Below, in pieces: positions 1 to 64,000 of a DNA stretch of 64,000 nucleotides. A program made the position numbers and the translations under genes. Location: contig NZ_JACHHJ010000002.1 of the NCBI RefSeq assembly GCF_014207655.1, forward strand, positions 62,001 through 126,000, written 5' to 3'. The notes under the pieces were generated by a model that was given only the letters and a program-made list of their open reading frames with translations, did no database searches and was not told the DNA's origin. Origin of the DNA: Geomicrobium halophilum (lineage in GTDB: Bacteria > Bacillota > Bacilli > Bacillales > Marinococcaceae). Numbering within the stretch: the first letter of the stretch is position 1; every line of letters begins with the position of its first letter.

Positions 1-356
1 GTTCTTGCTTTTAAATGTGGAGAAAAATGACCGTAAATGCATACAATTTGATCCCAATGATCAAAGGTCCATTGCGCATCATTTAAATCTACATGTTCTG
101 TTTCTACGTGTAAATCGTATTTAAAAGCTAAACGCTCAGCTTTTCTTAACCCTTCAATCGAGAAATCCCAAGCAGCAACATTAGCTCCTAACTCTGCTAA
201 ATACACAGCATTGCGTCCTTCCCCTTCGGCAATTGCAAGTGCATTGTCATTTTGTTCGATTATGTGATGGTTGTTTTGGGCTTCTGTTAAAAAAACGTTT
301 GGCTCTTTACCGAATGCATAACGTTTATGTTGAAAACGCTCATCCCATAAATTCAT
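1..356 (-). CDS. SAM-dependent methyltransferase, 3' end outside window
   Basis: Open from an ATG at 356 to the window edge without a stop (118 residues visible). The N-terminus MNLWDERF and the glycine-rich stretch AIAEGEGRNAVYLAELG (about residues 43-59, motif I for S-adenosylmethionine) followed by AWDFS are typical of class I small-molecule methyltransferases of the TehB/UbiE type. A ribosome site AGGTGG lies just upstream of the start. The substrate cannot be told. It is transcribed away from the copper genes and is not obviously linked to them. Confidence 0.8.
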   Translation of the reverse strand, partial: MNLWDERFQHKRYAFGKEPNVFLTEAQNNHHIIEQNDNALAIAEGEGRNAVYLAELGANVAAWDFSIEGLRKAERLAFKYDLHVETEHVDLNDAQWTFDHWDQIVCIYGHFSPHLKAR

Positions 357-587
357 ATGACCACCTCGATTTATGATCAGTATACCATTGCCCGTAAGGG
401 TATTCAAGTGGGAAAGGAATTTTCTGTTCAGAAAATGATCAAACTTTTTTATAAAAATTGAACACCGAAGCGCAAAGAAAGAATCCATTTTAATCAATTT
501 TTTTTCCGAATGGCTTCTTCCTGTTTACGGTAATATAAGGGTTTGTGAGGTCTTTTTGTTTAAACTTTATTTTAAAACTACACCAAC

Positions 588-2325
588 ATGGATGTACTGA
601 TTGCCCTTGGTACCACAGTAGCCTTTTTGTACAGTATCTTTTTAGGCTGGGAATGGTTCGCTACCGGTCAACAAGGGATGCCAGACCTTTACTTTGAGGC
701 AGCGGCAGTGATCATTACACTCGTGGTCCTCGGGAAACTGTTTGAAGTACGTGCCAAAGGACGCACGAGCCAAGCCATTGAAAAGCTGCTCGGATTGCAA
801 GCGAAAACGGCGCGTATTATTCGCGACGGAGAAGAAATGGAAGTCGCCATTGAAGAAGTGCTTGTGGGTGACGTAGTCATGGTTCGCCCCGGAGAGAAAG
901 TACCTGTCGATGGAAAAATTCATGACGGCCAATCGGCTGTGGACGAATCGATGATCACAGGTGAAAGCATTCCGATCGATAAAAAACAAGGAGACGAAAT
1001 CATCGGATCAACGATCAATAAAAATGGCCTTCTTCAAATCGAAGCAACGAAAGTCGGGAAAGACACGGCCCTTTCCCAAATTGTGAAAGTGGTGGAAGAA
1101 GCACAAGGAACCAAGCCGGACGTCCAACGGATGGCCGATAAAGTTTCGGGGATTTTTGTCCCGATCGTCGTATTAATCGCGATCGCTTCTTTTCTCATCT
1201 GGTACTTTGTGATTGAACCAGGAGACTTGCGTTCAGCACTTGTCCCTCTCATTACAGTGCTCGTTATCGCTTGCCCTTGTGCCTTAGGCCTTGCTACATC
1301 AACCTCCATTATGGCAGGGACCGGTCGTTCGGCTGAGAATGGTGTGCTCTTTAAAGGCGGCGAGCACCTGGAAAACACACGCGGGATCAACACGATCGTG
1401 CTTGACAAGACGGGGACGGTGACCAAAGGGGAACCAGCCTTGACAAATGTTGTCGTTGCGCCTGATTTCAATGAAGAAACGGTGCTCGCGATTGCCGGTG
1501 CCGTGGAGAAAAACTCAGAACACCCCCTCGCAGAAGCGATAGTGAAGGGCATTGAGGAAAAAGGGACCTCTTAGAGAAGCCGAAGATTTCGAGGCGTTGC
1601 CAGGATTTGGCGTTCGTGCCGCTGTCGGTGGAGACGAAGTCCTCATCGGGACTCGTAAACTGATGCAGCAATCATCGGTCACGGTTGGATCTGCCGGCGA
1701 TGAGATGGCCGCCTTTGAGAAAGAAGGAAAGACAGCGATGCTCATTTCCATTGGCGGTAAGTATGCCGGGATGATCGCTGTTTCCGATACGGTGAAAGAA
1801 ACGTCCAAAGACGCAATCAAACGGATGCATGACCTCGGCTTAGAAGTGGCGATGCTAACCGGAGACAACCAGCAAACGGCAGAAGCGATCGGCCAGCAAG
1901 TCAGGATTGACCGAGTGATTGCGGAAGTCGTCCCGGAACAAAAAGCCGAAGAAATAAAAAAAATCCAAGACCAAGGCAAAAAAGTCGCGATGGTTGGCGA
2001 TGGCATTAACGATGCACCGGCACTCGCGGTTGCCAATATTGGGATGGCGATGGGAACAGGAACGGATGTGGCGATTGAAGCTGCCGATATCACACTTATG
2101 CGCGGCGACTTGCACAGCGTGGCGGATAGCGTTCAGCTCAGTACAAAAACGATCCGTAACATTAAGCAGAACCTATTCTTTGCCTTCTTTTACAACACGG
2201 CATCGATCCCGATTGCCGCAGCCGGTCTACTTGCCCCATGGGTAGCCGGGGCAGCGATGGCCTTCAGTTCGGTGTCCGTCGTCTTAAATGCTTTACGTTT
2301 GCAATGGTTGAAGTTAAGTAGATAA
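588..2325 (+). pseudogene. copA: Copper-exporting P-type ATPase, N-terminally truncated and frameshifted
   Basis: Two overlapping frames together give the C-terminal two thirds of a P1B-type copper ATPase. Frame one (588-1574) has the TGES actuator loop, the CPC membrane metal motif, the phosphorylation motif DKTGT and the HP motif of the nucleotide domain. Frame two (from about 1565) has MLTGDN and GDGINDAP plus the last membrane helices. Homology starts abruptly at NMDVLIALGTT; the N-terminal metal-binding domains and first helices are missing and an in-frame stop lies at 573. The frame break fits loss of one CT pair in a CTCT tract near 1568. Unless both lesions are artefacts the product is not functional. 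The following genes still look like a copper-stress operon. Confidence 0.85.
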
Positions 2326-2338
2326 AGGAGGAAAGAAC

Positions 2339-2509
2339 GTGAAAGTCAAATATTGGGCACTCGTGGGGGTCTTGTATGTGGCGATTGTTATTGGCAGCTA
2401 CACGGCCATCACGGGTGAGAACCCGTTAGAGAGCAATGACATGCATGAAGATCACGGAAATAGCGAAGAAGTGCATGAGAGCCATGAAGCATCATCAGCG
2501 TATACTTGA
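2339..2509 (+). CDS. Small membrane-anchored His/Glu-rich protein
   Basis: GTG start with AGGAGG seven bases upstream, directly after copA. The 56-residue product has one N-terminal hydrophobic segment (about residues 5-24) followed by an acidic tail rich in histidine (DMHEDHGN, VHESHEA). The tail is probably outside the membrane and could bind Cu or Zn. I do not recognise a family. It may once have formed part of the following His-rich protein: the two are separated by only 13 bases and both carry clustered histidines. Confidence 0.6.
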   Translation: MKVKYWALVGVLYVAIVIGSYTAITGENPLESNDMHEDHGNSEEVHESHEASSAYT

Positions 2510-2522
2510 GGAGGACGAAGAA

Positions 2523-3197
2523 ATGGATGATCACCAAAACCACCAAACTGCTGGAGAATCCGAAGTTCATACCGATGTTTCCTATCACAATGGCGAAGCC
2601 CGTGTTCAGCTGGAGGATGTACACGGAACGGTGCCTGAACTAGAAGAAACCCATGAAGAAGCGATGCATTTAATCATCGTCTCCAATGACCTGGAAGACT
2701 TTATCCACCTTCATCCTGAACGCGTGGAGGATGGGGGTTATGCCGCGTCTATAGAACTTGAAGACGGTCGTTACCAAGCCTTTGTCGATATTGCTCCGAA
2801 GGATCGAAACTATGTTGTCCAACCGAATGACCTTCAGGTAGGCGAAGAGGATCAGCCCAGTCCCTCAGCTTCCCTCTCGGCGAGTGAAGATCGGACTCAA
2901 GATATCGATGGGAAGACGGTCACCTTGGAAGCAGAAGGTTTGAGCACCAACGGTCCTACGACGCTAGACTTTTATTTGCATGGTGAAGATCCGGAACCCT
3001 ATTTGGGGGGCCTAGGACATGTGGTCATTCTTGATGAAGCTGCGGAGACATTTATTCATGTTCACCCGACTTCAGAAAATGGGACCACTTTTGAAACCCA
3101 TATTAATCACCCGGGGCTGTATAAGGTATGGGCAGAGTTCAAATATGAGGATGCCGGTGTTATCACGTTTTCATTTATCATTCAAGTGGAGGAATGA
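2523..3197 (+). CDS. His-rich acidic protein with repeated HxHP motif
   Basis: ATG with GAGGAGGA eight bases upstream; the frame is open further 5' but without a better start. The 224-residue acidic protein contains two related beta-rich segments, each ending in a histidine motif: FIHLHPE (about residue 62) and FIHVHPT (about residue 179). This looks like a tandem duplication of one metal-binding domain. It lies between copA and redox genes, so copper binding or buffering is a fair guess. There is no signal peptide on the chosen start, but the preceding 56-residue ORF has a membrane anchor, so an ancestral fusion is possible. Function is not established. Confidence 0.7.
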   Translation: MDDHQNHQTAGESEVHTDVSYHNGEARVQLEDVHGTVPELEETHEEAMHLIIVSNDLEDFIHLHPERVEDGGYAASIELEDGRYQAFVDIAPKDRNYVVQPNDLQVGEEDQPSPSASLSASEDRTQDIDGKTVTLEAEGLSTNGPTTLDFYLHGEDPEPYLGGLGHVVILDEAAETFIHVHPTSENGTTFETHINHPGLYKVWAEFKYEDAGVITFSFIIQVEE

Positions 3198-3210
3198 GAG
3201 GAGGATCAGT

Positions 3211-3483
3211 ATGTATGAACTCGAGCTATATACGCATCCACTTTGTTCCGACTGCAAAGAAAGTAAAGCGTACTTGGACGAACAAAATGTGCTTTACACG
3301 GAGTATGACGTAAGCAAAGCAGCCGAGAAAGAAGATGACTTAAAAAAACAAACCGGATCGAAAGTTGTACCGGGTTTTGTTTTCACCAAAAAGTCACTGC
3401 TGGGAAAAATGAAAAGACCACTAGTCTTTACTGGATTTGAGCGCAATGCATCTGAGATAAAATCGTTGCTTCAAAAGATGTGA
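3211..3483 (+). CDS. Glutaredoxin-like thiol protein
   Basis: ATG with GAGGAGGA upstream, 13 bases after the His-rich gene. The 90-residue protein starts MYELELYTHPLCSDC: a thioredoxin fold with the redox motif CSDC at residues 12-15 and a VVPG turn (cis-proline region) near residue 53. Glutaredoxin-like proteins in copper clusters probably reduce thiols or handle Cu(I). The sequence ends with a short helix and no second domain. The exact partner is unknown. Confidence 0.75.
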   Translation: MYELELYTHPLCSDCKESKAYLDEQNVLYTEYDVSKAAEKEDDLKKQTGSKVVPGFVFTKKSLLGKMKRPLVFTGFERNASEIKSLLQKM

Positions 3484-3513
3484 TTTTACTGTAAACTAGG
3501 AGTGGATCAGCAC

Positions 3514-3900
3514 ATGATTACCGTGTATACATCGTCAAGTTGTTTGTCATGCCGGAAGACAAAGGATTGGTTACGAGAACATCGGCTTCCCTTTCGTGAA
3601 ATAGATATAACGAAAACGAAACTGACCATCGATGAGGTCAAACACATTTTTTCATTGACAGAGAACGGCATCGATGATGTCATTTCCAGACAATCGAAGG
3701 CTTTTGCAGAATTGGCGCTCGACGTGGAAGCTTTATCTTTGCATACACTCTTCCACATCATATGTAAATATCCATCGCTTTTAAAACGACCGATTATTAT
3801 GGATGATAGGCAGTTGCTCGCCGGCTATCATGAGGAGGAGATCCGCCGCTTTCTCCCACGATCTGTTCGAAACCAATTAAAGGAGGGGATATATGTGTAG
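3514..3900 (+). CDS. Spx/ArsC-family regulator
   Basis: ATG chosen because AGGAG lies about 11 bases upstream; a GTG at 3502 overlaps that site. The 128-residue product begins MITVYTSSSCLSC: the CxxC redox switch of Spx is at residues 10-13, and the conserved LLKRPIIMDD segment sits near residue 90. Spx proteins bind the RNA polymerase alpha C-terminal domain and switch on thiol and oxidative stress genes. Its place among copper genes suggests a Spx paralogue reacting to copper or disulfide stress. ArsC-type arsenate reductase activity is less likely. Confidence 0.8.
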   Translation: MITVYTSSSCLSCRKTKDWLREHRLPFREIDITKTKLTIDEVKHIFSLTENGIDDVISRQSKAFAELALDVEALSLHTLFHIICKYPSLLKRPIIMDDRQLLAGYHEEEIRRFLPRSVRNQLKEGIYV

Positions 3901-3992
3901 GCAATGACGTTAGAATAAAATGATGTCATGCATTGCAAACACGTGCCGAAAGTTATTTAGCTATACAAGAGATACGAAAGGAGCAAAAAATC

Positions 3993-4199
3993 ATGAAGGA
4001 TATGACATTAAACGTACAAGGGATGTCTTGTGGTCATTGTGTAAACTCCATTGAAGGTAATGTCGGCAACCTAAATGGCGTAGATAATGTGAAGGTTCAT
4101 TTAAGTGAAGGAAAAGTAGATGTCACCTTTGATCCGAACAAAGTAGATCTGGAAAAAATTACAGAAGAGATTGAAGATCAGGGATATGATGTAGCCTAA
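3993..4199 (+). CDS. copZ: Copper chaperone CopZ
   Basis: ATG with AAAGGAG ten bases upstream. The 68-residue heavy-metal-associated domain has the Cu(I) site GMSCGHC at residues 10-16 and the usual beta-alpha-beta-beta-alpha-beta length. CopZ carries Cu(I) in the cytosol and hands it to CopA, which is broken here, so the chaperone may serve another ATPase elsewhere or be a relic. No CsoR repressor gene was seen in the window. Confidence 0.92.
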   Translation: MKDMTLNVQGMSCGHCVNSIEGNVGNLNGVDNVKVHLSEGKVDVTFDPNKVDLEKITEEIEDQGYDVA

Positions 4200-4202
4200 A
4201 TA

Positions 4203-4388
4203 TTAAAAGTGGAGGGATCGCGCGCGTAAGTGCACGGTCCCTTTCAGCAACTCTTTTTCGGGCTGGGAGAGTGAAAAGAAATGACAACGATCTTCATATG
4301 TAAAATTCGGTCTACCAAAAATCGCTTTGAATTCATCATCACCCAGAATGTTCAATCTTCTTTGTTGGGTTTCCGTTTCTGCAGACAT
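4203..4388 (-). pseudogene. tnpA: Tn3-family transposase N-terminal fragment
   Basis: About 46 residues from the ATG at 4388 match the start of Tn3-family transposases (DUF4158 type): RRLNILGDDEFKAIFGRPNF, then FFSLSQPEKELL. The frame then runs into unrelated residues and stops at 4203. A full transposase has close to 1000 residues, so only the first 5% is left. It is divergent from the resolvase at 4635, with a palindrome and an AT-rich stretch between, the usual tnpA-res-tnpR layout. Confidence 0.65.
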
Positions 4389-4427
4389 ATTGTACTCTTT
4401 TCTGTGCGCGATTATATTTGTCCTGAA

Positions 4428-4457
4428 CCCTTTCAAAAAGTGTACTTTTTGAAAGGG
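4428..4457. repeat. Perfect 14-bp palindrome between tnpA fragment and resolvase
   Basis: CCCTTTCAAAAAGT, a 2-base spacer, then its exact inverse complement. It lies about 40 bp upstream of the tnpA start and 180 bp upstream of the resolvase. It may be an operator for the transposon genes or part of a res site; the following 150 bp are very AT-rich, as in resolvase binding regions. Confidence 0.6.
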
Positions 4458-4634
4458 GGTGATTCCCACTATTTTCATATTTCATAATTATAACATAATT
4501 GGTTTTGAAATATTCCAATTATATTGTAGATATTTTGAAATTAAAATATAATAAATTTATTCTATAAAAGTGGATTTGTAAAATAATGTAATTCATTTTA
4601 ATGTAAGTTCGAAAATGAATAGGAGACAGAATAC

Positions 4635-5240
4635 ATGAGGAAATTTTTTAATGTAAGGGTTAGCAGTAAAGATCAATCTGTGGAAAGACAGGTTGCAGTT
4701 GCAAAAGAAATGGGAATTCCCGAAGAGTATGTCTTCATAGAAAAGGCAAGTGGAAAAGACTTCAAACGGCCAGAATATCAACTAATGAAACGTATGCTCA
4801 GGAGTGGAGATATTTTATATATTCAATCTTTGGATAGGCTGGGACGAAATAAACAAATGATCCTGGAGGAATGGCAAGAGCTGATACAAATAAAGGAAAT
4901 TGAAATTATTGTGTTGGATATGCCCCTTCTTGATACAACAAGATATAAAGATTTGAACGGCATTGAAACATTAATTTCGGACTTAATCCTGCAATTATTG
5001 AGTTACATGGCAAAAGATGAACGAAATAGAATAAGGGCACGGCAAAAAGAAGGGGTAGAAGTTGCAATTCGCAAAGGAGTAAAATTTGGTAGAAGGAAAA
5101 TTGAGATGACTGACACATTTCCATCAGTCTATCAAGAATGGAAACAACAGAAGATAACAGCTGTAGAAGCTATGAATCGTGTTGGAATGAAACGGAATAC
5201 ATTTTATCGAAGAGTAAAAGAATACGAATCGAATCTTTGA
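4635..5240 (+). CDS. tnpR: Serine recombinase (Tn3-type resolvase)
   Basis: 201 residues from an ATG with AGGAGA upstream. The N-terminal catalytic domain has the nucleophile in VRVSSKDQ (Ser10), the arginines of LDRLGRN (about residues 69-75) and ERNRIRARQKEG. The C-terminal helix-turn-helix ends VGMKRNTFYRRVKEY. This is the size and layout of Tn3-family resolvases, which resolve cointegrates at res. The residues FN at positions 5-6, where GY is usual, are slightly odd. Since the transposase is only a stub, it is a leftover or acts on res sites of other copies. Confidence 0.88.
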   Translation: MRKFFNVRVSSKDQSVERQVAVAKEMGIPEEYVFIEKASGKDFKRPEYQLMKRMLRSGDILYIQSLDRLGRNKQMILEEWQELIQIKEIEIIVLDMPLLDTTRYKDLNGIETLISDLILQLLSYMAKDERNRIRARQKEGVEVAIRKGVKFGRRKIEMTDTFPSVYQEWKQQKITAVEAMNRVGMKRNTFYRRVKEYESNL

Positions 5241-5299
5241 CTTATACTGCGTAAATACTTGAAGCAACTTTAATTAAAAATAAGGGTTGCTTTTTTCTT

Positions 5300-5340
5300 A
5301 ATAAACCTTTTCGGGGGGATATGCAAAAATACCCTAAAAT
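5300..5340 (+). repeat. Dispersed transposon-end-like repeat, copy A
   Basis: Contains CCTTTTCGGGGGG then ATATGCAAAAATACCC. It matches 27 of 32 positions with the copy at 9440-9471 and belongs to a five-copy family in this window (others at 9425, 15273, 26845 and 31569). On the reverse strand it reads GGGTATTTTTGCATA and ends ATTAAG after 38 bases, the length and style of Tn3-family terminal repeats. It follows the resolvase directly. Confidence 0.6.
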
Positions 5341-5382
5341 GATTTTAGACTTAAACGAAAGTTAAAATAGCTGTTTTTGCAT

Positions 5383-5429
5383 AAAAAAGCCCCGTTCGTA
5401 AAATTACACTTTTACCAACGGGGCTTTTA
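5383..5429. terminator. Bidirectional terminator
   Basis: AAAAAAGCCCCGTT, a 21-base loop, AACGGGGCTTTT. The hairpin has an A tract before and a T tract after, so it can end transcription from the resolvase side and from the leftward dehydrogenase. Confidence 0.75.
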
Positions 5430-5473
5430 ATGTTCTTCATTGTTAAAAACATGGTTATAACTTTTTGGGAAGG

Positions 5474-6620
5474 TCAGGGTTTGAGAACAACTTTGACACA
5501 CCCATCTTCGTGATCATTAAAGATTTGATAGGCTTCACTCGCCTGGTCTAGACGCATTTTATGAGAGACGATTTCTGTTGGATCCAGTTCTCCTTCCGTA
5601 ATCATTTTAAAGAGCATTGGCATGTAATGGATGACTGGTGCCTGACCCATTTTTATTTTTACATTTCTTTCAAATATGTTTCCTAAAGGGAACTGGTTAT
5701 ATTTAGAGCCGTAGACCCCCGTCAGCTGCAGCGTTCCAAATTTTCTCACAGCACTCATACCGATTTCGATCGGGCTGATGGTTCCGCCAATAAGCTTCAT
5801 CTTTTGTTCGACAGCTTCGATTGGTGTTTTTTTCCCATCCATCCCTACGCAATCAATGACGGCATCTACACCGCCACTTGTAATTTCTTTAATATGGGAA
5901 CCCATAGAAATCATATCATCAAATTCATCAAAATTAAAAATCTCAACATTGTTCATTTTTTTGGCACGTTCAAGCCTATAGGGAAGATTATCGACGGCAA
6001 TGACTCTTTTTGCGCCTTTCATCCAGGCAAACTTTTGCGCCATCAAACCAATGGGTCCACAGCCGAGCACGGCAACTGTATCCCCTTTTTTCACTCCTGC
6101 ACTTTCAATGCTCCAATAAGCAGTTGGCAGTACATCAGACATAAACAGTAATGCTTCATCTTCAAGTTCAACAGATTCAGGAATCACGAAAGGCATAAAA
6201 TTTCCATAGGGAACACGCAAATATTCAGCCTGTCCACCCGGATGATTCCCGTAACGCTCCGTAAATCCAAAATATCCGCCTGTATCAACTTCTGGATTTG
6301 GGTTAGAATTATCACATTGGCTCTCCAAATCATGCTGGCAATAGTAACAGCTTCCACATGAAATGTTAAATGGGATGACCACTCTATCCCCTTTTTTCAC
6401 TTTTGTTACCTCTGGTCCGACCTCTTCTACAATACCCATGGGCTCGTGGCCAACTACATAATCTTTTTCAGCTGGCAAGACCTTGATAAATATGTAAATC
6501 AGACCCACATATCGCTGTTGATGTAATGCGCACAACAATATCGTCTTTTTGTTGAAGCTTCGCATCTGGAACTTCTTTCACCTGCATATCCTTGGAACCT
6601 TGAAAAGTAACTGCTTTCAC
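5474..6620 (-). pseudogene. Zinc-dependent alcohol dehydrogenase, frameshifted
   Basis: A GTG at 6620 with AGGAGG eight bases upstream starts MKAVTFQGSKD, which runs through the catalytic zinc segment AICGSDLHIYQG. Near 6480 the frame shifts, and the rest ([21 protein letters not shown] to the stop at 5474) is in another frame. The structural zinc site [15 protein letters not shown] and the Rossmann motif GCGPIGLMAQ are intact. The pieces add up to about 380 residues, normal for medium-chain dehydrogenases of the formaldehyde-dehydrogenase-like group. The lesion equals a 1-nt gain or 2-nt loss; a sequencing error would restore a full gene. Confidence 0.82.
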
Positions 6621-6861
6621 AAGTAAAACCTCCTATTATAAATTCATATAACTCTTATAATACCCATTGAAGAAATTAATTATACTAACGTATCACCAGT
6701 AAACTGAGAGTAGCACAAATCATTACTCATGCAAGTTCTGAAAAAAGAACAAAGTACTACTCAAGTCATCGCCATGTCTCTTTTTATGCGGTACCGGTCT
6801 TTAGATAGGGATACCTTTACCGGTAAAGTCATAGCTATCCTTCGGAACGAGTTTGGTGGAC

Positions 6862-7320
6862 ATGCAGTGTAAAAAAGCAACTAGGCTAATTTGTGTGAAT
6901 TCGGTAAAGGTATCCGATATCATAACAATAGAGATAGACCCTTATTACGAAATAATTTTAGGGATAGAGTATTTTTTGCTAAGGGAAGAAAAATACTATG
7001 ACAGTCAAAAGAATTATTTTCGCATTCGTATGAATTCTGAATTTAGTTCAATAACACTGAGAGAAACAAAAACGAAAAGCTTATTTGCTGTCAAAAACGA
7101 ATACGAGAGAGACGCAACTATGGAACTAGTTGGAGAATGGCTTATAAAAACAAATGCTTTCAAAGAAGTTATAAATGAACTGATTCAAAAAAAGAAAATG
7201 GAAAACGTTCAAACAGAGGAAGACATTCAAATAGTTTTAGGAACGACAAGGTTCTTGGAAAAATTACTTAAGATTAAAACAGAAGAGATATTAAGTGCCG
7301 TTGTAGAGAGGGATAACTGA
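6862..7320 (+). CDS. Hypothetical protein
   Basis: The frame is open from 6853; the ATG at 6862 has GGTGG just upstream. The roughly 152-residue protein is mixed charged and alpha/beta without membrane segments; the C-terminal third (from about residue 110) is a lysine/glutamate-rich helix. I recognise no family. Short palindromes built on TACCGGTA lie just upstream (6791-6832) and could be a regulatory site. Confidence 0.5.
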   Translation: MQCKKATRLICVNSVKVSDIITIEIDPYYEIILGIEYFLLREEKYYDSQKNYFRIRMNSEFSSITLRETKTKSLFAVKNEYERDATMELVGEWLIKTNAFKEVINELIQKKKMENVQTEEDIQIVLGTTRFLEKLLKIKTEEILSAVVERDN

Positions 7321-7472
7321 GGTTTCTTAATAATAACTACCTTTTTAATAAAATACTATTGATAACGTTACATGGTTCCACTAATGTTTTAAAAAAATTG
7401 ATAAGGGAAATTTACACTGAATGTTTTTTGAACGCTTGCCTACTTTAATGCAGAAAAGGAGAATTTACACAC

Positions 7473-8639
7473 ATGAACCGTTTTACTATTCCGAGGGATG
7501 TTTATTATGGAGAAGGATCTTTAGAAGTTTTGAAAACCCTTGAAGGGAAAAAGGCAACTATTGTTATCGGAGGCCAGTCCATTAAAAAATCAGGCTATCT
7601 TGATAAAATAGATGCTTATTTACGTGAATATGGATTTAAAACACAGCTCATTGATGGTGTTGAAAATGACCCATCTGCAAAAACCGCTTTAGAGGGTGCA
7701 AAAAAGATGGAGGAATTCCAGCCGGATTGGATCATTTCCGCAGGCGGCGGTTCACCGATCGACGCAGCTAAATTAATGTGGATTTTTTATGAGAATCCGG
7801 AGCTCGCATTTGATAGAGTTAAAGCACCAAACCCACTACCGGCTTTACGGAAAAAAGCACGCTTTGCGGCGATTTCTACAACGAGTGGCACAGGTACTGA
7901 CGTATCACCTTTTTCTGTTATCACGGATCATGAAACAGGAACGAAATATCCGGTATTTGGTTATGAGATCACGCCGGATATTGCCATTATCGATCCGGAG
8001 CTGACATATTCGATGCCGGCTGACATTGTCGCCTATACGGGAATGGACGCATTAACGCACGGAATCGAGGCCTACGTATCAACGATGCATAACGCATTTA
8101 GTGATCCGTTGGCGATACAATCGGTTAAAATGGCAGTGGATAATATTGAAAAATCAGTAGTTGGAGATAAAGCAGCGAGAGCAGAGATGCATTATGCCCA
8201 GGCTATTGCGGGAATGGCTTTCTCGAACGGGTTTTTAGGCATTGTACACAGCCTATCACATAAGAGTGGCGCGATTTTTAACATTCCGCACGGCCTTGCG
8301 AATGCTCTTTATTTGCCATACGTGATTGATTTTAATAAAAAGGCGGACGGTTCCCGGTTTGCTGATATCGCTAAGATGCTTGACCTTTCTGGAAACACAG
8401 AAGACGAGTTAATCGATTCCTTAACGGATTTGCTTCGCCGTTTAAATAAATCGCTAAACCTTCCGTTATCGCTGCAGGAATTCGGTGTAAATGAGAGTGA
8501 ATTTGAAAAACAGCTGGATCGAATGGCAGCGGGAGCGATTGAAGATCCGTGTACACCATCCAATCCCCGGGAAGTATCTGTAGAAGAAATGAAAAAACTT
8601 TATATTGCTGCATTTAAAGGTGAAAAAGTAACTTTTTGA
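7473..8639 (+). CDS. Iron-containing alcohol dehydrogenase
   Basis: 388 residues from an ATG with AAAGGAGA upstream. It has the family III dehydrogenase fold: NAD(P) loop GGGSPIDAAK at residues 91-100, STTSGTGTD at 135-143, and the metal ligands Asp192, His196, His259 and His273 with the family spacing. It would interconvert alcohols and aldehydes with NAD(P)H; the substrate is not evident. It is a single-gene unit ended by a strong palindrome. The broken zinc dehydrogenase upstream may have had an overlapping role. Confidence 0.92.
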   Translation: MNRFTIPRDVYYGEGSLEVLKTLEGKKATIVIGGQSIKKSGYLDKIDAYLREYGFKTQLIDGVENDPSAKTALEGAKKMEEFQPDWIISAGGGSPIDAAKLMWIFYENPELAFDRVKAPNPLPALRKKARFAAISTTSGTGTDVSPFSVITDHETGTKYPVFGYEITPDIAIIDPELTYSMPADIVAYTGMDALTHGIEAYVSTMHNAFSDPLAIQSVKMAVDNIEKSVVGDKAARAEMHYAQAIAGMAFSNGFLGIVHSLSHKSGAIFNIPHGLANALYLPYVIDFNKKADGSRFADIAKMLDLSGNTEDELIDSLTDLLRRLNKSLNLPLSLQEFGVNESEFEKQLDRMAAGAIEDPCTPSNPREVSVEEMKKLYIAAFKGEKVTF

Positions 8640-8646
8640 TGGAATC

Positions 8647-8676
8647 AAAACGGAACTGCCCGGGCAGTTCCGTTTT
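8647..8676. terminator. Perfect palindromic terminator
   Basis: AAAACGGAACTGCCC followed at once by its exact inverse complement, then a T tract, eight bases after the dehydrogenase stop. Confidence 0.85.
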
Positions 8677-8990
8677 TGTTCGTTTCAATCATTTTAAAAC
8701 CTCTCTTAAATCTAAGCTTTATTAATCTTTCAGTAAGGTGTTTGGTTCTCATAACAAATCTTGCGTAAAAGTGTACTTATCTACAAGATATGCGAAGAGA
8801 AAATACACCAAAAAAGAAAAGACAAATTTAGTAAAAGGGCATTCACTTTTATTCACCGAACTTAACACATAAGTGAAAAACATACTTGGAAACCTTATTG
8901 AAACCCGTCGCACACCTTTAGAAAAGTGCTGCATTAAGCTTTTTATCAGGCACATATGCTGAAGCTTATCTTGAAAGGATGAGGAAAATC

Positions 8991-9134
8991 ATGACTCAAA
9001 CGGAGGATCAACGTGTTGAAAACCTATACTGTATAAAGGATGCACTGTTCTGTTTGTGGCACTTAAAAAATGCTGTTCGTGGCGGTATATTTTTTGAATA
9101 CGCTGCGCTTTACATGGAGTGGCGGATGGGTTAG
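8991..9134 (+). CDS. Possible small protein
   Basis: A 47-residue frame from an ATG preceded by AAAGGATGAGG. The product (MTQTEDQRVEN at the start, ALYMEWRMG at the end) resembles nothing I know. The flanking 8.7-9.9 kb stretch is mostly non-coding debris, so this may be chance or a gene fragment. Confidence 0.25.
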   Translation: MTQTEDQRVENLYCIKDALFCLWHLKNAVRGGIFFEYAALYMEWRMG

Positions 9135-9230
9135 GCTAATTGCCCAGAAAAGCTTGTTGCTCTGGTCTTTTCAAAAAAATCTGTCCGCAGAGGCTCCATG
9201 TCAAGCGACAAAATCAGAATGAATAAATTA

Positions 9231-9263
9231 AAAGACTGCTACTAAATTGGAGCAGTCTTTTTT
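9231..9263 (+). terminator. Intrinsic terminator
   Basis: AAAGACTGCT, a 9-base loop, AGCAGTCTTTTTT. It ends whatever transcript crosses the debris region; no clear gene precedes it. Confidence 0.7.
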
Positions 9264-9878
9264 ATAAATATAGACAAGCCTTAAACAGAATTATGCATGG
9301 TTCTTGTTAAACGAAACCAGCTAATAAAAACTAATGTAACATTCCATTATAGGGCGCGATTGTTTAATAACAAGCGCCCTTACTGCTGCATTGGGTGATT
9401 AAACACAGGAGTCGTATTTGGATAATTCTGAATCAGCCATTTTCGAGGGGTTGTGCAAAAATACCCCAAAACCAAAAGACTGAAGCTCTTGTTCTTCATC
9501 AATACCAATGGTCACGTGCCCCCCGAGTTTCTAAACAAGGCTTTCTAATTTTCCAATGGTCAATGGTCACTTCCCCATTTTCCAGTCGTGAGAGACAGGA
9601 TTACTTGATCTCTACACGATCCGCAAAACAACTCCAGTACCAATCATAACGGCACCTTCGCAAAAGTCATATTGTTGAGCTTCAAAATCAGTTTCTCCTC
9701 CAGACATCATCGAAGATGGTATTATTCACCATATTCGATGTAGATGTTAATGTATCTCGGAGTATTACCAATGAGTTGAATTATGATAATATAGGAAATA
9801 ATTGTATTAGTGTTTTTGGCTCTACCTTATGGTGCAGGGATTAAATGATTACTTAAAAATCAGAAAGGGTTTATTGTT
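9264..9878. other. Gene-poor stretch with transposon debris
   Basis: No convincing gene. It holds one copy of the dispersed end-like repeat (9425-9467). A segment near 9733-9760 (GATGTAGATGTTAATGTATC) resembles, in inverse orientation, the start of the transposase remnant at 26.98 kb; read forward it continues as a short coding-like frame to a stop near 9845. Confidence 0.4.
9425..9467 (+). repeat. Dispersed transposon-end-like repeat, copy B
   Basis: Reads ATTCTGAATCAGCCATTTTC then GAGGGGTTGTGCAAAAATAC and ends CCC. This is the best preserved member of the five-copy family and is close to an inverted-repeat end of a transposon. Confidence 0.6.
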
Positions 9879-10328
9879 ATGGAAAATAATAGAGGTCCTT
9901 CTTTAAATATGACCATTTTGTTTCTTATAATCGGCGTTGTTATATTTACCCTACCTTTTATACTGTCGCTTACTTTGATTGAAAATCCAAGTGTAGCGCT
10001 TTTATTTGGAGTTTTTGGTGCAGTAATTGTATCAATAATTGTACTAAAACCAGCTGTTAATAAATTGAATTTTAAACCGTCTACAGAAAAATATTTGGCC
10101 AAAAGGGATCAAGAATTCAATCTAAAGACTAGTCCTTTTAAAATAGGTATAACTTTTTTTCTTTTTGCTTTTGTTCTCTTTGTGATCCGGGAAAATGCTG
10201 ATGTTGCTTCATCTATGATGCGATCTATGATGCTTGTGTTGTTTTGGGGGATCATCATACTAATAATTTATATCTTGAGTATGAAAAGGAAAGGGTATCA
10301 GTTAAAAAATGGTCGTTGGACTAAATGA
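9879..10328 (+). CDS. Four-helix membrane protein
   Basis: 149 residues from an ATG with AAAGGG upstream. Four hydrophobic segments are visible at about residues 10-30, 38-58, 88-104 and 116-133, with a charged loop between the second and third. The C-terminus KRKGYQLKNGRWTK is basic and likely cytoplasmic. I do not recognise the family. It is converging with the next, leftward gene. Confidence 0.6.
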   Translation: MENNRGPSLNMTILFLIIGVVIFTLPFILSLTLIENPSVALLFGVFGAVIVSIIVLKPAVNKLNFKPSTEKYLAKRDQEFNLKTSPFKIGITFFLFAFVLFVIRENADVASSMMRSMMLVLFWGIIILIIYILSMKRKGYQLKNGRWTK

Positions 10329-10370
10329 TTAGAAAAAGGGGCTATACCAATGAAAGCCCCTTTTAAAAAA

Positions 10371-11687
10371 TTAATCGCAATCGTCTGCCAAAACTTCTTC
10401 TTCAATGTGAGGACCAACAACTGTATTACAGACAACGTTCCACCCAAGTGCTAGTGGAAAACCTACTCCCGTAACGCCAAGGGCCCAAGGAACACCATTA
10501 CAGAGCATAGTACCAAGAGCATACTGACGGAAGGAACACAGGTAAGGATCTAAGTCAGATTGTGCTTGAAAATCCTCCATTTCACTAGCAATTTGAGCAA
10601 TTTCCTTTTGCACATCTAGATCTGCATTCGAAAGTTCAAGGTTGCTATCAGTTTGTTCTTCAATTATTTCACCTTCAAGGTCGTAGAGTGTAACTGTAGC
10701 ATCATCCTCGTAAAGATCTCCCTCAAATTCAATAACTCCAAGGGATTCAACATCTTTATCCTCAGAAAACATCGTAAACACAGTAGTAGTAGTTTCCTCT
10801 TCTACGTCCAGCTTAGCTAAATAATAACTGTCGTTATATGCTCCTGAATAAGAAACATGAGCTACTTCTAGGTTATTAATATTTGCGGACCCAGGTGCAA
10901 CATCTTGGTAAACGGAATTGTTTTCAAGTTCCTCCTGTAAATCCGATAGCTCAGAATCATCTGTCACTTCTTCGCTAGAATAATCTACATCAGCTTCACT
11001 CATGATACTTACAATTTCTTCGTGATTTAAAGGGTGATAGGCCTCTAAATCGAGTAAATTCATCGTAACCGGTCCAGCAATACCATCAACGACTTGTTCC
11101 ATTGTCTCTTGAAAATCTTCAACCGCACCCTCGGTTTCTGGTCCGAAGATCCCGTCAATATCAATGGAAAGATCCACTTCATCTTGTTCATTCAGTTGTT
11201 CTTGAATACGGCGTACCAAACTATTGGCATCGCCTTCCTCGACAAGAATGGTTTCGATTAACTCATCCATGGTTCTAAGGGTATTGGGGCCAGCTAATCC
11301 ATCGACAGAGAGATCATTATCCGATTGAAAATCGCGAACGGCTTGCTCCGTTCCTGATCCAAAGATGCCATCAATGCCTCCATCGGGTTCAAAATAAAAC
11401 CAGGTTAAGTCCTCTTGGAGAATCTCCACCCCTTCGCCTTCAGAGCCTTCACCAAACAAAATGGCTTCTCTCAGTGCATTGTTGGTTTCCGGTCCGGCAA
11501 TGCCATCCACTGTCAGCCCTTCTTGATTTTGAAAATCTTGTACCGCAAGGTCTGTTTCTTCGCCATAAATGCCATCGATGCCATGTTCCGGAAGTGCACT
11601 GGGGTTCTCACGAATGAGCTGCTTCTGTACCGTCTCAATGAATCGACTCCTTGATTCTGCTGTCACTGTTCTGTCGTCAATACTCAT
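10371..11687 (-). CDS. Peptidoglycan-binding protein with Cys-rich C-terminal domain
   Basis: 438 residues from an ATG with AGGAGAGG upstream. Three PG_binding_1 domains lie at about residues 14-74, 84-142 and 152-212, each with the signature DGIxGxxTxxAVxDFQ and a VDGIAGPxT end. An acidic linker of about 160 residues follows. The last 55 residues are different: four cysteines, strong hydrophobicity and many glycines (LGVTGVGFPLALGWNVVC). Such Gly/Cys hydrophobic tails resemble halocin-C8-like or other bacteriocin domains (inference). There is no signal peptide, so export would need a holin-like or other route. The motif TGGTTGT-N15-TTTTCTTT upstream places it with the sigma factor genes next door. 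Confidence 0.75.
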   Translation of the reverse strand: MSIDDRTVTAESRSRFIETVQKQLIRENPSALPEHGIDGIYGEETDLAVQDFQNQEGLTVDGIAGPETNNALREAILFGEGSEGEGVEILQEDLTWFYFEPDGGIDGIFGSGTEQAVRDFQSDNDLSVDGLAGPNTLRTMDELIETILVEEGDANSLVRRIQEQLNEQDEVDLSIDIDGIFGPETEGAVEDFQETMEQVVDGIAGPVTMNLLDLEAYHPLNHEEIVSIMSEADVDYSSEEVTDDSELSDLQEELENNSVYQDVAPGSANINNLEVAHVSYSGAYNDSYYLAKLDVEEETTTTVFTMFSEDKDVESLGVIEFEGDLYEDDATVTLYDLEGEIIEEQTDSNLELSNADLDVQKEIAQIASEMEDFQAQSDLDPYLCSFRQYALGTMLCNGVPWALGVTGVGFPLALGWNVVCNTVVGPHIEEEVLADDCD

Positions 11688-11720
11688 GTTTATCCTCTCC
11701 TTTTTGTGGGGTTACCTCTA

Positions 11721-11750
11721 AAAGAAAATGAAAAGCTATTTTGACAACCA
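11721..11750 (-). promoter_or_regulatory. Shared promoter motif, copy 1 (PG-binding protein)
   Basis: On the minus strand TGGTTGT, exactly 15 bases, TTTTCTTTTA, about 35 bases before the start codon at 11687. Four more sites in the window have the same words with the same spacing. It is probably the promoter read by the neighbouring sigma factor. Confidence 0.7.
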
Positions 11751-11765
11751 ACGTCAGAAAAAAAG

Positions 11766-11969
11766 TTACATATATTTTTGCTTTTCTTCTAGCCATCCCT
11801 TAAATGTCCAAAAAGATATGACCTCCATCTCATAGGTGGCCTTGATCAAACGGGTATTCATATCTTGCCTTAGATCTTCGCGTTCTTGGGGATTCGTCGC
11901 ATTTAACCCACGCTGAATGCGAGGTTCCATATCCTCCAATACCTCTATGATGAGAGCGTTTTTATCCAT
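11766..11969 (-). CDS. RsoA-like co-sigma subunit
   Basis: 67 residues. The ATG at 11969 is chosen over an upstream in-frame start because GAGGAGG lies eight bases before it, inside the end of the sigma gene. The core IEVLEDMEPRI...EREDLRQDM matches the helix-turn-helix domain of RsoA (YvrHa) and of small conjugative-element regulators, which resembles sigma region 2. In B. subtilis RsoA and SigO (YvrI) are both needed to form an active holoenzyme. The stop-to-start distance of five bases implies translational coupling with the sigma gene. Confidence 0.75.
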   Translation of the reverse strand: MDKNALIIEVLEDMEPRIQRGLNATNPQEREDLRQDMNTRLIKATYEMEVISFWTFKGWLEEKQKYM

Positions 11970-11973
11970 ACGG

Positions 11974-12540
11974 TTAGCCTCCTCGAAGTTGAGCCAAAGC
12001 CTTTCTTCTCGTTTTTGATACATTTTGAGGGGTACAGTTTAATTTTTCCGAAATTTCATGATCATTTAAATGATCGAAGGTGTAGTAATGCAACACCGTT
12101 TTCCGCGTCGGATGAAACGATTGGAAGGTTTGGCCCATCTCTTCCGTTGGTAGCAGCTCTCGGATTTCCTGAGCCATGGCGTCATCCATTGATGGCTCTC
12201 GAGCAAGGAGGAAATCGCCCCGTGTTGCTCGCTCTTCTCCGAACGTATCTATCGGCTGATCAACGATGAGCATCGACTGCTGTTGTCGCTTCGATTGATC
12301 ATAAGTGTTGACGTAAAAACGGGTCAGCTTGTTGATATATTGCATCATTCGAACCCTTAGATAATAAACCTCAAACCGTTTGTCTAACTGCTCCGAGGCC
12401 CCTCGATCATTCTCTTCAATGGTTGCCTTCAGCAAATCCCAATGGTTATCTTCGGCCAAAAATCCTTGAATGATCGGTTCTTGAAACAAACGGGCATGTT
12501 CGTGGATGAAAGTCTCCAAACACCTTTCTCTCTTTTTCAT
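11974..12540 (-). CDS. SigO/YvrI-like sigma factor
   Basis: 188 residues; the ATG at 12540 has GGGGTGG upstream. The N-terminal half is helical and basic. The C-terminus is a sigma region 4 helix-turn-helix: FQSFHPTRKTVLHYYTFDHL, then DHEISEKLNCTPQNVSKTRRKAL. Length, the following RsoA-like gene and the nearby yvrJ match the B. subtilis yvrI-yvrHa-yvrJ locus, so a split sigma factor that binds the -35 element is likely. Its own promoter copy (12576-12606) suggests autoregulation. No anti-sigma gene like yvrL was seen. Confidence 0.78.
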   Translation of the reverse strand: MKKRERCLETFIHEHARLFQEPIIQGFLAEDNHWDLLKATIEENDRGASEQLDKRFEVYYLRVRMMQYINKLTRFYVNTYDQSKRQQQSMLIVDQPIDTFGEERATRGDFLLAREPSMDDAMAQEIRELLPTEEMGQTFQSFHPTRKTVLHYYTFDHLNDHEISEKLNCTPQNVSKTRRKALAQLRGG

Positions 12541-12575
12541 GGTGACCACCCCTTATGATTGATCGTTCTCTCCTA

Positions 12576-12606
12576 TAAAGAAAAAAGAGGAAGATAAAAA
12601 CAACCA
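12576..12606 (-). promoter_or_regulatory. Shared promoter motif, copy 2 (sigma operon)
   Basis: On the minus strand TGGTTGT, 15 bases, TTTTCTTTA, about 35 bases upstream of the sigma ATG. The word and spacing match the other copies, which suggests the sigma factor drives its own operon. Confidence 0.7.
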
Positions 12607-12669
12607 CATAGGAACGTTTGTTCTAAATTCTAGCATATGTTTGCTTTCTTTTCTAGTTTCAATGGTTAT

Positions 12670-12700
12670 TGGTTGTTAAATCACGGCCATTTTTTCTTTA
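12670..12700 (+). promoter_or_regulatory. Shared promoter motif, copy 3 (yvrJ-amidase)
   Basis: TGGTTGT, 15 bases, TTTTCTTTA, 24 bases before the yvrJ start. It is divergent from copy 2, about 65 bp away. Confidence 0.7.
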
Positions 12701-12724
12701 TCAAGAAAGAGAGGAGGAGTGGCG

Positions 12725-12877
12725 ATGCAGCAACTACCCGATTGGATGATTTTTGTAGGAAATTTTGGCTTTCCCACGCTCATTGCTGTCTATTTACTCA
12801 TGCGATTTGAGAAACGAATCGATGACTTAACCCAGGCCATTCAAGATCTCAAAGAATCCAAAAATCAAGAAGACTGA
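12725..12877 (+). CDS. yvrJ: YvrJ-family small membrane protein
   Basis: 50 residues from an ATG with GAGGAGGAG upstream. One membrane helix (VGNFGFPTLIAVYLLMRFE, about residues 11-29) is followed by a charged amphipathic tail, the layout of the YvrJ family and of BhlA/UviB-type holin-like peptides. Located immediately before an amidase, it could help an endolysin cross the membrane. In B. subtilis yvrJ sits beside sigO. The amidase starts 15 bases downstream. Confidence 0.8.
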   Translation: MQQLPDWMIFVGNFGFPTLIAVYLLMRFEKRIDDLTQAIQDLKESKNQED

Positions 12878-12891
12878 AAGGAGAGAATATC

Positions 12892-13578
12892 ATGGTCGCT
12901 ATCACTGAAGATTTCATCCCCATATCCAATACCAATCGTCCAGGCACTGTGCTCGCCCCCACACATGTGACGGTTCATGAAACGGCGAATACCGACGTGG
13001 GTGCCGATGCAGCCATGCACGCTGATTACGTAAAAGGCCAAGATGCTCAAGATCGTCAAGTCTCCTGGCATTATACCGTTGATGATGAGACGATCATTCA
13101 ACATCTGCCGAACGATGAAATCGGTTGGCATGCGGGAAGTGAAGGCAACGATCAATCTGTAGGTATTGAGCTTTGTGTCAATCAAAACGGAAACTTTGCA
13201 CAAACGCGTGCGCAAGCGGTTGAACTCATTCAAATGCTGATGAGTGACCTGAATGTTTCCTTAGAAAATGTGGTTACCCATTAGTATTGGACGGGCGCCA
13301 ATTGCCCCGCGAATTTATTGAATGATTGGGAGAATTTTAAGGAGGACATTGCGGTCGATGGAGGTGATCCCGCCCCCGGAGGAGAGCAGCTCCAAGTCAT
13401 CGTTGATACCCTTTGGGTTTATGATCAACCCGACTGGGACGCTCGATATACGACCGTGAATGAAGGCGAAATCTTTACCATCGAAGAAGCATTAACCGTG
13501 AACGGATCTTTGATGTACGAGCTCCGAAGTGGTTTATATATCACTGGAAATCCCGAATATGTTGACATCATTGCATAA
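12892..13578 (+). pseudogene. N-acetylmuramoyl-L-alanine amidase with SH3-like tail, in-frame UAG
   Basis: Continuous frame of 228 codons interrupted only by TAG at codon 131. The Ami_2 domain starts with HVTVHETAN (zinc His29), has GIELCVN (catalytic Glu near 93) and His130. The conserved motif H-Q-x-W-T-G-x-N-C-P follows directly, with TAG where glutamine is usual, so CAG to TAG is the likely change. The last 65 residues resemble an SH3-type wall-binding domain. Without readthrough the protein loses Cys138 and the binding domain. Ribosome site AAAGGAGAG. It is co-transcribed with yvrJ, so a lysis role is likely. Confidence 0.8.
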
Positions 13579-13621
13579 ACAAATGAGCCACTCCTTAGCT
13601 AGGAGATTGGCTCATTTGTTT
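13576..13621. terminator. Convergent terminator between amidase and glutaredoxin
   Basis: AAACAAATGAGCCA and its inverse complement flank a 16-base loop. The right arm lies inside the 3' end of the leftward glutaredoxin gene, so one hairpin serves both genes. Confidence 0.8.
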
Positions 13622-13849
13622 TAATGCTTTTTTCAGTTTCAATGTTGCCCCTACATAGGTGGATGTTCCGTCCTCTTGTTGAATAATCGTGTACGGAACC
13701 CCGGAGGCTTTAGCGTCTCTAAATTCTTGTAAATACGTTTGATGTTCAGCAATATTCTTTTCTTGGTAAGGAATGTTATTGTGCTTAAGCCAAATTTTAA
13801 AGAGTTTACAAGGGTCACATCCCGTTTGTGTATAGACGATTACCGTCAT
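13595..13849 (-). CDS. Glutaredoxin-like protein in the sigma regulon
   Basis: 84 residues from an ATG with AAGGGGATGG upstream. It has MTVIVYTQTGCDPC (redox motif CDPC, residues 11-14), SGVPYT (cis-proline loop, residues 49-54) and the YVGA end, the layout of short glutaredoxins of the NrdH/YruB kind. The upstream region carries the same promoter motif as the sigma operon, so it probably belongs to that regulon. A link to the four cysteines of the neighbouring PG-binding protein is an attractive inference. A decayed copy is at 31.28 kb. Confidence 0.82.
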   Translation of the reverse strand: MTVIVYTQTGCDPCKLFKIWLKHNNIPYQEKNIAEHQTYLQEFRDAKASGVPYTIIQQEDGTSTYVGATLKLKKALKQMSQSPS

Positions 13850-13883
13850 GAAACCATCCCCTTTCAAATGCTCATTCTTTATA

Positions 13884-13914
13884 TAAAGAAAACTAAGAGA
13901 TGAAATAACAACCA
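13884..13914 (-). promoter_or_regulatory. Shared promoter motif, copy 4 (glutaredoxin)
   Basis: On the minus strand TGGTTGT, 15 bases, TTTTCTTTATA, about 35 bases before the ATG at 13849. The distance to the start is nearly the same as for copies 1 and 2. Confidence 0.7.
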
Positions 13915-13960
13915 GTCGAAAAAACGCTTGATAAAATAAGAATTTATTAGAAGGGCTCAA

Positions 13961-14377
13961 CCCCTAAACATCGATGCATTCAACATCATTTAAAAGCAGA
14001 AGGAAAACCTGCTAATACAGTGAACGGAATTTCCCTCCTTTTGAAAACGGTGGTGTAGTGGTAATGTTTTATCTGGACCCCGAGAGGCATTTATCAAGAC
14101 TAGAAACGATGGTTCCGAGGGATTGGGGTATGCAACGACTTATCTGTCCATTTTATTTTTCGACATGAAGGAAATTCGGGATAACATCACTAAATGCTGA
14201 ATTTTCCGAATAAAAAATCACCTTTCTTTTATACAATGATCTCAATTCAAGAATTGGACCATATTGTGGAGGAACGTTTATGTATCCAAATGATTAATAT
14301 CAGAGAGTTTGTAACCATTTAAAAATACTGCTAATCTATTATCGTTATTTTTTATGCATATAGAGGAGTTTTTCATC
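13961..14377. other. Intergenic stretch without a recognisable gene
   Basis: About 400 bp with no convincing reading frame on either strand. Its right end carries the ribosome site of the aac(3) remnant. Confidence 0.5.
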
Positions 14378-14809
14378 ATGAGTCAAACTGAATTGATTCA
14401 ACAATCAAAGGCACCACAAACACGTAGTTCGCTTGCAAATGACTTAAGAAACCTGGGTTTGAGTGAGGGTATGGTTGTAATTGTGCATTCTTCGATGAAA
14501 TCATTAGGTTGGGTTTGCGGTGGATCAGTAGCTATAATTCAAGCTTTACAAGATGTGATCACTTCAAAAGGTACGATTATCATGCCAGCTCATAGTGCTG
14601 ATGTATCGGATCCAAGAGAGTGGGGTAATCCAGCAATTCCAGAAGAATGGGTCACTGAAGTGATGAATGAATTGCCGCCATTTGATCCCAGTGTAACACC
14701 AACCGTAGCAATGGGGACTATTCCAGAGTCGTTCCGCACATACCCAGATGTCAAACGTAGTTATCATCCTGTACACTCTTTTTCAGTATGGCAAATCTGG
14801 AACAAATAA
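14378..14809 (+). pseudogene. Aminoglycoside 3-N-acetyltransferase fragment
   Basis: From an ATG with AGAGGAG upstream, 143 residues match the N-terminal half of the AAC(3)/YokD family: LRNLGLSEGMVVIVHSSMKS, GGSVAIIQALQDV and TIIMPAHS. They run up to the active-site region (YHPVHSF, normally SxHP). The frame then ends after SVWQIWNK, where the family goes on for another 120 residues including more catalytic-site residues. Following sequence is unrelated, so this is a deletion rather than a simple stop. Acetyl-CoA-dependent modification is unlikely to survive. Confidence 0.72.
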
Positions 14810-14823
14810 ATGGGAGGGATAAA

Positions 14824-14943
14824 GTGGGCATCATCGGTACTGCAAATATTGCTCTTGCTGCTTTCATATCCTTAGTTAGTTTCATCATTTGGTTGGTTGT
14901 ACGATCTGGAAAAAGGCAAAAGTGTGATCATGAGGTAGATTAA
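14824..14943 (+). CDS. Small single-span membrane protein
   Basis: 39 residues from a GTG with GGAGGG upstream. One hydrophobic helix (about residues 3-26, ALAAFISLVSFIIWLVV) is followed by a basic then acidic tail (RSGKRQKCDHEVD). It starts 14 bases after the truncated aac(3). Function unknown. Confidence 0.45.
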   Translation: MGIIGTANIALAAFISLVSFIIWLVVRSGKRQKCDHEVD

Positions 14944-14953
14944 TCTTCCTGAA

Positions 14954-14976
14954 TCGAAGCGCATTTACGGAATAAG
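14954..14976. repeat. Intergenic GCGC-type repeat, copy
   Basis: TCGAAGCGCATTTACGGAAT then AAG. It belongs to the short intergenic repeat seen again at 46087, 46681 and 48091. Confidence 0.45.
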
Positions 14977-15054
14977 TGCTCCTTTCGTTATTGGCTTGTT
15001 GGCTCATAAGAATAACCTTTGTATAAAATCTTATGCAATTGTAGGTGTAGGAGA

Positions 15055-15204
15055 ATGAAAGAACCAAACGATAAAGAAATAAAAGAAGCGCAAGGAGAAT
15101 ATAAAAAAGTAGGCAAGCTTCGACCAAAGTTTGAGGATTTGGGTGCGAGAACCTTGTTAATCGTTCTCTTAATCCTTCTGATTGCGTTTCTAGTAGACGG
15201 ATAA
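15055..15204 (+). CDS. Small C-tail membrane protein
   Basis: ATG with GGAGA close upstream; an earlier start at 15019 lacks a ribosome site. The 49-residue product has a charged N-terminal part and one C-terminal membrane helix (TLLIVLLILLIAFLV). Function unknown. Confidence 0.45.
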   Translation: MKEPNDKEIKEAQGEYKKVGKLRPKFEDLGARTLLIVLLILLIAFLVDG

Positions 15205-15272
15205 AGTTATTTAAATGGCGATATAATTCCAATTACCAATAGAAGTGTTATTACGTTATCGAGACGCGTTAA

Positions 15273-15314
15273 TGGATGTTTCTGTCCAACCCCTCGAAAA
15301 GGTATATTTCAGAA
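15273..15314 (-). repeat. Dispersed transposon-end-like repeat, copy C
   Basis: On the minus strand it reads ATTCTGAAATATACCTTTTC then GAGGGGTTGGACAG. The similarity to the 31.5 kb copy goes on for some 30 bp beyond the core (AGAAT...CTTTATCACC), so these two copies share a longer ancestor. Confidence 0.55.
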
Positions 15315-15420
15315 TGTTATGCTTTCAATGCTTTATCACCATAAAAAAATGACCCACTAATGGGCTACCCCATTAATTATGAGATTATACATTTAAAAGC
15401 AGAAAAAAGGGAGAGGTTTT

Positions 15421-15669
15421 ATGAAATGGTTTGTGGTGGTTTTTTTTATATTTTTTGGTGTAGTAATTTCAGATAGTATACTATACTTCTTAGGTATTGG
15501 TCCTCAATATCTCGAAACAAATTATGTTTTTTTGATTATTGGGGTAGGTCATATAGTACATGGTATAATATTATTTCGAGTCGATAGAGAATATAAAAGT
15601 GCTATAATTATGTCTTTTAGCTTGGGTCTTTTGATGCTTGGTATGATGATATTAACGTTTATAACATAG
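15421..15669 (+). CDS. Small membrane protein, three helices
   Basis: 82 residues from an ATG with GGGAGAGG upstream. Hydrophobic segments lie at about residues 3-25, 35-52 and 60-80, separated by short polar turns. No family recognised. It stands alone upstream of the cupin cluster. Confidence 0.5.
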   Translation: MKWFVVVFFIFFGVVISDSILYFLGIGPQYLETNYVFLIIGVGHIVHGIILFRVDREYKSAIIMSFSLGLLMLGMMILTFIT

Positions 15670-15873
15670 TCAAAGACATGTACTTCCAAAGAAATTTCAT
15701 CCAAGCACTACTCTTCTTTGGAGTTCACCAATATGATGACGCTTAGCAAGTACTAACACAAAAAAACTTACCCGATTTTGTCCCTCCTAAAATTTTCTAT
15801 AGTTTTTTTAATTAAGTATTGTTACAATATATTATATGTGAGAAAATTAGAAAAAATACAGGAGGTTATTGAA

Positions 15874-16512
15874 TTGTTTGATCAAATCATAGAAAAAACA
15901 GATATTATTGGTCTTCATTTTGAGAAAAATTTAAGTATTGGGAATAAATTTTACACGCATGTTATTGCAAGTTCTGGTCCTGGAATTAGTGACTTTGTCA
16001 CTCATAGTGATGCGTTTCACTACACTCAATATGGAATACATATTGCTCAAGTTGATCGGTTAACTTTTTTCGGTGATCCCAATCAAATTATTACGGGACA
16101 CTTTGTAGATTGTAGGGAGGGGTCCCCAACCCTTCATAAATATGTATCTATTGATTATTACCCAGACCCAACTAAAAAACTTAATATAGATCGAGGGATA
16201 GCTCATACATTTGATGGATTAGAAAATGTACTCACTCGTGATGAACCAATTTGGTACATGTCTGTTGGTAATTCCGATTATAATATGGAGAGTGATGTGA
16301 TTAACGTTCCAAGAGAATTGGAGTTGAATGAATTTCCCGAAGTAACAATAAATAAATATCCAATCCCAAGAGAAGCATATGAATTTGTACTTGGTATACA
16401 GCATAAAAATATGACAGAATTACAAGAATATCCTAATAGAGTGTTAGTAAACATTGATGGCGAAAAACGTTACGTAACAATTACACCTAAAAAGGGGGAT
16501 AAAGAAAATTGA
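15874..16512 (+). CDS. RmlC-like cupin protein 1
   Basis: A TTG at 15874 is chosen because AGGAGG lies eight bases upstream; the longer frame from 15778 has no such site. The 212-residue protein has an RmlC-type jelly-roll centre: GHFVDCREGSPTLHKYVSIDY then LNIDRGIAHTFDGLENV, equivalent to the DVRKGSPTFGKW and PRGFAHGF segments of dTDP-sugar 3,5-epimerases. It overlaps the next gene by TTGA, and both are paralogues. With an exporter and small protein downstream, a tailoring role is likely; the substrate is unknown. Confidence 0.65.
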   Translation: MFDQIIEKTDIIGLHFEKNLSIGNKFYTHVIASSGPGISDFVTHSDAFHYTQYGIHIAQVDRLTFFGDPNQIITGHFVDCREGSPTLHKYVSIDYYPDPTKKLNIDRGIAHTFDGLENVLTRDEPIWYMSVGNSDYNMESDVINVPRELELNEFPEVTINKYPIPREAYEFVLGIQHKNMTELQEYPNRVLVNIDGEKRYVTITPKKGDKEN

Positions 16513-17132
16513 ATAAGAATAGTCATTTAGGTATTCCGGGTGTGTATTGGGAAAAAAATTTTTTTGCAGAGACAGGGGAAAATAGCTATACTTTAGTAGC
16601 AAATAAAGGCCCTCTAGTCACTGATTTATTTCATTACAAAGAAAACTCTTATAAATCTTACGCGTTATCGGTTGGACAAATCAATAGATATACATTCTTC
16701 GGAAAGTCGGATCAAGTAATTTCAGCTAAATTAGTAGATTGTCGCTCTTCATCTGAGAATCTTCATAAGAAAATTGAATTTAATTTTAAACCTGATCCAA
16801 CACAGTGTTTAGTAGTCGAGAGAGGAATTGCGGAATATTTCGAAGGTTTGGATAATATTTCTGTCAGATCAGAGCCAATCCTGTTCTCAACCAATAAACC
16901 AAATGGGCATGATTTGGGAGACGACTCTATTGCCATTCCGCTAGATAAACTAGATAATGAATTTCCAATTATCTCACCAAGTGAATTACCTTTGCCCAAT
17001 GAAGCTTTGCAATTCATGCTCAAAAGGGAACAAGAAGTAATTAAATCAGGGAAAAACGTGAAGAGTACATCTAATTTGTATCTTAATAACAAGTTCTACA
17101 AAATCAGCTTGCAGCCTAAACCTTTATACTAA
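16509..17132 (+). CDS. RmlC-like cupin protein 2
   Basis: TTG start inside the stop of the first cupin gene, with GGGGG nine bases upstream; translation is probably coupled. 207 residues, paralogous to the preceding protein: the same AKLVDCRSSSENLHKKIEFN and VERGIAEYFEGLDN segments. The His of the RGIAH motif is replaced by Glu (RGIAEYF), so the two cupins are not equivalent and may form a heteromer with one active subunit (inference). Confidence 0.62.
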   Translation: MNKNSHLGIPGVYWEKNFFAETGENSYTLVANKGPLVTDLFHYKENSYKSYALSVGQINRYTFFGKSDQVISAKLVDCRSSSENLHKKIEFNFKPDPTQCLVVERGIAEYFEGLDNISVRSEPILFSTNKPNGHDLGDDSIAIPLDKLDNEFPIISPSELPLPNEALQFMLKREQEVIKSGKNVKSTSNLYLNNKFYKISLQPKPLY

Positions 17133-17150
17133 AATAAGGAGGTGATTAGT

Positions 17151-17402
17151 ATGTCAGCTCAAGTAAAAGATATTGATATTTCCATTGATGACCTGGAGGC
17201 TATGGTGGACAAGATGGATGACCCGATGGAGAAAGAGGGGCTTAAAGCATTTATCACTAATATGACCCCTAAGCTCGCTGCTGAAAGTACGGGTACATTC
17301 CTAGGTAAGATTAAGGCACACATGCACAGCTTACCTAATGATATTACCATAGAAGGCGCACTAGATGAGCTTTCTGATGAATATCATGTAGAGATCGAAT
17401 AA
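17151..17402 (+). CDS. 83-residue acidic protein, possible precursor or carrier
   Basis: ATG with a very strong site AAGGAGGTGATTAGT upstream, 18 bases after the second cupin. The protein is acidic and helical in the first half (DDLEAMVDKMDDPMEKEGL); residues 45-83 contain KIKAHMHSLPNDITIEG and the end HVEIE. No known family. A hairpin directly after the stop would favour higher output of this protein than of the exporter behind it, as seen for peptide precursors. A regulatory role is the alternative. Confidence 0.55.
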   Translation: MSAQVKDIDISIDDLEAMVDKMDDPMEKEGLKAFITNMTPKLAAESTGTFLGKIKAHMHSLPNDITIEGALDELSDEYHVEIE

Positions 17403-17416
17403 CGCAAAGTAGTTAG

Positions 17417-17455
17417 CATAAAGCCCAAGGGGTTCAATGTCTCTTGGGCTTTATG
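17417..17455 (+). terminator. Hairpin between 83-residue gene and exporter
   Basis: CATAAAGCCCAAG, a 13-base loop, CTTGGGCTTTATG: a perfect 13-bp stem ending 18 bases before the exporter GTG. The T tract after it is short (GTTTGT), so partial readthrough is expected. Confidence 0.75.
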
Positions 17456-17473
17456 TTTGTAGGAGGACACATC

Positions 17474-18733
17474 GTGCAAGTTAAGCTATCAAAGAATAAG
17501 CCATACTTATTTATTATATCAAGCCAATTCATTCATAAAATTGCTGAATCATTGTATGATCTAGTTATGCCATTATTAGTTCTGTATATAACCGGATCCC
17601 CAGTTCTAATGGGTGTTATGTATATTCTTGGCGAAGTCGCTGAATATTTGGTATTTCTTTTTGGAGGTGCAATAGCAGATTCATTTAACAGGAAAAAGTT
17701 ACTAATTACAATAGCTATATTACAAATTATTTTCATATCACTAATTCCCATATTCGAACACATAGGTATATTGAGTATCACTTTACTGTTTATAGTCGCT
17801 TTTGTAATTGATCTATGTGTTTGTTTGTATGGGATAGCTGACATTTCTATTATTCCGCAAATTGTAGAGAGGGATGAATTACCAAAAGCGAACGGGATTA
17901 TGCAATCTGTAGTATCTACTAGTTCTGCTTTAGGACCTGCTGTATCGGGGATAATTATTGCTGCTTTAGGTTTGTTCGGGAGCATATGGATTAATGCATT
18001 GTTATTCATGGTCTTACTATTCACATTTAGGTATTTAAGAGATATGAAGCAAACAGATAAGGAAGAAGATGGAAATGTCAACCCCAAAACAATATTGATG
18101 AAGAGCCTTCAAGGGATTAAGCTTACATTTAAGAAAAGGTTACTATTAGTTCTAGTTTTTTGGCAAGCTTTTTTTATATTTGGGATACACGGAAGTATAC
18201 TCATGTTAATTTTTTACTTGGAATCTGATATTGGTTTTGGTTCAGATGGAATTGGCGTAGTGATGACATTTGGTGCAATTGGCGGCATATTATCAGGTTT
18301 GGTATTTGCGAAAGTCCAAAAGGTGTTTAAGGGTAAAAATGGTATTCTAATTATTTTGGGCACTGTTTTTGCAGGGATTATGTTTATACTTTTGCCCTTT
18401 GCTACTGCCTGGTATTCTATAGGTGTAATTTATTTAGGTATTATGTTTAGTATAGCTATTGTATCAAGGCTCATTTCATTATACATCCAATATAACGTTG
18501 AAAGTAAGTTTTTGGGCAGGGCATTTGCAGCTTCACAATTAATATCCAGCATACTCGCACCATTAAGCATATTGATTGCTGCATTATTAGCAGAAAATGT
18601 AGGTACAGAGTATGTCTTCCTTTTGAGTGGCGCAGTTTTGTTACTTTCCTCAGTGCTAGCAGTACTTTTTAATATTAATAATTATAAATGGATAGATGAC
18701 AGCACTTTACCAAGTAAATCTGAGGGGTCTTAA
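17474..18733 (+). CDS. MFS exporter
   Basis: GTG at 17474 with AGGAGG eight bases upstream; the ATG at 17444 lies inside the hairpin. 419 residues with about 12 helices and the MFS loop motif GGAIADSFNRKK (about residues 65-76). Similarity in style to the MefA/EntS type of drug and siderophore exporters (LPKANGIMQSVVSTSSALGP). As last gene of the cupin cluster it probably exports the cluster product or gives self-protection. Confidence 0.8.
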   Translation: MQVKLSKNKPYLFIISSQFIHKIAESLYDLVMPLLVLYITGSPVLMGVMYILGEVAEYLVFLFGGAIADSFNRKKLLITIAILQIIFISLIPIFEHIGILSITLLFIVAFVIDLCVCLYGIADISIIPQIVERDELPKANGIMQSVVSTSSALGPAVSGIIIAALGLFGSIWINALLFMVLLFTFRYLRDMKQTDKEEDGNVNPKTILMKSLQGIKLTFKKRLLLVLVFWQAFFIFGIHGSILMLIFYLESDIGFGSDGIGVVMTFGAIGGILSGLVFAKVQKVFKGKNGILIILGTVFAGIMFILLPFATAWYSIGVIYLGIMFSIAIVSRLISLYIQYNVESKFLGRAFAASQLISSILAPLSILIAALLAENVGTEYVFLLSGAVLLLSSVLAVLFNINNYKWIDDSTLPSKSEGS

Positions 18734-18756
18734 AACATTTGTGATTGGAGGTCTAA

Positions 18757-18790
18757 AACTCCATCGATAGCATTATTATCGGTGGAGTTA
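18757..18790 (+). terminator. Terminator after MFS exporter
   Basis: AACTCCATCGATA, loop, TTATCGGTGGAGTT. A 12-13 bp stem closing the cupin-exporter unit. Confidence 0.7.
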
Positions 18791-18959
18791 ATTATAAACG
18801 CTAATACATCTTGCTTATTGGTCCATGACATGGTTTTAGATGTTGGATTTTGAAACGTCGGGTTAAGGTATAGCATAGACGTTTCTTATTCGCCCTGACT
18901 TGAGCTTCCAAATCATGAACATCATGCTCAGAGCCTGTATAAGGGATCCCTTTCAAATG

Positions 18960-19853
18960 TTACAACGAGTTGATTTTCTCTAAGATCTTTTTTCGGCTGG
19001 GGTTCGTGTACAACAATGTCGTATGAATATTGCTGTGCCCAGCCATAGAAGCCACTTCATGAACATCAAACCCTTTCTCCAGGGCATTGGAACAAAAGAA
19101 ATGCCTCAAGTCATGGGGTGTGATGGGAGGGTTTATGGCCATGACACTCGTATATTTTTCAAAGGATTTGTAAACGGTGACCCTGGAAAGTTGCTGGCTA
19201 CGATTGCTTAAGAACAGATAAGGACTCACCTCTGAGAGCCGATATTGCTCTCTTTCGTCTTTCAAATATTTTTTGATGCTTCGAACCACTCGATCAGAAA
19301 GAAAAACGGTACGTGTCTTGTTTCCTTTACTATCTTTGACTTCTAATTCTCTGGCTTCAAAATGAATATCATTGATCTTTAGATAGAGCGCTTCACTGAT
19401 ACGTAGGCCTGCATACGCCAATAGGGTCACCAATGCATAGTCTCGTTTGCTTCCTCCTTCTAAAACGGTTTGGAGAAAACGCTGAATATCTTGTTCCGTA
19501 TGCGTTGCGGGGGAAGCATAAGGCTTTTGCACAATTTTATTATCATTCTTAGCAATGACATATTCGGTTTGGACACCTTGGGCAATAAGATAGTGATTCC
19601 AAGCACGAAGGCCAGCCAGCCGTGCATTGAAAGTGGACGCACCCACATTCTGATGCGTCATGTATAGTTTATAATCAGTGATGTTCTCCGAAAAAAGTTG
19701 ACCAGGTATGGTTCCATAACGGGCGATAAACCATTCAAGATATTTTCGGACAGACGTTATGTAAGAAGATATTGTATTAACTGACTTTCCTTTTGCTTCT
19801 AAATGGTTTTTAAATTCATCTAGTATTGGATCTTTCAATAAATTATGTTTCAT
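18960..19853 (-). CDS. Tyrosine recombinase/integrase
   Basis: 297 residues. An N-terminal SAM-like core-binding domain (about residues 10-95) is followed by the catalytic domain with Arg151 (AGLRISEALYL), His247 and Arg250 (HDLRHFF), His273 (AGHSN) and the nucleophile Tyr282 (LLYTN). It is the size of XerC/XerD-type enzymes. Repeats of TTATGTTTCATTA at and before its start are probable binding sites. It may have served one of the mobile fragments here; it is 29 kb from the ICE-like immA, so it is not clearly that element's integrase. Confidence 0.88.
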   Translation of the reverse strand: MKHNLLKDPILDEFKNHLEAKGKSVNTISSYITSVRKYLEWFIARYGTIPGQLFSENITDYKLYMTHQNVGASTFNARLAGLRAWNHYLIAQGVQTEYVIAKNDNKIVQKPYASPATHTEQDIQRFLQTVLEGGSKRDYALVTLLAYAGLRISEALYLKINDIHFEARELEVKDSKGNKTRTVFLSDRVVRSIKKYLKDEREQYRLSEVSPYLFLSNRSQQLSRVTVYKSFEKYTSVMAINPPITPHDLRHFFCSNALEKGFDVHEVASMAGHSNIHTTLLYTNPSRKKILEKINSL

Positions 19854-19951
19854 TCAATAATAATCCTTTCACTTTTAATTATGTTTCATTATCTTCCTTG
19901 ATTGTAGCATGGAAAAAGTAATTTCGAAACATAATTGATCTTATGTTTTAT
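19842..19951. repeat. Iterated and inverted TTATGTTTCATTA motifs at the recombinase start
   Basis: AATTATGTTTCATT occurs at 19841 (over the start codon) and 19877, a variant TTATGTTTTATTA at 19941, and the inverse GAAACATAATT at 19926. The inverted pair AATTATGTTTC/GAAACATAATT brackets a 38-bp spacer. The repeats could be the recombination core or autoregulatory sites of the recombinase. Confidence 0.6.
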
Positions 19952-20111
19952 TACTTCAGTTGGATCACTAGGGATTTGGAGTCGTGCCCGTTTTTCTTAA
20001 ATATTTAATAATCAGATTAATTAGTGCAAAAAAGTATGAGCCTTTGACTCATACTATATGGATAGTAATACAGCTGTACTATGAAGATAAATGATGTTGG
20101 TGAGGATCGTA

Positions 20112-20251
20112 TTAGTCTACAAGATGTTTTCTTTTGGCCCAATCATAATTGCCTTCATAATTATAAACTATACCATCGTCTAACCAAGAAATACTCGAAA
20201 ACATATTCAATAGATATCGATCATGAGATACTTGAATGATTAGATGTGGTA
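20112..20251 (-). pseudogene. ABC-F ATPase C-terminal fragment
   Basis: A minus-strand frame reads PHLIIQVSHDRYLLNMFSSI then SWLDDGIVYNYEGNYDWAKR and stops at 20112. The VSHDRY H-loop and the following segment are typical of the second ATPase domain of ABC-F proteins. Only about 45 residues remain. The left end of glcP runs into it in another frame, so a deletion or rearrangement joined the two. Confidence 0.6.
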
Positions 20252-21414
20252 TACCTCATTCTCCATCTTTTAAGAATGAATATGGAAAGAATGATTAAAA
20301 CAATACAAACCCCCATGAATAAATACATTGTTATTGTTCCTCCTCCAAATTCGATTGTAGGTCCAATAACTAACGAGAATATAGATCCTCCTAAGCTTGC
20401 AGATCCTATAAAAAGAGTAGAAGCTGTTAATGATGCTCCTTCCCCTTTTAATTGTTCGGTAAAGTTAAACAATGAAATAGGAAAAATTCCAGCTAGTATG
20501 AAACCGATAAGAAAAACATTTATGAGTAGAAATCCCCCATTTTGAATAACTGTTATTGTCCCTAAAGTAATCAATGAAATAAACGTGGCAAACACAATAA
20601 ATACATAGTTAGGAATTTTATTTACTAATGACCCAATAATCAATCTACCAATAATCATACCTAACCAGAACGCCGATATACTGTAAAGATATACACTTGT
20701 TTCAGGTAGTAATTCCTGAATGAGTAAAGGTAGATAGTTGGCAAAATTCGTTTCCAACCCTGCGTAAAAAAAAGCAAAAACTGAGAACAATGCAATTACA
20801 CCAATATTTCCTTGCCAATTTAAAGTTTTCTTATTCGTCTTCTCGCTATACCGTTCTACATTTTTATCGAATAATTTAAGTTGAGAATGGTATTTTAAGT
20901 AAAATACCATATTAAAGAGGACAAGAACACAAAGCCCATACAAAATATATCTCCAGTCCAAAGATAAATAATTAGAGTAGTTAATTAATAATGGAAAACT
21001 TAAGGCCCCTATTCCAAAAGCTACTTCTAATATGGAAATAGCACGATCTCCATTATCTTGATCTAAAGTTAATGAACCAGTCGTCGACTCTAATGATCCT
21101 GATGAAACTCCAACTAAAAAACCCATACACAAAATTGACCATAAATCTAGAGAAAGCGTGATTCCGAATATAGACATAAACAATAGTCCTTGAAACGTAA
21201 ATATTGTCAGCAATCTGTTACTTTTTTGAATGATAAAAGGGGAAATGACGATCCCGATTAAAAAGCCTGCAAACTGGAAAAATATAAGAACCCCTCCCAT
21301 TGAGGGGGATATTCCTCCTTCTTCAATGAGCAAAGGTAACAAACTTCCAAATAAAACGTGCATAGAACCTACCATAAAATAACAAATCAATCCATAGCTC
21401 ATTAATTTTTTCAC
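20221..21414 (-). CDS. glcP: GlcP-like MFS sugar transporter
   Basis: 397 residues, about 12 membrane helices, FGSLLPLLIEEGGISPSMGG at the N-terminus and no long central loop. Position as last gene of the ntd operon matches B. subtilis glcP, a glucose/mannose:H+ symporter needed with ntdABC. Here it could import the sugar or move the amino-sugar product. The last residues TTSNHSSIS come from foreign DNA (ABC-F remnant), so the natural C-terminus is replaced; the membrane core is intact. Confidence 0.8.
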   Translation of the reverse strand: MKKLMSYGLICYFMVGSMHVLFGSLLPLLIEEGGISPSMGGVLIFFQFAGFLIGIVISPFIIQKSNRLLTIFTFQGLLFMSIFGITLSLDLWSILCMGFLVGVSSGSLESTTGSLTLDQDNGDRAISILEVAFGIGALSFPLLINYSNYLSLDWRYILYGLCVLVLFNMVFYLKYHSQLKLFDKNVERYSEKTNKKTLNWQGNIGVIALFSVFAFFYAGLETNFANYLPLLIQELLPETSVYLYSISAFWLGMIIGRLIIGSLVNKIPNYVFIVFATFISLITLGTITVIQNGGFLLINVFLIGFILAGIFPISLFNFTEQLKGEGASLTASTLFIGSASLGGSIFSLVIGPTIEFGGGTITMYLFMGVCIVLIILSIFILKRWRMRYTTSNHSSIS

Positions 21415-21470
21415 CTTATCACCTCCAAAAAAGAGGTATAAAAATACCAGGTTCTAACCCCACCATTTTA

Positions 21471-22526
21471 TTAACGTGAAGTAATTGTTTCTAGAGATCT
21501 TTTAGAAGCTTGAGCTTTCTGAAAAACATTAGCAAGTGTAATCTGTGTTCTTAAACCATCTTCAAAGGTAGGGGTATCCATATACGGGTAAGAGGAAGGG
21601 AATAACCAATCCCTTAACTCATTCCTAAAGGAGTCTGACCAACCATGAAATTCATTTATTGGATCTGTTAAAAGTGGCGGAGATAAATCGATTCTTTCCT
21701 CTTCCATACCATTTTTAATTATTAGAGTATTATTATCTTCATTAGAATGATATCTAACCTCTTTTTCACTTCCCAGAATATTGATAAAGAAGCCACATCT
21801 TTCTTTAGATGTTACTTTTGATGTTACGATGTTCGCAAAAGCACCATTTTCTAAGGAAAAATACACCTCTGTGTGATCATCTACAAAAACTCTTCGTTTC
21901 TCCTTTTCTGTTACATTCGTTTCCATTTTTACTCGAATACTTTCATGGTCAATTTCATTATTTGTTAGGTACCAAATGAGGTCAACTAAATGAACTCCTA
22001 AATCACCAAAAGCTCCACTAGTTAGTCTACTGTTAACATCATCCTTCCAAGTGAAGGAATTTTTCCTTAAGGCACTATCTTTTTTGAAATGAAGAGTAAT
22101 ACGAATAATGTCACCAAGTTCCTTTTTATCAATTAAATCCTTTAATTTGGAAACATAGTAAAGATAACGGTAATTGAATCCCATTATTATACGTTTATTA
22201 CTTTTGTTAATTACATCCATTATTTCTTTAGCTTCTTCTACTGAGGTAGACATTGGCTTTTCGCATAAAATATGTAAATTGGAATGAACAGCCTCTAGGA
22301 TATGATCTTTATGGCAATAATTAGGTGAAGCAATAATAACACCCTCTATATCCAAAAGTAGGTTTTCTAATTGCTCGTAAAAATCCCCTCCAAATTTTTC
22401 AACCAATAATTTGCCTTTATCCTTGTTAATGTCATATACTCCTTGAAGTTCCACTTCTTTTATTGTACTGAGAGTTTTTGCATGAATCTTTGCTATATTA
22501 CCTGCTCCGATTATCCCAATTCTCAT
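21471..22526 (-). CDS. ntdC: NtdC-like sugar-phosphate 3-dehydrogenase
   Basis: Gfo/Idh/MocA family, 351 residues from the ATG at 22526 (AAAGG upstream; an ATG at 22544 lacks a site). NAD-binding motif GIIGAGNIAKIHAKT at residues 4-18, the conserved CEKPMS near residue 91 and FGDLGVHLVDL with the catalytic Asp/His near residues 170-177. NtdC oxidises glucose-6-phosphate to the 3-oxo sugar, the first step of kanosamine synthesis. Length and neighbourhood fit. An IS110-type gene separates it from ntdB. Confidence 0.85.
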   Translation of the reverse strand: MRIGIIGAGNIAKIHAKTLSTIKEVELQGVYDINKDKGKLLVEKFGGDFYEQLENLLLDIEGVIIASPNYCHKDHILEAVHSNLHILCEKPMSTSVEEAKEIMDVINKSNKRIIMGFNYRYLYYVSKLKDLIDKKELGDIIRITLHFKKDSALRKNSFTWKDDVNSRLTSGAFGDLGVHLVDLIWYLTNNEIDHESIRVKMETNVTEKEKRRVFVDDHTEVYFSLENGAFANIVTSKVTSKERCGFFINILGSEKEVRYHSNEDNNTLIIKNGMEEERIDLSPPLLTDPINEFHGWSDSFRNELRDWLFPSSYPYMDTPTFEDGLRTQITLANVFQKAQASKRSLETITSR

Positions 22527-22669
22527 TTTGAAAAAACCTTTCATCTAATATTTTTCGTCTTTTACAAACGAGGTTATCTCTTTGCTTGAAGCATTCTACC
22601 TTCTACAGTATTTATATTCATAAAGTTTAACTGGAACAAATCCCTCGTTTCTCCGTTATTTCAGAATCA

Positions 22670-23494
22670 TCAGGAATAACATATATACTCCTTAACGTAG
22701 TGATCCACCTGAGTCCATTGATTCTTAAGAATACGATACTGACTCATGAGCATATTGATTTCAACTTGAACCATTTTGGTCCCCTGAGTTACTCCAACCG
22801 AACGTTGGGCCGTTTGCTTCAATAAGTCAGCCTTTTTTAGACTTAGTTTCCATATAAGCGCAATATTTTCTGTATTCATCCCCATGATATCTTCCGGAAG
22901 TGGCAAATAAGTTAATGCATGAATCACATCATTACATTCCCAATTGTTAAACAATGTCGTTAATTCCGGGAAATAGTAATCAATCCATTCGTCAATTTGT
23001 TTACGAGTATCTTGTAACTTCGATAAAAGATCGTTGCGAACTCTGATTCCTTGCTGTAATTCAGCATAAATGCCTTCCGGGAGATTCGGTATCGTATAAT
23101 GGCTGTTTTTAATAAGCTGCGTAATAACATACGTAAATTCATTATTAAATAGGGAAGGGTCACTAAATTCCTTGGATTCTTTGATGTGCGCCGGATTGAC
23201 AATAACGGGTAAAAAGCCTTTGGATTTAGCATAATATGCTATGTTCATCCAATGGTTATTAGTTTCTGCCATGCCCAAAATCACCTGACGGCTCCTATCA
23301 ACATTTGTTGCTGTGATCCAATCAACCAGTCGATGAAAACCATCGATATCATTGTTAAAGGCTAATCGTTTGCTTAAATGCCCATCGTAACAATCAAAAG
23401 AACGGGCAAAATTCGTCTCTTTAAAATGATCAATCCCTACAATGAGTGGTTCTTTGGAAATTGTTTTGTTTTTTAGATTTGGCTGATTCCCCAA
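22670..23494 (-). pseudogene. IS110-family transposase, defective
   Basis: 274 residues, open without stops. The DEDD domain of IS110-type recombinases is recognisable: LIVGIDHFKETNFAR (first Asp), GMAETNNHWMNIAYYAKSKG (Glu), VIVNPAHIKESKE. Where the family has an aspartate-rich segment (N-D-x-K-D-A), this copy reads NNEFTYV, so the last catalytic aspartates are gone. The C-terminal Transposase_20 domain with the catalytic serine is missing (normal length is over 400). It sits between ntdB and ntdC in the same orientation, so the operon may still be read through. Confidence 0.75.
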
Positions 23495-23556
23495 AAGGTT
23501 TCCTCCTTCTGCTAACTAAATACAACAGCTTAGCACTCAAACGGGAAAATCTGAAA

Positions 23557-24414
23557 TTAATGACCGAAATTCTCTTTTAAGATGTTCAATATTCCTTTCG
23601 TGTATGGATTGGAGGTTACTTTTTCATATTGTTTTTTGGCATCAGTGGTAGCATTATCGAGTAAATATCCGTGCCCCACTTTTGATAGCATTTCCAAATC
23701 ATTACCACTATCTCCAAATGCAAATGTATATTCCATACCTACCTTAAATTTTTGGTTGATAAATTCTACTATTGCTGCTTTCCCTGTATTTTTGGGGATA
23801 AAATCGATATCATATGCTCTTTCGGGGTCACCAGCTAACGGATTACAAATGTTAATATTACAATCCATTTCCTGCTTATAGGCGAAATCTCTGATCATTT
23901 CTATATTATGTTTATCTGTAAGATCGTCTATCATGTAGTAATAATAGTTCTTTTTAAATGATGAAGAACCTAATTGGGTCTGAGGTGTAATCTCAATCTT
24001 GTGTAAAGCTTCCAAGTCTTTGACTATAGCGTTAACATTCTCTTGGTTAAAGTTCATGTTCTTTAGTCGATACACCCATTCTTGATCCGGATAAAAATTT
24101 CCGTCATTCTTGACCCAATAAAGCATTGTCCCCAAATCACAGGCCACAAAATGGGGCATGATTTGATGAATGCCGGTTTCCAACTTTTGAATAACTGAAT
24201 CAAGACTACTACCAGTAATCACCCCGAAAAGAACTTGATGATTTTTAACAATGTGCTCCATGTAATTTTCGAACGCCTGTATTGAGGTTTTTTCTTCATC
24301 GGTTATTTTGTGAGAATAAAGCGTTTCATCTAAATCAGAGTAAACGATATATTTGATACTATTAACATCATCATACTGTCGAAGTGTAGTCTTTTTGGGA
24401 TTATGCCAATTCAT
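23557..24414 (-). CDS. ntdB: NtdB-like kanosamine-6-phosphate phosphatase
   Basis: 285-residue HAD phosphatase. The nucleophile motif is YSDLDETLYS with Asp27 and Asp29; FGVITGSS is motif II and AFGDSGNDLEML motif IV. A C2 cap domain occupies the middle. NtdB removes phosphate from kanosamine-6-phosphate to give 3-amino-3-deoxy-glucose. It overlaps ntdA by 14 bases, indicating coupled translation. Known family length is 282. Confidence 0.86.
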   Translation of the reverse strand: MNWHNPKKTTLRQYDDVNSIKYIVYSDLDETLYSHKITDEEKTSIQAFENYMEHIVKNHQVLFGVITGSSLDSVIQKLETGIHQIMPHFVACDLGTMLYWVKNDGNFYPDQEWVYRLKNMNFNQENVNAIVKDLEALHKIEITPQTQLGSSSFKKNYYYYMIDDLTDKHNIEMIRDFAYKQEMDCNINICNPLAGDPERAYDIDFIPKNTGKAAIVEFINQKFKVGMEYTFAFGDSGNDLEMLSKVGHGYLLDNATTDAKKQYEKVTSNPYTKGILNILKENFGH

Positions 24415-25720
24415 TTCGTAAAGCCTCCACTACTTGATCTTGTTCTTTTAGTGTGAATTGGGGGAATAAAGGTAAGTGTAGTAGCTCTGAATGAACTAAT
24501 TCGGTATTACTTAAACTTTGTCGTTTGTTTTGCAAGTAAGAAATATTTTGTTGATGGGACAAATATGGGTAATACACATCTGTTTGTACCTTATAATTAT
24601 CTTGTATTCTTTGTTTGATAGAATTTCTTTGATTGTGATGAACTCTTATTGAAAATAGGTGCCATACATGATCATAGGTGTTCTCTGGTAAAGAAATCTT
24701 TCCCTCTTTTTCTAAGATATTTAATTTTTCAATATATCGTTTTGCTAATAACGAACGCTTAAAGTTATTAAGAGTTAAATATTTAAATCTCTCAAGACCA
24801 ATAGCAGCTTGGAAATTGTCCATTCTCGCATTAAATCCATATTTGGTTTCTTTTACATTTTTCTCCCCAACAGAAAAACCATGATAGGATAATCGCTTAC
24901 ATTGTAATGATAGTTCCTTATCGTTTGTCAATATGGCTCCAGATTTTCCGCATACGCCTAAATTCTTGTAGGGATTGAAACTTAGAACCAGGAGATCACT
25001 GTATTCACCTAAGCTTTCACTGCCAATGGCCTGACAACCATCTTCAATGACTGTTAAATTGTAGGTATCAGCAACTTTTCTTATTGCCTGTTGATCAGGT
25101 TGCCGTCCATAAAGGTCTACTGGTAAAATCGCTTTGGTTTTTCTTGTAATGAGAGCAGGAATTTTAGATGCATCTAAGCAATACGTATCCTGATCTATAT
25201 CGACCCAAACAGGATGAGCCCCCATGGACATGACTGCATTTTCAGTTGCAGCAAAGCTATTCGAAGGCATAATAACCTCATCTCCTGCTGAAACACCTGC
25301 TGCTAATAAAGCAATACTGAGCCCCGTAGTTCCGCTAGAAGTAGTAACACAATGAGAAAATCTCGTATATTCTTTTAAGGCTTCTTCGAATCTATTCACA
25401 TATTCTCCGCTAGTATATTGGCCTGTAGGCAGTACTTCTTCGACGATTTTAAGGACATCACCGATTTCTTCTTTTCCGATTAAGCGATTAACAGGAAGAA
25501 ACTCCACTTCATCTGAATCTACATCAGTTTCTGACATGGATAAACTTTCAAAAAGATGTGCTTTAGACACTAAATCAGGAAGGTTCTCTAGTTTTTGTAT
25601 CATTTTTCCATTCGCCAAAGATTCCTGAAGCTTTAGTGAAACATGTCTCCCCTCAATAAGTAGGTCAGTAACTTCATTAATGTAAGAACTATGTTCCGTT
25701 AATTTCTCTTCAATAACCAA
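24401..25720 (-). CDS. ntdA: NtdA-like 3-oxo-glucose-6-phosphate aminotransferase
   Basis: 439 residues, DegT/DnrJ/EryC1 family of PLP aminotransferases. SSGTTG binds the cofactor phosphate (about residues 128-133), IEDGCQ holds Asp227, and FNPYKNLG has the Schiff-base Lys252. The 80-residue N-terminal extension is also found in B. subtilis NtdA (441 residues). It makes kanosamine-6-phosphate using glutamate. The start is a TTG with GGGGGGA eight bases upstream. First gene of the leftward operon, divergent from ntdR. Confidence 0.88.
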   Translation of the reverse strand: MVIEEKLTEHSSYINEVTDLLIEGRHVSLKLQESLANGKMIQKLENLPDLVSKAHLFESLSMSETDVDSDEVEFLPVNRLIGKEEIGDVLKIVEEVLPTGQYTSGEYVNRFEEALKEYTRFSHCVTTSSGTTGLSIALLAAGVSAGDEVIMPSNSFAATENAVMSMGAHPVWVDIDQDTYCLDASKIPALITRKTKAILPVDLYGRQPDQQAIRKVADTYNLTVIEDGCQAIGSESLGEYSDLLVLSFNPYKNLGVCGKSGAILTNDKELSLQCKRLSYHGFSVGEKNVKETKYGFNARMDNFQAAIGLERFKYLTLNNFKRSLLAKRYIEKLNILEKEGKISLPENTYDHVWHLFSIRVHHNQRNSIKQRIQDNYKVQTDVYYPYLSHQQNISYLQNKRQSLSNTELVHSELLHLPLFPQFTLKEQDQVVEALRNELA

Positions 25721-25771
25721 TGATTTGTTCCCCCCAGTTAAAACTACATTTATTTAATTACATGTTATAAT

Positions 25772-25787
25772 CTGGGAACAATCCCAG
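25772..25787. promoter_or_regulatory. Palindromic operator candidate for NtdR
   Basis: CTGGGA-ACAA-TCCCAG lies in the 91-bp gap between the divergent ntdA and ntdR, right beside a TATAAT-like box (25765-25770). LacI-type regulators bind such palindromes; NtdR is known to activate ntdABC in response to the product. Confidence 0.55.
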
Positions 25788-25811
25788 GTCAACATTTTTT
25801 GAGGTGATAAA

Positions 25812-26804
25812 ATGACGACCATATACGACATTGCCTCCAAAGCAAATGTTTCAAAGTCTACTGTTTCACGAGTACTTAATCACCATCCTTATGTCAGTGA
25901 GAAAAACAAACAAAAAGTATGGCAAGTGATTGAAGAATTAAATTATACACCTAATGCCCTTGCCAGAAGTTTTAGGTTCATGAGAAACAAGACTATTGCA
26001 GTCATTATTCCCAACCTTTATCATTCATTTTTTAGTTTACTGGCTTCTGGTATCTCTAAAGAATTAAGGGCACAGGGGTATAAAACGGTGATTAGCGAAA
26101 GTTTCTACAATGCGGAAAATGAGAAAGTTATTCTGGAAATGCTTAAATTTAAAGAAATTGAAGGCATTATTCTGTGCTCTATAGAAAATGATTGGGAGTT
26201 TATAGAAGAGTATCTCAATTATGGACCGATTGTACTGTGTAATGAATTTCACGAAGAAGCAACGATTCCTGTTATTTGTTACGATGAACGAGGAGCAACT
26301 GCAGAAGCCCTCAATCACTTGCTAAATCAGGGGCATACAAGAATAGGTTTCTGTTATGATGTTTCAGATAGTCCGTTACAGAAAATGAGACAAGAAAGTT
26401 ATGAACAATTTCGAGATCACGATTTCCAAGAAACAAAAAAATGGTTTTATCCTGAATGCTTCACGATCAAAGATGGTATGAATGTCGTGAAAAATCTTGT
26501 CAAACACCCACAAAATGATCGCCCAACTGCGTTATTTACGGGAAACGATTATGTTGCCGCAGGGGTTATAAAAGAGCTGAAACAAAGGGGATTAGACGTT
26601 CCCAGAGAATTTGGTGTTATAGGATATGATGACCACCAAATCTGTTTAGCAACCCATCCCACCATATCAACAATTCATATCCCTATAGATCAGTTGGGTG
26701 TTTATACTGCTAAAACATTAATAAAAACCTTGTCTGAAAATAAACCTTTACAAAGAGAAGTCAAAACTTTCGAAGGTAAATTAATCATACGTGAATCCAC
26801 CTAA
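25812..26804 (+). CDS. ntdR: NtdR-like LacI-family regulator
   Basis: 330 residues from an ATG with GAGGTG upstream. The N-terminal helix-turn-helix TIYDIASKANVSKSTVSRVL (residues 3-22) and hinge helix (ALARSFR) are followed by a periplasmic-binding-protein-type sensor domain. B. subtilis NtdR (about 332 residues) activates ntdABC-glcP when neotrehalosadiamine or kanosamine is present. The divergent position is the same here. Confidence 0.86.
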   Translation: MTTIYDIASKANVSKSTVSRVLNHHPYVSEKNKQKVWQVIEELNYTPNALARSFRFMRNKTIAVIIPNLYHSFFSLLASGISKELRAQGYKTVISESFYNAENEKVILEMLKFKEIEGIILCSIENDWEFIEEYLNYGPIVLCNEFHEEATIPVICYDERGATAEALNHLLNQGHTRIGFCYDVSDSPLQKMRQESYEQFRDHDFQETKKWFYPECFTIKDGMNVVKNLVKHPQNDRPTALFTGNDYVAAGVIKELKQRGLDVPREFGVIGYDDHQICLATHPTISTIHIPIDQLGVYTAKTLIKTLSENKPLQREVKTFEGKLIIREST

Positions 26805-26814
26805 AATTAAGAGT

Positions 26815-26843
26815 GAGCCAACCGCTAATATTGAGGGTGGCTC
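26815..26843 (+). terminator. Terminator after ntdR
   Basis: GAGCCAACC, an 11-base loop, GGGTGGCTC, starting ten bases after the stop. No strong T tract follows. Confidence 0.55.
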
Positions 26844-26844
26844 C

Positions 26845-26872
26845 TAAATTCCCGAAAAGGTATATTCCAAAA
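26845..26872 (-). repeat. Dispersed transposon-end-like repeat, copy D (partial)
   Basis: On the minus strand TTTTGGAATATACCTTTTCG then GGAATTT. It shares the AATATACCTTTTCG core with copies C and E. Confidence 0.45.
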
Positions 26873-26990
26873 TACTTTAACAATGAACGCGACATCCCTC
26901 TGGACCCAGTCTTCCATCGCCAGCTTACTTGCCGAATCGAGCGCACGATTAGCGACCATGGTGGGTATAGGGGGGGGACTCCGAGATACG
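26850..26990 (-). pseudogene. Transposase fragment, IS4/IS1634-like
   Basis: The minus-strand frame reads MVANRALDSASKLAMEDWVQ then RDVAFIVKVFW, which looks like the N-terminal helical part of IS1634-type DDE transposases (AxxRxLxPxSKLAxxxW). Only about 45 residues are left. The nearest stretch upstream (LDVDVT) resembles the debris at 9.73 kb. Confidence 0.4.
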
Positions 26991-27011
26991 TGTAACATCT
27001 ACATCTAATAT

Positions 27012-27066
27012 AAAAAAGCTCACCCCAAGAGGAAATTAGACAGTGAAAGAGGGTGAGCTTTTTTTA
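27012..27066. terminator. Strong intrinsic terminator
   Basis: AAAAAAGCTCACCC, a 24-base loop, GGGTGAGCTTTTTTT. It can act in both directions and closes the transposon debris. Confidence 0.75.
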
Positions 27067-27422
27067 GAAGGTGATATATACCCTATGAAATATATCTCCC
27101 GTTATTAAATACTTATGTTGCTTAAAGTAACAAATAAAATTTCCTATCATGGAACATATTTCAGCAAGGTTTTTCAATAGCTGAAAGTGATTCATTAATT
27201 CACATTACATTAATTCAGTGATTTATCTTACATTTAAAATTTTTATATCCATGATCGGATAATCCATACACTTCTTCTCTTTACCCAATCCTGAACATTC
27301 AAAATGAATATTCAGAAATTGCTTGGCAACATAAAAAGATAGGCATCGCCTACCCTTTAAACCCCTTATCATCTCTTGTTAGTGAGAGGTGTTATGGCTA
27401 TTCAATTACCTAATTTCCATGT
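27067..27422. other. Gap downstream of the peptide cluster
   Basis: No gene seen. It holds the leftward terminator of the peptide cluster at 27332-27355 and AT-rich filler. Confidence 0.5.
27332..27355 (-). terminator. Terminator of the leftward peptide cluster
   Basis: On the minus strand GGTAGGC-GAT-GCCTATC is followed by TTTTTAT, about 70 bases beyond the oxygenase stop. Confidence 0.7.
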
Positions 27423-28322
27423 TTATTGGTTACCCTTTGCTTTTTGTTTATTGATTGTCTCTTTCGCGTATTTTTCTGATTTTTCTTCCACATTGCTGTA
27501 TATTTCCCGCACCTTATCTTTTACCTTCTGCAAATGCTCTTCGCATTCATCATCTGTGTAATAGAATGGGGGTAGTGACTTTGATAACTCTGCATCATCC
27601 TGGATAGATTTAAGCATTGCCTTTTGAACCCAGTTTCCAATTGTTACTGGCTCAAATGTAATTGTTATATGACAACTTAATGTATCTGTAGCTTCTGCAG
27701 AGTGCGGTGCTCCTTGCGGTAAGTAGATCATATCACCTACATTAACATCTTCATAAATAGATGGAATACCGATTTTATCAACATCAACCTCACCGCCTGA
27801 GTTTTGTTGATCGTAAATATCATAAACCTTCCATCTTTTTGATCCTTCACATTGAATGACTAATTGCTCTGTTCGATCGATATGCGGCACAAAACCACCT
27901 TGGTTTGGTGGTGTAACGACCGCAAATGCTGAACACTTTGTTCCTATAGAATCACCTAATTTTGCGCAAAATCTTCCCATTGACGGATAAAATTCTTCTA
28001 CCGCAGTCAATAAAAGCGAAGAACCTTCACTAAGTGCAACCGATGCTTTAGCTCCATCCATAACACGACCGATCGCTTTCGAACCGACCACCAATGGACG
28101 CGAATAGAACCTATGCGGTTGAGGCACACCGTCTTTAATCACACGAAAACACTCTTCCGGTATACGAGGTTCAACGAGCATATGCTTAATTGCCTCCATA
28201 CCGAAAATTTCCCTTGTCCAGCCATCTTTCGGACTTGTAAGAATTTGTCCTTGTTCCGTCCATAATTCATTATTTCTTATTTCATATAAGGCATTAATGG
28301 CATTTTGAACTGCTTTCTCCAT
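27423..28322 (-). CDS. JmjC/cupin-type 2-oxoglutarate oxygenase, putative peptide hydroxylase
   Basis: 299 residues from an ATG with GAGGAGG upstream. The core matches JmjC (ribosomal-oxygenase-like cupin_4) enzymes: GGFVPHIDRTEQLVIQCEGS with the iron ligands His147 and Asp149, KRWKVYD, and the distal His207 in LPQGAPHSAEA. Known family members hydroxylate side chains of proteins using Fe(II), O2 and 2-oxoglutarate. Residues 1-100 form a helical N-terminal part, perhaps for substrate binding; the C-terminus is a Lys/Glu helix. As last gene of a cluster with two short peptides it most likely hydroxylates their tail (for example Asp, Arg or Pro). Confidence 0.75.
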   Translation of the reverse strand: MEKAVQNAINALYEIRNNELWTEQGQILTSPKDGWTREIFGMEAIKHMLVEPRIPEECFRVIKDGVPQPHRFYSRPLVVGSKAIGRVMDGAKASVALSEGSSLLLTAVEEFYPSMGRFCAKLGDSIGTKCSAFAVVTPPNQGGFVPHIDRTEQLVIQCEGSKRWKVYDIYDQQNSGGEVDVDKIGIPSIYEDVNVGDMIYLPQGAPHSAEATDTLSCHITITFEPVTIGNWVQKAMLKSIQDDAELSKSLPPFYYTDDECEEHLQKVKDKVREIYSNVEEKSEKYAKETINKQKAKGNQ

Positions 28323-28351
28323 TTTCCCGCCTCCCGCCTCCTCTATACAAA

Positions 28352-29233
28352 TTACATTTCAAATACTAAAAGTGTGAAAGGCATCTGATCCGCGCCACCG
28401 CCAATGACATTGCTAGGTACTTCTAAAAGTTTTTCATAACCGGATCTTTCAGCAACGGAAATGACTTCCGACTCTGTCCATATACGATCTATCGAAAGAC
28501 AGAATTCATGCTGTAGCTCTCCCGATTCATTTGTCTTTGTTGCGATTACAGGCTGAATTAACTGTTTTTTACTAGCGTCATAATACAAACTAAGCCAAGC
28601 CATAATATCCTCTCCCGAACTCTTAAAGGGATGACATAATATAGGCCCTGTAAACTTCTCTTTAAAATCATCGGTTGCTTTGTCGTTAAACACAGGTAAA
28701 AATAAGTATTGGCAACCTCGATTTTTAAGCGTCGAACGTAAATTATTAAAGAATATCTCAATTTTTTGATCGCTAACAAAACAGTTAATCGAGGCGGAAG
28801 ACATAACTGCAACTTGGGTTTTTTCTTGTGGGATATTTTTTTCAAACTCTACAGCATCTAAAATATCAGCTTGAACCCAGGCAATATTAGAATAGCGCTT
28901 CTTAGCTTCCTCGATCTGATCGGTAGAGTAATCGACGCCATAAACCTTATAACCTTTGTTATCTAAATGGTTTGTCACTCTTCCATCTCCGCAACATAGA
29001 TCAGCGATGTAGTTTACGCCTTTCTGAACATCGAACACTTCAAGACCATGCTCGATAAGTTCCAAATCCCACGTTACTCCTTCGTTTAAGTCTTCAATAT
29101 AATCACGGAATACACCGGAATAAAGGCTATCCCTTATAATCAAATGTTCTCCCATTTCTTTAATCGCGCGCTGAAAAGGGAAAAACTTTTTATATTCGCT
29201 CACTTCATCTATAACTTTTGTTAAAGTGTTCAA
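28352..29233 (-). CDS. Class I SAM-dependent methyltransferase of the peptide cluster
   Basis: 293 residues. Motif I is YIADLCCGDGRVTNHL (about residues 75-90), then GVDYSTDQIEEAKKRY (motif II) and VQADILDA (motif III). An N-terminal helical extension of about 70 residues could hold a substrate. It lies 29 bases upstream of the oxygenase gene and downstream of precursor 1. A methyl ester or N-methyl group on the peptide is possible; small-molecule methylation cannot be excluded. Confidence 0.75.
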   Translation of the reverse strand: MNTLTKVIDEVSEYKKFFPFQRAIKEMGEHLIIRDSLYSGVFRDYIEDLNEGVTWDLELIEHGLEVFDVQKGVNYIADLCCGDGRVTNHLDNKGYKVYGVDYSTDQIEEAKKRYSNIAWVQADILDAVEFEKNIPQEKTQVAVMSSASINCFVSDQKIEIFFNNLRSTLKNRGCQYLFLPVFNDKATDDFKEKFTGPILCHPFKSSGEDIMAWLSLYYDASKKQLIQPVIATKTNESGELQHEFCLSIDRIWTESEVISVAERSGYEKLLEVPSNVIGGGADQMPFTLLVFEM

Positions 29234-29276
29234 TAGAGTTATCCCTCCATTTTTCAGTATATGTATTACAACGGGT

Positions 29277-29300
29277 AGAGAAGGGGGATACCCCTTCTCT
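29277..29300 (-). terminator. Stable hairpin after precursor 1
   Basis: AGAGAAGGGG-gata-CCCCTTCTCT: a perfect 10-bp stem 18 bases beyond the precursor stop. On the minus strand no T tract follows, so it may be a partial attenuator or an RNA 3'-end stabiliser that separates abundant precursor mRNA from the enzyme genes. Confidence 0.65.
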
Positions 29301-29317
29301 TTAAAATGTAACCTGAT

Positions 29318-29455
29318 TTAAAATTCCTCTTCTTCAATTTCACCTGGTTGTCTAATGCTGATATCAGGATAAGATGCTTGCCCTCTCACCACTTCTGTTT
29401 CATTATCAATCGTATTGTCTTTTGCAAACGCCACTAGTTCCTCAACCTTTGTCAT
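29318..29455 (-). CDS. Putative precursor peptide 1
   Basis: 45 residues from an ATG with AAGGAGGTGAA upstream. The N-terminal part (VEELV, FAKDNT) is helical and acidic like a leader. The second half ends SYPDISIRQPGEIEEEEF. Precursor 2 has the same SYPDISIRQP tail and leader words, differing mostly in the joining region, the pattern expected for a modified peptide with a conserved core or recognition tail. It lies between the exporter and the two modifying enzymes. No family recognised. Confidence 0.75.
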   Translation of the reverse strand: MTKVEELVAFAKDNTIDNETEVVRGQASYPDISIRQPGEIEEEEF

Positions 29456-29479
29456 GGGTATTCACCTCCTTGTTAAAGT

Positions 29480-30700
29480 TTAAGATTCCACCTCAATCTT
29501 TGTGTTTGTTGAATTTCTCAAAGTAAGGAGCGGTAAAGCAGTTGATGAAGTAATAACGATCATTAGACCCGCGAAAAATCCGATGGTCGTCGCCGGGAAA
29601 AATTCAAGCAGAAATCCTGTTGTCATCATGGATACAGCCATTATGACGTTTGACATCGTATCGCTTAAAGCAAATGCTCGACCGTGGACATATTTAGGTA
29701 CAACGAGCATCGTTAATGAGGTGAATGAAGCATTTCCGATCCCTGCCCCGATCGTAGCAAGTAAGATAAAAAACGCTGCCATCCACAAGTTTGATGATTG
29801 ACTAACAGCCATGTGTGATCCACCTTCGATGACTGAGGCGAAAATGACCGCAAAAACTAGAAACTTCTTAAATAAATGCGCCACCAATCCACTAATGAGA
29901 AAGCCGATGCCTAGTGATGCATACAGGATACCGACACCTTGATCTCCGGCGCCGAATGTTTGGTAACCATAGACAGCTATTAAAACATTGATGGCACCAC
30001 CGCCGATTGGCCATAGAAAAGCCTGAATAGCAACAATTTTGATAAGCAATGAATCTTTAAATTCTTTCCAAAAGGTTGTTTGCACCGCTTTCTCTTTTTG
30101 GTCTCCTTCGTCCTCTTCACTTGATGAGAACTTAATTCTTAAAACCAAAAGGCCTGAGATAAGGAATGTCAAAGCATTTATAATAAACGCCAATTGCGTA
30201 CCGATTAGCGCACTAACCACACCGCCAATCGAAGCGCCAAGCGTCATATTAATTCCGCCTAGTGACTGATCGATTGAATTTGCTACAGGTATGTTTTTAT
30301 CATTAACAATTTGGGGAATGAGTGATTGTCTTGCAGGCATTGATAATGCTGAGAAAAAAACCAATGCTACGGTGACAATGTACGCAATCCAAACTGTTTC
30401 CTCAGAAATAATAAATAACAAGGATAATGCTAGGAAAATTCGTGAGAAATCCGATACGACTAGAATAATCTTTTTGTTTATTCGGTCTGATAAATACCCC
30501 GCAATGGGCCCCATAATTAAAAACGGAAGCGTTCGGGCGGCTAAAGTGATACCGACCGCAACGCCTGATCCAGTAATTTGAAGCAACAAACTAAGTATAG
30601 CTACACTGCTAAACCAATCACCAACACCACTTATAAAATTAGCAGTTACCAGTTTTCTATATGATTTCTCGCGCTTAAGAACCTGATATATTTCTTTCAC
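29480..30700 (-). CDS. MFS exporter of the peptide cluster
   Basis: 406 residues, GTG start with AGAGGT upstream, about 12 helices. N-terminus NFISGVGDWFSSVAILSLLL and loop GYLSDRINKK are typical of macrolide-efflux or EntS-type MFS exporters; VANSIDQSLGGINMTLGASI is the matching central motif. Flanked on both sides by precursor genes, it is the obvious exporter and immunity candidate. No peptidase domain is fused, so leader removal, if any, needs another protease. Confidence 0.82.
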   Translation of the reverse strand: MKEIYQVLKREKSYRKLVTANFISGVGDWFSSVAILSLLLQITGSGVAVGITLAARTLPFLIMGPIAGYLSDRINKKIILVVSDFSRIFLALSLLFIISEETVWIAYIVTVALVFFSALSMPARQSLIPQIVNDKNIPVANSIDQSLGGINMTLGASIGGVVSALIGTQLAFIINALTFLISGLLVLRIKFSSSEEDEGDQKEKAVQTTFWKEFKDSLLIKIVAIQAFLWPIGGGAINVLIAVYGYQTFGAGDQGVGILYASLGIGFLISGLVAHLFKKFLVFAVIFASVIEGGSHMAVSQSSNLWMAAFFILLATIGAGIGNASFTSLTMLVVPKYVHGRAFALSDTMSNVIMAVSMMTTGFLLEFFPATTIGFFAGLMIVITSSTALPLLTLRNSTNTKIEVES

Positions 30701-30780
30701 TGTCTAAACCTCTTCGTAGAAAAATTATCTCGACGCTATTGAAGGTTCAAGAGATGCTGACATTTTTTTGAATTAATATT

Positions 30781-30808
30781 AAAATAAAAAGGGGATATAT
30801 TCCCCTTT
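30781..30808 (-). terminator. Terminator/attenuator after precursor 2
   Basis: On the minus strand AAAGGGGA-ATATA-TCCCCTTT is followed by TTATTTT, about 30 bases past the precursor 2 stop and 80 before the exporter. It would give a short abundant precursor transcript with some readthrough. Confidence 0.75.
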
Positions 30809-30836
30809 CTCTCTTTTGCCAAGGTAAAGTAACGGA

Positions 30837-30977
30837 TTAGAATCCCTCTTCATCAATTTCAATTGGTTGTCTGATACTGATATCAGGATAAGAAGATTGT
30901 GCTCTCACAATTTCTTCTGTTTCAGTATCAGGCGTGTTGTCTTTTGCAAAATGCACTAGTTCCTCAACTTGTGTCAT
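30837..30977 (-). CDS. Putative precursor peptide 2
   Basis: 46 residues, ATG with AAGGAGGTGAA upstream. Same layout as precursor 1: VEELV and FAKDNT in the leader, one inserted residue in the joining region (EEIVRAQS against EVVRGQA), then SYPDISIRQP and the acidic end EIDEEGF. Even the 5' leader DNA (TTAAACTTTAA before the ribosome site) is shared, so the pair arose by recent duplication. First gene of the leftward cluster. Confidence 0.75.
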   Translation of the reverse strand: MTQVEELVHFAKDNTPDTETEEIVRAQSSYPDISIRQPIEIDEEGF

Positions 30978-31210
30978 AGGTTTTCACCTCCTTATTAAAG
31001 TTTAAAACCTCTACTTTTATATTACTTTACAAACCTATGATTACCATCATCTCAATCTTCTAATCTTTTTAATTGTTTTAATATTTTTGTAATTAATATA
31101 TATGCCCTCCTTTCATTTGTATATATTGTAAAATACTAACATAATTGGTTGACTTATTTCAACTTTCTATATATTTTATGAGGGGCACCTTTGTAAAATG
31201 GCCAAACTTT

Positions 31211-31241
31211 TGGTTGTTTTTTTATCTTTACTTGTTCTTTA
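31211..31241 (+). promoter_or_regulatory. Shared promoter motif, copy 5 (decayed glutaredoxin)
   Basis: TGGTTGT, exactly 15 bases, TGTTCTTTATA. It keeps the spacing of copies 1-4 with one changed base in the second box and stands about 35 bases before the decayed glutaredoxin frame. Confidence 0.6.
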
Positions 31242-31276
31242 TATAGGGAACCGATCATTTGCAAGGAGAGGATTAA

Positions 31277-31525
31277 CTATAACCGTTTATGTGCAACAAG
31301 ATGTGGGCCTTGCAAGCTCTTTAAAATTTGCCTTAAGCACAATAACATCCCTTATAAAGAAAAGAATATTGCTGAACATGAACCTATTTGCAAGAATTTT
31401 GACGTTATCAATCCTCAGGCGTTCCGTACACGATTATTCACCACCAGGATAATGAAACAGCCTATGTCGGTGCGACATCAAAACTGAAAATAGCTTTAAA
31501 AGAAATGAGCCACTCTCTAAGCTGA
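31277..31525 (+). pseudogene. Decayed glutaredoxin copy
   Basis: Reading across at least two frameshifts gives CGPCKLFKICLKHNNIPYKE, then KNIAEHE, and in another frame SGVPYTIIHHQDNETAYVGA and MSHSLS. This is a degenerate paralogue of the intact gene at 13595-13849, and the DNA remains alike through the stop codon and following hairpin. The start codon region is damaged. Its promoter motif is still visible. Confidence 0.8.
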
Positions 31526-31568
31526 TGAGTAGCCCATTTTATTGGTGATAAAGTATTGGAGATAGAAT

Positions 31569-31608
31569 ATTCTGAAATATACCTTTTAGATGAATTAGAA
31601 AAAACATC
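31569..31608 (+). repeat. Dispersed transposon-end-like repeat, copy E
   Basis: ATTCTGAAATATACCTTTTA then GATGAATTAG and AAAAAACATCC. It shares about 44 bp of flank with copy C at 15.3 kb in inverse orientation and lies directly behind the decayed glutaredoxin. Confidence 0.5.
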
Positions 31609-31824
31609 CAAAATGTGTATATATTTCGTGAAACGTTGCCGCCTCCCGCCTAATGTGGAGCATGTTAGCTGAATAAACTTCCAGATCTTAGGCAGATTAC
31701 GTTTCATGACAAAAATGCTGGCTAACATCGGGAAAAGGTCAGGAAAATCCACCGATAATCAGCGCAGAACGAATAATTACACTTATGATCAATATTCACA
31801 TCTCATTCATGAAATTTCACCTTC

Positions 31825-31944
31825 TTAACGCCCCATAATCATCATAGAAACAGCAGCATATAACGTCATTAAAATGCCCGTTCCTACGACTCCAATTATA
31901 GATAATATAACACAACCGGTGAAATAGGAAAGGAACTTATTCAA
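31825..31944 (-). CDS. 39-residue membrane peptide
   Basis: TTG start one base after the stop of the preceding RHH-like gene, with GGGGGA nine bases upstream. Starts MNKFLSYFTGCVILS; one long hydrophobic helix (about residues 9-36) ends MGR. A single-span peptide coupled to a DNA-binding gene recalls toxin-antitoxin or copy-control pairs on plasmids. Function unknown. Confidence 0.5.
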   Translation of the reverse strand: MNKFLSYFTGCVILSIIGVVGTGILMTLYAAVSMMIMGR

Positions 31945-32109
31945 TTAAGATCCCCCTTTCATATTATGCTGTCTCAATGTCTTTCTCTCTTTTTCACGAA
32001 TATAATTCAAAACCAGACGACGAACGGTTTGTGCCGGTCGGTCTGTGTATTGGCAAAACGTCTGCCAATCATGATCATTGATCCAAAATTTACGTTGTTT
32101 TGAAGCCAT
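31945..32109 (-). CDS. Small DNA-binding protein, ribbon-helix-helix-like
   Basis: 54 residues, ATG with GGAGGTG upstream. The sequence KFWINDHDWQTFCQYTDRPA is followed by a helix TVRRLVLNYIREKERKTL, in keeping with an Arc/CopG-type ribbon-helix-helix fold. It overlaps nothing but abuts the 39-residue membrane peptide. It may regulate the mobilization region or act as an antitoxin. Confidence 0.55.
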   Translation of the reverse strand: MASKQRKFWINDHDWQTFCQYTDRPAQTVRRLVLNYIREKERKTLRQHNMKGGS

Positions 32110-32151
32110 TATTTCACCTCCATGGTTTAATGATAGGTGTAAAAGTAATCT

Positions 32152-32337
32152 TCACACCCAAGCGTTAAATCCATGCTTTTCTATTTGACAATTATATTTT
32201 AGAGCAAAATTAGCCGCATACTTGAATGCTTCCTCACGTTCTTTTCCTTTGAAATTAGCCGATTCATGTGTCTCCCCAAGCAAAAATTCACCATCAATGG
32301 TTTAAGCATGAATGTTCGGACGTTCTTCTAATCGCAC
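32152..32337 (-). pseudogene. Small plasmid-type gene with internal stop
   Basis: A GTG frame gives VRLEERPNIHA, a TAA stop at 32302-32304, then TIDGEFLLGETHESANFKGK and EREEAFKYAANFALKYNCQI before the stop at 32152. The second half reads like a real soluble protein. I do not know the family. Confidence 0.35.
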
Positions 32338-32628
32338 AAAAAAGTATATTTTATGATCGGCAAGGATCCTGCTCCGAATAAATACGACAACGATATAAAA
32401 ATCGGTGCTTGTAACAATTTGAGCTTGTTAATATGGATTATGCTGAAATGCTTGTATTCAGTTTCCTCTTTCATTCGCTTAATTTCCCTGTTGCAAGCAT
32501 CGTTATATTCTTGTAGTCGTTGGAGATTATACACGTTCTTGTACTTTAAGCGAATCTGCTCTTATCATTGTAGCACCTCATTTGCGTTTATCTTTATCAT
32601 TTTTTACCTGCTAGGAGGTTGGATCCTC

Positions 32629-32880
32629 CTAGCTGCAAAAACGGTCAATATAACCTATTATCCCTTTGTATGTTTTAACCGTTTTCTCATTCGCTTGGGT
32701 CGGTTCATCGTCTTCACTACCTACATAAATGTGTAAAGTGATTACATGATCCGATCCGTTAATATTGATAACCCCGTCGCCTGCGTCCTTTATTTCATAA
32801 CCGTCTTGCTTTCGTGTTTGTTCATTTCGATCAATCCTTTCTAAAAAGGGGGGGAGAAACGCTCTCGATTGCCTTAACAA
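32629..32880 (-). CDS. Hypothetical protein
   Basis: Frame open from a TTG at 32880, with no good site; the convincing protein part begins near 32839 (IDRNEQTRKQDGYEIKDAGD) behind AGAAAGG, perhaps with a non-standard start. About 68-83 acidic residues, ending GYIDRFCS. Unknown function, part of the leftward mobilization region. Confidence 0.4.
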   Translation of the reverse strand: MLRQSRAFLPPFLERIDRNEQTRKQDGYEIKDAGDGVININGSDHVITLHIYVGSEDDEPTQANEKTVKTYKGIIGYIDRFCS

Positions 32881-32882
32881 TA

Positions 32883-33128
32883 TTAGTCAGTCAAGCATTT
32901 ACGGATTTCCTTGAATACGGGTATGCCAGCATAATGATTATTTGGAATTAAGTCACGAATACTTACGTATTTAATCAGTAAAATTTTGATTTTACGGTCT
33001 AAAGGATGGTTATGATCGTTTAACATAACTGCAACACGAATGATTTCTTTATCCAGATGACGACTTTTATCCACACTTCCATACGCTTTAACATTATCCA
33101 GCCGTTGATTTATAACATCAATAAGCAT
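32883..33128 (-). CDS. Hypothetical protein
   Basis: From an in-frame ATG at 33128 the frame encodes 81 residues, MLIDVINQRLDNVKAYGSVD at the start and GIPVFKEIRKCLTD at the end. The frame is open further upstream over the J-domain gene, so the true start is uncertain. Unknown family. Confidence 0.4.
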   Translation of the reverse strand: MLIDVINQRLDNVKAYGSVDKSRHLDKEIIRVAVMLNDHNHPLDRKIKILLIKYVSIRDLIPNNHYAGIPVFKEIRKCLTD

Positions 33129-33195
33129 ACATCCATTTTTTGCATTGATAACCTCTCCCTTTTTTGGTATTAGTAGAGGGGAGTCATCCCCTCTA

Positions 33196-33645
33196 TCATT
33201 TAGCTTCCACGTAATAGTTTTTCTTTTTAATCGTTTTTCTCTCGTGCATGTTCCTAATTTCATCGAGCGAATAATTTTTTCGATGGTGCTTTTTGTAGTC
33301 GCCTTGATGCCAGTACCACGCTTTTTTACGTTTAGCAAATTTAAAATCTAAACCTTTTAAGTCTTCTTTAATCGGGTATGTTTCGCCCGTTACCCAAATC
33401 CAAGTACCGATGATTTCAATGTCAATGCTATGATATTTGATAAGTGCATCTACGATTTTCATATATTGATCTGTCTCGTTGTGATCCTTATTGAATTTCT
33501 TGGCAATCTGTTCATATTCTTCTTTGAGTTGAATAAAGTTAACTTCTTGACCGCCTTGATCGGGATGATGTTTTTTGCATAATCTCCTGTACTCTTTTTT
33601 AAGTTCTTCTTCGGATGTGACACTGTGAAAAAATTTCATGGTCAT
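33196..33645 (-). CDS. J-domain protein
   Basis: About 149 residues; three ATGs lie behind AAGGAGG, the second gives the best spacing. The N-terminal J domain has LKKEYRRLCKKHHPDQGGQ with the HPD triad that stimulates Hsp70 ATPase. The remainder (TWIWVTGETY..., KKAWYWHQGDYKKHHRKNYS) is typical of small plasmid- and phage-borne J-domain proteins rather than chromosomal DnaJ. It probably recruits host DnaK to plasmid replication or transfer complexes. Confidence 0.75.
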   Translation of the reverse strand: MTMKFFHSVTSEEELKKEYRRLCKKHHPDQGGQEVNFIQLKEEYEQIAKKFNKDHNETDQYMKIVDALIKYHSIDIEIIGTWIWVTGETYPIKEDLKGLDFKFAKRKKAWYWHQGDYKKHHRKNYSLDEIRNMHERKTIKKKNYYVEAK

Positions 33646-33648
33646 CAT

Positions 33649-34256
33649 TTCCTCCTTATGTTTTGAAAATTTCTATTTTATCATTTGCCGTAGTAAGCAA
33701 ATGGGTCCCCAAAGGGGAGAATTTTTTCCCTTTGGCACGCAGTAGCAGATCGTGAGGATAGAGGGGGTGTCAAAGGTTCTCGTATTTAAAAGTTTTTTGA
33801 TTTGCGCCGCGCTTTTTCCAAAAAAGTTTTAAATCCTTTGACACTCCCTCTGCGACACTTAGGACTTGGTTGGTTGGCGTCCGGGATCCGACCAATCTAG
33901 TCCTTAGTGTCGCCCGAACGATATGCTTACGGAGTGCAAAGGAAAAAATTGTTCAATAAAAAAGCAGCCCTCGGCTGCTTTTACCTTTCATGGCGATTTT
34001 GACTTTTTAGACCGAAGCGAGATGTCAGCTAACCGTTAGCAAGCGTATTTTTCTTGCTTATGGACGCTGAGCAGATCCTTCAGGACGCCCTGAGCATTTC
34101 TTTATCGAGCCGCCCCGTTACAAATCAATTTTTCATCATAATAATTAACTTGCATTTATTTTAAAAACAATTATTTATTTAATTAACTATTATTTATCAA
34201 TGTGAGTGATACCTCAAGCCTTGAATTGGTTACCATATCCCCAATCAAAAACAGTA
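33649..34256. other. Non-coding region with nested palindromes, possible origin or oriT
   Basis: No gene. Two large inverted repeats stand side by side. The first is GAGGGGGTGTCAAAGG at 33761-33776 with its near-exact inverse at 33835-33850. The second is GCGACACTTAGGACT at 33852-33866 with a perfect inverse at 33899-33913, with further pairing inside. A terminator follows at 33958. Placed between small genes and topB-traG-mobA, this could be the oriT, a single-strand origin, or a replication origin. Confidence 0.55.
33958..33984. terminator. Intrinsic terminator
   Basis: AAAAAGCAGCC-ctc-GGCTGCTTTT, a compact stem usable in both directions. Confidence 0.75.
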
Positions 34257-36416
34257 TTAGGTTTTCATTTTCTTTTTCGGAAATTCCATTTGTAGTCCTT
34301 CATCAGTGAGTATCAAATGAGCATCAAATGTATTTCCCTTTTTGCTTTCAAATCCTTTGATAACACTTGTTATTCCTTTTTCACAAAGGGCTTTCACTTG
34401 TGTTTTTGTGATCGTTTTTCCTACAAATTTTTTGGGAAACGTTTGCTTACATCCATTTCGATATTCGGAACAACCATAGAATTTTTTTCGATCCATGATA
34501 TTCCCTATTTGACAAGACGGACATACAGCCATACTTCCTTGGTCTTCGATAGCCTTTTTAGCGTATTCAGTATTGACGTTTTGAAGATCTTCTTGTGCTT
34601 GATGGACAAGTTTGTTGACGAATTTCTTTGTGTTTTCGATAAAATCATGCTTCTCTGCTTCTTCTTGACCAATTCGTTTTAAAAATTGCTCCCATTTCGC
34701 CGTCATTTCAGGTTTGGAAAGCAGTGTTCCTTCGACGGATTGACATAAAACATTTCCTTCCTCCGTGACAGATACTTTGTTCTTCTTCACTTCGATATAT
34801 CCTTGCTTCATTAACGCTTCAATGATGGAGCTACGGGTTGCTTCAGTACCTAATCCTTCGACTTCTTTCAATGTTTCTTGTGCTTCCTCATCATCGATGT
34901 TCTTTCCACATGTTTTCATTAACGTAATCAATTGACCTTGGGTGTACGGTTTTGGTGGCTTTGTTTTCCCTTCCTTGATGGTAACATCAGCCTTAACTTC
35001 TGTACCTTTTTCCAATATCGGCAAGGATTGATGTTCATTGTTTTCATTGTCCTCTTGACCGTTATCTTGATGGATCTGTTTCCAACCTTTGTGTACTTCC
35101 GTTTTTCCTTTACTGATAAAATCAATGCCGTTTACATTTGTGGTCATCAATGTTTCGTCATATATATAATCACTGCAAAACATACCGAGCATTTTTTTGA
35201 TGATTTCCATATAAATATTTATTTGCTTCTCATCTAGTTTTTGTAGAGTGTGGTAATCAGGGATTTTCTTTGTTGGAATAATAGCATAATGTTCTTGTAC
35301 TTTACTTGCATCAACATAACGCTTTTGCGGATCAGTGGTTTCAGGTTCAAAAGAGAAATCAACGATGGATTGGTACCTCTTCATCTTTTCCTTTAGGTAA
35401 GTAAATTCATTGTCTGTGATATGCTGCGTATCCGTTCTTGGATAAGAGACGAGTTTTAGGGGGTTATCGTAAAGGCTTTGCACGATTTTTAGAGTTTCGC
35501 TTGGGCTATATTTAAATTTTTGATTAGCTAACGTCTGTAAACTCGACAATGAATGTAACTTTGGCGGCTTATTTCGTTTTTCGTTCTTTTCAATAGAAGA
35601 AATATAACCTTTTGTTTGCTGTTTTTCGCTGACATTGGCTTCCTGTAAATGCAATTGAGCATCGACATTACTTTTGTATCTTCCTTTGACTTTTCCTTGA
35701 TATCGTCCTTTGTCTGTATCAAAAGCTCCCTCGATTTCAAAAAATGGTTCTGATTTGAAGTTTTCGATGGATTTCTGACGATCATAAATGAGTTTAAGGG
35801 TTGGCGTTTGGACTCGACCAACGCTCCATGCCCCTTTTTTCTTTAACCCCTGTTGTTGCAATAAAACGCTGTACAAGCGAGTCCCTGTCATTCCAACCAT
35901 CCAATCACCGATTTGACGAGCTTGAGCTTCCTGATACAAAGGTTGATATGAACCTGCATCTTGAAGGTTCTTAAAACCATTGATGACTTCATGTTTTTCC
36001 AAACTGTTAATCCATAGGCGTTTCATGGGCTTATGATCGTTTCCCGATACTTCGATGATACTACGGGCAATGTTTTCCCCTTCTCGGTCACAATCGGTCG
36101 CAATAATGATCTTAGTCGCTTCGTCTAATAGACGTTTAACAATGTTGTATTGATCTTTGGTTTTTGTTGTTGGTTGAAACTCAAATGATTCAGGCACAAT
36201 GGGCAGATGATCCAGCGACCATTGTTTCCATTCTGATTTGTATTGAGAAGGTTCTTTTAGTTCAACTAAGTGCCCAACACCCCATGTGATTTTTGTTCCA
36301 TTTGGAAATATCGAATCGTTGAGGATTTCAATATATCCATCCTTCTTTTTGGTCGAAAAAGCACTTGCATAGGCTTGAGCTTGGCTTGGTTTTTCTGCCA
36401 AAATCACGGTGCTCAT
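34257..36416 (-). CDS. topB: DNA topoisomerase III, plasmid type
   Basis: 719 residues, ATG with AAAGGAGA upstream. Toprim motif DCDREGE at residues 108-114 and active-site Tyr325 in VSYPRTD; the C-terminus has one zinc-ribbon-like segment (CPSCQIG..., YGCSEYRNGCKQTF). It relaxes and decatenates DNA through single-strand passage. Plasmids of the pSK41 kind and many ICEs carry topB next to their transfer genes, as here, directly behind the coupling-protein gene. Confidence 0.92.
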   Translation of the reverse strand: MSTVILAEKPSQAQAYASAFSTKKKDGYIEILNDSIFPNGTKITWGVGHLVELKEPSQYKSEWKQWSLDHLPIVPESFEFQPTTKTKDQYNIVKRLLDEATKIIIATDCDREGENIARSIIEVSGNDHKPMKRLWINSLEKHEVINGFKNLQDAGSYQPLYQEAQARQIGDWMVGMTGTRLYSVLLQQQGLKKKGAWSVGRVQTPTLKLIYDRQKSIENFKSEPFFEIEGAFDTDKGRYQGKVKGRYKSNVDAQLHLQEANVSEKQQTKGYISSIEKNEKRNKPPKLHSLSSLQTLANQKFKYSPSETLKIVQSLYDNPLKLVSYPRTDTQHITDNEFTYLKEKMKRYQSIVDFSFEPETTDPQKRYVDASKVQEHYAIIPTKKIPDYHTLQKLDEKQINIYMEIIKKMLGMFCSDYIYDETLMTTNVNGIDFISKGKTEVHKGWKQIHQDNGQEDNENNEHQSLPILEKGTEVKADVTIKEGKTKPPKPYTQGQLITLMKTCGKNIDDEEAQETLKEVEGLGTEATRSSIIEALMKQGYIEVKKNKVSVTEEGNVLCQSVEGTLLSKPEMTAKWEQFLKRIGQEEAEKHDFIENTKKFVNKLVHQAQEDLQNVNTEYAKKAIEDQGSMAVCPSCQIGNIMDRKKFYGCSEYRNGCKQTFPKKFVGKTITKTQVKALCEKGITSVIKGFESKKGNTFDAHLILTDEGLQMEFPKKKMKT

Positions 36417-36455
36417 CAGATGATTCTCCTTTCTTTATAAAAGAAACTAGTGTTT

Positions 36456-36500
36456 ATCAAACAAACTAATATTTATTAAATAAATATTAGTTTGTTTGAT
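36456..36500. repeat. 45-bp palindrome between traG and topB
   Basis: Two perfect 20-base arms starting ATCAAACAAACTAATATT, with a 5-base centre. It begins 13 bases beyond the traG stop and ends 39 bases before the topB start. It lacks a GC-rich stem, so it is more likely an operator or RNA processing site than a plain terminator. Confidence 0.7.
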
Positions 36501-36513
36501 TTCCTCCCCTTTA

Positions 36514-38763
36514 TTACATTGGAAGCTCTTCTTCATCACCTTTTTTACGTTTTCGAAAAGGTTCATCTTCGATTAAATGATTCTCGATGTTTTTCATTTC
36601 ATCTTCAATCGCATTGATGTCTTCATCAGGTGTGATGTTGGAATCCTTTTTATCTTCGGTATTATTAGTAGACAACGTGACAGCCTTTTTCCTGTTATCG
36701 TTTTGATCTTCATTGGTAGCATGATCTTCATCAGTCATTGTTTCCTCGTCTTTTTCTTCATCATGCGCTGACAATTCAACAACAAGATCTTTAATCGCCT
36801 TTTCATCATCTTTGGTGATTTCTTTATCTTGGTCTAGGGATGTTTCGATTTCTTTTGTTTGTTCTTGGATAGCTTCGAGATTGTCTTCTTCATCGACAAT
36901 ACCCGTATCGTTTTGAAGCAACTTCGTAAGTTCCGAATCCGATAACTCAATATCGCCGTCTGATTGGTTGCTTTGAGAAACACCCGATTCTTCTTGTGTT
37001 TCTTGTACCATTTCTTCTTGCTGAAAGGCTTCGGATGCTTCTTCTTGGCGATCTTTTTCTTTCATATCCTCGTTTCGATACTTGTCATAATCATTCACAT
37101 AATCGCCGTAAATATTTGACTGAAAAGCTTTTTCCACTTTTAATGGATCATAACCGGCAATAAACAAATAGGCGGCTGTGCCTTTATTATTAGAAAGCTC
37201 ACCAGGTGTAATTAACGGTCGTTTAACCACTTGCTCAGAGCTACTATAAGAACCATCTTTGGTGAGTGTTCCGTGCTGCTTAGAACCTGTTGTGTGTTTT
37301 ACAGTTGTATCCCCTGCCAGTTTAGAAAAATACTCCGCCGTTTTGGTATCTTTCGTTCGCAAAAACAAGGTTGAATCGTGATTATTAATGATTGTTCGAG
37401 CTTGCTCATGACCATACATATCCTTTTTCTCAATCTGAGCAAAATCCTGAATAATGGTTTGCATGGACATTCCTTGACCTCGACAAGTAGATAATGTTTC
37501 ATCATAGCCGTTTAACCGACCGATATTTGCAAATTCGTCTAAAAGAAATGTCGTATGGATCGGCAACATACGGTTCTTTTCATTTCCAGCAATCTCATAA
37601 AAAGTATCGATTAACTGATCAAAAAAGGTGGCGGTTAAGGGTTGAACAGGATTTGTTTTCATTGGGATTCGAATATACAAAATGCTTTTTCTCTTTTGAA
37701 AGTCATAGATATTAAAATCACTTTGAGCTGTCATATTAGCAACATCTTGTAGTGAAAAGATGGCGGTTTGTTGCGCAAACGATGATAATATACTCGCTCG
37801 TGTGTTTCCTGATTGAGTGCTTGCATCTTTTAAATACTGATAAGCAGGATGTTCGTGACCAATTTCTTCACATAATTCCTTTAAATATTCTTCATCCTCA
37901 TTAATCTGATTAAATGTATTCTTTACATCTGTAAACGTGGCATTTGATTTTTTACCTTTCACATAAATAATAATTCCTGTCAGTAAATCTTTGGCTGTGT
38001 TGAAGAAAAAATCTTCTTTTGTATCTTTTGAACTGTTTCTGGATATCGTACCTGCTAATTTAATGGCATCAAAATCATTTCTTACATAATCTAATGGATT
38101 ATATTTGGCACTTAATAAAGTAACAAAATCGATATGGAATACATCATAGCCCTGATCTCGTTTTATGGTTGCTGTTTGATCATAAAGCTCGCCTTTGGGA
38201 TCCGTAACGATAATCGTTTGTTCTCGCATGTTGATCAAATTCGGGATCACAAATCCTTGCCCTTTACCACTACCAGAGGAACCAATTACAAGCACATTAC
38301 GGTTATCAATGTCTGTATTTTCTCCCATGATTAGCAATTTCTTTTTCTTTGGGATCTTTCCTAAAATGATCCCTTGTTCCACTTGTAGTGTATCTTCAGG
38401 GATATTTCCATATTTGTTATTTTTTGATAACATCTTTCCATCTGTAAACTCTACCGGTGTTCCCCATTTAGCTGTTCCATGTATACCTAAATCTGATGCA
38501 TCCTCATAGGAATGTTTCAGAATGCTATAACGCAACACATGTAAGGTTGCTGCGATAATGATGAACGGCAAAATTATAAAGGCGGTGCTTAAATTTTCAT
38601 CCCCGTAAATATAGGTAAAAGTTGCCGATGGATCAATGAGCGCAGCATTGAAACTTTCAGCAGGTCCTATAAAGGCGAAGAGCGCTACCATTAACAAATA
38701 GGTGATAAGGATCCCTAGAAAGATTCCGAATCCTACAGGTTTCCATGATATTTTGCTGATCAT
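36514..38763 (-). CDS. traG: VirD4/TraG-type coupling protein
   Basis: 749 residues. Two N-terminal membrane helices (about 10-32 and 60-78), Walker A GSSGSGKG at 161-168, Walker B LLDEF at 407-411, and an acidic disordered C-terminal tail of over 180 residues. Coupling proteins bring the relaxase-DNA complex to a type IV secretion channel. Only mobA, traG and topB are present in this module and no channel genes are near, so it would borrow a channel, or the module is a fragment. Confidence 0.9.
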   Translation of the reverse strand: MISKISWKPVGFGIFLGILITYLLMVALFAFIGPAESFNAALIDPSATFTYIYGDENLSTAFIILPFIIIAATLHVLRYSILKHSYEDASDLGIHGTAKWGTPVEFTDGKMLSKNNKYGNIPEDTLQVEQGIILGKIPKKKKLLIMGENTDIDNRNVLVIGSSGSGKGQGFVIPNLINMREQTIIVTDPKGELYDQTATIKRDQGYDVFHIDFVTLLSAKYNPLDYVRNDFDAIKLAGTISRNSSKDTKEDFFFNTAKDLLTGIIIYVKGKKSNATFTDVKNTFNQINEDEEYLKELCEEIGHEHPAYQYLKDASTQSGNTRASILSSFAQQTAIFSLQDVANMTAQSDFNIYDFQKRKSILYIRIPMKTNPVQPLTATFFDQLIDTFYEIAGNEKNRMLPIHTTFLLDEFANIGRLNGYDETLSTCRGQGMSMQTIIQDFAQIEKKDMYGHEQARTIINNHDSTLFLRTKDTKTAEYFSKLAGDTTVKHTTGSKQHGTLTKDGSYSSSEQVVKRPLITPGELSNNKGTAAYLFIAGYDPLKVEKAFQSNIYGDYVNDYDKYRNEDMKEKDRQEEASEAFQQEEMVQETQEESGVSQSNQSDGDIELSDSELTKLLQNDTGIVDEEDNLEAIQEQTKEIETSLDQDKEITKDDEKAIKDLVVELSAHDEEKDEETMTDEDHATNEDQNDNRKKAVTLSTNNTEDKKDSNITPDEDINAIEDEMKNIENHLIEDEPFRKRKKGDEEELPM

Positions 38764-38782
38764 GTATTATCCTCCTGCTTTA

Positions 38783-40669
38783 TCATTGTTCATGTTCTAA
38801 CACTTGCCCTCGATACCTTTTCTTTTCACGTTTTTTGGTTGAATCTCTTTGTGGCATACGTTGATTATCATGTTCGATTTCCATAAGCGATTGCTGAATT
38901 CCTTCGAGGAGATTTTGGCTATACGCTTTTGCGTTAGTCGATCCACTTGATTTTTCCTTTTCGCTCCATTCTTGCTCTAATGATTGGAGATCGTTTTCTA
39001 ATGAAGACGTTTGCCGGTCGGATTGATGGTGTAAACGAACCAAAACATCAGGTCGATCAATGGTTTGTACTTGATCCCCATATCGCTTGGTAAGCTCAAG
39101 TTGAAGGGCACGTTTAGGTTCATTGATTTCATTTTCAAATTGTTGCTTCTGTAAGCGATACTGTTCAATTTTTTTGCTTGCCTGAAACGTTCCTTCATGA
39201 TCACGATTATAAACATACTGAGCTTTTTTCCGCTCTTCTTTTTTTATGCCACGATCAAGAATCAAAATACTTTGGGATATTTGATTAACCTGTTCATGAA
39301 TGGGTTTTTCTCGTTTTAGCATGTGATTGTTTGATGCGTGTGTTTTGATATCTTTTTCAGCGAGTAACTCACCATGTTCTTTGTAATACTGTAATGCTTG
39401 GTATTTTTCGATGGTGGTAAATATTTGATTCGTATCGTATAATGATTGAAATTCTTGTTCTGTTAATCGCTCTTGTGCATCAAGAGCAACCTTGGATGTT
39501 TCATACATGTTGCGATAGGCATATTGATCTTTTTGATGACGAGATTGTAGATCTTTGATCTCTTGGATACGTTGACGCATTTCTTGAGGAAATCGTTCTT
39601 TATTAAACCCGTAGTAATGAACCTTTGATGGTTGCTTGTCATAAACTTTCTTAGCTTTGCTGATAACATTTTTTTGGGATTCGATCTGCACCTTCGTTTG
39701 ATCGATTTTTTTCTTCCAACTACCCTTCTCTAAATCGGACATAATGTTGAGAGCTATGGAATAATCAACATAACTTTTTGCTCTTTTTGCGATGGTTTTC
39801 ATCGCTGCTTTTTCGGTATCTGTCAGTGAAGACGTTTGTTGCCCTTTTTCCTTTGACTTCTCTTCCAATGAAATGGCGTTTTCCTGTTCTTGAAGACTTT
39901 CTAATTCTTTATTAATGGACTGTAATTCTTGATTTAATTTCCCATAATATGTGACAGGTTCATACTCTTTTCCATGTTGTTTGGCAATTTCTTTTGTCCT
40001 CTTTTCCCATTGATAATCGGAACGTGATAAACGTATGTTAGGTTCTTTATCTAACCCTTGTTTCCGATAACTTTCATGAGATACTTTTTCATTAATGCCA
40101 AGATCATGGTACTTTTCATTAATGCGTTCGGCTAAATTTTCTCGCCATTTATTTAAGGTTTCTTTTTTATGCCAATCCGTTGTATGTTCGCTTTCTTTTT
40201 GTTTATCATTACGGATTCTTTTAGCTCCCCATGTTCCATCTTCATTGAATGGTCGAACGGTAAGCATGACATGCGCATGAGGATTATGTTCTTTATCACG
40301 ATGGATATTAATATCAGCAACCATTCCTTCATTAGAAAAGTTTTCTTTACAGAAATTTTCGGTTAATTGACGTTGCTCTTGATTAGATATTTCTTTTGGA
40401 AGTGCGAAAACAATTTCTCTTGCCAACTGTGCATTCGCTTGTTTTTCTACCTTTTCAACTTCATTCCATAGTTTCTTTCGGTCTTCCGCCCATACAGGTG
40501 CATGTTCAGGTGAGAGGATAAATGATTCCACTTCTCCATCTCTTGCATAATTTTTTGTTAGCCCATCACGTTCAGAATAAAGATGTTGTCCACTTCGATA
40601 AGCCGCACTTGCCACGGCTGATTGTGATTTTTTATTAATGACTTGTGCCCGAAACATATAGTGCGACAA
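38783..40669 (-). CDS. mobA: MobA/MobL-family relaxase
   Basis: 628 residues. A TTG at 40669 is chosen because AGGAGG lies eight bases upstream; the longer open frame extends over a recombination junction. The N-terminal relaxase has MFRAQVINKKSQSAVASAAY with the likely nucleophile Tyr24 and the metal site HNPHAHVM. The C-terminal 400 residues are coiled coil. MOBQ relaxases nick oriT and pilot the strand into the recipient. traG follows after 19 bases, so they form one operon. Confidence 0.9.
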   Translation of the reverse strand: MSHYMFRAQVINKKSQSAVASAAYRSGQHLYSERDGLTKNYARDGEVESFILSPEHAPVWAEDRKKLWNEVEKVEKQANAQLAREIVFALPKEISNQEQRQLTENFCKENFSNEGMVADINIHRDKEHNPHAHVMLTVRPFNEDGTWGAKRIRNDKQKESEHTTDWHKKETLNKWRENLAERINEKYHDLGINEKVSHESYRKQGLDKEPNIRLSRSDYQWEKRTKEIAKQHGKEYEPVTYYGKLNQELQSINKELESLQEQENAISLEEKSKEKGQQTSSLTDTEKAAMKTIAKRAKSYVDYSIALNIMSDLEKGSWKKKIDQTKVQIESQKNVISKAKKVYDKQPSKVHYYGFNKERFPQEMRQRIQEIKDLQSRHQKDQYAYRNMYETSKVALDAQERLTEQEFQSLYDTNQIFTTIEKYQALQYYKEHGELLAEKDIKTHASNNHMLKREKPIHEQVNQISQSILILDRGIKKEERKKAQYVYNRDHEGTFQASKKIEQYRLQKQQFENEINEPKRALQLELTKRYGDQVQTIDRPDVLVRLHHQSDRQTSSLENDLQSLEQEWSEKEKSSGSTNAKAYSQNLLEGIQQSLMEIEHDNQRMPQRDSTKKREKKRYRGQVLEHEQ

Positions 40670-40737
40670 TCGAATAACCTCCTTTTGATTTTTGATAAGC
40701 CCCGCTAGGATATTTGGCGGAAGACAAACATAAATAA

Positions 40738-41556
40738 TTGTTCGAGTGTCAACGAGTCCCATTTTTTCACTTTGCGCAAATGTACTATGGGATGTCTTTT
40801 CCGGAAGCTGTGGAAGATATTGCAAATGGCTCCTTTAAGGAAAAGGAACGGCCGCCATCAGCCAAAATACCGTCCGAACCCTACCGATATCCTAGCCACT
40901 ATGAGGTGAGCGATACGACGCGCATGCATCAGTATTTAACCCAGGATCGTAAAATTCACCCTAAAGTCGTGAATTGGTTGGAGCACAGGGATTATGTGGC
41001 GCAAGACAAACGGGGCAATGTCGTTTATAAATGGAAACAGCAGGGCGAGGTCGTGGGGGCGAATCGGCAGGGGACACAACCGATGGCGAAAACGGGTGAT
41101 TGGTTTAAAGGCATTGACAAAAACAGCCCAGGGAACGCTGGTTTCTCTTTTGATATTGGAAAACCGGAAACGCTCTATGTGTTTGAAAGCGCCGTCGATG
41201 CGTTGTCTTATTGGAGTGAAAAGAAGGGGGATATACAAAATGCACGTATGCTTTCAATGTCTGGTTTGAAACGACACACAGTTAGCGCAGAAATGAACCG
41301 GATGAATAGGGAAGGATACTCGCCAAAACAAGTGGTCATTGCCGTGGATAATGATCCGTCTGGTCGTGATTTCGCCTATGGCCTAAAAGATGTGTTGCAA
41401 AACTATGTAAATCAAGACGGGGAACGGGTTGGGAACGTTGATTTGCCAAAGGAAAAGGATTGGAATGAACAATTAAAAAAGAATGTGGCCGTCGAACAGC
41501 CGCGAGCGAAAGAATCCCAACCCTCTCCAGCTAAGGATGCGGAACCGGAACGATAA
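40738..41556 (+). pseudogene. Primase-like DUF3991/Toprim protein, N-terminus lost
   Basis: From about residue 15 (YYGMSFPEAVEDIANGSF) the frame matches plasmid primase-like proteins: a DUF3991 segment (LTQDRKIHPKVVNWLEHRDY, VVYKWKQQG) and a Toprim_2 domain (TLYVFESAVDALSYW, VVIAVDNDPSGRDFA). The N-terminal zinc-finger domain is missing: the sequence is cut at about 40770 by the mob module, whose start overlaps. No ribosome site is visible, so this is probably not expressed as an intact protein. Confidence 0.7.
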
Positions 41557-41616
41557 TGGAAACCTTTACGCACGGGTTTCGGCCCATGTATTTTTGTTGG
41601 ACGAGGAGTGTGAAGA

Positions 41617-42297
41617 ATGATAGACGAGGATACGATCGTCAGCATTTTTCTTATAGTGTTTTTTCTTTTCACCTTCCCATTGGTTATTGTTGGTTTTGTT
41701 TGGTTGATGAGAAAATGGATGAAGCGTCATCGAGAGAAACAAGCGTTCCAACGAGTCATTCAAAGTGGCATTCGTTCGATCGATCAAATGGATGGCCATC
41801 AATTTGAATTTTTTCTAGTCCAACTGTTTAAAGAATTGGGATATCGATCCGTGAAAGAAACGAAACGTTCCAATGATTTCGGGGCTGATTTGGTGATGGA
41901 AAAGGAAAAAAAGATCGTTGTGCAGGCGAAGCGATACGGGTATAAGCAAAGGGTGGGAATCCAGGCTATTCAGCAAGTATTTGCGGCAATTCCTTTTTAC
42001 CAAGCCCAGGAAGCCTGGGTGGTCACAAACAGCTTTTATACGGCTTCGGCCTGTAAACTCGCCCAGGCTTGTGGTGTTCATCTGTTAGATCGATGGCGCC
42101 TGCAGCAATTTATCGTGAATGTGAACCCGGAAATGACGGCTCAAAAGGTGTATGAAAATGTAGAGCCAGCGCGACGCAATTGTCCCTTGTGTGGCTCACC
42201 TTTAGTGGTGCGAAGTCATCAGGAGAATACGAGACGATTTTTTGGATGTTCTTCATTTCCGAATTGTCGGCATACGGAACCATTAAATGCTTCCTGA
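41617..42297 (+). CDS. Membrane-anchored Mrr-like nuclease with zinc ribbon
   Basis: 226 residues, ATG with GAGGAG upstream. One N-terminal membrane helix (about residues 7-33), then an Mrr_cat domain: FEFFLVQLFKELGY, the catalytic Asp in SNDFGADLVM and QAK in KIVVQAKRYG. The C-terminus is a topoisomerase-type zinc ribbon CPLCGSPL...FGCSSFPNCRHTEPL. Such proteins are annotated as restriction endonucleases; defence against modified or foreign DNA, or mobile-element maintenance, is likely. Confidence 0.82.
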   Translation: MIDEDTIVSIFLIVFFLFTFPLVIVGFVWLMRKWMKRHREKQAFQRVIQSGIRSIDQMDGHQFEFFLVQLFKELGYRSVKETKRSNDFGADLVMEKEKKIVVQAKRYGYKQRVGIQAIQQVFAAIPFYQAQEAWVVTNSFYTASACKLAQACGVHLLDRWRLQQFIVNVNPEMTAQKVYENVEPARRNCPLCGSPLVVRSHQENTRRFFGCSSFPNCRHTEPLNAS

Positions 42298-42442
42298 TTT
42301 CTCTCCTATGGGGGAGGCGAGTCCTTCAAAGTATGGTATACTAGAGAAACAATAAACAACTGTCCAGGGGTGGACGTTCACCTTGTCAACCTTCGTGCCA
42401 ATTGGCGCCCTTTTTCTTGAGGGGGAAGGGAGGTGAACAGTC

Positions 42443-42535
42443 ATGGTGATCACTTATGAAACGGCCATGTTATGTGTGGCCGTAGCCACGTTGGTGGTCT
42501 TGATGATGAAACATGACGATCAAAAAAAGAAGTAA
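42443..42535 (+). CDS. Holin-like type I toxin peptide
   Basis: 30 residues with GGGAGGTGAAC upstream: MVITYETAMLCVAVATLVVL then MMKHDDQKKK. This is the pattern of the Hol_Tox family (Y-E-x-x-x-L-hydrophobic helix-charged tail), to which TxpA/BsrG-type toxins belong. Their synthesis is stopped by an antisense RNA. A convergent hairpin overlaps the stop (42532-42572), and the 90 bp upstream (with TATACTAGAG-like box) may hold the promoter. The antitoxin RNA is not proven. Confidence 0.72.
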   Translation: MVITYETAMLCVAVATLVVLMMKHDDQKKK

Positions 42536-42572
42536 CCACCCCTGGTGTCCAATCCGAATGGGTGGCTACTTC
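42532..42572. terminator. Hairpin at the toxin 3' end
   Basis: GTAACCACCC, an 18-base loop, GGGTGGCTAC. It starts on the stop codon of the toxin and could be shared by a converging antisense RNA. Confidence 0.6.
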
Positions 42573-43191
42573 ATCTAATCATTAGGTGAACAAATCCCTT
42601 GGTAGGAGTTGTTCTATTGGGAGGCCGTTGGCAAATAAAATGTGGAAGCGATTAAACAATATGATTTCTGGTCATCTATTTCGCTCGAACATTCACAAAC
42701 AATAAAGATTGAGGCCACTGTCATGTTTAAGTTTATGGGAGATTAAAATGCTTAAAAAGCACTTTAGTTAAGTAAAGGTGCCAAATTTGTGCCAAAAGAC
42801 CCCATCCGTAGTTGAAATGCGAGTTCCGGCAATCGCCAAAACCCGCATCATGTAAGTATTTTAACTGGAGCTTCCTGCCGGACTCGAACCGGCGACCTCA
42901 TCCTTACCATGGGAAAATAAGAGAAATATAAGCAATATTTATGAATAAAACCGAGGAAAATCAACACTTTTGGAAAAGGTATTGATCATAAAGAGCATAT
43001 AAAGTAATGAAGTCGTCATTGTTTCGTCACTGAAATGGAGAACAGTTACATACAATTAAAATAATTAGCTGTGTAAAGGTTTTTGATGTTAATATGGAAA
43101 TACAAAGAATGAGTATTCAACAAACGGGCCATTTAACGGCATAAATTGTTTTGGCAGTACGGGAATAGATACCTTCGGAGGTGATTTAATA
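42573..43191. other. Gap with tRNA fragment
   Basis: No protein gene seen. It contains the 3' half of a tRNA (42866-42909) and repetitive AT-rich DNA. Confidence 0.5.
42866..42909 (-). tRNA. 3' fragment of tRNA-Thr(GGT), attachment-site remnant
   Basis: On the minus strand TGGTAAGGATGAGGTCGCC then GGTTCGAGTCCGGC and AGGAAGCTCCA. This holds the anticodon GGT with the 3' side of its stem, the variable loop, a complete T arm and the CCA end. The 5' half is absent: upstream sequence does not pair. Integrases often use tRNA 3' ends, so this looks like the att scar of an integrated or departed element. Confidence 0.7.
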
Positions 43192-43809
43192 TTGGAGCAT
43201 AAATGGCTTGAATGGGCGAAGCAACTTCAATCCATTGCACAATCTGGTTTAGCTTATTCAACTGATGAGTTTGACATTGAAAGATTTAAGTTGATTAGAA
43301 ACATAAGCGTTGAAATGATTGCCGAGAAATCTGACATAAGTGAAGAGAAAGTCAGTGAAATATTCGCTAGTGAGACGGGGTATGCCACCCCAAAAGTAGA
43401 TGTACGATCTGTTGTGTTTAATGATAATCAAATTTTAATGGTGAAAGAAAAGAAAAATGGTTATTGGTCTTTGCCAGGAGGGTGGGCAGATATCGGATTA
43501 ACCGCAAGTGAAGTGGCTGTGCAAGAAGTAAAAGAGGAAGCAGGATTTGATGTGGTTCCTAAAAAGTTATTAGCAGTCCTAGATATGAAATGTCATTCGC
43601 ATCCTCCTTCATTGCACCATATTTATAAAATATTTATTCAGTGTGAGATTGTTGGTGGTGAACCCACAAAAGGGATGGAAACAAGTGCGGTCGAATTTTT
43701 TGATGAGCACCGTTTACCTCCTCTTTCGATTTCTCGAAACACAGAACCACAAATTAAAATGTCGTTCAAAAAATGGCGTGATGCTAATGAGGACGCCGAT
43801 TTTGATTGA
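43192..43809 (+). CDS. Nudix hydrolase with N-terminal NUDIX_N domain
   Basis: 205 residues, TTG start behind GGAGGTGATTT. Residues 1-65 are a helical NUDIX_N-type domain (EHKWLEWAKQLQSIAQSGLA); the Nudix box GWADIGLTASEVAVQEVKEE then AGF spans about 99-121, with Gln where Arg is usual before EVKEEAGF. Such two-domain enzymes hydrolyse ADP-ribose or related nucleotides. It stands alone. Confidence 0.82.
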   Translation: MEHKWLEWAKQLQSIAQSGLAYSTDEFDIERFKLIRNISVEMIAEKSDISEEKVSEIFASETGYATPKVDVRSVVFNDNQILMVKEKKNGYWSLPGGWADIGLTASEVAVQEVKEEAGFDVVPKKLLAVLDMKCHSHPPSLHHIYKIFIQCEIVGGEPTKGMETSAVEFFDEHRLPPLSISRNTEPQIKMSFKKWRDANEDADFD

Positions 43810-43882
43810 GAAATAGTCACTATTCCATTAAAGAGCGCAAAAATTGAATAACCTGTAGAAACAAATGATGAGAGGAATAGAC

Positions 43883-44503
43883 ATGATTAGTGCTATCTTA
43901 CACGGATTCGTATTATCCTTTGGATTAATTTTAGCTTTTGGAGCGCAAAATATATTCCTTTTTAATCAAGGAGCTGCTCACAAAAGGTTACGGCATACTA
44001 TGCCATCGGTCGTAACTGCTTCAGTTTGCGACACTATCTTAATTGTTCTTGCGGTTTTAGGTGTGTCACTCATCGTCATGACTGTACCGGTTTTTCAAGT
44101 GATCTTTTTTGCTGCTGGATTCCTTTTCCTTATTTACATTGGATGGACAATATGGGCTAGTGATCCAGTGGAAGTGAATAACAAACACGGAGCTATGAGT
44201 GCAAAAAAGCAAGTCATGTTCGCTATATCTGTTTCACTTTTGAACCCTCATGCTGTGCTTGATACGGTAGGGGTTATTGGAGCCAATTCTTTAAGATATT
44301 CGACAGCACCTGAGTTAATCGGGTTTACGGTTGCCTGTATTGCTGTATCTTGGATCTCTTTTCTTGGGTTAGTAATGATCGGAAAAACCATTCGTACGAT
44401 CGATCAGGAAGGGAAGATCACTGTTCTTATTAATAAAATTTCTGCGGTGATTATCTGGGGTGTAGCAATTTACCTAGGATATCAGCTGTATTTGATAATT
44501 TAA
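43883..44503 (+). CDS. LysE/ArgO-type amino acid exporter
   Basis: 206 residues from the ATG at 43883 (GAGAGGAA upstream; an earlier ATG is too close to no site). Six hydrophobic segments and the family signature FGAQNIFLFNQG (about residues 21-32) and SLLNPHAVLDTVGVIG. LysE exporters move basic amino acids such as arginine or lysine out of the cell, driven by the proton gradient. The LysR gene 700 bp downstream could be its regulator, though another gene lies between. Confidence 0.85.
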   Translation: MISAILHGFVLSFGLILAFGAQNIFLFNQGAAHKRLRHTMPSVVTASVCDTILIVLAVLGVSLIVMTVPVFQVIFFAAGFLFLIYIGWTIWASDPVEVNNKHGAMSAKKQVMFAISVSLLNPHAVLDTVGVIGANSLRYSTAPELIGFTVACIAVSWISFLGLVMIGKTIRTIDQEGKITVLINKISAVIIWGVAIYLGYQLYLII

Positions 44504-44640
44504 TACTACTGGTCACCTTTCACGATCCTCATTAAACGAGGCGCAGGAATAACGATCCTGTTTGCGCTGGACTTCATGTAAGGTTCTGTATTATTACTTT
44601 ACCATAAACGCTTATATCAATATCATCTGCGACAAACAAC

Positions 44641-45066
44641 TTAAAGAAGCTTTATAAGGCTTCTGCATCTTGTTTCTATTTCTTCCCATAGAAATGCGTG
44701 AGTAGCGTGATTTAATACTCGGTTTCGTTTTTTCTCTCTGTTCATCCAAGAAATAATCTCATTCTCGTTGATACCAGCGTTTTTGAATTTATAAGAAATG
44801 TGCTTCCAAAATTCATACATGAAATCGATTTTTAAAGACTCATGTTCTGCGTTCTCCATTTGTTCTTTTACATGAACCCAATGATCGAGAATAGACGAGG
44901 AGAGTAATGATTCACAAGGTGATTGCCTAAAGGCGTCCATTTTCTCTCCGGATTGATACTTATCGAGGTTTTCTATCATCAAATCCCATACATCTGAATA
45001 TCTCCATGTAACTGATCCACTTTCTTCTGCCAATAATTTCTCTTTTAATCGCTCACTGATATTCAT
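44641..45066 (-). CDS. Hypothetical protein
   Basis: 141 residues, ATG with GGAGG upstream. All-helical, Glu/Trp-rich soluble protein (VTWRYSDVWDLMIENLDKYQ at residues 19-38). No family recognised. It is divergent from the LysR-type gene at 45199. Confidence 0.6.
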   Translation of the reverse strand: MNISERLKEKLLAEESGSVTWRYSDVWDLMIENLDKYQSGEKMDAFRQSPCESLLSSSILDHWVHVKEQMENAEHESLKIDFMYEFWKHISYKFKNAGINENEIISWMNREKKRNRVLNHATHAFLWEEIETRCRSLIKLL

Positions 45067-45198
45067 AACTCATACCTCCAGGTAGCGGAAAATTCATTTC
45101 CCTATACTCATCGTAATCCGTTCATATCATAATTAAAAATCATTAAAAAACAGCGTAATGATCATTCAAAATGATAAGATGGAGAGGGAGGGGTTATG

Positions 45199-46074
45199 AT
45201 GGAAATTCGAGATTTGTGGATCTTCAAAGAGTTAGCGGAGAATGGGAACACGACAAAAACAGCTGAGAAATTAAATTATGTTCAGTCCAATATTACAGGC
45301 AGGATTAAAAAGCTAGAATCAGAATTACAAACACAGCTTTTTTATAGACATGCCCGTGGCGTATCATTAACCTCAAAAGGAACATTACTCTTATCCTACA
45401 CTGATCAAATTTTACATTTAATAGATACAACCAAAAAAGCTGTTCAAGATTCCGAAATTATTCGAGGACCTCTTTATTTAGGAGCCAATGAAACAACAGC
45501 ATCTGCCCGATTACCTGCCCTTTTGGCATCCTATAACCAGCGTTATCCTGAAGTGGATCTTTCCCTAAAGATTGGGGAAACGCATCCCCTAATAAACGAT
45601 GTCCTGAACTATAAATTGGATGGCGCATTCGTTGTTGGCCCTGTTCAGGATGATGACCTTATTCAAACCCCTGTGATGGAAGAAGAACTTGTTCTAATTA
45701 CTGATCAACGGCATTCGCTATTATCTTGGACTGATCTTAAGTATCGAACGCTTCTTACACGGCCCTCCTGTATTTACCGGAAAAGACTCGAACAGTGGTT
45801 GCAGGAAGAGGGCATATTTCCTAGAAAAATCATGGAGTTTGGAACGCTGGAATCGATCATTGGATGTGTCAAAGCTGGTTTGGGTGTATCTATAACAACA
45901 CAATCGCTGGTTAAGCAATATCAAGTGGAGAGGGACCTTAACCTTCATTCTCTACCGCCGAAGTATTCAAATGTAAGCACGGTGTTTATAAGACGTGAGG
46001 ATACGTTTGTTGATCGTGCGTATAAAAACTTTTTAAGTATGGTAAAACAGCAAGATCCCGCAAAAATTGAATAG
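45199..46074 (+). CDS. LysR-family transcriptional regulator
   Basis: About 291 residues; the second of two adjacent ATGs is chosen behind GGGAGGGG. N-terminal winged helix-turn-helix (NTTKTAEKLNYVQSNITGRI) and a periplasmic-binding-type effector domain (GPLYLGANETTASARLPALL). Related regulators control amino-acid export genes. It may act on the upstream lysE-like gene or the divergent ORF. Confidence 0.83.
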   Translation: MEIRDLWIFKELAENGNTTKTAEKLNYVQSNITGRIKKLESELQTQLFYRHARGVSLTSKGTLLLSYTDQILHLIDTTKKAVQDSEIIRGPLYLGANETTASARLPALLASYNQRYPEVDLSLKIGETHPLINDVLNYKLDGAFVVGPVQDDDLIQTPVMEEELVLITDQRHSLLSWTDLKYRTLLTRPSCIYRKRLEQWLQEEGIFPRKIMEFGTLESIIGCVKAGLGVSITTQSLVKQYQVERDLNLHSLPPKYSNVSTVFIRREDTFVDRAYKNFLSMVKQQDPAKIE

Positions 46075-46086
46075 GGAGAAAAGTTA

Positions 46087-46115
46087 TTCCGCAAACGAGG
46101 CGCGTTTGTGGAATA
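46087..46115. repeat. Intergenic GCGC-type repeat, palindromic copy
   Basis: TTCCGCAAACGAGGCGCGTT then TGTGGAATA. The ends pair (TTCC-CAAACG with CGTTTG-GGAA), making a small stem-loop. Related copies are at 46681, 48091 and 14954. Confidence 0.6.
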
Positions 46116-46139
46116 CAAATTGTACCAGAATCGGGCTGA

Positions 46140-46640
46140 TTGGGGGGCTATTTTATTTCAAAAACAAATAGGGATGTATCTAATGTTGATCGTATGCAAC
46201 GAGGAATTGCACTTTCAATTACGTTTTTGATTATTGGAGGATTCTTATATTTTACCCCCTCCTATACTGGTTCTATGATTATTTCGTACTCATTAGCTGT
46301 ATTCTTTTTGCTTATTGGGATAACTGGCTTAGGACTTGAGTTAAATAAACTAGGAGGACAAACAGATAAACTTGGTTTTGATGAATTGGGGATAGGATTA
46401 GGTATAGGAATAATATGGGCAATTATTTATTATTATTTACCCGTATGGTGGATTAATTTAATCACTATTTTTTTGCTTTTTCTGAGTGTCTATGCGATAA
46501 CAGCAGGGATTATTAAGATTTTGAGGATTTTGTTTTTGTCTAAAAGGAATATTTTAGTGAAATTGCCTATCGTCATTATTCAATTTGTTGCCTTCATTGC
46601 AGCTATAGTTACCATACTTGATATTCTCAATTTAATTTAA
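46140..46640 (+). CDS. Multi-span membrane protein
   Basis: The frame opens at a TTG (46140) with no good ribosome site; the ATG at 46194 also lacks one. About 148-166 residues with five hydrophobic segments (for example SITFLIIGGFLYFTPSY, ISYSLAVFFLLIGITGLGLE). Family unknown. The 5' end may have been lost beside the repeat. Confidence 0.5.
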   Translation: MGGYFISKTNRDVSNVDRMQRGIALSITFLIIGGFLYFTPSYTGSMIISYSLAVFFLLIGITGLGLELNKLGGQTDKLGFDELGIGLGIGIIWAIIYYYLPVWWINLITIFLLFLSVYAITAGIIKILRILFLSKRNILVKLPIVIIQFVAFIAAIVTILDILNLI

Positions 46641-46680
46641 ATTTTGGGATAAAATGGTAAAGGCAGTGCACTCGGCATAA

Positions 46681-46708
46681 AACAATCGAGGCGCTTTTGC
46701 GGAATAAG
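46681..46708. repeat. Intergenic GCGC-type repeat, copy
   Basis: AACAATCGAGGCGCTTTTGC then GGAATAAG, directly before the aminopeptidase gene. Confidence 0.5.
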
Positions 46709-46758
46709 TATGGCGCTTGTATATTTGCGATGGTGGAGAGTTAGGAGCTGAGTGTGTG

Positions 46759-48012
46759 ATGACTAAAGGAATATATGAGCTTGTTAGCGAAGAACAGTTG
46801 AAAAAGTATGCAGAGCTTGCTGTACGAGCTGGTGTAAATGTGCAAAAGAATCAATTAGTGATTATTCATAGTGACATAAAAGATGTAACGTTTGCACGTC
46901 TAATCCAAACGGCAGCCTATGAGGCGGGAGCTTCAAATGTGGTTATGGATTGGACAGATGAACAGTCTACCAAAGAATTTTATTTAAATGCAGCAGATGA
47001 TGCCATCGATCACTTTCCCAACTGGCAGTACGCTCGCTTTAAGGAGTGGGACGATGCGGGTGCTGCTTACATCCATATTATTTCTGAAAACTTAGATGCC
47101 TTTAAGGGTGTTTCCACAGAACGGATGAGCCGGTTTCAAAAGGCCTCTCGCACCAAGTTGAAGGCTCATAACGCAAAGATTAGATCCCACGAGATACGCT
47201 GGTGTCTTCTAGCTGTCCCGAACTTCGCATGGGCAACTAAGGTATTTCCTCACTTAAGTAAAGAAGAAGCCCTGCAATCGTTATGGCAATTAATCTTACT
47301 TGGATCTCGGGCAGATGGAAAAAATCCTATAAAAGACTGGGAAAATCATGACAGAGCCTTCGAGTCCCGGAAAAAGTATCTAAACGACAGCCAGTTTGAA
47401 GCCCTGCATTTTACAAATAGCCGAGGCACTGATTTATTAGTCGGCATGCCTAAAAATCACTTCTTTATCGGCGGGGGTGTTATAGATAAAAAGGGAATAC
47501 CGTTCTTTCCGAACATTCCCACGGAAGAAATATTTTCCGCTCCCCATAAAAATGAAGTGAATGGCACACTAGTAGCCACTAAACCGCTTATCTATGGGGG
47601 AAGTGTCATCGATGATTTTTACCTAACCTTTAAAGATGGACGGATTACTGCGCATTATGCCGCCGCTGGGCAAGAAGCGTTACAAAGTCTCATCGAAACA
47701 GACGAAGGTTCATATTATCTAGGTGAAATTGCCTTGGTCTCTAACAATTCTCCTCTTTCTCAGGCGGATACTCTCTTTTACAACACCTTGTTTGATGAAA
47801 ATACGGCCTGCCATATTGGAATCGGGAACGCCTCCCCTTCCAACCTTCAAAATGGCAGCAACCTATCGGTGAAAGAGTTGAAGGAAGCAGGCCTTAATAC
47901 TTCCCTCCTGTTAGTCAATGTGGCCTTTGGTACCGAAGATATGAAAGTAGTGGGTATTAAAGAAGGTGGAACTGAAGTCCTGCTAATGAAAGATGGTGAC
48001 TTCCAATTCTAA
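46759..48012 (+). CDS. M29-family aminopeptidase
   Basis: 417 residues from the ATG at 46759 (AGGAG 11 bases upstream; an upstream in-frame ATG at 46717 has none). The fold and motifs of the AmpS/aminopeptidase T family are clear: VIIHSDIKDVTFARLIQTAA, the metal-site segment NIPTEEIFSAPHKN, LGEIALV and HIGIGNASP. These are cytosolic double-metal exopeptidases of broad specificity. Single-gene unit. Confidence 0.9.
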   Translation: MTKGIYELVSEEQLKKYAELAVRAGVNVQKNQLVIIHSDIKDVTFARLIQTAAYEAGASNVVMDWTDEQSTKEFYLNAADDAIDHFPNWQYARFKEWDDAGAAYIHIISENLDAFKGVSTERMSRFQKASRTKLKAHNAKIRSHEIRWCLLAVPNFAWATKVFPHLSKEEALQSLWQLILLGSRADGKNPIKDWENHDRAFESRKKYLNDSQFEALHFTNSRGTDLLVGMPKNHFFIGGGVIDKKGIPFFPNIPTEEIFSAPHKNEVNGTLVATKPLIYGGSVIDDFYLTFKDGRITAHYAAAGQEALQSLIETDEGSYYLGEIALVSNNSPLSQADTLFYNTLFDENTACHIGIGNASPSNLQNGSNLSVKELKEAGLNTSLLLVNVAFGTEDMKVVGIKEGGTEVLLMKDGDFQF

Positions 48013-48090
48013 TTTGGCTATTCCTTAACACTATATATTTTCATCTGATAGGATTTGGAGGATGTAGAATTTTTTTGCATTAACATTCTT

Positions 48091-48118
48091 AAGCAAACGA
48101 AGCGCGTTTGTTGAATAA
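48091..48118. repeat. Intergenic GCGC-type repeat, copy
   Basis: AAGCAAACGAAGCGCGTTTG then TTGAATAA, in the gap between the aminopeptidase and the converging immA. Confidence 0.5.
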
Positions 48119-48190
48119 AGTAATTGAAAAAGAATCATTTTGCAACCATTGTTGTAATGATATATTTCACCTGATTTAAGTTTAATTTGT

Positions 48191-48598
48191 TCACAGAACA
48201 TAGTATCGCTTCCTTTCGTCGTAAAGTTTATTTTGATACATTCTAAATCTTTGCCATGCAAATTCATGTTCCAAACAAAAATGAGTGGCAAGAATGTGTG
48301 GGCTTACTTCTGATAAGTCATTGATCATGAAAGTTGGTGCACAAAAATGATAAGCAAAATAATTGGCTTGATACTCTTGCAGTTGTTTAAAAAGAGGGTG
48401 CATGTATATTTGATTGCCAGCATGTATTAAGTGATGAGTGACTTCATGTCCAAAATCTTGCCATTCTTTTTGTGCGTTGGATTTTTGGATGACAATATAA
48501 TTATAAAACCGCATATTTGTTTTTCCAAAATAAAGGCGAATACCGAGTCGGTCAGCGATTGGCTTTATTTTTAGTTGGCCTGGACTAGTAATGTTCAT
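48191..48598 (-). CDS. immA: ImmA-like metalloprotease (5' end possibly frameshifted)
   Basis: 135 residues from the ATG at 48598 with the zinc motif HEVTHHLIH (residues 51-59). ImmA cleaves ImmR to derepress the element. The start is doubtful: codons upstream of 48598 in the same frame read FNYTEDYIFQLFHN, which fits the usual N-terminus of such proteases, but no normal start codon precedes them. An ATG behind GGTGG (near 48650) reaches that stretch only with a one-base shift. So immA either starts late or carries a frameshift. Confidence 0.75.
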   Translation of the reverse strand: MNITSPGQLKIKPIADRLGIRLYFGKTNMRFYNYIVIQKSNAQKEWQDFGHEVTHHLIHAGNQIYMHPLFKQLQEYQANYFAYHFCAPTFMINDLSEVSPHILATHFCLEHEFAWQRFRMYQNKLYDERKRYYVL

Positions 48599-48725
48599 AT
48601 TATGAAATAACTGAAAAATATAATCTTCAGTATAGTTGAAGAAGATAAGCCATCACCACCTATTAGGAATATATGTTCTGTATTGGGGTAGAAAAAATAG
48701 GAATGTTCCCATTCCTGAAAGTTGA

Positions 48726-49100
48726 TTATGAATCGTTTTCCCCTTTGTATAAAATAAATTTTAACATTTGAAGGGCTTCTTCCCGTTGCTCTTCGTTCAT
48801 TTTATCCCAGTCTTTAAACATTAAGTCTGTTTGTGGGTCGTTTATTAATTCATTAAAACGTTTTTCCGTTTCCGTATCCGTATCAATATATCCTGCTTTT
48901 TGCATTAATAATTCATGTGATACCTTTAAACCTTTGCTGATTTTTTTTAATACGTTAGCTGACGGGATTGCTTTTTTACCGTTCTCCAATTGTGAGAGGT
49001 AAGGATGTGATACATTTGAGTATAAAGAAAGCTGGCGAAGTGTCATATTATTTTTTTTACGAAGTTCCCGAAGGTATTTTCCAAATTCTTCTGCTTTCAT
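48726..49100 (-). CDS. immR: ImmR-like XRE repressor
   Basis: 124 residues. N-terminal helix-turn-helix EFGKYLRELRKKNNMTLRQL, SHPYLSQLENGKK; C-terminal dimerisation helix (NEEQREEALQMLKFILYKG). It is upstream of immA on the same strand and divergent from the xre gene at 49230, the layout of ICEBs1, where ImmR represses the excision and transfer promoter and controls itself. Confidence 0.85.
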   Translation of the reverse strand: MKAEEFGKYLRELRKKNNMTLRQLSLYSNVSHPYLSQLENGKKAIPSANVLKKISKGLKVSHELLMQKAGYIDTDTETEKRFNELINDPQTDLMFKDWDKMNEEQREEALQMLKFILYKGENDS

Positions 49101-49229
49101 TTGTGATCACCTAATATTATTATAGTGAAGGCGTTTGAAAAAGTAAAAAAAATTTTTTAATAAACGGTTGCAAAAGACAACAATATAGTGTAATATGGTT
49201 ACATAATCAAACAAAGGAGGTGATGACAT
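49101..49229 (+). promoter_or_regulatory. Divergent immR/xre control region
   Basis: 129 bp between divergent regulators. A candidate rightward promoter is TTGCAA at 49164 with TAATAT about 17 bases later, followed by the strong site AAAGGAGGTGATG. Binding sites for ImmR should lie here. Confidence 0.6.
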
Positions 49230-49475
49230 TTGAAAATAAAAGTGAAGGATGTAGAAGGTTTTAGAGAATTAATTGTTAAAAAAGGTTATTCACAAAGAAG
49301 TTTTGGTCGTGTGCTTGGTATTTCGGAATCATATGTAGCTCAAATTGCTAATGGTATCCGAAATCCTGGACCTAAGGTAGCCAAAAATATTACTGATGTT
49401 TTAGATGTTGATTTTGGAGATATTTTTTTTATTGAGTCGGTTGCAAAAGCAAACAATCGATATCTTAAATATTGA
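49230..49475 (+). CDS. XRE-type small regulator
   Basis: 81 residues, TTG start with AAAGGAGGTGATG upstream. Almost all helix-turn-helix: IVKKGYSQRSFGRVLGISES, YVAQIANGIRNPGP. In the place of xis/ydzL genes of ICEBs1 it is the first gene of the rightward operon and may be a Cro-like switch or the excisionase partner. Confidence 0.75.
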   Translation: MKIKVKDVEGFRELIVKKGYSQRSFGRVLGISESYVAQIANGIRNPGPKVAKNITDVLDVDFGDIFFIESVAKANNRYLKY

Positions 49476-49858
49476 AAGGGGATGATATGGTATACTTTGT
49501 AGATTATTTTGATAATTACATGTTGAAAAAAATGCGTTGATGAAAGGAAGATGACCCTTGAAAAGTACATATAGAACAAGAAAGCGCACCTGATAAATGA
49601 TCAGATACGCAAACATAAAAACCAGACAATTTTATTGTAGCGTATTTGAGTGGATTTGTCACTAGGCGTGAGTATGAGTGTGACACAGCTAAGCACTTTT
49701 CTCTATGCTGAAGGGGGTGAATATGCAGTAGCCCATCCTAATGGTGATAAACATTACCTACTATAAATTCGCCGTGATCGGAATGTAGCGAGTTGATAAG
49801 CGCCATGATATGAGCGGTACAAAAATAACGTTTAAATCTCAAAGAATGGGGTTTATGT
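49476..49858. other. Short-ORF region between xre and the first transfer gene
   Basis: Several very short frames with ribosome-like sites, none secure: 16 codons from an ATG near 49487, 22 codons from an ATG near 49598, and 30 codons at 49674. The DNA could also be a regulatory leader. Confidence 0.4.
49674..49766 (+). CDS. Possible 30-residue peptide
   Basis: ATG with AGGCGTGAG upstream; MSVTQLSTFLYAEGGEYAVA then HPNGDKHYLL. Reads like a protein end (GGEYAVAHPNG), so it might be a remnant of a larger gene instead. Confidence 0.3.
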   Translation: MSVTQLSTFLYAEGGEYAVAHPNGDKHYLL

Positions 49859-50152
49859 ATGAAAAAAGCTGTTGTTTTGAATCGTCATTATATGGAAGAT
49901 GTTTTTGAACAAGAGGGTATGCCTGAATTTGGATTAAAGTATGCAGAAAAGGCAAATGAGGAATTAAGTGGATTGGATTTGCAAAAAGGAGAAGTTGTAA
50001 ATGTCATTGGCTTGGAGGTAACAAGTTCTAGTTATGATTTAAGGATACATTGTAAGTTGCAGGTTGTTGAAGATGAAGAATATGATGATTTGTGGGAATC
50101 GGGTGAGTTTACGCCGATTCATTTTTTATATGTCATGAAAACTTATGAATAA
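49859..50152 (+). CDS. Acidic small protein, paralogue of the leading-region set
   Basis: 97 residues, starts MKKAVVLNRHYMEDVFEQEG and has the mid-part Gxxx followed by IHCKLQVVEDEEYDDLWESG. Size, acidity and pattern (N-terminal beta-strand, amphipathic helix with EL/EE, strand, acidic loop) resemble the four proteins at 54149-55355. Function unknown; an anti-defence role is considered below. Confidence 0.55.
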   Translation: MKKAVVLNRHYMEDVFEQEGMPEFGLKYAEKANEELSGLDLQKGEVVNVIGLEVTSSSYDLRIHCKLQVVEDEEYDDLWESGEFTPIHFLYVMKTYE

Positions 50153-50170
50153 TAAAGGAGCGAATGAATA

Positions 50171-50560
50171 ATGAATTTTAGAAGTGGAATCAAACCTGAT
50201 GTGAAAGTAACTTTTGGAGATATGATTTTTATGGGTATGGCTAGAGAAAGACGAGAGTATGACCCTGACAAATCGTTTCAAGAAAGACCATTACAAGCGA
50301 GAGTCTATAATTTAGCGTCGTCTACACAAGGGGAACAGATTGAGGTCACTGTACCTGAATATGTTGATGAAAAGGAGATTGATTTTAATGCTCCGGTGGA
50401 ATTGAAGAATCCGACTATTCGAGCCAGAGCCCAAGCATCGGGAAATGGATTTGCCAATGTTATTTGGACGGTTGAAGCCGAAGATATTGTTGAAGTGGGC
50501 AAGAAAACATCTAAAGAACCGATGAATGAGCCTGTTGGTGCAGGTGCAGAAAAGAAATAA
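50171..50560 (+). CDS. helP: HelP/YdcP-like DUF961 protein
   Basis: 129 residues, ATG 13 bases behind AAAGGAG. The segments DVKVTFGDMIFMGMARERRE, ARVYNLASSTQGEQIEVTVP and the VELKNP...ARA end match the DUF961 family. ICEBs1 HelP (YdcP) helps the host helicase PcrA unwind element DNA from the nick and is needed for replication and transfer. A terminator follows directly. Confidence 0.82.
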   Translation: MNFRSGIKPDVKVTFGDMIFMGMARERREYDPDKSFQERPLQARVYNLASSTQGEQIEVTVPEYVDEKEIDFNAPVELKNPTIRARAQASGNGFANVIWTVEAEDIVEVGKKTSKEPMNEPVGAGAEKK

Positions 50561-50561
50561 T

Positions 50562-50597
50562 AAAGGCGTGCTGGTTATGTGCTGGCACGCTTTTTGT
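50562..50597 (+). terminator. Intrinsic terminator after helP
   Basis: AAAGGCGTGC, a 13-base loop, GCACGCTTTTTG. One of five terminator-like hairpins inside the transfer operon. Confidence 0.7.
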
Positions 50598-50620
50598 TTA
50601 TGGAAATGGAAGGGAAGCGT

Positions 50621-51100
50621 ATGGGCTTTATTAATTGTAACTTGAACGTATTAATGGCAGAGAGAGGCTTGAATATTCAAAGAATCAAAGAAAACACGAC
50701 GCTTTCACGGACGACGATTTCCTATCTCGTTAACAATTACGGAGGGGGAATACATTATGAAACCTTAAAACAGTTGTGTCATTTATTACGATGTCAACCT
50801 GGTGATATTTTTACGTATTATGATTTTGATGTATCATTTGAGGTCATGGAAAGAAAAGAAGAAAATTCAAGCTTACAAGGTGAAGCAATAGAGACAGCAT
50901 TAAATTTACAAGTAGATATTTTTTATAATGGAAAGTTAGACCCACTTCAGTTGATGGTATATTTTGATGGAAATAAAAGGAAAAATATTATTGATAGTGA
51001 AGTTCAATTAAATATTGCTAGATTTTATCCTTTTGCTGTTCAGAAATACTTCTATGACCAGTTAGAAAAATTTCTTATCAAAAATTGGGAATCAGTTTGA
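50621..51100 (+). CDS. XRE-family regulator
   Basis: 159 residues from the ATG at 50621 (GGAAGGGAA upstream). N-terminal HTH of the Xre type (NVLMAERGLNIQRIKENTTL, SRTTISYLVNNYGGG, LCHLLRCQPGDIF). The remaining 85 residues are unlike known sensor domains. Between helP and conQ, it may tune operon expression. Confidence 0.7.
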   Translation: MGFINCNLNVLMAERGLNIQRIKENTTLSRTTISYLVNNYGGGIHYETLKQLCHLLRCQPGDIFTYYDFDVSFEVMERKEENSSLQGEAIETALNLQVDIFYNGKLDPLQLMVYFDGNKRKNIIDSEVQLNIARFYPFAVQKYFYDQLEKFLIKNWESV

Positions 51101-51116
51101 AGAGGGAGTGTTTGCG

Positions 51117-51353
51117 TTGGAAACCGAAAAAATTCATGTTGCTGAACATTTAACGGACTATGAGTATCGATTTTTTTTAAATGCTTATGCTCACCATAGT
51201 CGTCATATGGATTTAAATGGACGGGGTGAGTATATGTTATCAAAAATTGAGAAAGTTGAACCGTGTATAAGAAATGAATCATTGAACGTTTATTTTAGTA
51301 ATGGCACCTCTTGGCGCTACTTTGCTGATGGTGGCTGTTTACCAAACCGATAG
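51117..51353 (+). CDS. Small hypothetical protein
   Basis: TTG at 51117 about ten bases behind AGAGGG; a GTG at 51108 is nearer. 78 residues, LTDYEYRFFLNAYAHHSRHM near the start and SNGTSWRYFADGGCLPNR at the end. No family recognised. It lies just before conQ. Confidence 0.5.
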   Translation: METEKIHVAEHLTDYEYRFFLNAYAHHSRHMDLNGRGEYMLSKIEKVEPCIRNESLNVYFSNGTSWRYFADGGCLPNR

Positions 51354-51361
51354 ATCGTGAG

Positions 51362-52822
51362 GTGTTGGCGATTAATGTAAAACAACGGTTATGGAAATAT
51401 CGTGGTCATCGAATACGCCCGAGCGATGAACATGCCGTTTTACGTGCAGGATTAAGTATATTTGTCCCATTTTTCCTTTTAACGTTGCTGATCTATTTTT
51501 GGCAAGGGTTGATGAATTGGCGTTCTTGGTTGAACGTAGATACGTTTATACAGTTTCCGGCATGGAATTGGACGTATCTAGTCTTAGGTTTGATTATAAG
51601 CATGCTTGTTGGAGCGATAGCTGTTGCTATGGCTTATTTTTTGTTTTATGAGCGTTTTAAGAAAAAGTTGCATATACAGAAAATAGCCCGAATGCTTGTG
51701 TCGAATAACTTTTTGGAAAAAGAAAACAAAACAGTGGATTCTGCCTGGGCGTTGACGGAAAAGAAAGTGAATAAAGAGAAGATCACTTATTTTCCTCGTG
51801 TGTATTATAAGTGCAAGAAAGGCTATGTGTATGTACGCCTAGCGTTGGATATGAGCCGTTATCAAGATCGGTTTTTAAAGCTTGGTGAAGAATTGGAAAA
51901 TGGGTTGTTCTGTAATCTTGTAGAGCAGGAAGTGGAGGAAAACTTTGTGAAATACAAATTGCTGTATGACATGCAGGCCAACCGTATGTCCATTAACGAT
52001 GTTGACGTTAAAAACGGCTCTATGAAACTGATGCATAATGTGGAATGGGAGTTTGACAAACTGCCACACATGTTAATTGCAGGAGGAACAGGTGGCGGTA
52101 AAACGTACTTTATTCTAACCATGATTCAATCGTTATTGGAATATGGTGCGGATGTACGTATATTAGACCCGAAAAAAGCTGATTTAGCGGATTTAGAAAC
52201 CGTTATGCCCGACAAAACGGTCTTTTCAAAAAGCAATGGCATTATGATGACGTTGCGAAAATCGGTCGAAGATATGCACCAACGGTCGGAAGATATGAAA
52301 CAAATGCCGAACTATCAAACGGGAAGCAATTACGCTGATGTTGGATTGCAACCTGTTTTTATCGTGTTTGATGAGTTTGTGGCGTTCATGGAAATGTTAG
52401 AACCGCAAGACAAAATGAAAGCATTGGAGTATATGAAACAGTTGGTCATGCTTGGACGACAAATGGGCTATTTCCTTATCCTTGCGGCACAACGACCCGA
52501 TGCCAAATATCTTGCCGATGGCATACGTGACCAATTCAGTTTACGTGTCGCTTTAGGAAAAATGAGTGAATCAGGTTACGGTATGATGTTTGGCGATGTG
52601 GACAAAACCTTTAGTTATCGAGGCATTAAAGGACGTGGTTATGCGGATACGGGAACATCGGTCATTACTGAATTTTACACGCCCATTGTGCCAAAGGGAT
52701 ATGATTTTTTGAAGGAAATCGGTCGTGCATCGGAGGAAGTGGAGCGAGCGTCAGCGCCGGCAGGCGCTAGCGGCAGCGTAGCGAGCGCAACGGACGACGA
52801 TGCACGGGAGGAAGGAGCGTAG
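51362..52822 (+). CDS. conQ: ConQ-like FtsK/SpoIIIE coupling ATPase
   Basis: 486 residues; GTG start with only a weak site. Two membrane helices (about 31-52 and 74-98), Walker A GGTGGGKT at about 239-246 and Walker B FIVFDEF near 333. ConQ (YdcQ) is the coupling protein of ICEBs1 and feeds the NicK-DNA complex into the secretion channel. The last 30 residues are Ala/Ser/Asp-rich from a GC-rich stretch full of GCG repeats that precedes oriT. Confidence 0.88.
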   Translation: MLAINVKQRLWKYRGHRIRPSDEHAVLRAGLSIFVPFFLLTLLIYFWQGLMNWRSWLNVDTFIQFPAWNWTYLVLGLIISMLVGAIAVAMAYFLFYERFKKKLHIQKIARMLVSNNFLEKENKTVDSAWALTEKKVNKEKITYFPRVYYKCKKGYVYVRLALDMSRYQDRFLKLGEELENGLFCNLVEQEVEENFVKYKLLYDMQANRMSINDVDVKNGSMKLMHNVEWEFDKLPHMLIAGGTGGGKTYFILTMIQSLLEYGADVRILDPKKADLADLETVMPDKTVFSKSNGIMMTLRKSVEDMHQRSEDMKQMPNYQTGSNYADVGLQPVFIVFDEFVAFMEMLEPQDKMKALEYMKQLVMLGRQMGYFLILAAQRPDAKYLADGIRDQFSLRVALGKMSESGYGMMFGDVDKTFSYRGIKGRGYADTGTSVITEFYTPIVPKGYDFLKEIGRASEEVERASAPAGASGSVASATDDDAREEGA

Positions 52823-52828
52823 CGGATG

Positions 52829-53884
52829 ATGACCAGTTACGAACCCCCCCTAGCTAACAGGGGGGTAGTAATCGATAATAAAAAAAACACGGATGCTGTA
52901 GAAACCGATTTGACGGCGATGATTGATTATATCCGAGTAAGTTTTAAAACACATGATGTTGATAAGATCCTCGAAAACGTTGTGCATCTGAAAAAAGATT
53001 ATATGCAGGAGAAAGATTCCGGCTTTTACGGCTATGTAGGAACATTTCAGATAGATCATATCAAGGTTTTTTATTCGAGACCGGACGATGATCGTGGCAT
53101 TCTTGTTGAAATGGCTGGCCAAGGATGTCGGCAATTTGAAACGTTTTTAAAAACAAGAAAGAAAACATGGCAAGATTTTTTTCAAGACTGCATGAACCAT
53201 AACGGATCTTTTACACGCTTAGATTTGGCACTGGATGATACGAAAACGTATTTTTCAGTGCCTTTTTTATTGGAGAAAGTAAAAAGGGGTGAAGTGATAA
53301 CGAGATTTCGCAAAACGGATTATAATGGCTCATTCAATATTGAAAAGGAGACGGAGGGAGGGACGACACTATACTTTGGGTCAAAAAAGTCGGATGCCTA
53401 TCTTTGTTTTTATGAAAAGAATCATGAGCAGGCACAAAAATATGACCGTGATGTTGAAGACATTGGGGAATGGAATCGTTATGAATTGCGTTTGAAAGAT
53501 GATCGGGCGCAGGTGGCAGCAGAAAAGTTGATCGAACATCAAGATTTGCGTTACGTATCCCTTTCGATTGTTCATAACTATTTGCGTTTTGTAGATAAAG
53601 ACAAAAATAAAAAAGAATCATGGAAAACAAGTGAGTTTTGGAAAACGTTCTTAGGTGATGTCGGCAAACTTCAGTTGTATCAAAAACCACAAGAGGATTT
53701 TTATGAAAAGACGCTTAATTGGTTGATTCGTTCGTGTTCGCCGTCGATAAAGATGGTCCATGAGTATGATATGGCTTCGGGCGAGCAACAATTATCCGAC
53801 ATGATTATAGATGCGGAACTAGCAGACCGTCACCAGAAGATGTTGGATGTGTACTTGGCAAAGAAAGAAGATATGGTTTGCTGA
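52829..53884 (+). CDS. nicK: NicK-like relaxase (replication initiation factor family)
   Basis: 351 residues from the second of two adjacent ATGs (GGAAGGAG upstream). It belongs to the Rep_trans family of ICEBs1 NicK and Tn916 Orf20: TRLDLALDDTK is the metal-site motif, and the catalytic Tyr is probably within YVSLSIVHNYLRFVD. It nicks oriT, which lies in its own first codons, and starts both transfer and rolling-circle replication. Confidence 0.88.
   Translation: MTSYEPPLANRGVVIDNKKNTDAVETDLTAMIDYIRVSFKTHDVDKILENVVHLKKDYMQEKDSGFYGYVGTFQIDHIKVFYSRPDDDRGILVEMAGQGCRQFETFLKTRKKTWQDFFQDCMNHNGSFTRLDLALDDTKTYFSVPFLLEKVKRGEVITRFRKTDYNGSFNIEKETEGGTTLYFGSKKSDAYLCFYEKNHEQAQKYDRDVEDIGEWNRYELRLKDDRAQVAAEKLIEHQDLRYVSLSIVHNYLRFVDKDKNKKESWKTSEFWKTFLGDVGKLQLYQKPQEDFYEKTLNWLIRSCSPSIKMVHEYDMASGEQQLSDMIIDAELADRHQKMLDVYLAKKEDMVC
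52843..52866 (+). other. oriT of the ICE (nic site)
   Basis: ACCCCCCCTAGCTAACAGGG then GGGT. It has the same layout as the ICEBs1 oriT, where a C tract and a G tract flank CACGCTAACA and the nick falls inside. It overlaps the start of nicK and encodes EPPLANRG. Confidence 0.82.
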
Positions 53885-54148
53885 TGCAAATCTAGTAAAA
53901 ATAAACGTTAATTCGCAGTGTATAAGCGTGAGTGTCAATTATAAATGTCTGACCGAAGGGAATTTATGCATTGACACGTTGCTGATACCAACACCCTGGA
54001 GCGTAAGCAAAAAAGAAAACACACTTTTTTTCCTTTTTTGCTTCGCCCCCTGCAAGGGTCGCCGAAGGCAAATAGCCATCCAACATGCCATGTTGGTCGT
54101 CGTGTGCGCACGAATGCGCACAATTTTGCTTTTTTAGGAGGATGTTCA
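53885..54148. other. Non-coding region with hairpins behind nicK, possible sso
   Basis: No gene. It contains CCAACATG-C-CATGTTGG (about 54082-54098), TGTGCGCA-cgaa-TGCGCACA (about 54103-54122), and a GC-rich arm around GCAAGGGTCGCCGAAGGC. ICEBs1 has a single-strand origin (sso1) at this position. The region starts the leading stretch. Confidence 0.5.
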
Positions 54149-54436
54149 ATGACAAGCGTTGTTGTAGAAAATGGTGGGCTGTTTAAGAAGGAATTAATGC
54201 GTTTGAATTGTCATGGCGAAACGGATAATATTCGTCAACAAATCATGGATTATGCTTCTCATGCGAATGATGGTGAAGACATTCAGGCAGAAGTGGTTTT
54301 TGAAATGAACGCAGAAAAACGTAAATATGTTTTTTCATTTTTAGTGACTGATGGTGATGATGAACACGAGGATACAGGCGAAAAGCAAACAGTATTGATC
54401 TATCAAGATTACGATTTAGAGGTATTGAAAGGGTGA
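54149..54436 (+). CDS. Leading-region small acidic protein 1
   Basis: 95 residues, ATG behind TAGGAGG. Pattern: VVVENGGLFKKELMRLNCHG, a helix NIRQQIMDYASHAN, the strand EVVFEMNAEKRKYVFSFLVT and an acidic loop DGDDEHEDTGE. Paralogous to the next three genes. Size, charge and the ardA-like position suggest a DNA-mimic anti-restriction or similar anti-defence role (inference). Confidence 0.6.
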   Translation: MTSVVVENGGLFKKELMRLNCHGETDNIRQQIMDYASHANDGEDIQAEVVFEMNAEKRKYVFSFLVTDGDDEHEDTGEKQTVLIYQDYDLEVLKG

Positions 54437-54443
54437 CAATCAT

Positions 54444-54719
54444 ATGGGTATGATCGTCAAGATTGAAAATAAAGACGGTTTATTTCGTGATTTAACAGAA
54501 CATGGGTTGTTGAATGAGCTTGAATATATTCAAGCCTATTTAATCGATTATGGTTTCAATCGTATGATCGGTGAAACGGTTGCAATCAGAATGAATGGTC
54601 ATGATTATTATTGTTTTCATTTTTTGACGGAACATTACGTTGATGAAGATGGAGAACGAGCGAATGAGGATGATGCTAAAAGGTTTCAATATCTAAGAAT
54701 GGATGTTATTGACAGGTAA
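54444..54719 (+). CDS. Leading-region small acidic protein 2
   Basis: 91 residues, seven bases after the previous gene. MIVKIENKDGLFRDLTEHGL, helix ELEYIQAYLIDYGFN, strand AIRMNGHDYYCFHFLT, acidic loop VDEDGERANEDD. Same arrangement as its neighbours. Unknown function. Confidence 0.6.
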   Translation: MGMIVKIENKDGLFRDLTEHGLLNELEYIQAYLIDYGFNRMIGETVAIRMNGHDYYCFHFLTEHYVDEDGERANEDDAKRFQYLRMDVIDR

Positions 54720-54754
54720 GCTGTAAATGAAAAAGAAGAGGAGATTGAGAATGG

Positions 54755-55045
54755 ATGAAAGTTGTCGTTTTAAATAATCATAATGAAATGCTTGCAGAAA
54801 TGGAACAGTTTGGTGTCAATGATTATGCGGAAATAACGAGTCAACTTTTGCAAGAGAAGGTCATGGAATGGGGTGAATATGTTTACGAACAAGTGATTGT
54901 AACGTTTAAATGCTTGGTAAGCGACGTTTTTGAAACGTTCAGAGCCTATTTTTTACCTTCTGAAAATGCGGAACCACCAGAAGATGGCGAATCAGAAAAC
55001 CGAATACAATTTATGGAGTTTCAATCACTAGAGAAGATAAGCTAG
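54755..55045 (+). CDS. Leading-region small acidic protein 3
   Basis: 96 residues, ATG behind GAGGAGA. MKVVVLNNHNEMLAEMEQFG, helix EITSQLLQEKVMEWGE, strand VTFKCLVSDVFETFRAYFLP, acidic loop ENAEPPEDGESEN. Its 3' end forms the left arm of a terminator. Paralogue of the set. Confidence 0.6.
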   Translation: MKVVVLNNHNEMLAEMEQFGVNDYAEITSQLLQEKVMEWGEYVYEQVIVTFKCLVSDVFETFRAYFLPSENAEPPEDGESENRIQFMEFQSLEKIS

Positions 55046-55056
55046 TGATTTTTTTA
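55023..55056 (+). terminator. Terminator over the 3' end of small acidic gene 3
   Basis: AATCACTAG, a 10-base loop, CTAGTGATTTTTTT. The left arm is inside the last codons. Confidence 0.75.
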
Positions 55057-55073
55057 TGGAAAGGAAGGTATAA

Positions 55074-55355
55074 ATGCAGAGGGTATGGGAAAATGGGTCT
55101 TTTCTTAGGTTACTGGATGAATTAGAGGAACTAGGGATGATGGGAAAATTAGATGACATCAATCAGCAGATAGGTGATCAATTATATGAAGCAAAGGCAG
55201 GTGATACGATTCATACCAGTTTTGAAACAGAGCATTTCGTTTATCAATTTTATTTTAATGTCATTGATTATGAAGATCGGCCAGAAGGATATAGTGACAT
55301 GGAGGAAGAACCAATCATGATTGTTTACATGCATCATACTAAGCTAGATAAATAG
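55074..55355 (+). CDS. Leading-region small acidic protein 4
   Basis: 93 residues, ATG behind AAGGAAGG. NGSFLRLLDELEELGMMGKL, helix DDINQQIGDQLYEAK, GDTIHTSFETEHFVYQFYFN, acidic loop YEDRPEGYSDMEEE. The clearest match to protein 1 (I-x-Q-Q-I-x-D then strand-turn-strand). Confidence 0.6.
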   Translation: MQRVWENGSFLRLLDELEELGMMGKLDDINQQIGDQLYEAKAGDTIHTSFETEHFVYQFYFNVIDYEDRPEGYSDMEEEPIMIVYMHHTKLDK

Positions 55356-55366
55356 GTGGGGGAACA

Positions 55367-55639
55367 ATGAGAACGATAACGGAACGTTTTGCTGATTTGG
55401 GATTTCAGGTAGGGATATCAAGTCAGGTATTTGTGAAAGATTTGTCAAGAAATACAACGCTCGTTGTTGAAGGTGAAAGAAAGAAGGGGTATGCCACCTA
55501 TCGTTATATGTTTTATAAAATGGTCGATTACCCGAAAACACAACAAAAATACGAAAAAGTGTATTTGGAAAATGCTTCTCCATCAAGGGTGTTACAACAC
55601 GTAACATCCTTTATTTATTGGTTGGAAAAAGAGAGGTGA
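55367..55639 (+). CDS. Small hypothetical protein
   Basis: 90 residues, ATG behind GTGGGGG. Basic rather than acidic (ERKKGYATYRYMFYKM), so it is not a clear member of the preceding set. Its end overlaps the conB start by one base. Unknown function. Confidence 0.55.
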   Translation: MRTITERFADLGFQVGISSQVFVKDLSRNTTLVVEGERKKGYATYRYMFYKMVDYPKTQQKYEKVYLENASPSRVLQHVTSFIYWLEKER

Positions 55640-56661
55640 TGTACATTTTGAAGGAAAATATAAAGCATTTATTTTCACGGATGAAACGACGGAAAGCCAA
55701 TATTCATAAACCTGAGAAAGAGAAATCTGGCATACGAAAAGATACGTCAAAACGGACAGCGTTTGCGGTTTGGAGTTTAATTGGAGGATTGCTGTTCGTT
55801 TCAACGCTTGCCGTTATGCTTTCCGTTAATACTCGGTCTACGTTTAATGATTTACGAGCAGCCGTAAACGATGATGATGATCAACAGGAAGAAGAAGGAG
55901 ACATGGATATTATCACGGCAGATACCTTTTTACGTGATTTTGTTGACGCTTATATGAACGTTAGTAATGATCCAGATGCGTTAGAACAACGTAGACAGGA
56001 ATTAGATCATTATATGGCATCTAGGGAAACAGAAGAAGAATGGGATATATACGACGTTGAAATGGAAGGTGAGCGACGCTTGGAAAATGCAGATTTGTTT
56101 CATGTTGATGAAACAGATGGAGAAGCCGTTTTTGCGTATGCCGTTACCTATGTCAATGAACGAGAAGAAGAAATTGAGCCGGAAGATGATGACGATGATC
56201 CTCAAATTGAGGTGACAAACGAAGAAAAAACATTGCTCCTCAATATTCCTGTCGTGGAACAGGACGGTCAATATGCGGTAACGCGTGAGCCGTATTTTAC
56301 GGCGGTGGATGATCTTGCAGGTTCAATAACAGTAGAGAATGAAGATCGACAAATGGATGCGTATGTGGGGGATGAGCAAGAAGCGATTCTAGCCTTTGTG
56401 AATGAATTTTTTGAGGAATATGCGTCTGGTGAGGAAGATGATCTCACGTATATGATGCAAGACCCTGAAAGCTTGGATGGCACCTTTAACTATGAAGGCA
56501 CGGTGAATGAAACCATCGAGCAACAGGAGGATGAGTTCTTAGTCAATACGGAAGTCCAGATGACAGAGGATGTGACAGGGCTAAATTATACGTTTGAGGT
56601 TGATCTTTATATCGGAGAATCGAATGGCAATTACATTGTAGAAACGATGGACTACCAATAG
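55639..56661 (+). CDS. conB: ConB/TcpC-like channel protein
   Basis: 340 residues; ATG behind AGAGGTG, a TTG at 55648 is an alternative. A cytoplasmic basic N-terminus, one membrane helix (about residues 41-66) and two TcpC-type outer domains, linked by an acidic stretch DDDDQQEEEGD and EPEDDDDDP. ConB (YddB) is an essential VirB8-like part of the ICEBs1 channel. The outer part is unusually acidic for the family, in line with a salty habitat. Confidence 0.8.
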   Translation: MYILKENIKHLFSRMKRRKANIHKPEKEKSGIRKDTSKRTAFAVWSLIGGLLFVSTLAVMLSVNTRSTFNDLRAAVNDDDDQQEEEGDMDIITADTFLRDFVDAYMNVSNDPDALEQRRQELDHYMASRETEEEWDIYDVEMEGERRLENADLFHVDETDGEAVFAYAVTYVNEREEEIEPEDDDDDPQIEVTNEEKTLLLNIPVVEQDGQYAVTREPYFTAVDDLAGSITVENEDRQMDAYVGDEQEAILAFVNEFFEEYASGEEDDLTYMMQDPESLDGTFNYEGTVNETIEQQEDEFLVNTEVQMTEDVTGLNYTFEVDLYIGESNGNYIVETMDYQ

Positions 56662-56674
56662 GGGGAATAAAAAA

Positions 56675-56929
56675 ATGAATGTGCTGGCATTTATGGCCGT
56701 TTTGGGAGCGGCTAGCTTACCGGATCTTGGAGAGGTTGAAAGTTGGGCGTTAAACATTGTGACGCAAGCGATTACGTTAATTGTTGTTTTCTTGGTGACA
56801 AAACACCTTGCTAAATTTCGAGTAGGTGCAGTCGTAAGTGCTTGTATATTTGCCGGTATTGTCACGTTTGTGGTTCAAAACTGGGATCAAGTAACAGATT
56901 GGATTGAAGCCTTAATCGATCTTTTGTAG
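56675..56929 (+). CDS. conC: ConC/TcpD-like small membrane protein
   Basis: 84 residues with two or three hydrophobic segments (IVTQAITLIVVFLVTKHLAK and VGAVVSACIFAGIVTFVV). Size, place between conB and conD and the TcpD-like pattern fit ConC (YddC). Part of the inner-membrane channel. A terminator hairpin follows. Confidence 0.72.
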   Translation: MNVLAFMAVLGAASLPDLGEVESWALNIVTQAITLIVVFLVTKHLAKFRVGAVVSACIFAGIVTFVVQNWDQVTDWIEALIDLL

Positions 56930-56943
56930 ACGGTGATTTTGAT

Positions 56944-56975
56944 GTTCCTGTCAATGACATTGGCAGGAACTTTTA
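56944..56975 (+). terminator. Terminator between conC and conD
   Basis: GTTCCTGTCAATG-a-CATTGGCAGGAAC then TTTT: 13 paired bases with one T-G pair. Confidence 0.8.
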
Positions 56976-56990
56976 AAGGAGGGTGAATGT

Positions 56991-57506
56991 ATGAGAGTCA
57001 TTTTTAATTATCGTCAGGCGTTCCGAGAGCCTAAACGGATTCAACAGTTGACAGACGGCTATTCATTACCGTTTGCGATTGAGTTGATACCAACCATCAA
57101 TTTTCTTGTATTTATGGCAATCACAGGGTTGGTTATGTATGTTGTCCGTTTAATTTTCCCTTTCACGTTTGAATTAACGTTTGTGATTATTTTAATTGGT
57201 GTGCCTTTGTTCTTGACGATGGTCATGCGAAAGGTTAATCCAGATGGTAAAAACATTTATTTGTATCTGTTTGGGTTGCTTAAGTATTTTTTAAGGATAA
57301 AACTTACGAATAAAAGATTTTGTAATGATCGGGCTGTTGAGTGGATAAATGATAGAAAAATAACGTTTCGGAAATGTGTAGAGGTGGTGAAAAGAAAAGA
57401 TGGTCGAGTTACAAACGCCTATGAAAACCATGCAGGAGAACCTATTATTGACGAGAACGGGCGACGTTTGGGCGTATCATCGAGTAAAACCGAAGTCCAT
57501 TCCTAA
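56991..57506 (+). CDS. conD: ConD/TcpE-like protein
   Basis: 171 residues, ATG behind GGAGGGTG. TcpE family: N-terminal FNYRQAFREPKRIQQL, two close helices (IPTINFLVFMAITGLVMYVV and TFVIILIGVPLFLTMVM), then VNPDGKNIYLYLFGLLKYF. It overlaps conE by 107 bases in another frame; the C-terminal 35 residues are therefore constrained by conE. Confidence 0.8.
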   Translation: MRVIFNYRQAFREPKRIQQLTDGYSLPFAIELIPTINFLVFMAITGLVMYVVRLIFPFTFELTFVIILIGVPLFLTMVMRKVNPDGKNIYLYLFGLLKYFLRIKLTNKRFCNDRAVEWINDRKITFRKCVEVVKRKDGRVTNAYENHAGEPIIDENGRRLGVSSSKTEVHS

Positions 57507-59898
57507 ACAGAATGAAAAAGAAGTGCAAGGCCATAAAAAACGATGGCAGGAATTTTTGCAGGAGTTAACAAAGTATCAAGATTTTCATTTGATGATGTAT
57601 CCGCAAGAATATCAATTAAACGAGCGTTTTGAGAATTTAAAGCAGGATGTAGCATTGGATACAGAGGCTATGGCTGACTATTACTTGGGTGAAACAGAAT
57701 CACTGTTAGAGCAAAGGTTGGGGACGGTAACAAAAAATGATTTTATTATTGGTGTTCGTTTAAAAGCAGATATGATACGCGTGGATGCAGACATGAAAGA
57801 AAATGTTATGTCTATGTTTTCAACCGCAACAGACACAATTGTAAATCTTTTGGGTTGGGAGCAGGATGTGACAACATCTTTCTTTGACCAATTTGCGGAA
57901 GCCGAAAATGAATTAAATGATACGATGGCGATGGTTGACGGTGTTCCATTAACGCAAGATGAAATGATCTATATTAATCGGTATCATTTTATTCGTGGCT
58001 TAGATCATCAGGTTGCAGAAGAAATGGCAAATGCATCAAGGAAGGCAGTTACGAATACGTTAATTGATCCTACGTCTCCATCCGTTTTAAAGCTGAACAG
58101 TGATGAAGATGATGGCTATATCAGTTTTGTTGTTGTTGATGAATTTCCACGAAATATGGCTGATAGTGATTTGTTTTATGAAACGCAGGCATTACCGTTT
58201 CCGGTGGAAGTAGATATTAAAGCACAAGTGGAAAGCAAGTCACAAACCAAAATGAAATTAAATGTGAAAAAGCGACAGCTGCGTGAATCAGCGAAAGAGC
58301 AAAATATGGTCGGTGATGAAACGGATGCGTCTATAAGCGAAAGTGACCAGATGATCAGGCACTTGCAGGATGATATTAAAAAAGATGATGTCAATATGTT
58401 GAATTGGATGGCTGTGGTGATCGTTGATGGAAAGACGAAAAAGGAATGTTTAACAAGGGCGAAGATGGTTAAACGCCGTTTAAAGTCGATGGGTGTTGTT
58501 GCACGAATACCCGTAGCCGATCAATTATCTCTCTTTTATAAGTTTTTACCTGGGGAACCCATTGACGTTAAAGATCGTAACTGGATGCAAAAAACAGCGC
58601 AGGATGGTTTGGCTGAAACCTTTTTTGGTGTAAATGCGGCGGTAGGCAGTAACGTCGGCTTTTTTATTGGTTGGATAGACAGGTTTGAACAGCATAAAGA
58701 TTTAGATGCGGCCATAGGTGCCAGTCGTGACCCTGTGTTTTTTCACCCTTTTTTAGCTAATCAACAGATTAAAGGCACAAAAACAAAATCGCCACATGTA
58801 TTAATCACTGGTGATACAGGTAACGGAAAATCTTTTTTAGCGAAGCTACTTTTTATTTATGTGTCTCTATTGGATGTAAAGTGCTTATATATTGACCCGA
58901 AAAAGGAACTGCGGAAATGGATAAGAAAGGTGATGAAGAATCCAGATGTAAGAAGGGATTTCCCTTTATTTGTTGAGCATTTAGAGACGTTTCATTTTAT
59001 TACCCTCGATCCTGAAGATCAAGACAATTGGGGAGCCTTAGACCCGATTGTTTTCTTGCCTTCGACGCAACAAAAAGAAATGGTGCAGATGATCTTTGAG
59101 CAGGTTTATGATTTTAAAGGGAAAGATGATGTGCATACAGCTTTTCTGCAATCCATTACAAAGGTGAAGGAACAACGAGAAAAAGGGATGACGGTTGGCA
59201 GTATGCATGTGATTTATGAAATGCAAGATCATGAAGATATAGGTGTTCAGAAGGCGGGGAACTTTTTATATGAAGTTATGGCAGATGGCGTCATGCGGTT
59301 GTGTGTGCATGATGGCTCAAATAATGCCTTATCTTTGAATAAACGCATTAACATTATCGAAATTGAAAATTTGGACTTGCCGGAGGTCAACGACGCTTAC
59401 GAAAGTTATACAAGTGAACAGATGAAGTCAAGTGCGGTTATGTATGCGCTTGGTCGTTATTGTGAGTTGTTCGGAAATAACAAGGAAGAACGGACGGCAG
59501 AATTTATTGATGAAGCATGGATGCTGACGGCTAATCCAACGGGGAAAAAGGTTGAAAAGAAAATGCGTCGAGTTGGGCGCAGCTATAGTAATGCGCTTTA
59601 TTTTATTTCCCAATCAACCAAAGACGCATTGAGAGAAGAAGAATCTAATAATTTTGGTGTGGCGTTTGCTTTTGACGAACCAACGGAAAGAGAAGATGTC
59701 TTGAAGTGGATGAACATGGAAGCCAGCGAAGAAAATATAGATATGTTGGATGGCATGTTTCAAGGTCAATGCCTGTTTAAAGATTATTATAGACGGACGG
59801 CAAAAATCAGCGTTGAATGTTTGTTTGATGAATGGGCAGGGGCATTTGAAACGGTAGAAGCATCTGCCGTAGCAACGGCAGAAGAAAAATATTTGTAG
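57400..59898 (+). CDS. conE: ConE/VirB4-like ATPase
   Basis: 832 residues. N-terminal TcpF/VirB4-type domain, then Walker A GDTGNGKS near residue 471 and Walker B FIDEAWML near 702, with YFISQSTKDAL downstream. ConE (YddE) powers channel assembly and transfer at the membrane. The start lies inside conD with AGAGGTGG upstream, so translation is coupled. Confidence 0.9.
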   Translation: MVELQTPMKTMQENLLLTRTGDVWAYHRVKPKSIPKQNEKEVQGHKKRWQEFLQELTKYQDFHLMMYPQEYQLNERFENLKQDVALDTEAMADYYLGETESLLEQRLGTVTKNDFIIGVRLKADMIRVDADMKENVMSMFSTATDTIVNLLGWEQDVTTSFFDQFAEAENELNDTMAMVDGVPLTQDEMIYINRYHFIRGLDHQVAEEMANASRKAVTNTLIDPTSPSVLKLNSDEDDGYISFVVVDEFPRNMADSDLFYETQALPFPVEVDIKAQVESKSQTKMKLNVKKRQLRESAKEQNMVGDETDASISESDQMIRHLQDDIKKDDVNMLNWMAVVIVDGKTKKECLTRAKMVKRRLKSMGVVARIPVADQLSLFYKFLPGEPIDVKDRNWMQKTAQDGLAETFFGVNAAVGSNVGFFIGWIDRFEQHKDLDAAIGASRDPVFFHPFLANQQIKGTKTKSPHVLITGDTGNGKSFLAKLLFIYVSLLDVKCLYIDPKKELRKWIRKVMKNPDVRRDFPLFVEHLETFHFITLDPEDQDNWGALDPIVFLPSTQQKEMVQMIFEQVYDFKGKDDVHTAFLQSITKVKEQREKGMTVGSMHVIYEMQDHEDIGVQKAGNFLYEVMADGVMRLCVHDGSNNALSLNKRINIIEIENLDLPEVNDAYESYTSEQMKSSAVMYALGRYCELFGNNKEERTAEFIDEAWMLTANPTGKKVEKKMRRVGRSYSNALYFISQSTKDALREEESNNFGVAFAFDEPTEREDVLKWMNMEASEENIDMLDGMFQGQCLFKDYYRRTAKISVECLFDEWAGAFETVEASAVATAEEKYL

Positions 59899-59899
59899 G

Positions 59900-59927
59900 G
59901 AGTCACTATTTGATGGTGGCTCTTTTT
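59900..59927 (+). terminator. Terminator after conE
   Basis: GAGTCAC, a 9-base loop, GTGGCTCTTTTT, with one G-T pair. Confidence 0.6.
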
Positions 59928-59949
59928 GTTGGTGAAGGGTGGTGAATGT

Positions 59950-61914
59950 GTGCGTTGGAAAAAAATATGGATGGTATGTTTGGTTGTCATTGGTTTTTTA
60001 GCTGTACCAATCACAGGTTATGCGTGGTTTAGTGATTTTATAGGGGATGATGACCCTGATTGGGAAGAAGTTATGAATGGTGAAGAAATAACGGAACAAG
60101 GGGGCATTGAGGTTGAAAGTGAACGTTTCCCGATTGATGCTTATGCTGTAAATAATGAATCGGCAGAAAACACGATTCTTGGTGCAGTTGTTAGTCTTGC
60201 TAATATGGTGATGACATTTAATGCGTATGTTGTTCATGGGGTAGACACGGTTTTAAATGAATTGTTCAGCCTAAATCCCATTGAACGTTTCTCGGGTATG
60301 GTTAATTTAGTGTCTCAATCCATCTATGATACGTTACAGGAATACTTTGGCCAGTTGTTTTTCATCTTTGCGGTTGGTTATATCGTATATTTAGCGGCGA
60401 CAAAAGGAACCTTTCAAGAAGCTATACGTCGATCGGTGTTGTTTGTCTTTGTGCTTGTGTTCGCAGGATTTTGGATGCTTAATAGTGGTTACTTCATGCA
60501 GGTTTTTAATTCTTTGTCGTTGGAAGCACAAGGGTATTTAATTGAAGCAGGGAATGGCATGATTAGTAATGTTGATGGTGATGGTGTTTTTGAGCAAGGT
60601 ACAGAGATAGACCGTGAAGATCCGATGGAAGGCACAATTGCACAAATAAGAAATGTCTATTTTGATTTGTCTTTGAAACGACCTTATTTAATTGTAAATT
60701 ATGGGGAAATGACAGAAGAAGAAGTAAATAGTAACGATGTGTCGGATATAGAAGATATTGAAAGTTACGGGGGTGGCAATTTTGATCGGTATGAAAGGAT
60801 GCTTGCGTTTGATCAAACAGGGGATGGTCAATATTTAAAACAGCGATATATTGAGAATATCGAAACAGAAAGTGACCAATTAGCTAATGCTTCAATGGGT
60901 GGAGGTGCTGTTTATACGCAATTAGGGCAAGCACTTGTCGGTTTAATTGTAGCTTTATTTTTAGCATTACCGTTTGGTGCGCTGGGACTGTTGAATTTTG
61001 GTTTGCAATTGGTGGCTTTAGGTCTGGCGTTTTTTCTTCCCTTTTCATTAATCATTAGTTACATTCCACATTTTGCAAATAGCGGTTTTAACGTGTTTAT
61101 GAAATTACTAACGGTGTTTGTGGTGAAAGCAATGATAGGCATTATCATCATGTTTGTTTATCTTTTAACGTTCGTGGTCGATACGATGCTACCGCCTGAT
61201 ACATTCGGCATGTATTTGGCGAATGTAGTTGTTTTAATTGCCATATTGCTTGTGATGATCTGGAAACGGGATGCCATTGTTAAACTTGTAACGGCAGGCC
61301 GTGTGCAATCTTTGGATAAGAATTTCTTGAACAATGTAAATCGTAACATGGTTAATCCCGCGATGGATAAGGCAGCGAAAGGCATGTCGATGGTGAGTCC
61401 AACGGGCGGGGCGGCGTTGAATAAGTTCAATCAGGCAAGAAATAACGCCGTAAGGCAGCCAAACGGAATTCAACCACAAGGAAATAAACAGTCACCTGAG
61501 ACAGTAAATCATAGTCAACAATCAGAACGAACGCCGCAAAATGAAAACGTTCAACCGAAAAACAGTCCACCCAATGAGTCTAACCCAACGAATCAGGAAC
61601 AATATCGAAAAAAGGAACGGAAACCACAAAAGAAAAAAAGGAAAAAAGGTAAGAATAATGACGAGCCAGCTAATTTTAATGTGCGATTAAATGAACTGTC
61701 AGGCGATGGGATGCAACAGAAGATTAGTAAATCCTATAAAAATCGAGAAAAACAAAATCGAAAAAGTGAAGCTCCTCCACCATCGAGGGGAAATGAAAAA
61801 GGAAATAAAGATTTTGAGAGAAGACGAAAAAAGGAAAAACGAGAGTCAAAACCAATGAAGGAAAATCAACTACGAGAAAAACCGAAGCGTCAGTCACAAA
61901 CGAATGAGGTTTAA
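59950..61914 (+). CDS. conG: ConG-like polytopic channel protein
   Basis: 654 residues from a GTG with GGGTGGTG upstream. Signal-like first helix, then six or more membrane helices in residues 75-460 (for example LVGLIVALFLALPFGALGLL), and a long basic disordered C-terminal tail (residues 490-654, KKERKPQKKKRKKGK). VirB6/TrbL-like proteins such as ConG (YddG) form the pore. Confidence 0.8.
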   Translation: MRWKKIWMVCLVVIGFLAVPITGYAWFSDFIGDDDPDWEEVMNGEEITEQGGIEVESERFPIDAYAVNNESAENTILGAVVSLANMVMTFNAYVVHGVDTVLNELFSLNPIERFSGMVNLVSQSIYDTLQEYFGQLFFIFAVGYIVYLAATKGTFQEAIRRSVLFVFVLVFAGFWMLNSGYFMQVFNSLSLEAQGYLIEAGNGMISNVDGDGVFEQGTEIDREDPMEGTIAQIRNVYFDLSLKRPYLIVNYGEMTEEEVNSNDVSDIEDIESYGGGNFDRYERMLAFDQTGDGQYLKQRYIENIETESDQLANASMGGGAVYTQLGQALVGLIVALFLALPFGALGLLNFGLQLVALGLAFFLPFSLIISYIPHFANSGFNVFMKLLTVFVVKAMIGIIIMFVYLLTFVVDTMLPPDTFGMYLANVVVLIAILLVMIWKRDAIVKLVTAGRVQSLDKNFLNNVNRNMVNPAMDKAAKGMSMVSPTGGAALNKFNQARNNAVRQPNGIQPQGNKQSPETVNHSQQSERTPQNENVQPKNSPPNESNPTNQEQYRKKERKPQKKKRKKGKNNDEPANFNVRLNELSGDGMQQKISKSYKNREKQNRKSEAPPPSRGNEKGNKDFERRRKKEKRESKPMKENQLREKPKRQSQTNEV

Positions 61915-61948
61915 AGGGTGCTATGTTGATATAGCATCCTTTTTTTAA
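61914..61948 (+). terminator. Terminator after conG
   Basis: AAAGGGTGCTAT-gttg-ATATAGCATCCTTTTTTT. Confidence 0.75.
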
Positions 61949-61960
61949 GGGGGTGGACCA

Positions 61961-62998
61961 ATGAATGGCATGAAAATAGTGTTTGGTTTGATTGGTGTTT
62001 TTGTATTTTTGATATTGGGTGTCATTGTTCTGTTTATGATGTTTTTGAGCGCTATTTTTGCGAATCAGGATGATGAAGTAGAAGGGGAAAGTGAGGATCA
62101 GGATATAGTCTGCGAAGGAAATAGCGTGAATGAATATGTAGAGCGATATGAACATTATTTTGAACAGTATGCGGAGAAAAATGGCATATCGGAGCAAAAG
62201 GATATACTCATGGCAGTAACAATGCAAGAGTCAAGAGGACAGCTAACGGATATCATGCAATCGTCAGAATCCATGGGCGACCCTGTAAATACGATTAATG
62301 ACCCCGAACGTTCGATTGAGCAAGGGGTTTCTTATTATGCGGATGTGTATGAGCAGGCAGGAGGTGACACGGAGTTAGCCCTTCAAAGTTATAACATGGG
62401 GCATGGATATATGGATTATGTTGAGGAAAATAATGATGGCGAATACAGCCGAGAATCAGCGTATCAGTTTGGGGAAGAACAAGCGGCGAATTTAGGTTGG
62501 GATAACTACGGGGATGAAGATTATGTGGACCATGTGATGCAGTTTTTAGAGGATTGTGCGGAAGCAGAACAGGTAGAAGGGGAAGGAGATGGCGACTGGA
62601 TAATGCCAATTGATGACGTCCGTGTCACTTCAGAATTTGGGATGAGAGATCATCCCATCTATAACGAGATGCGATTACATGCAGGTACCGATTTTGGGTG
62701 TGATATAGGCGATAATATTTATGCGGTCGCGGATGGTATAGTGACTATTGCTGTTCACCAAAATACAGGATTAGGAAATAACATTAAGATTCAGCATGGA
62801 AGTGATGAAGTAAGCTCCTATGGACATTTAAGTGTGTTAGATGTAAGTGAAGGTGACGAGGTAGAGCAGGGGGAGAAGATAGGGGAATGTGGTACAACTG
62901 GAAGTTCAACAGGCCCGCATTTGCATTTAGAACATCATACGGAAACGCAGGCGACGAATGATGCAAAAGAAGATCCTGCGGAAATTTTAGGAATGTAA
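61961..62998 (+). CDS. CwlT-like two-domain wall hydrolase (lysozyme-like plus M23)
   Basis: 345 residues with an N-terminal membrane anchor. Residues 50-190 form a lysozyme-like domain with the catalytic Glu in AVTMQESRG and SYNMGHGY. Residues 205-345 form an M23 endopeptidase: MRLHAGTDFGC (zinc His and Asp), SSYGHLS and GPHLHLEH. The ICEBs1 counterpart CwlT pairs lysozyme with an NlpC/P60 domain instead. It opens peptidoglycan for the channel. Confidence 0.88.
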   Translation: MNGMKIVFGLIGVFVFLILGVIVLFMMFLSAIFANQDDEVEGESEDQDIVCEGNSVNEYVERYEHYFEQYAEKNGISEQKDILMAVTMQESRGQLTDIMQSSESMGDPVNTINDPERSIEQGVSYYADVYEQAGGDTELALQSYNMGHGYMDYVEENNDGEYSRESAYQFGEEQAANLGWDNYGDEDYVDHVMQFLEDCAEAEQVEGEGDGDWIMPIDDVRVTSEFGMRDHPIYNEMRLHAGTDFGCDIGDNIYAVADGIVTIAVHQNTGLGNNIKIQHGSDEVSSYGHLSVLDVSEGDEVEQGEKIGECGTTGSSTGPHLHLEHHTETQATNDAKEDPAEILGM

Positions 62999-63011
62999 GG
63001 GGTATAAAACT

Positions 63012-63038
63012 ATGAAAATATGTTATGATTGCTCATGA
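63012..63038 (+). CDS. Eight-residue leader peptide
   Basis: ATG behind AAGGGG gives MKICYDCS, ending TCATGA, where TGA overlaps the ATG of the next gene. The next gene lacks its own ribosome site, so reinitiation after this leader is likely. Confidence 0.45.
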   Translation: MKICYDCS

Positions 63039-63535
63039 AAAAAATGGTTATTGCGGTGTTGGTTTTGGGTTTAGTGAGTAGTTATTTATGGTTTGAAAAT
63101 TCGCATGTTAAAAATGAATCACAAGCATTACAACAGGAATTGGAACAGGTACAGGATGAAGAAAGGGAGTATGAATATCATGAGGAAGCAGGTGAAGTAG
63201 CGGAGCGATTTTTAGAATCTTATTTTAATTATGAGGGTCAGCCAGTGCGTGAAGATGTAGAACCATATGCGGTCACGAACGTATTGGACGATTTGCAATT
63301 TCAAGAGCCAGAAATGGAATATGAGGATATGGAGCCAGTTAGATCAACGGTTGATAATATTAATGTTTATTTTGGAGAATCAACCGATGATATGCAGGAA
63401 GTGGTCATTTTGTTTGATAATGTTATTGAAGTAGAAGGAACGGAATCGACTACGTTTTCAATATTGGAAATGGATGTATCTTTGGAAGATGGCGCATGGC
63501 AAGTACAGGAGTTCGTCTTTCAACAATTAGGATAA
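63035..63535 (+). CDS. YddI-like membrane-anchored protein
   Basis: 166 residues from the ATG at 63035, inside the leader stop. One N-terminal helix (VIAVLVLGLVSSYLWF), a coiled coil (QALQQELEQVQDEEREYEYH) and a globular acidic domain. Place and length match yddI of ICEBs1, function unknown. Confidence 0.65.
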   Translation: MKKMVIAVLVLGLVSSYLWFENSHVKNESQALQQELEQVQDEEREYEYHEEAGEVAERFLESYFNYEGQPVREDVEPYAVTNVLDDLQFQEPEMEYEDMEPVRSTVDNINVYFGESTDDMQEVVILFDNVIEVEGTESTTFSILEMDVSLEDGAWQVQEFVFQQLG

Positions 63536-63545
63536 AGGTGATTGT

Positions 63546-63878
63546 ATGAAAAAATTATTGGTTTTACCGGTGTTTGCTATTGCCTTGATGGGTTGTGGTA
63601 GTGAGTATGATGAACTGATCGATGGTGCTATATCAAATCATCATGAGTGGTCAGATGTTGATCAAGAAAGAGAAATAAGGGAAAATGCGGAAATTATGAT
63701 TTGGGATGATGGGCGATATATAAGTGCTGTTTTTTTTGATGAAGATGGAAGTGAAATAGGGGATTTTGTAATGGAACATGCTAGAGGTAATTTTACTGAA
63801 GAACTGGCTGACGTTGAGCGTATGAGAGAAAATGCTGATGTTGATTATAGAGAACGATTTGGTGAGGAGATTGATTAA
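63546..63878 (+). CDS. Lipoprotein, YddJ-like exclusion candidate
   Basis: 110 residues with a type II signal peptide ending in the lipobox ALMGC (Cys17). The mature part is very acidic. In ICEBs1 the gene at this position, yddJ, encodes a lipoprotein that blocks redundant transfer into cells already holding the element. Sequence identity to YddJ was not checked. Confidence 0.65.
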   Translation: MKKLLVLPVFAIALMGCGSEYDELIDGAISNHHEWSDVDQEREIRENAEIMIWDDGRYISAVFFDEDGSEIGDFVMEHARGNFTEELADVERMRENADVDYRERFGEEID

Positions 63879-64000
63879 TGGAAACATTAAGATGTTGAAA
63901 CGGTCTTCAATATAGATGAATCAACGAACTTGAACGAAAATTGATGTCATAAAGTTAAACTATATATGAGAGAGCGGACAAATAATGTCTGCTCTTTTAT

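Follow-up and report, generated by a model that had tools for sequence, protein, structure and literature searches.

A putative RiPP-type gene cluster of Geomicrobium halophilum with duplicated precursor peptides, a JmjC oxygenase and a methyltransferase

What is made by a group of genes in which two near-identical small peptides flank an exporter, and in which a methyltransferase and an oxygenase follow in the same direction? This question is raised by positions 27423-30977 of a 64,000-nucleotide stretch of Geomicrobium halophilum DNA, called the window here. An initial annotation had proposed a RiPP-type cluster of two peptides, an MFS exporter, a methyltransferase (MT) and a JmjC oxygenase, and all five open reading frames are present where it had placed them, on the minus strand:

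30984..30993, minus strand: ribosome-binding site of P2, AAGGAGGTGA
30837..30977, minus strand: candidate precursor peptide P2, 46 aa, ...VRAQSSYPDISIRQPIEIDEEGF; open reading frame with 78% identity to P1, and with related peptides at the G187 and G222 loci
30786..30810, minus strand: hairpin with U-rich tail 3' of P2, terminator- or attenuator-like (z -1.9)
29480..30700, minus strand: MFS exporter (Pfam MFS_1, 1.7e-36), with relatives in the G187, G222 and Glutamicibacter loci
29462..29471, minus strand: ribosome-binding site of P1, AAGGAGGTGA
29318..29455, minus strand: candidate precursor peptide P1, 45 aa, ...VRGQASYPDISIRQPGEIEEEEF; open reading frame
29277..29300, minus strand: stable hairpin 3' of P1 (63-nt stretch, -22.3 kcal/mol, z -4.0)
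28352..29233, minus strand: class I SAM-dependent methyltransferase, 293 aa (Pfam Methyltransf_25, 2.7e-13)
27423..28322, minus strand: JmjC Fe(II)/2OG oxygenase, 299 aa (Pfam JmjC_2, 1.3e-18)

No other biosynthetic gene lies within these limits, and neither the region nor the window contains an Rfam family or a tRNA. The cluster lacks a leader protease, and an RRE or other leader-binding domain, which many though not all RiPP clusters possess, was not recognised in the window.

P1 and P2 are the product of a real duplication. The words VEELV and FAKDNT and the tail SYPDISIRQP with its acidic end, said to be common to both, were found in each, and P1 as a query against its own genome (E <= 1) retrieved P2 (E 2.2e-15) besides itself, and no other sequence. 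The repeat extends over the Shine-Dalgarno sequence AAGGAGGTGA and part of the hairpin. At the codon level, 32 positions are identical (stop included), four differ synonymously and ten non-synonymously, giving a dN of 0.14 and a dS of 0.36 over only 45 codons. This bears on the view that the cluster is decayed or cryptic and has no current product, which a partial IS110 transposase at 22670-23494 and other mobile genes in the region would suit; the lower dN than dS, the short comparison notwithstanding, argues against it, as do the open state of all frames, the strong Shine-Dalgarno sequences and the intact catalytic residues, and we regard decay as very improbable.

The peptides are without a match in Pfam, NCBIfam, PHROGs and PADLOC, and no secretion signal is apparent in them by eye. 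Likewise, tblastn of P1 against plasmids and phages (E up to 10) and of the G222 peptide against plasmids (E up to 10) gave no match, and the Glutamicibacter peptide found only itself among plasmids at the same threshold. A hairpin had been claimed 3' of each precursor; against shuffled sequences, that of P1 has z = -4.04 (0 of 200 shuffles as stable) and that of P2 z = -1.90 (9 of 200); across the four loci at which the set is known, a hairpin lies 3' of all five peptides, with z from -1.9 to -5.2. A terminator scan alone provides no evidence, because it found four sites where 3.1 were expected.

Do the same genes travel together elsewhere? A search of 397 genomes of the order, with up to six candidates scored per genome, recovered full-length MT orthologues in three (E <= 1.0e-137; the next match at 1.8e-15), and in 3/3 of these the exporter, a small Q-x-x-Y-P peptide, the MT and the JmjC gene are adjacent in that order. 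The co-occurrence of YPDISIRQP-type frames with both enzymes, put forward as a check by the initial annotation, is thereby borne out in every full-length-MT genome among the 397. The two patterns it had named as contrary, namely enzymes mostly without such peptides or peptides alone in unrelated contexts, were not seen in the data searched. The phylum and class samples (398 genomes each) returned the window's own genome as sole match; these samples and those for the order and families overlap and are not independent. A scan of genome contigs with two narrow patterns led to one locus, that of Alkalicoccobacillus murimartini, which is the G222 locus already counted.

A fourth and more distant set resides on a Glutamicibacter plasmid, in another phylum, where peptide, MT and MFS exporter are retained and a HExxH enzyme and a probable 2OG oxygenase stand in place of JmjC. 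The oxygenase type varies, and MT, peptide and exporter occur together in 4/4 loci. A short precursor beside modifying enzymes and an exporter, the arrangement by which a RiPP locus is recognised, is kept in all four. Relatives of the G222 HExxH enzyme occur in five plasmid records, of which the Glutamicibacter set is one; three of the other four were inspected and set aside, their gene tables resembling other systems and their adjoining small ORFs lacking Q-x-x-Y-P. The HExxH alignment found no match in the window's genome in a search run without a positive control. Two proteins that looked PqqD-like by eye, of 105 aa in L009 and an unannotated frame of 87 aa in L012, had no significant Pfam or NCBIfam match and did not match the PqqD-family protein of L042.

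Alignment of the five peptides from the four loci reveals what is conserved. Q, Y and P are invariant in 5/5, and [AG]-Q-[AS]-[SQ]-Y-P can be read from the alignment in all; the conserved part is Q-x-x-Y-P, and the SIRQP of the window, part of the tail that the initial annotation had proposed as the modified region, becomes SIKQD or TVVDP or is missing elsewhere. The Glutamicibacter peptide ends in EAQAQYPR. The residue just before Tyr-Pro is Gln in the two loci with a HExxH enzyme and Ser in the others. The Q..YP pattern by itself is not diagnostic, as the window has it in four of its 654 small ORFs, the precursors accounting for two, and it recurs in 2/156, 2/143 and 3/188 small ORFs of L008, L009 and L012. 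Similarity between the peptides is weak or marginal at the larger distances: 22 of 2000 shuffles reach the score of P1 against the G222 peptide (1 of 2000 for P2), and 21 and 99 of 2000 reach those of the Glutamicibacter peptide against the window's two. The Shine-Dalgarno sequence AAGGAGGT precedes four of the five peptides, and the fifth has AAAGGGGGTGA ahead of a TTG start.

The oxygenase carries the residues that define its family. His147, Asp149 and His207, which had been described as intact, are invariant in three aligned orthologues, as is Lys162, which lies in register with the lysine of NO66 in G-x-K-x-W, a residue that we take to bind 2OG; the HxD...H iron triad and the aligned lysine together mark a JmjC Fe(II)/2OG oxygenase. 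Its profile matches NO66 at E 1.2e-17, and its nearest solved structures are NO66, MINA53 and the L16 arginine hydroxylase; a partial match to structure 7zcc (B. subtilis YxbC) has E 4.2e-6, and the literature searched held nothing useful on YxbC. When 299 genomes of the order were searched, orthologues at E <= 1.6e-62 turned up in three, the same three that carry the full-length MT, and a 24% match in a 540-aa frame of G171 (E 6.6e-6) was set aside as a distant paralogue. That a housekeeping enzyme came to lie here by chance is disfavoured, because the cluster's JmjC is the one JmjC_2 match in its genome (E <= 1e-5); the same family search in 14 control genomes gave matches in three, B. subtilis among them. 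On plasmids, 66 records hold relatives, all below 60% identity and 56 from Streptomyces. Four of these were inspected: in three, a pair of cupin genes lies next to YcaO-TfuA or M13 peptidases, the fourth is unannotated, and YP is absent from the small ORF of the first. Scans of viral contigs revealed no relative of the JmjC protein or the peptides; for the MT they gave three matches, each short at 60-66 residues.

MT orthologues are 53 and 41% identical to that of the window and the Glutamicibacter relative 28%, and the exporter reaches 73% in G187, 53% in G222 and 26% in Glutamicibacter. The MT scores 26.8 bits (35.1 for that of Glutamicibacter) against the daptide methyltransferase model NF041820, below its cut-off of 175, and its match to PADLOC mad2 (3.7e-12) covers residues 58-180, a generic MT domain. 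Structure prediction of JmjC and MT from two-row alignments gave poor models (mean pLDDT 53 and 55); among the fold neighbours of the low-confidence MT model in the PDB are the RiPP methyltransferases CypM, YunM and CgnL, with fold matches at TM 0.37-0.49 to the query, which we treat as a hint. The exporter matches TIGR00900 at 6.9e-46, yet under that model's cut-off, and exporters of macrolides and siderophores are among its weaker family matches. Such matches, and the fact that no modified product is known, would fit peptides that are exported by the MFS protein as unmodified signals or regulators, with both enzymes acting on a separate small molecule. We consider this unlikely, since MT, peptide and exporter stay together despite the changing oxygenase, the cluster has no further biosynthetic gene, and inspection by eye reveals no secretion signal in the peptides.

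A block of MobQ relaxase, coupling protein and topoisomerase is found 3.3 kb away from the cluster. Each of the three carriers of the order is the sole carrier among the family genomes compared, and horizontal transfer of the gene set is therefore likely. This neighbourhood, together with the kinship of JmjC to NO66, MINA53 and the L16 arginine hydroxylase, could also suggest that a host protein is the substrate of JmjC and MT, and that the peptides belong to the mobile element as an accessory without relation to the enzymes. Such an arrangement appears highly doubtful: the likeness of JmjC is limited to the core domain, the peptides have no PHROGs or PADLOC match and the mad2 match spans a generic domain, and two near-identical peptides on either side of an exporter fit precursors better.

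The best explanation, to which we assign a probability of about 0.8 on the strength of gene content and conservation, is a small RiPP-type cluster on a mobile stretch, one of a family that would include the other loci, whose peptide would be made, modified by JmjC and MT, and exported. P1 and P2 would be precursors, each with an acidic, helical-looking N-terminal leader, a core near [AG]-Q-[AS]-[SQ]-Y-P-x-I-S-I and an acidic follower. JmjC may hydroxylate a side chain within or just after Tyr-Pro, and MT may methylate the peptide, more likely on nitrogen if its modelled fold neighbours are a weak guide. A protease from elsewhere would then trim the peptide, and the MFS protein would export the short product and might give self-protection; the hairpins 3' of each peptide gene may lift precursor mRNA above enzyme mRNA. 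More tentatively, and with somewhat more doubt than belief, we speculate that the four loci could represent a new RiPP class, plasmid-borne between phyla, with an [AG]-Q-[AS]-[SQ]-Y-P core, constant MT and MFS, and iron oxygenases (JmjC, HExxH, another 2OG type) that are swapped. The core would shift with them, showing Gln before Tyr-Pro with HExxH and an x-I-[ST]-[IV] tail with JmjC, and a very short Tyr-Pro peptide bearing methyl and hydroxyl groups would result; because no protease is encoded, an oxygenase itself may cut the backbone, as PflC does.

How does this set relate to known systems? With NO66, MINA53 and the L16 arginine hydroxylase the JmjC protein shares the core and HxD...K...H, whereas at 299 aa it is shorter than the solved ribosomal-oxygenase chains of 373-489 aa, with alignments ending at residue 213 to 284; unlike them, it clusters with peptides, and the 299 genomes of the order gave three orthologues and a single distant match besides. 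CypM (cypemycin), YunM and CgnL (crocagin) resemble the MT by fold only, at a TM of about 0.4 in a low-confidence model. No linaridin or crocagin enzyme was recognised by Pfam or NCBIfam among ten proteins at 20221-30977, and this, with peptides that match no model, places the locus outside the linaridins; the biphenomycin-family enzymes MNIO, B12 radical SAM, arginase and TldD protease are equally absent from these ten proteins. In the pfl/pos clusters of Pseudomonas, the HExxH oxygenases PflC and PosC act on Gln residues (PMC12636437), which recalls the Gln just before Tyr-Pro in the two loci with HExxH here; those clusters differ in having another type of leader, a MNIO-nitroreductase fusion, and GNAT where the present sets have MT.

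The biphenomycin-type pathways are a further comparison. According to two papers, their JmjC-type enzymes BipG and PbsQ hydroxylate precursor peptides, at ornithine (PMC12707348, PMC12257519). Besides these hydroxylases they include the aKG-HExxH enzyme BipH and the MFS protein BipB, and are alike in the short precursor with its core near the C terminus, the JmjC or cupin-like hydroxylase, the MFS exporter and, in some members, a HExxH enzyme. In contrast, the window has a methyltransferase and a Q-x-x-Y-P core; the F-R-F core is absent from its peptides, which, with the lack of the family's enzymes among the ten proteins, sets the locus outside that family. JmjC hydroxylases are already documented within RiPP clusters by those papers, and the initial annotation's remark that it knew of no cluster with this exact set agrees with the open-access papers searched, in which neither the precursor family nor the enzyme set was found. 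Altogether, JmjC-type hydroxylation in RiPP pathways is known, and what the four loci offer is a Tyr-Pro core where the JmjC-type enzymes of the two pathway papers act on ornithine. They also allow a natural comparison, the type of oxygenase and the sequence of the core seeming to co-vary among them. Four genes and a clear core motif keep the set within reach of reconstruction in E. coli, which would show the action of a bacterial JmjC peptide hydroxylase on Tyr-Pro.

The initial annotation had described five open reading frames, their order and a pair of near-identical 45- and 46-residue peptides (P1 and P2), and reading of the frames bore out all of these. Transcription on the minus strand runs from P2 through the MFS exporter, P1 and a class I methyltransferase (MT) to a JmjC-type Fe(II)/2OG oxygenase, and the likeliest reading of this gene set is a RiPP pathway. 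Both peptide starts are preceded by AAGGAGGTGA, and the duplicated unit comprises this Shine-Dalgarno (SD) sequence, the gene and part of the hairpin. When P1 was compared with its own 3.5-Mb genome, P2 was the sole other match at E <= 1 (E 2.2e-15). The hairpins proposed downstream of both precursors are present, strong after P1 (z -4.0) and moderate after P2 (z -1.9), where U-rich sequence follows on the 3' side.

The oxygenase matches Pfam JmjC_2 (1.3e-18) and, by profile, NO66 (1.2e-17), with HxD, lysine and second histidine in register; no other protein of its genome reaches E <= 1e-5 with JmjC_2. The MT has a generic class I domain, and its similarity to the daptide methyltransferase is weak, far under the cut-off. 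Since its structure model has a mean pLDDT of 55, the predicted fold neighbours serve as a hint: the uncharacterised methyltransferase 3d2l at the top, then CypM, PsmD, CcbJ, glycine sarcosine N-methyltransferase, YunM and CgnL (TM about 0.4-0.5 to the query throughout).

Independent loci carrying related gene sets back the interpretation. Among 299 genomes of the order, a JmjC search gave four matches, namely the query itself, one distant protein (6.6e-6) and those of two genomes, G187 (50% identity, 5.1e-100) and G222 (38%, 1.6e-62). The peptide search of 397 genomes returned the query and G187 (9.0e-7), and the G222 peptide, which it missed, was found through reading of the locus. An MT profile reached 21 of 397 genomes at E <= 1e-12; full-length matches came from the same three carriers (E <= 1.0e-137), the remaining 18 covering part of the model at 1.8e-15 or weaker. 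Compared with the following orders, the window locus has an extra peptide ahead of the MFS gene.

G187: MFS, peptide, MT, JmjC
G222: MFS, peptide, HExxH protein, MT, 105-aa protein, JmjC

Each carrier stands alone among the genomes of its family searched with the MT profile (1/29, 1/9 and 1/41); the gene set is thus rare, kept together and scattered, which fits horizontal transfer. The window cluster lies 3.3 kb from a block of MobQ relaxase, coupling protein and topoisomerase genes, and in G187 the distance from the cluster to a gene for a TraG-type coupling protein is 3.4 kb. The surroundings in the window include:

15778-17132: tandem pair (244 and 207 aa), seemingly related by eye, with an MFS-like gene after it; the 244-aa protein matches a dTDP-sugar isomerase below threshold (E 4e-4)
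20221-26804: sugar-type group of MFS, Gfo/Idh oxidoreductase, HAD phosphatase, DegT aminotransferase and LacI regulator, with a partial IS110 transposase inside
34257-40825: relaxase of the MobA/MobL (MobQ) type together with a VirD4-like coupling protein and a topoisomerase of type IA, resembling counterparts on plasmids of Parageobacillus, Geobacillus and Enterococcus
50579-63535: a second module of conjugation type that by eye resembles Tn916, with FtsK/SpoIIIE protein, Rep_trans initiator, AAA_10 ATPase and lysozyme-like/M23 protein

Against plasmid records, the MT matched pGnpA106 of Glutamicibacter nicotianae alone at E <= 1e-8 (27.5%, 8e-14). Around it lies a fourth gene set:

40-aa frame with C-terminal EAQAQYPR
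212-aa protein with HxD...H by eye; family searches gave nothing significant
315-aa HExxH protein (TIGR04267 E 0.0035, under cut-off)
unannotated 87-aa frame
the MT itself and an MFS gene

The G222 HExxH protein, also under the TIGR04267 cut-off (2.8e-5), shares 31% identity with the Glutamicibacter one. The alignment of the Glutamicibacter and G222 peptides outscores all 2000 shuffles, and the Glutamicibacter score was reached in 21/2000 shuffles against P1 and 99/2000 against P2; for the G222 peptide the counts were 22/2000 (P1), 1/2000 (P2) and 10/2000 (G187). The connection between window and Glutamicibacter therefore rests on G222, gene order and the MT.

Other plasmid records, with relatives of the JmjC or HExxH proteins, contain:

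L015 4662-9371, Streptomyces sp. NBC_01006: 57-aa frame, two cupin genes, YcaO and TfuA, likely a RiPP cluster of a different type
L043 4356-8164, Mycobacteroides chelonae: 47-aa frame, YcaO, HExxH-like protein and MFS, possibly a RiPP cluster
L042 5338-9852, Streptomyces globosus: 45-aa frame and PqqD-family/HExxH-like gene, adjoining a set of class I lanthipeptide genes that includes a sulfotransferase

Alignment of the five peptides (P1, P2 and one each from G187, G222 and Glutamicibacter) leaves Q, Y and P invariant, and by reading all five carry [AG]-Q-[AS]-[SQ]-Y-P. Because 4 of 654 window frames of 25-110 aa contain Q..YP, just two being precursors, the motif by itself is not diagnostic; position between MFS and MT is. 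Four of the five have the SD AAGGAGGT, and in G187 AAAGGGGGTGA stands ahead of a TTG three codons past the listed GTG. A hairpin follows every peptide (z -4.0, -1.9, -4.8, -3.0, -5.2). In these very few cases, the residue before Y-P is Gln in the two HExxH loci and Ser in the two that lack HExxH, and x-I-[ST]-[IV] after Y-P is present in the three JmjC loci and absent from the JmjC-less one.

In the proposed pathway, the JmjC enzyme would hydroxylate the peptide near Tyr-Pro, the peptide would be methylated, a protease encoded outside the cluster would trim it, and the MFS protein would export the product. A cluster of this make-up was not found described in the open-access papers searched on RiPPs with JmjC, cupin or HExxH enzymes, and for Tyr-Pro no paper came up. 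The precursor family and enzyme combination appear new; the kind of system is known. Precursor peptides can be hydroxylated by JmjC-type or cupin-like enzymes, as by BipG and PbsQ (PMC12707348, PMC12257519), and bacterial JmjC homologues are noted in RiPP-like contexts (PMC12710340). The HExxH enzymes PflC and PosC hydroxylate glutamines, with which the Gln before Y-P in the HExxH loci here agrees (PMC12636437).
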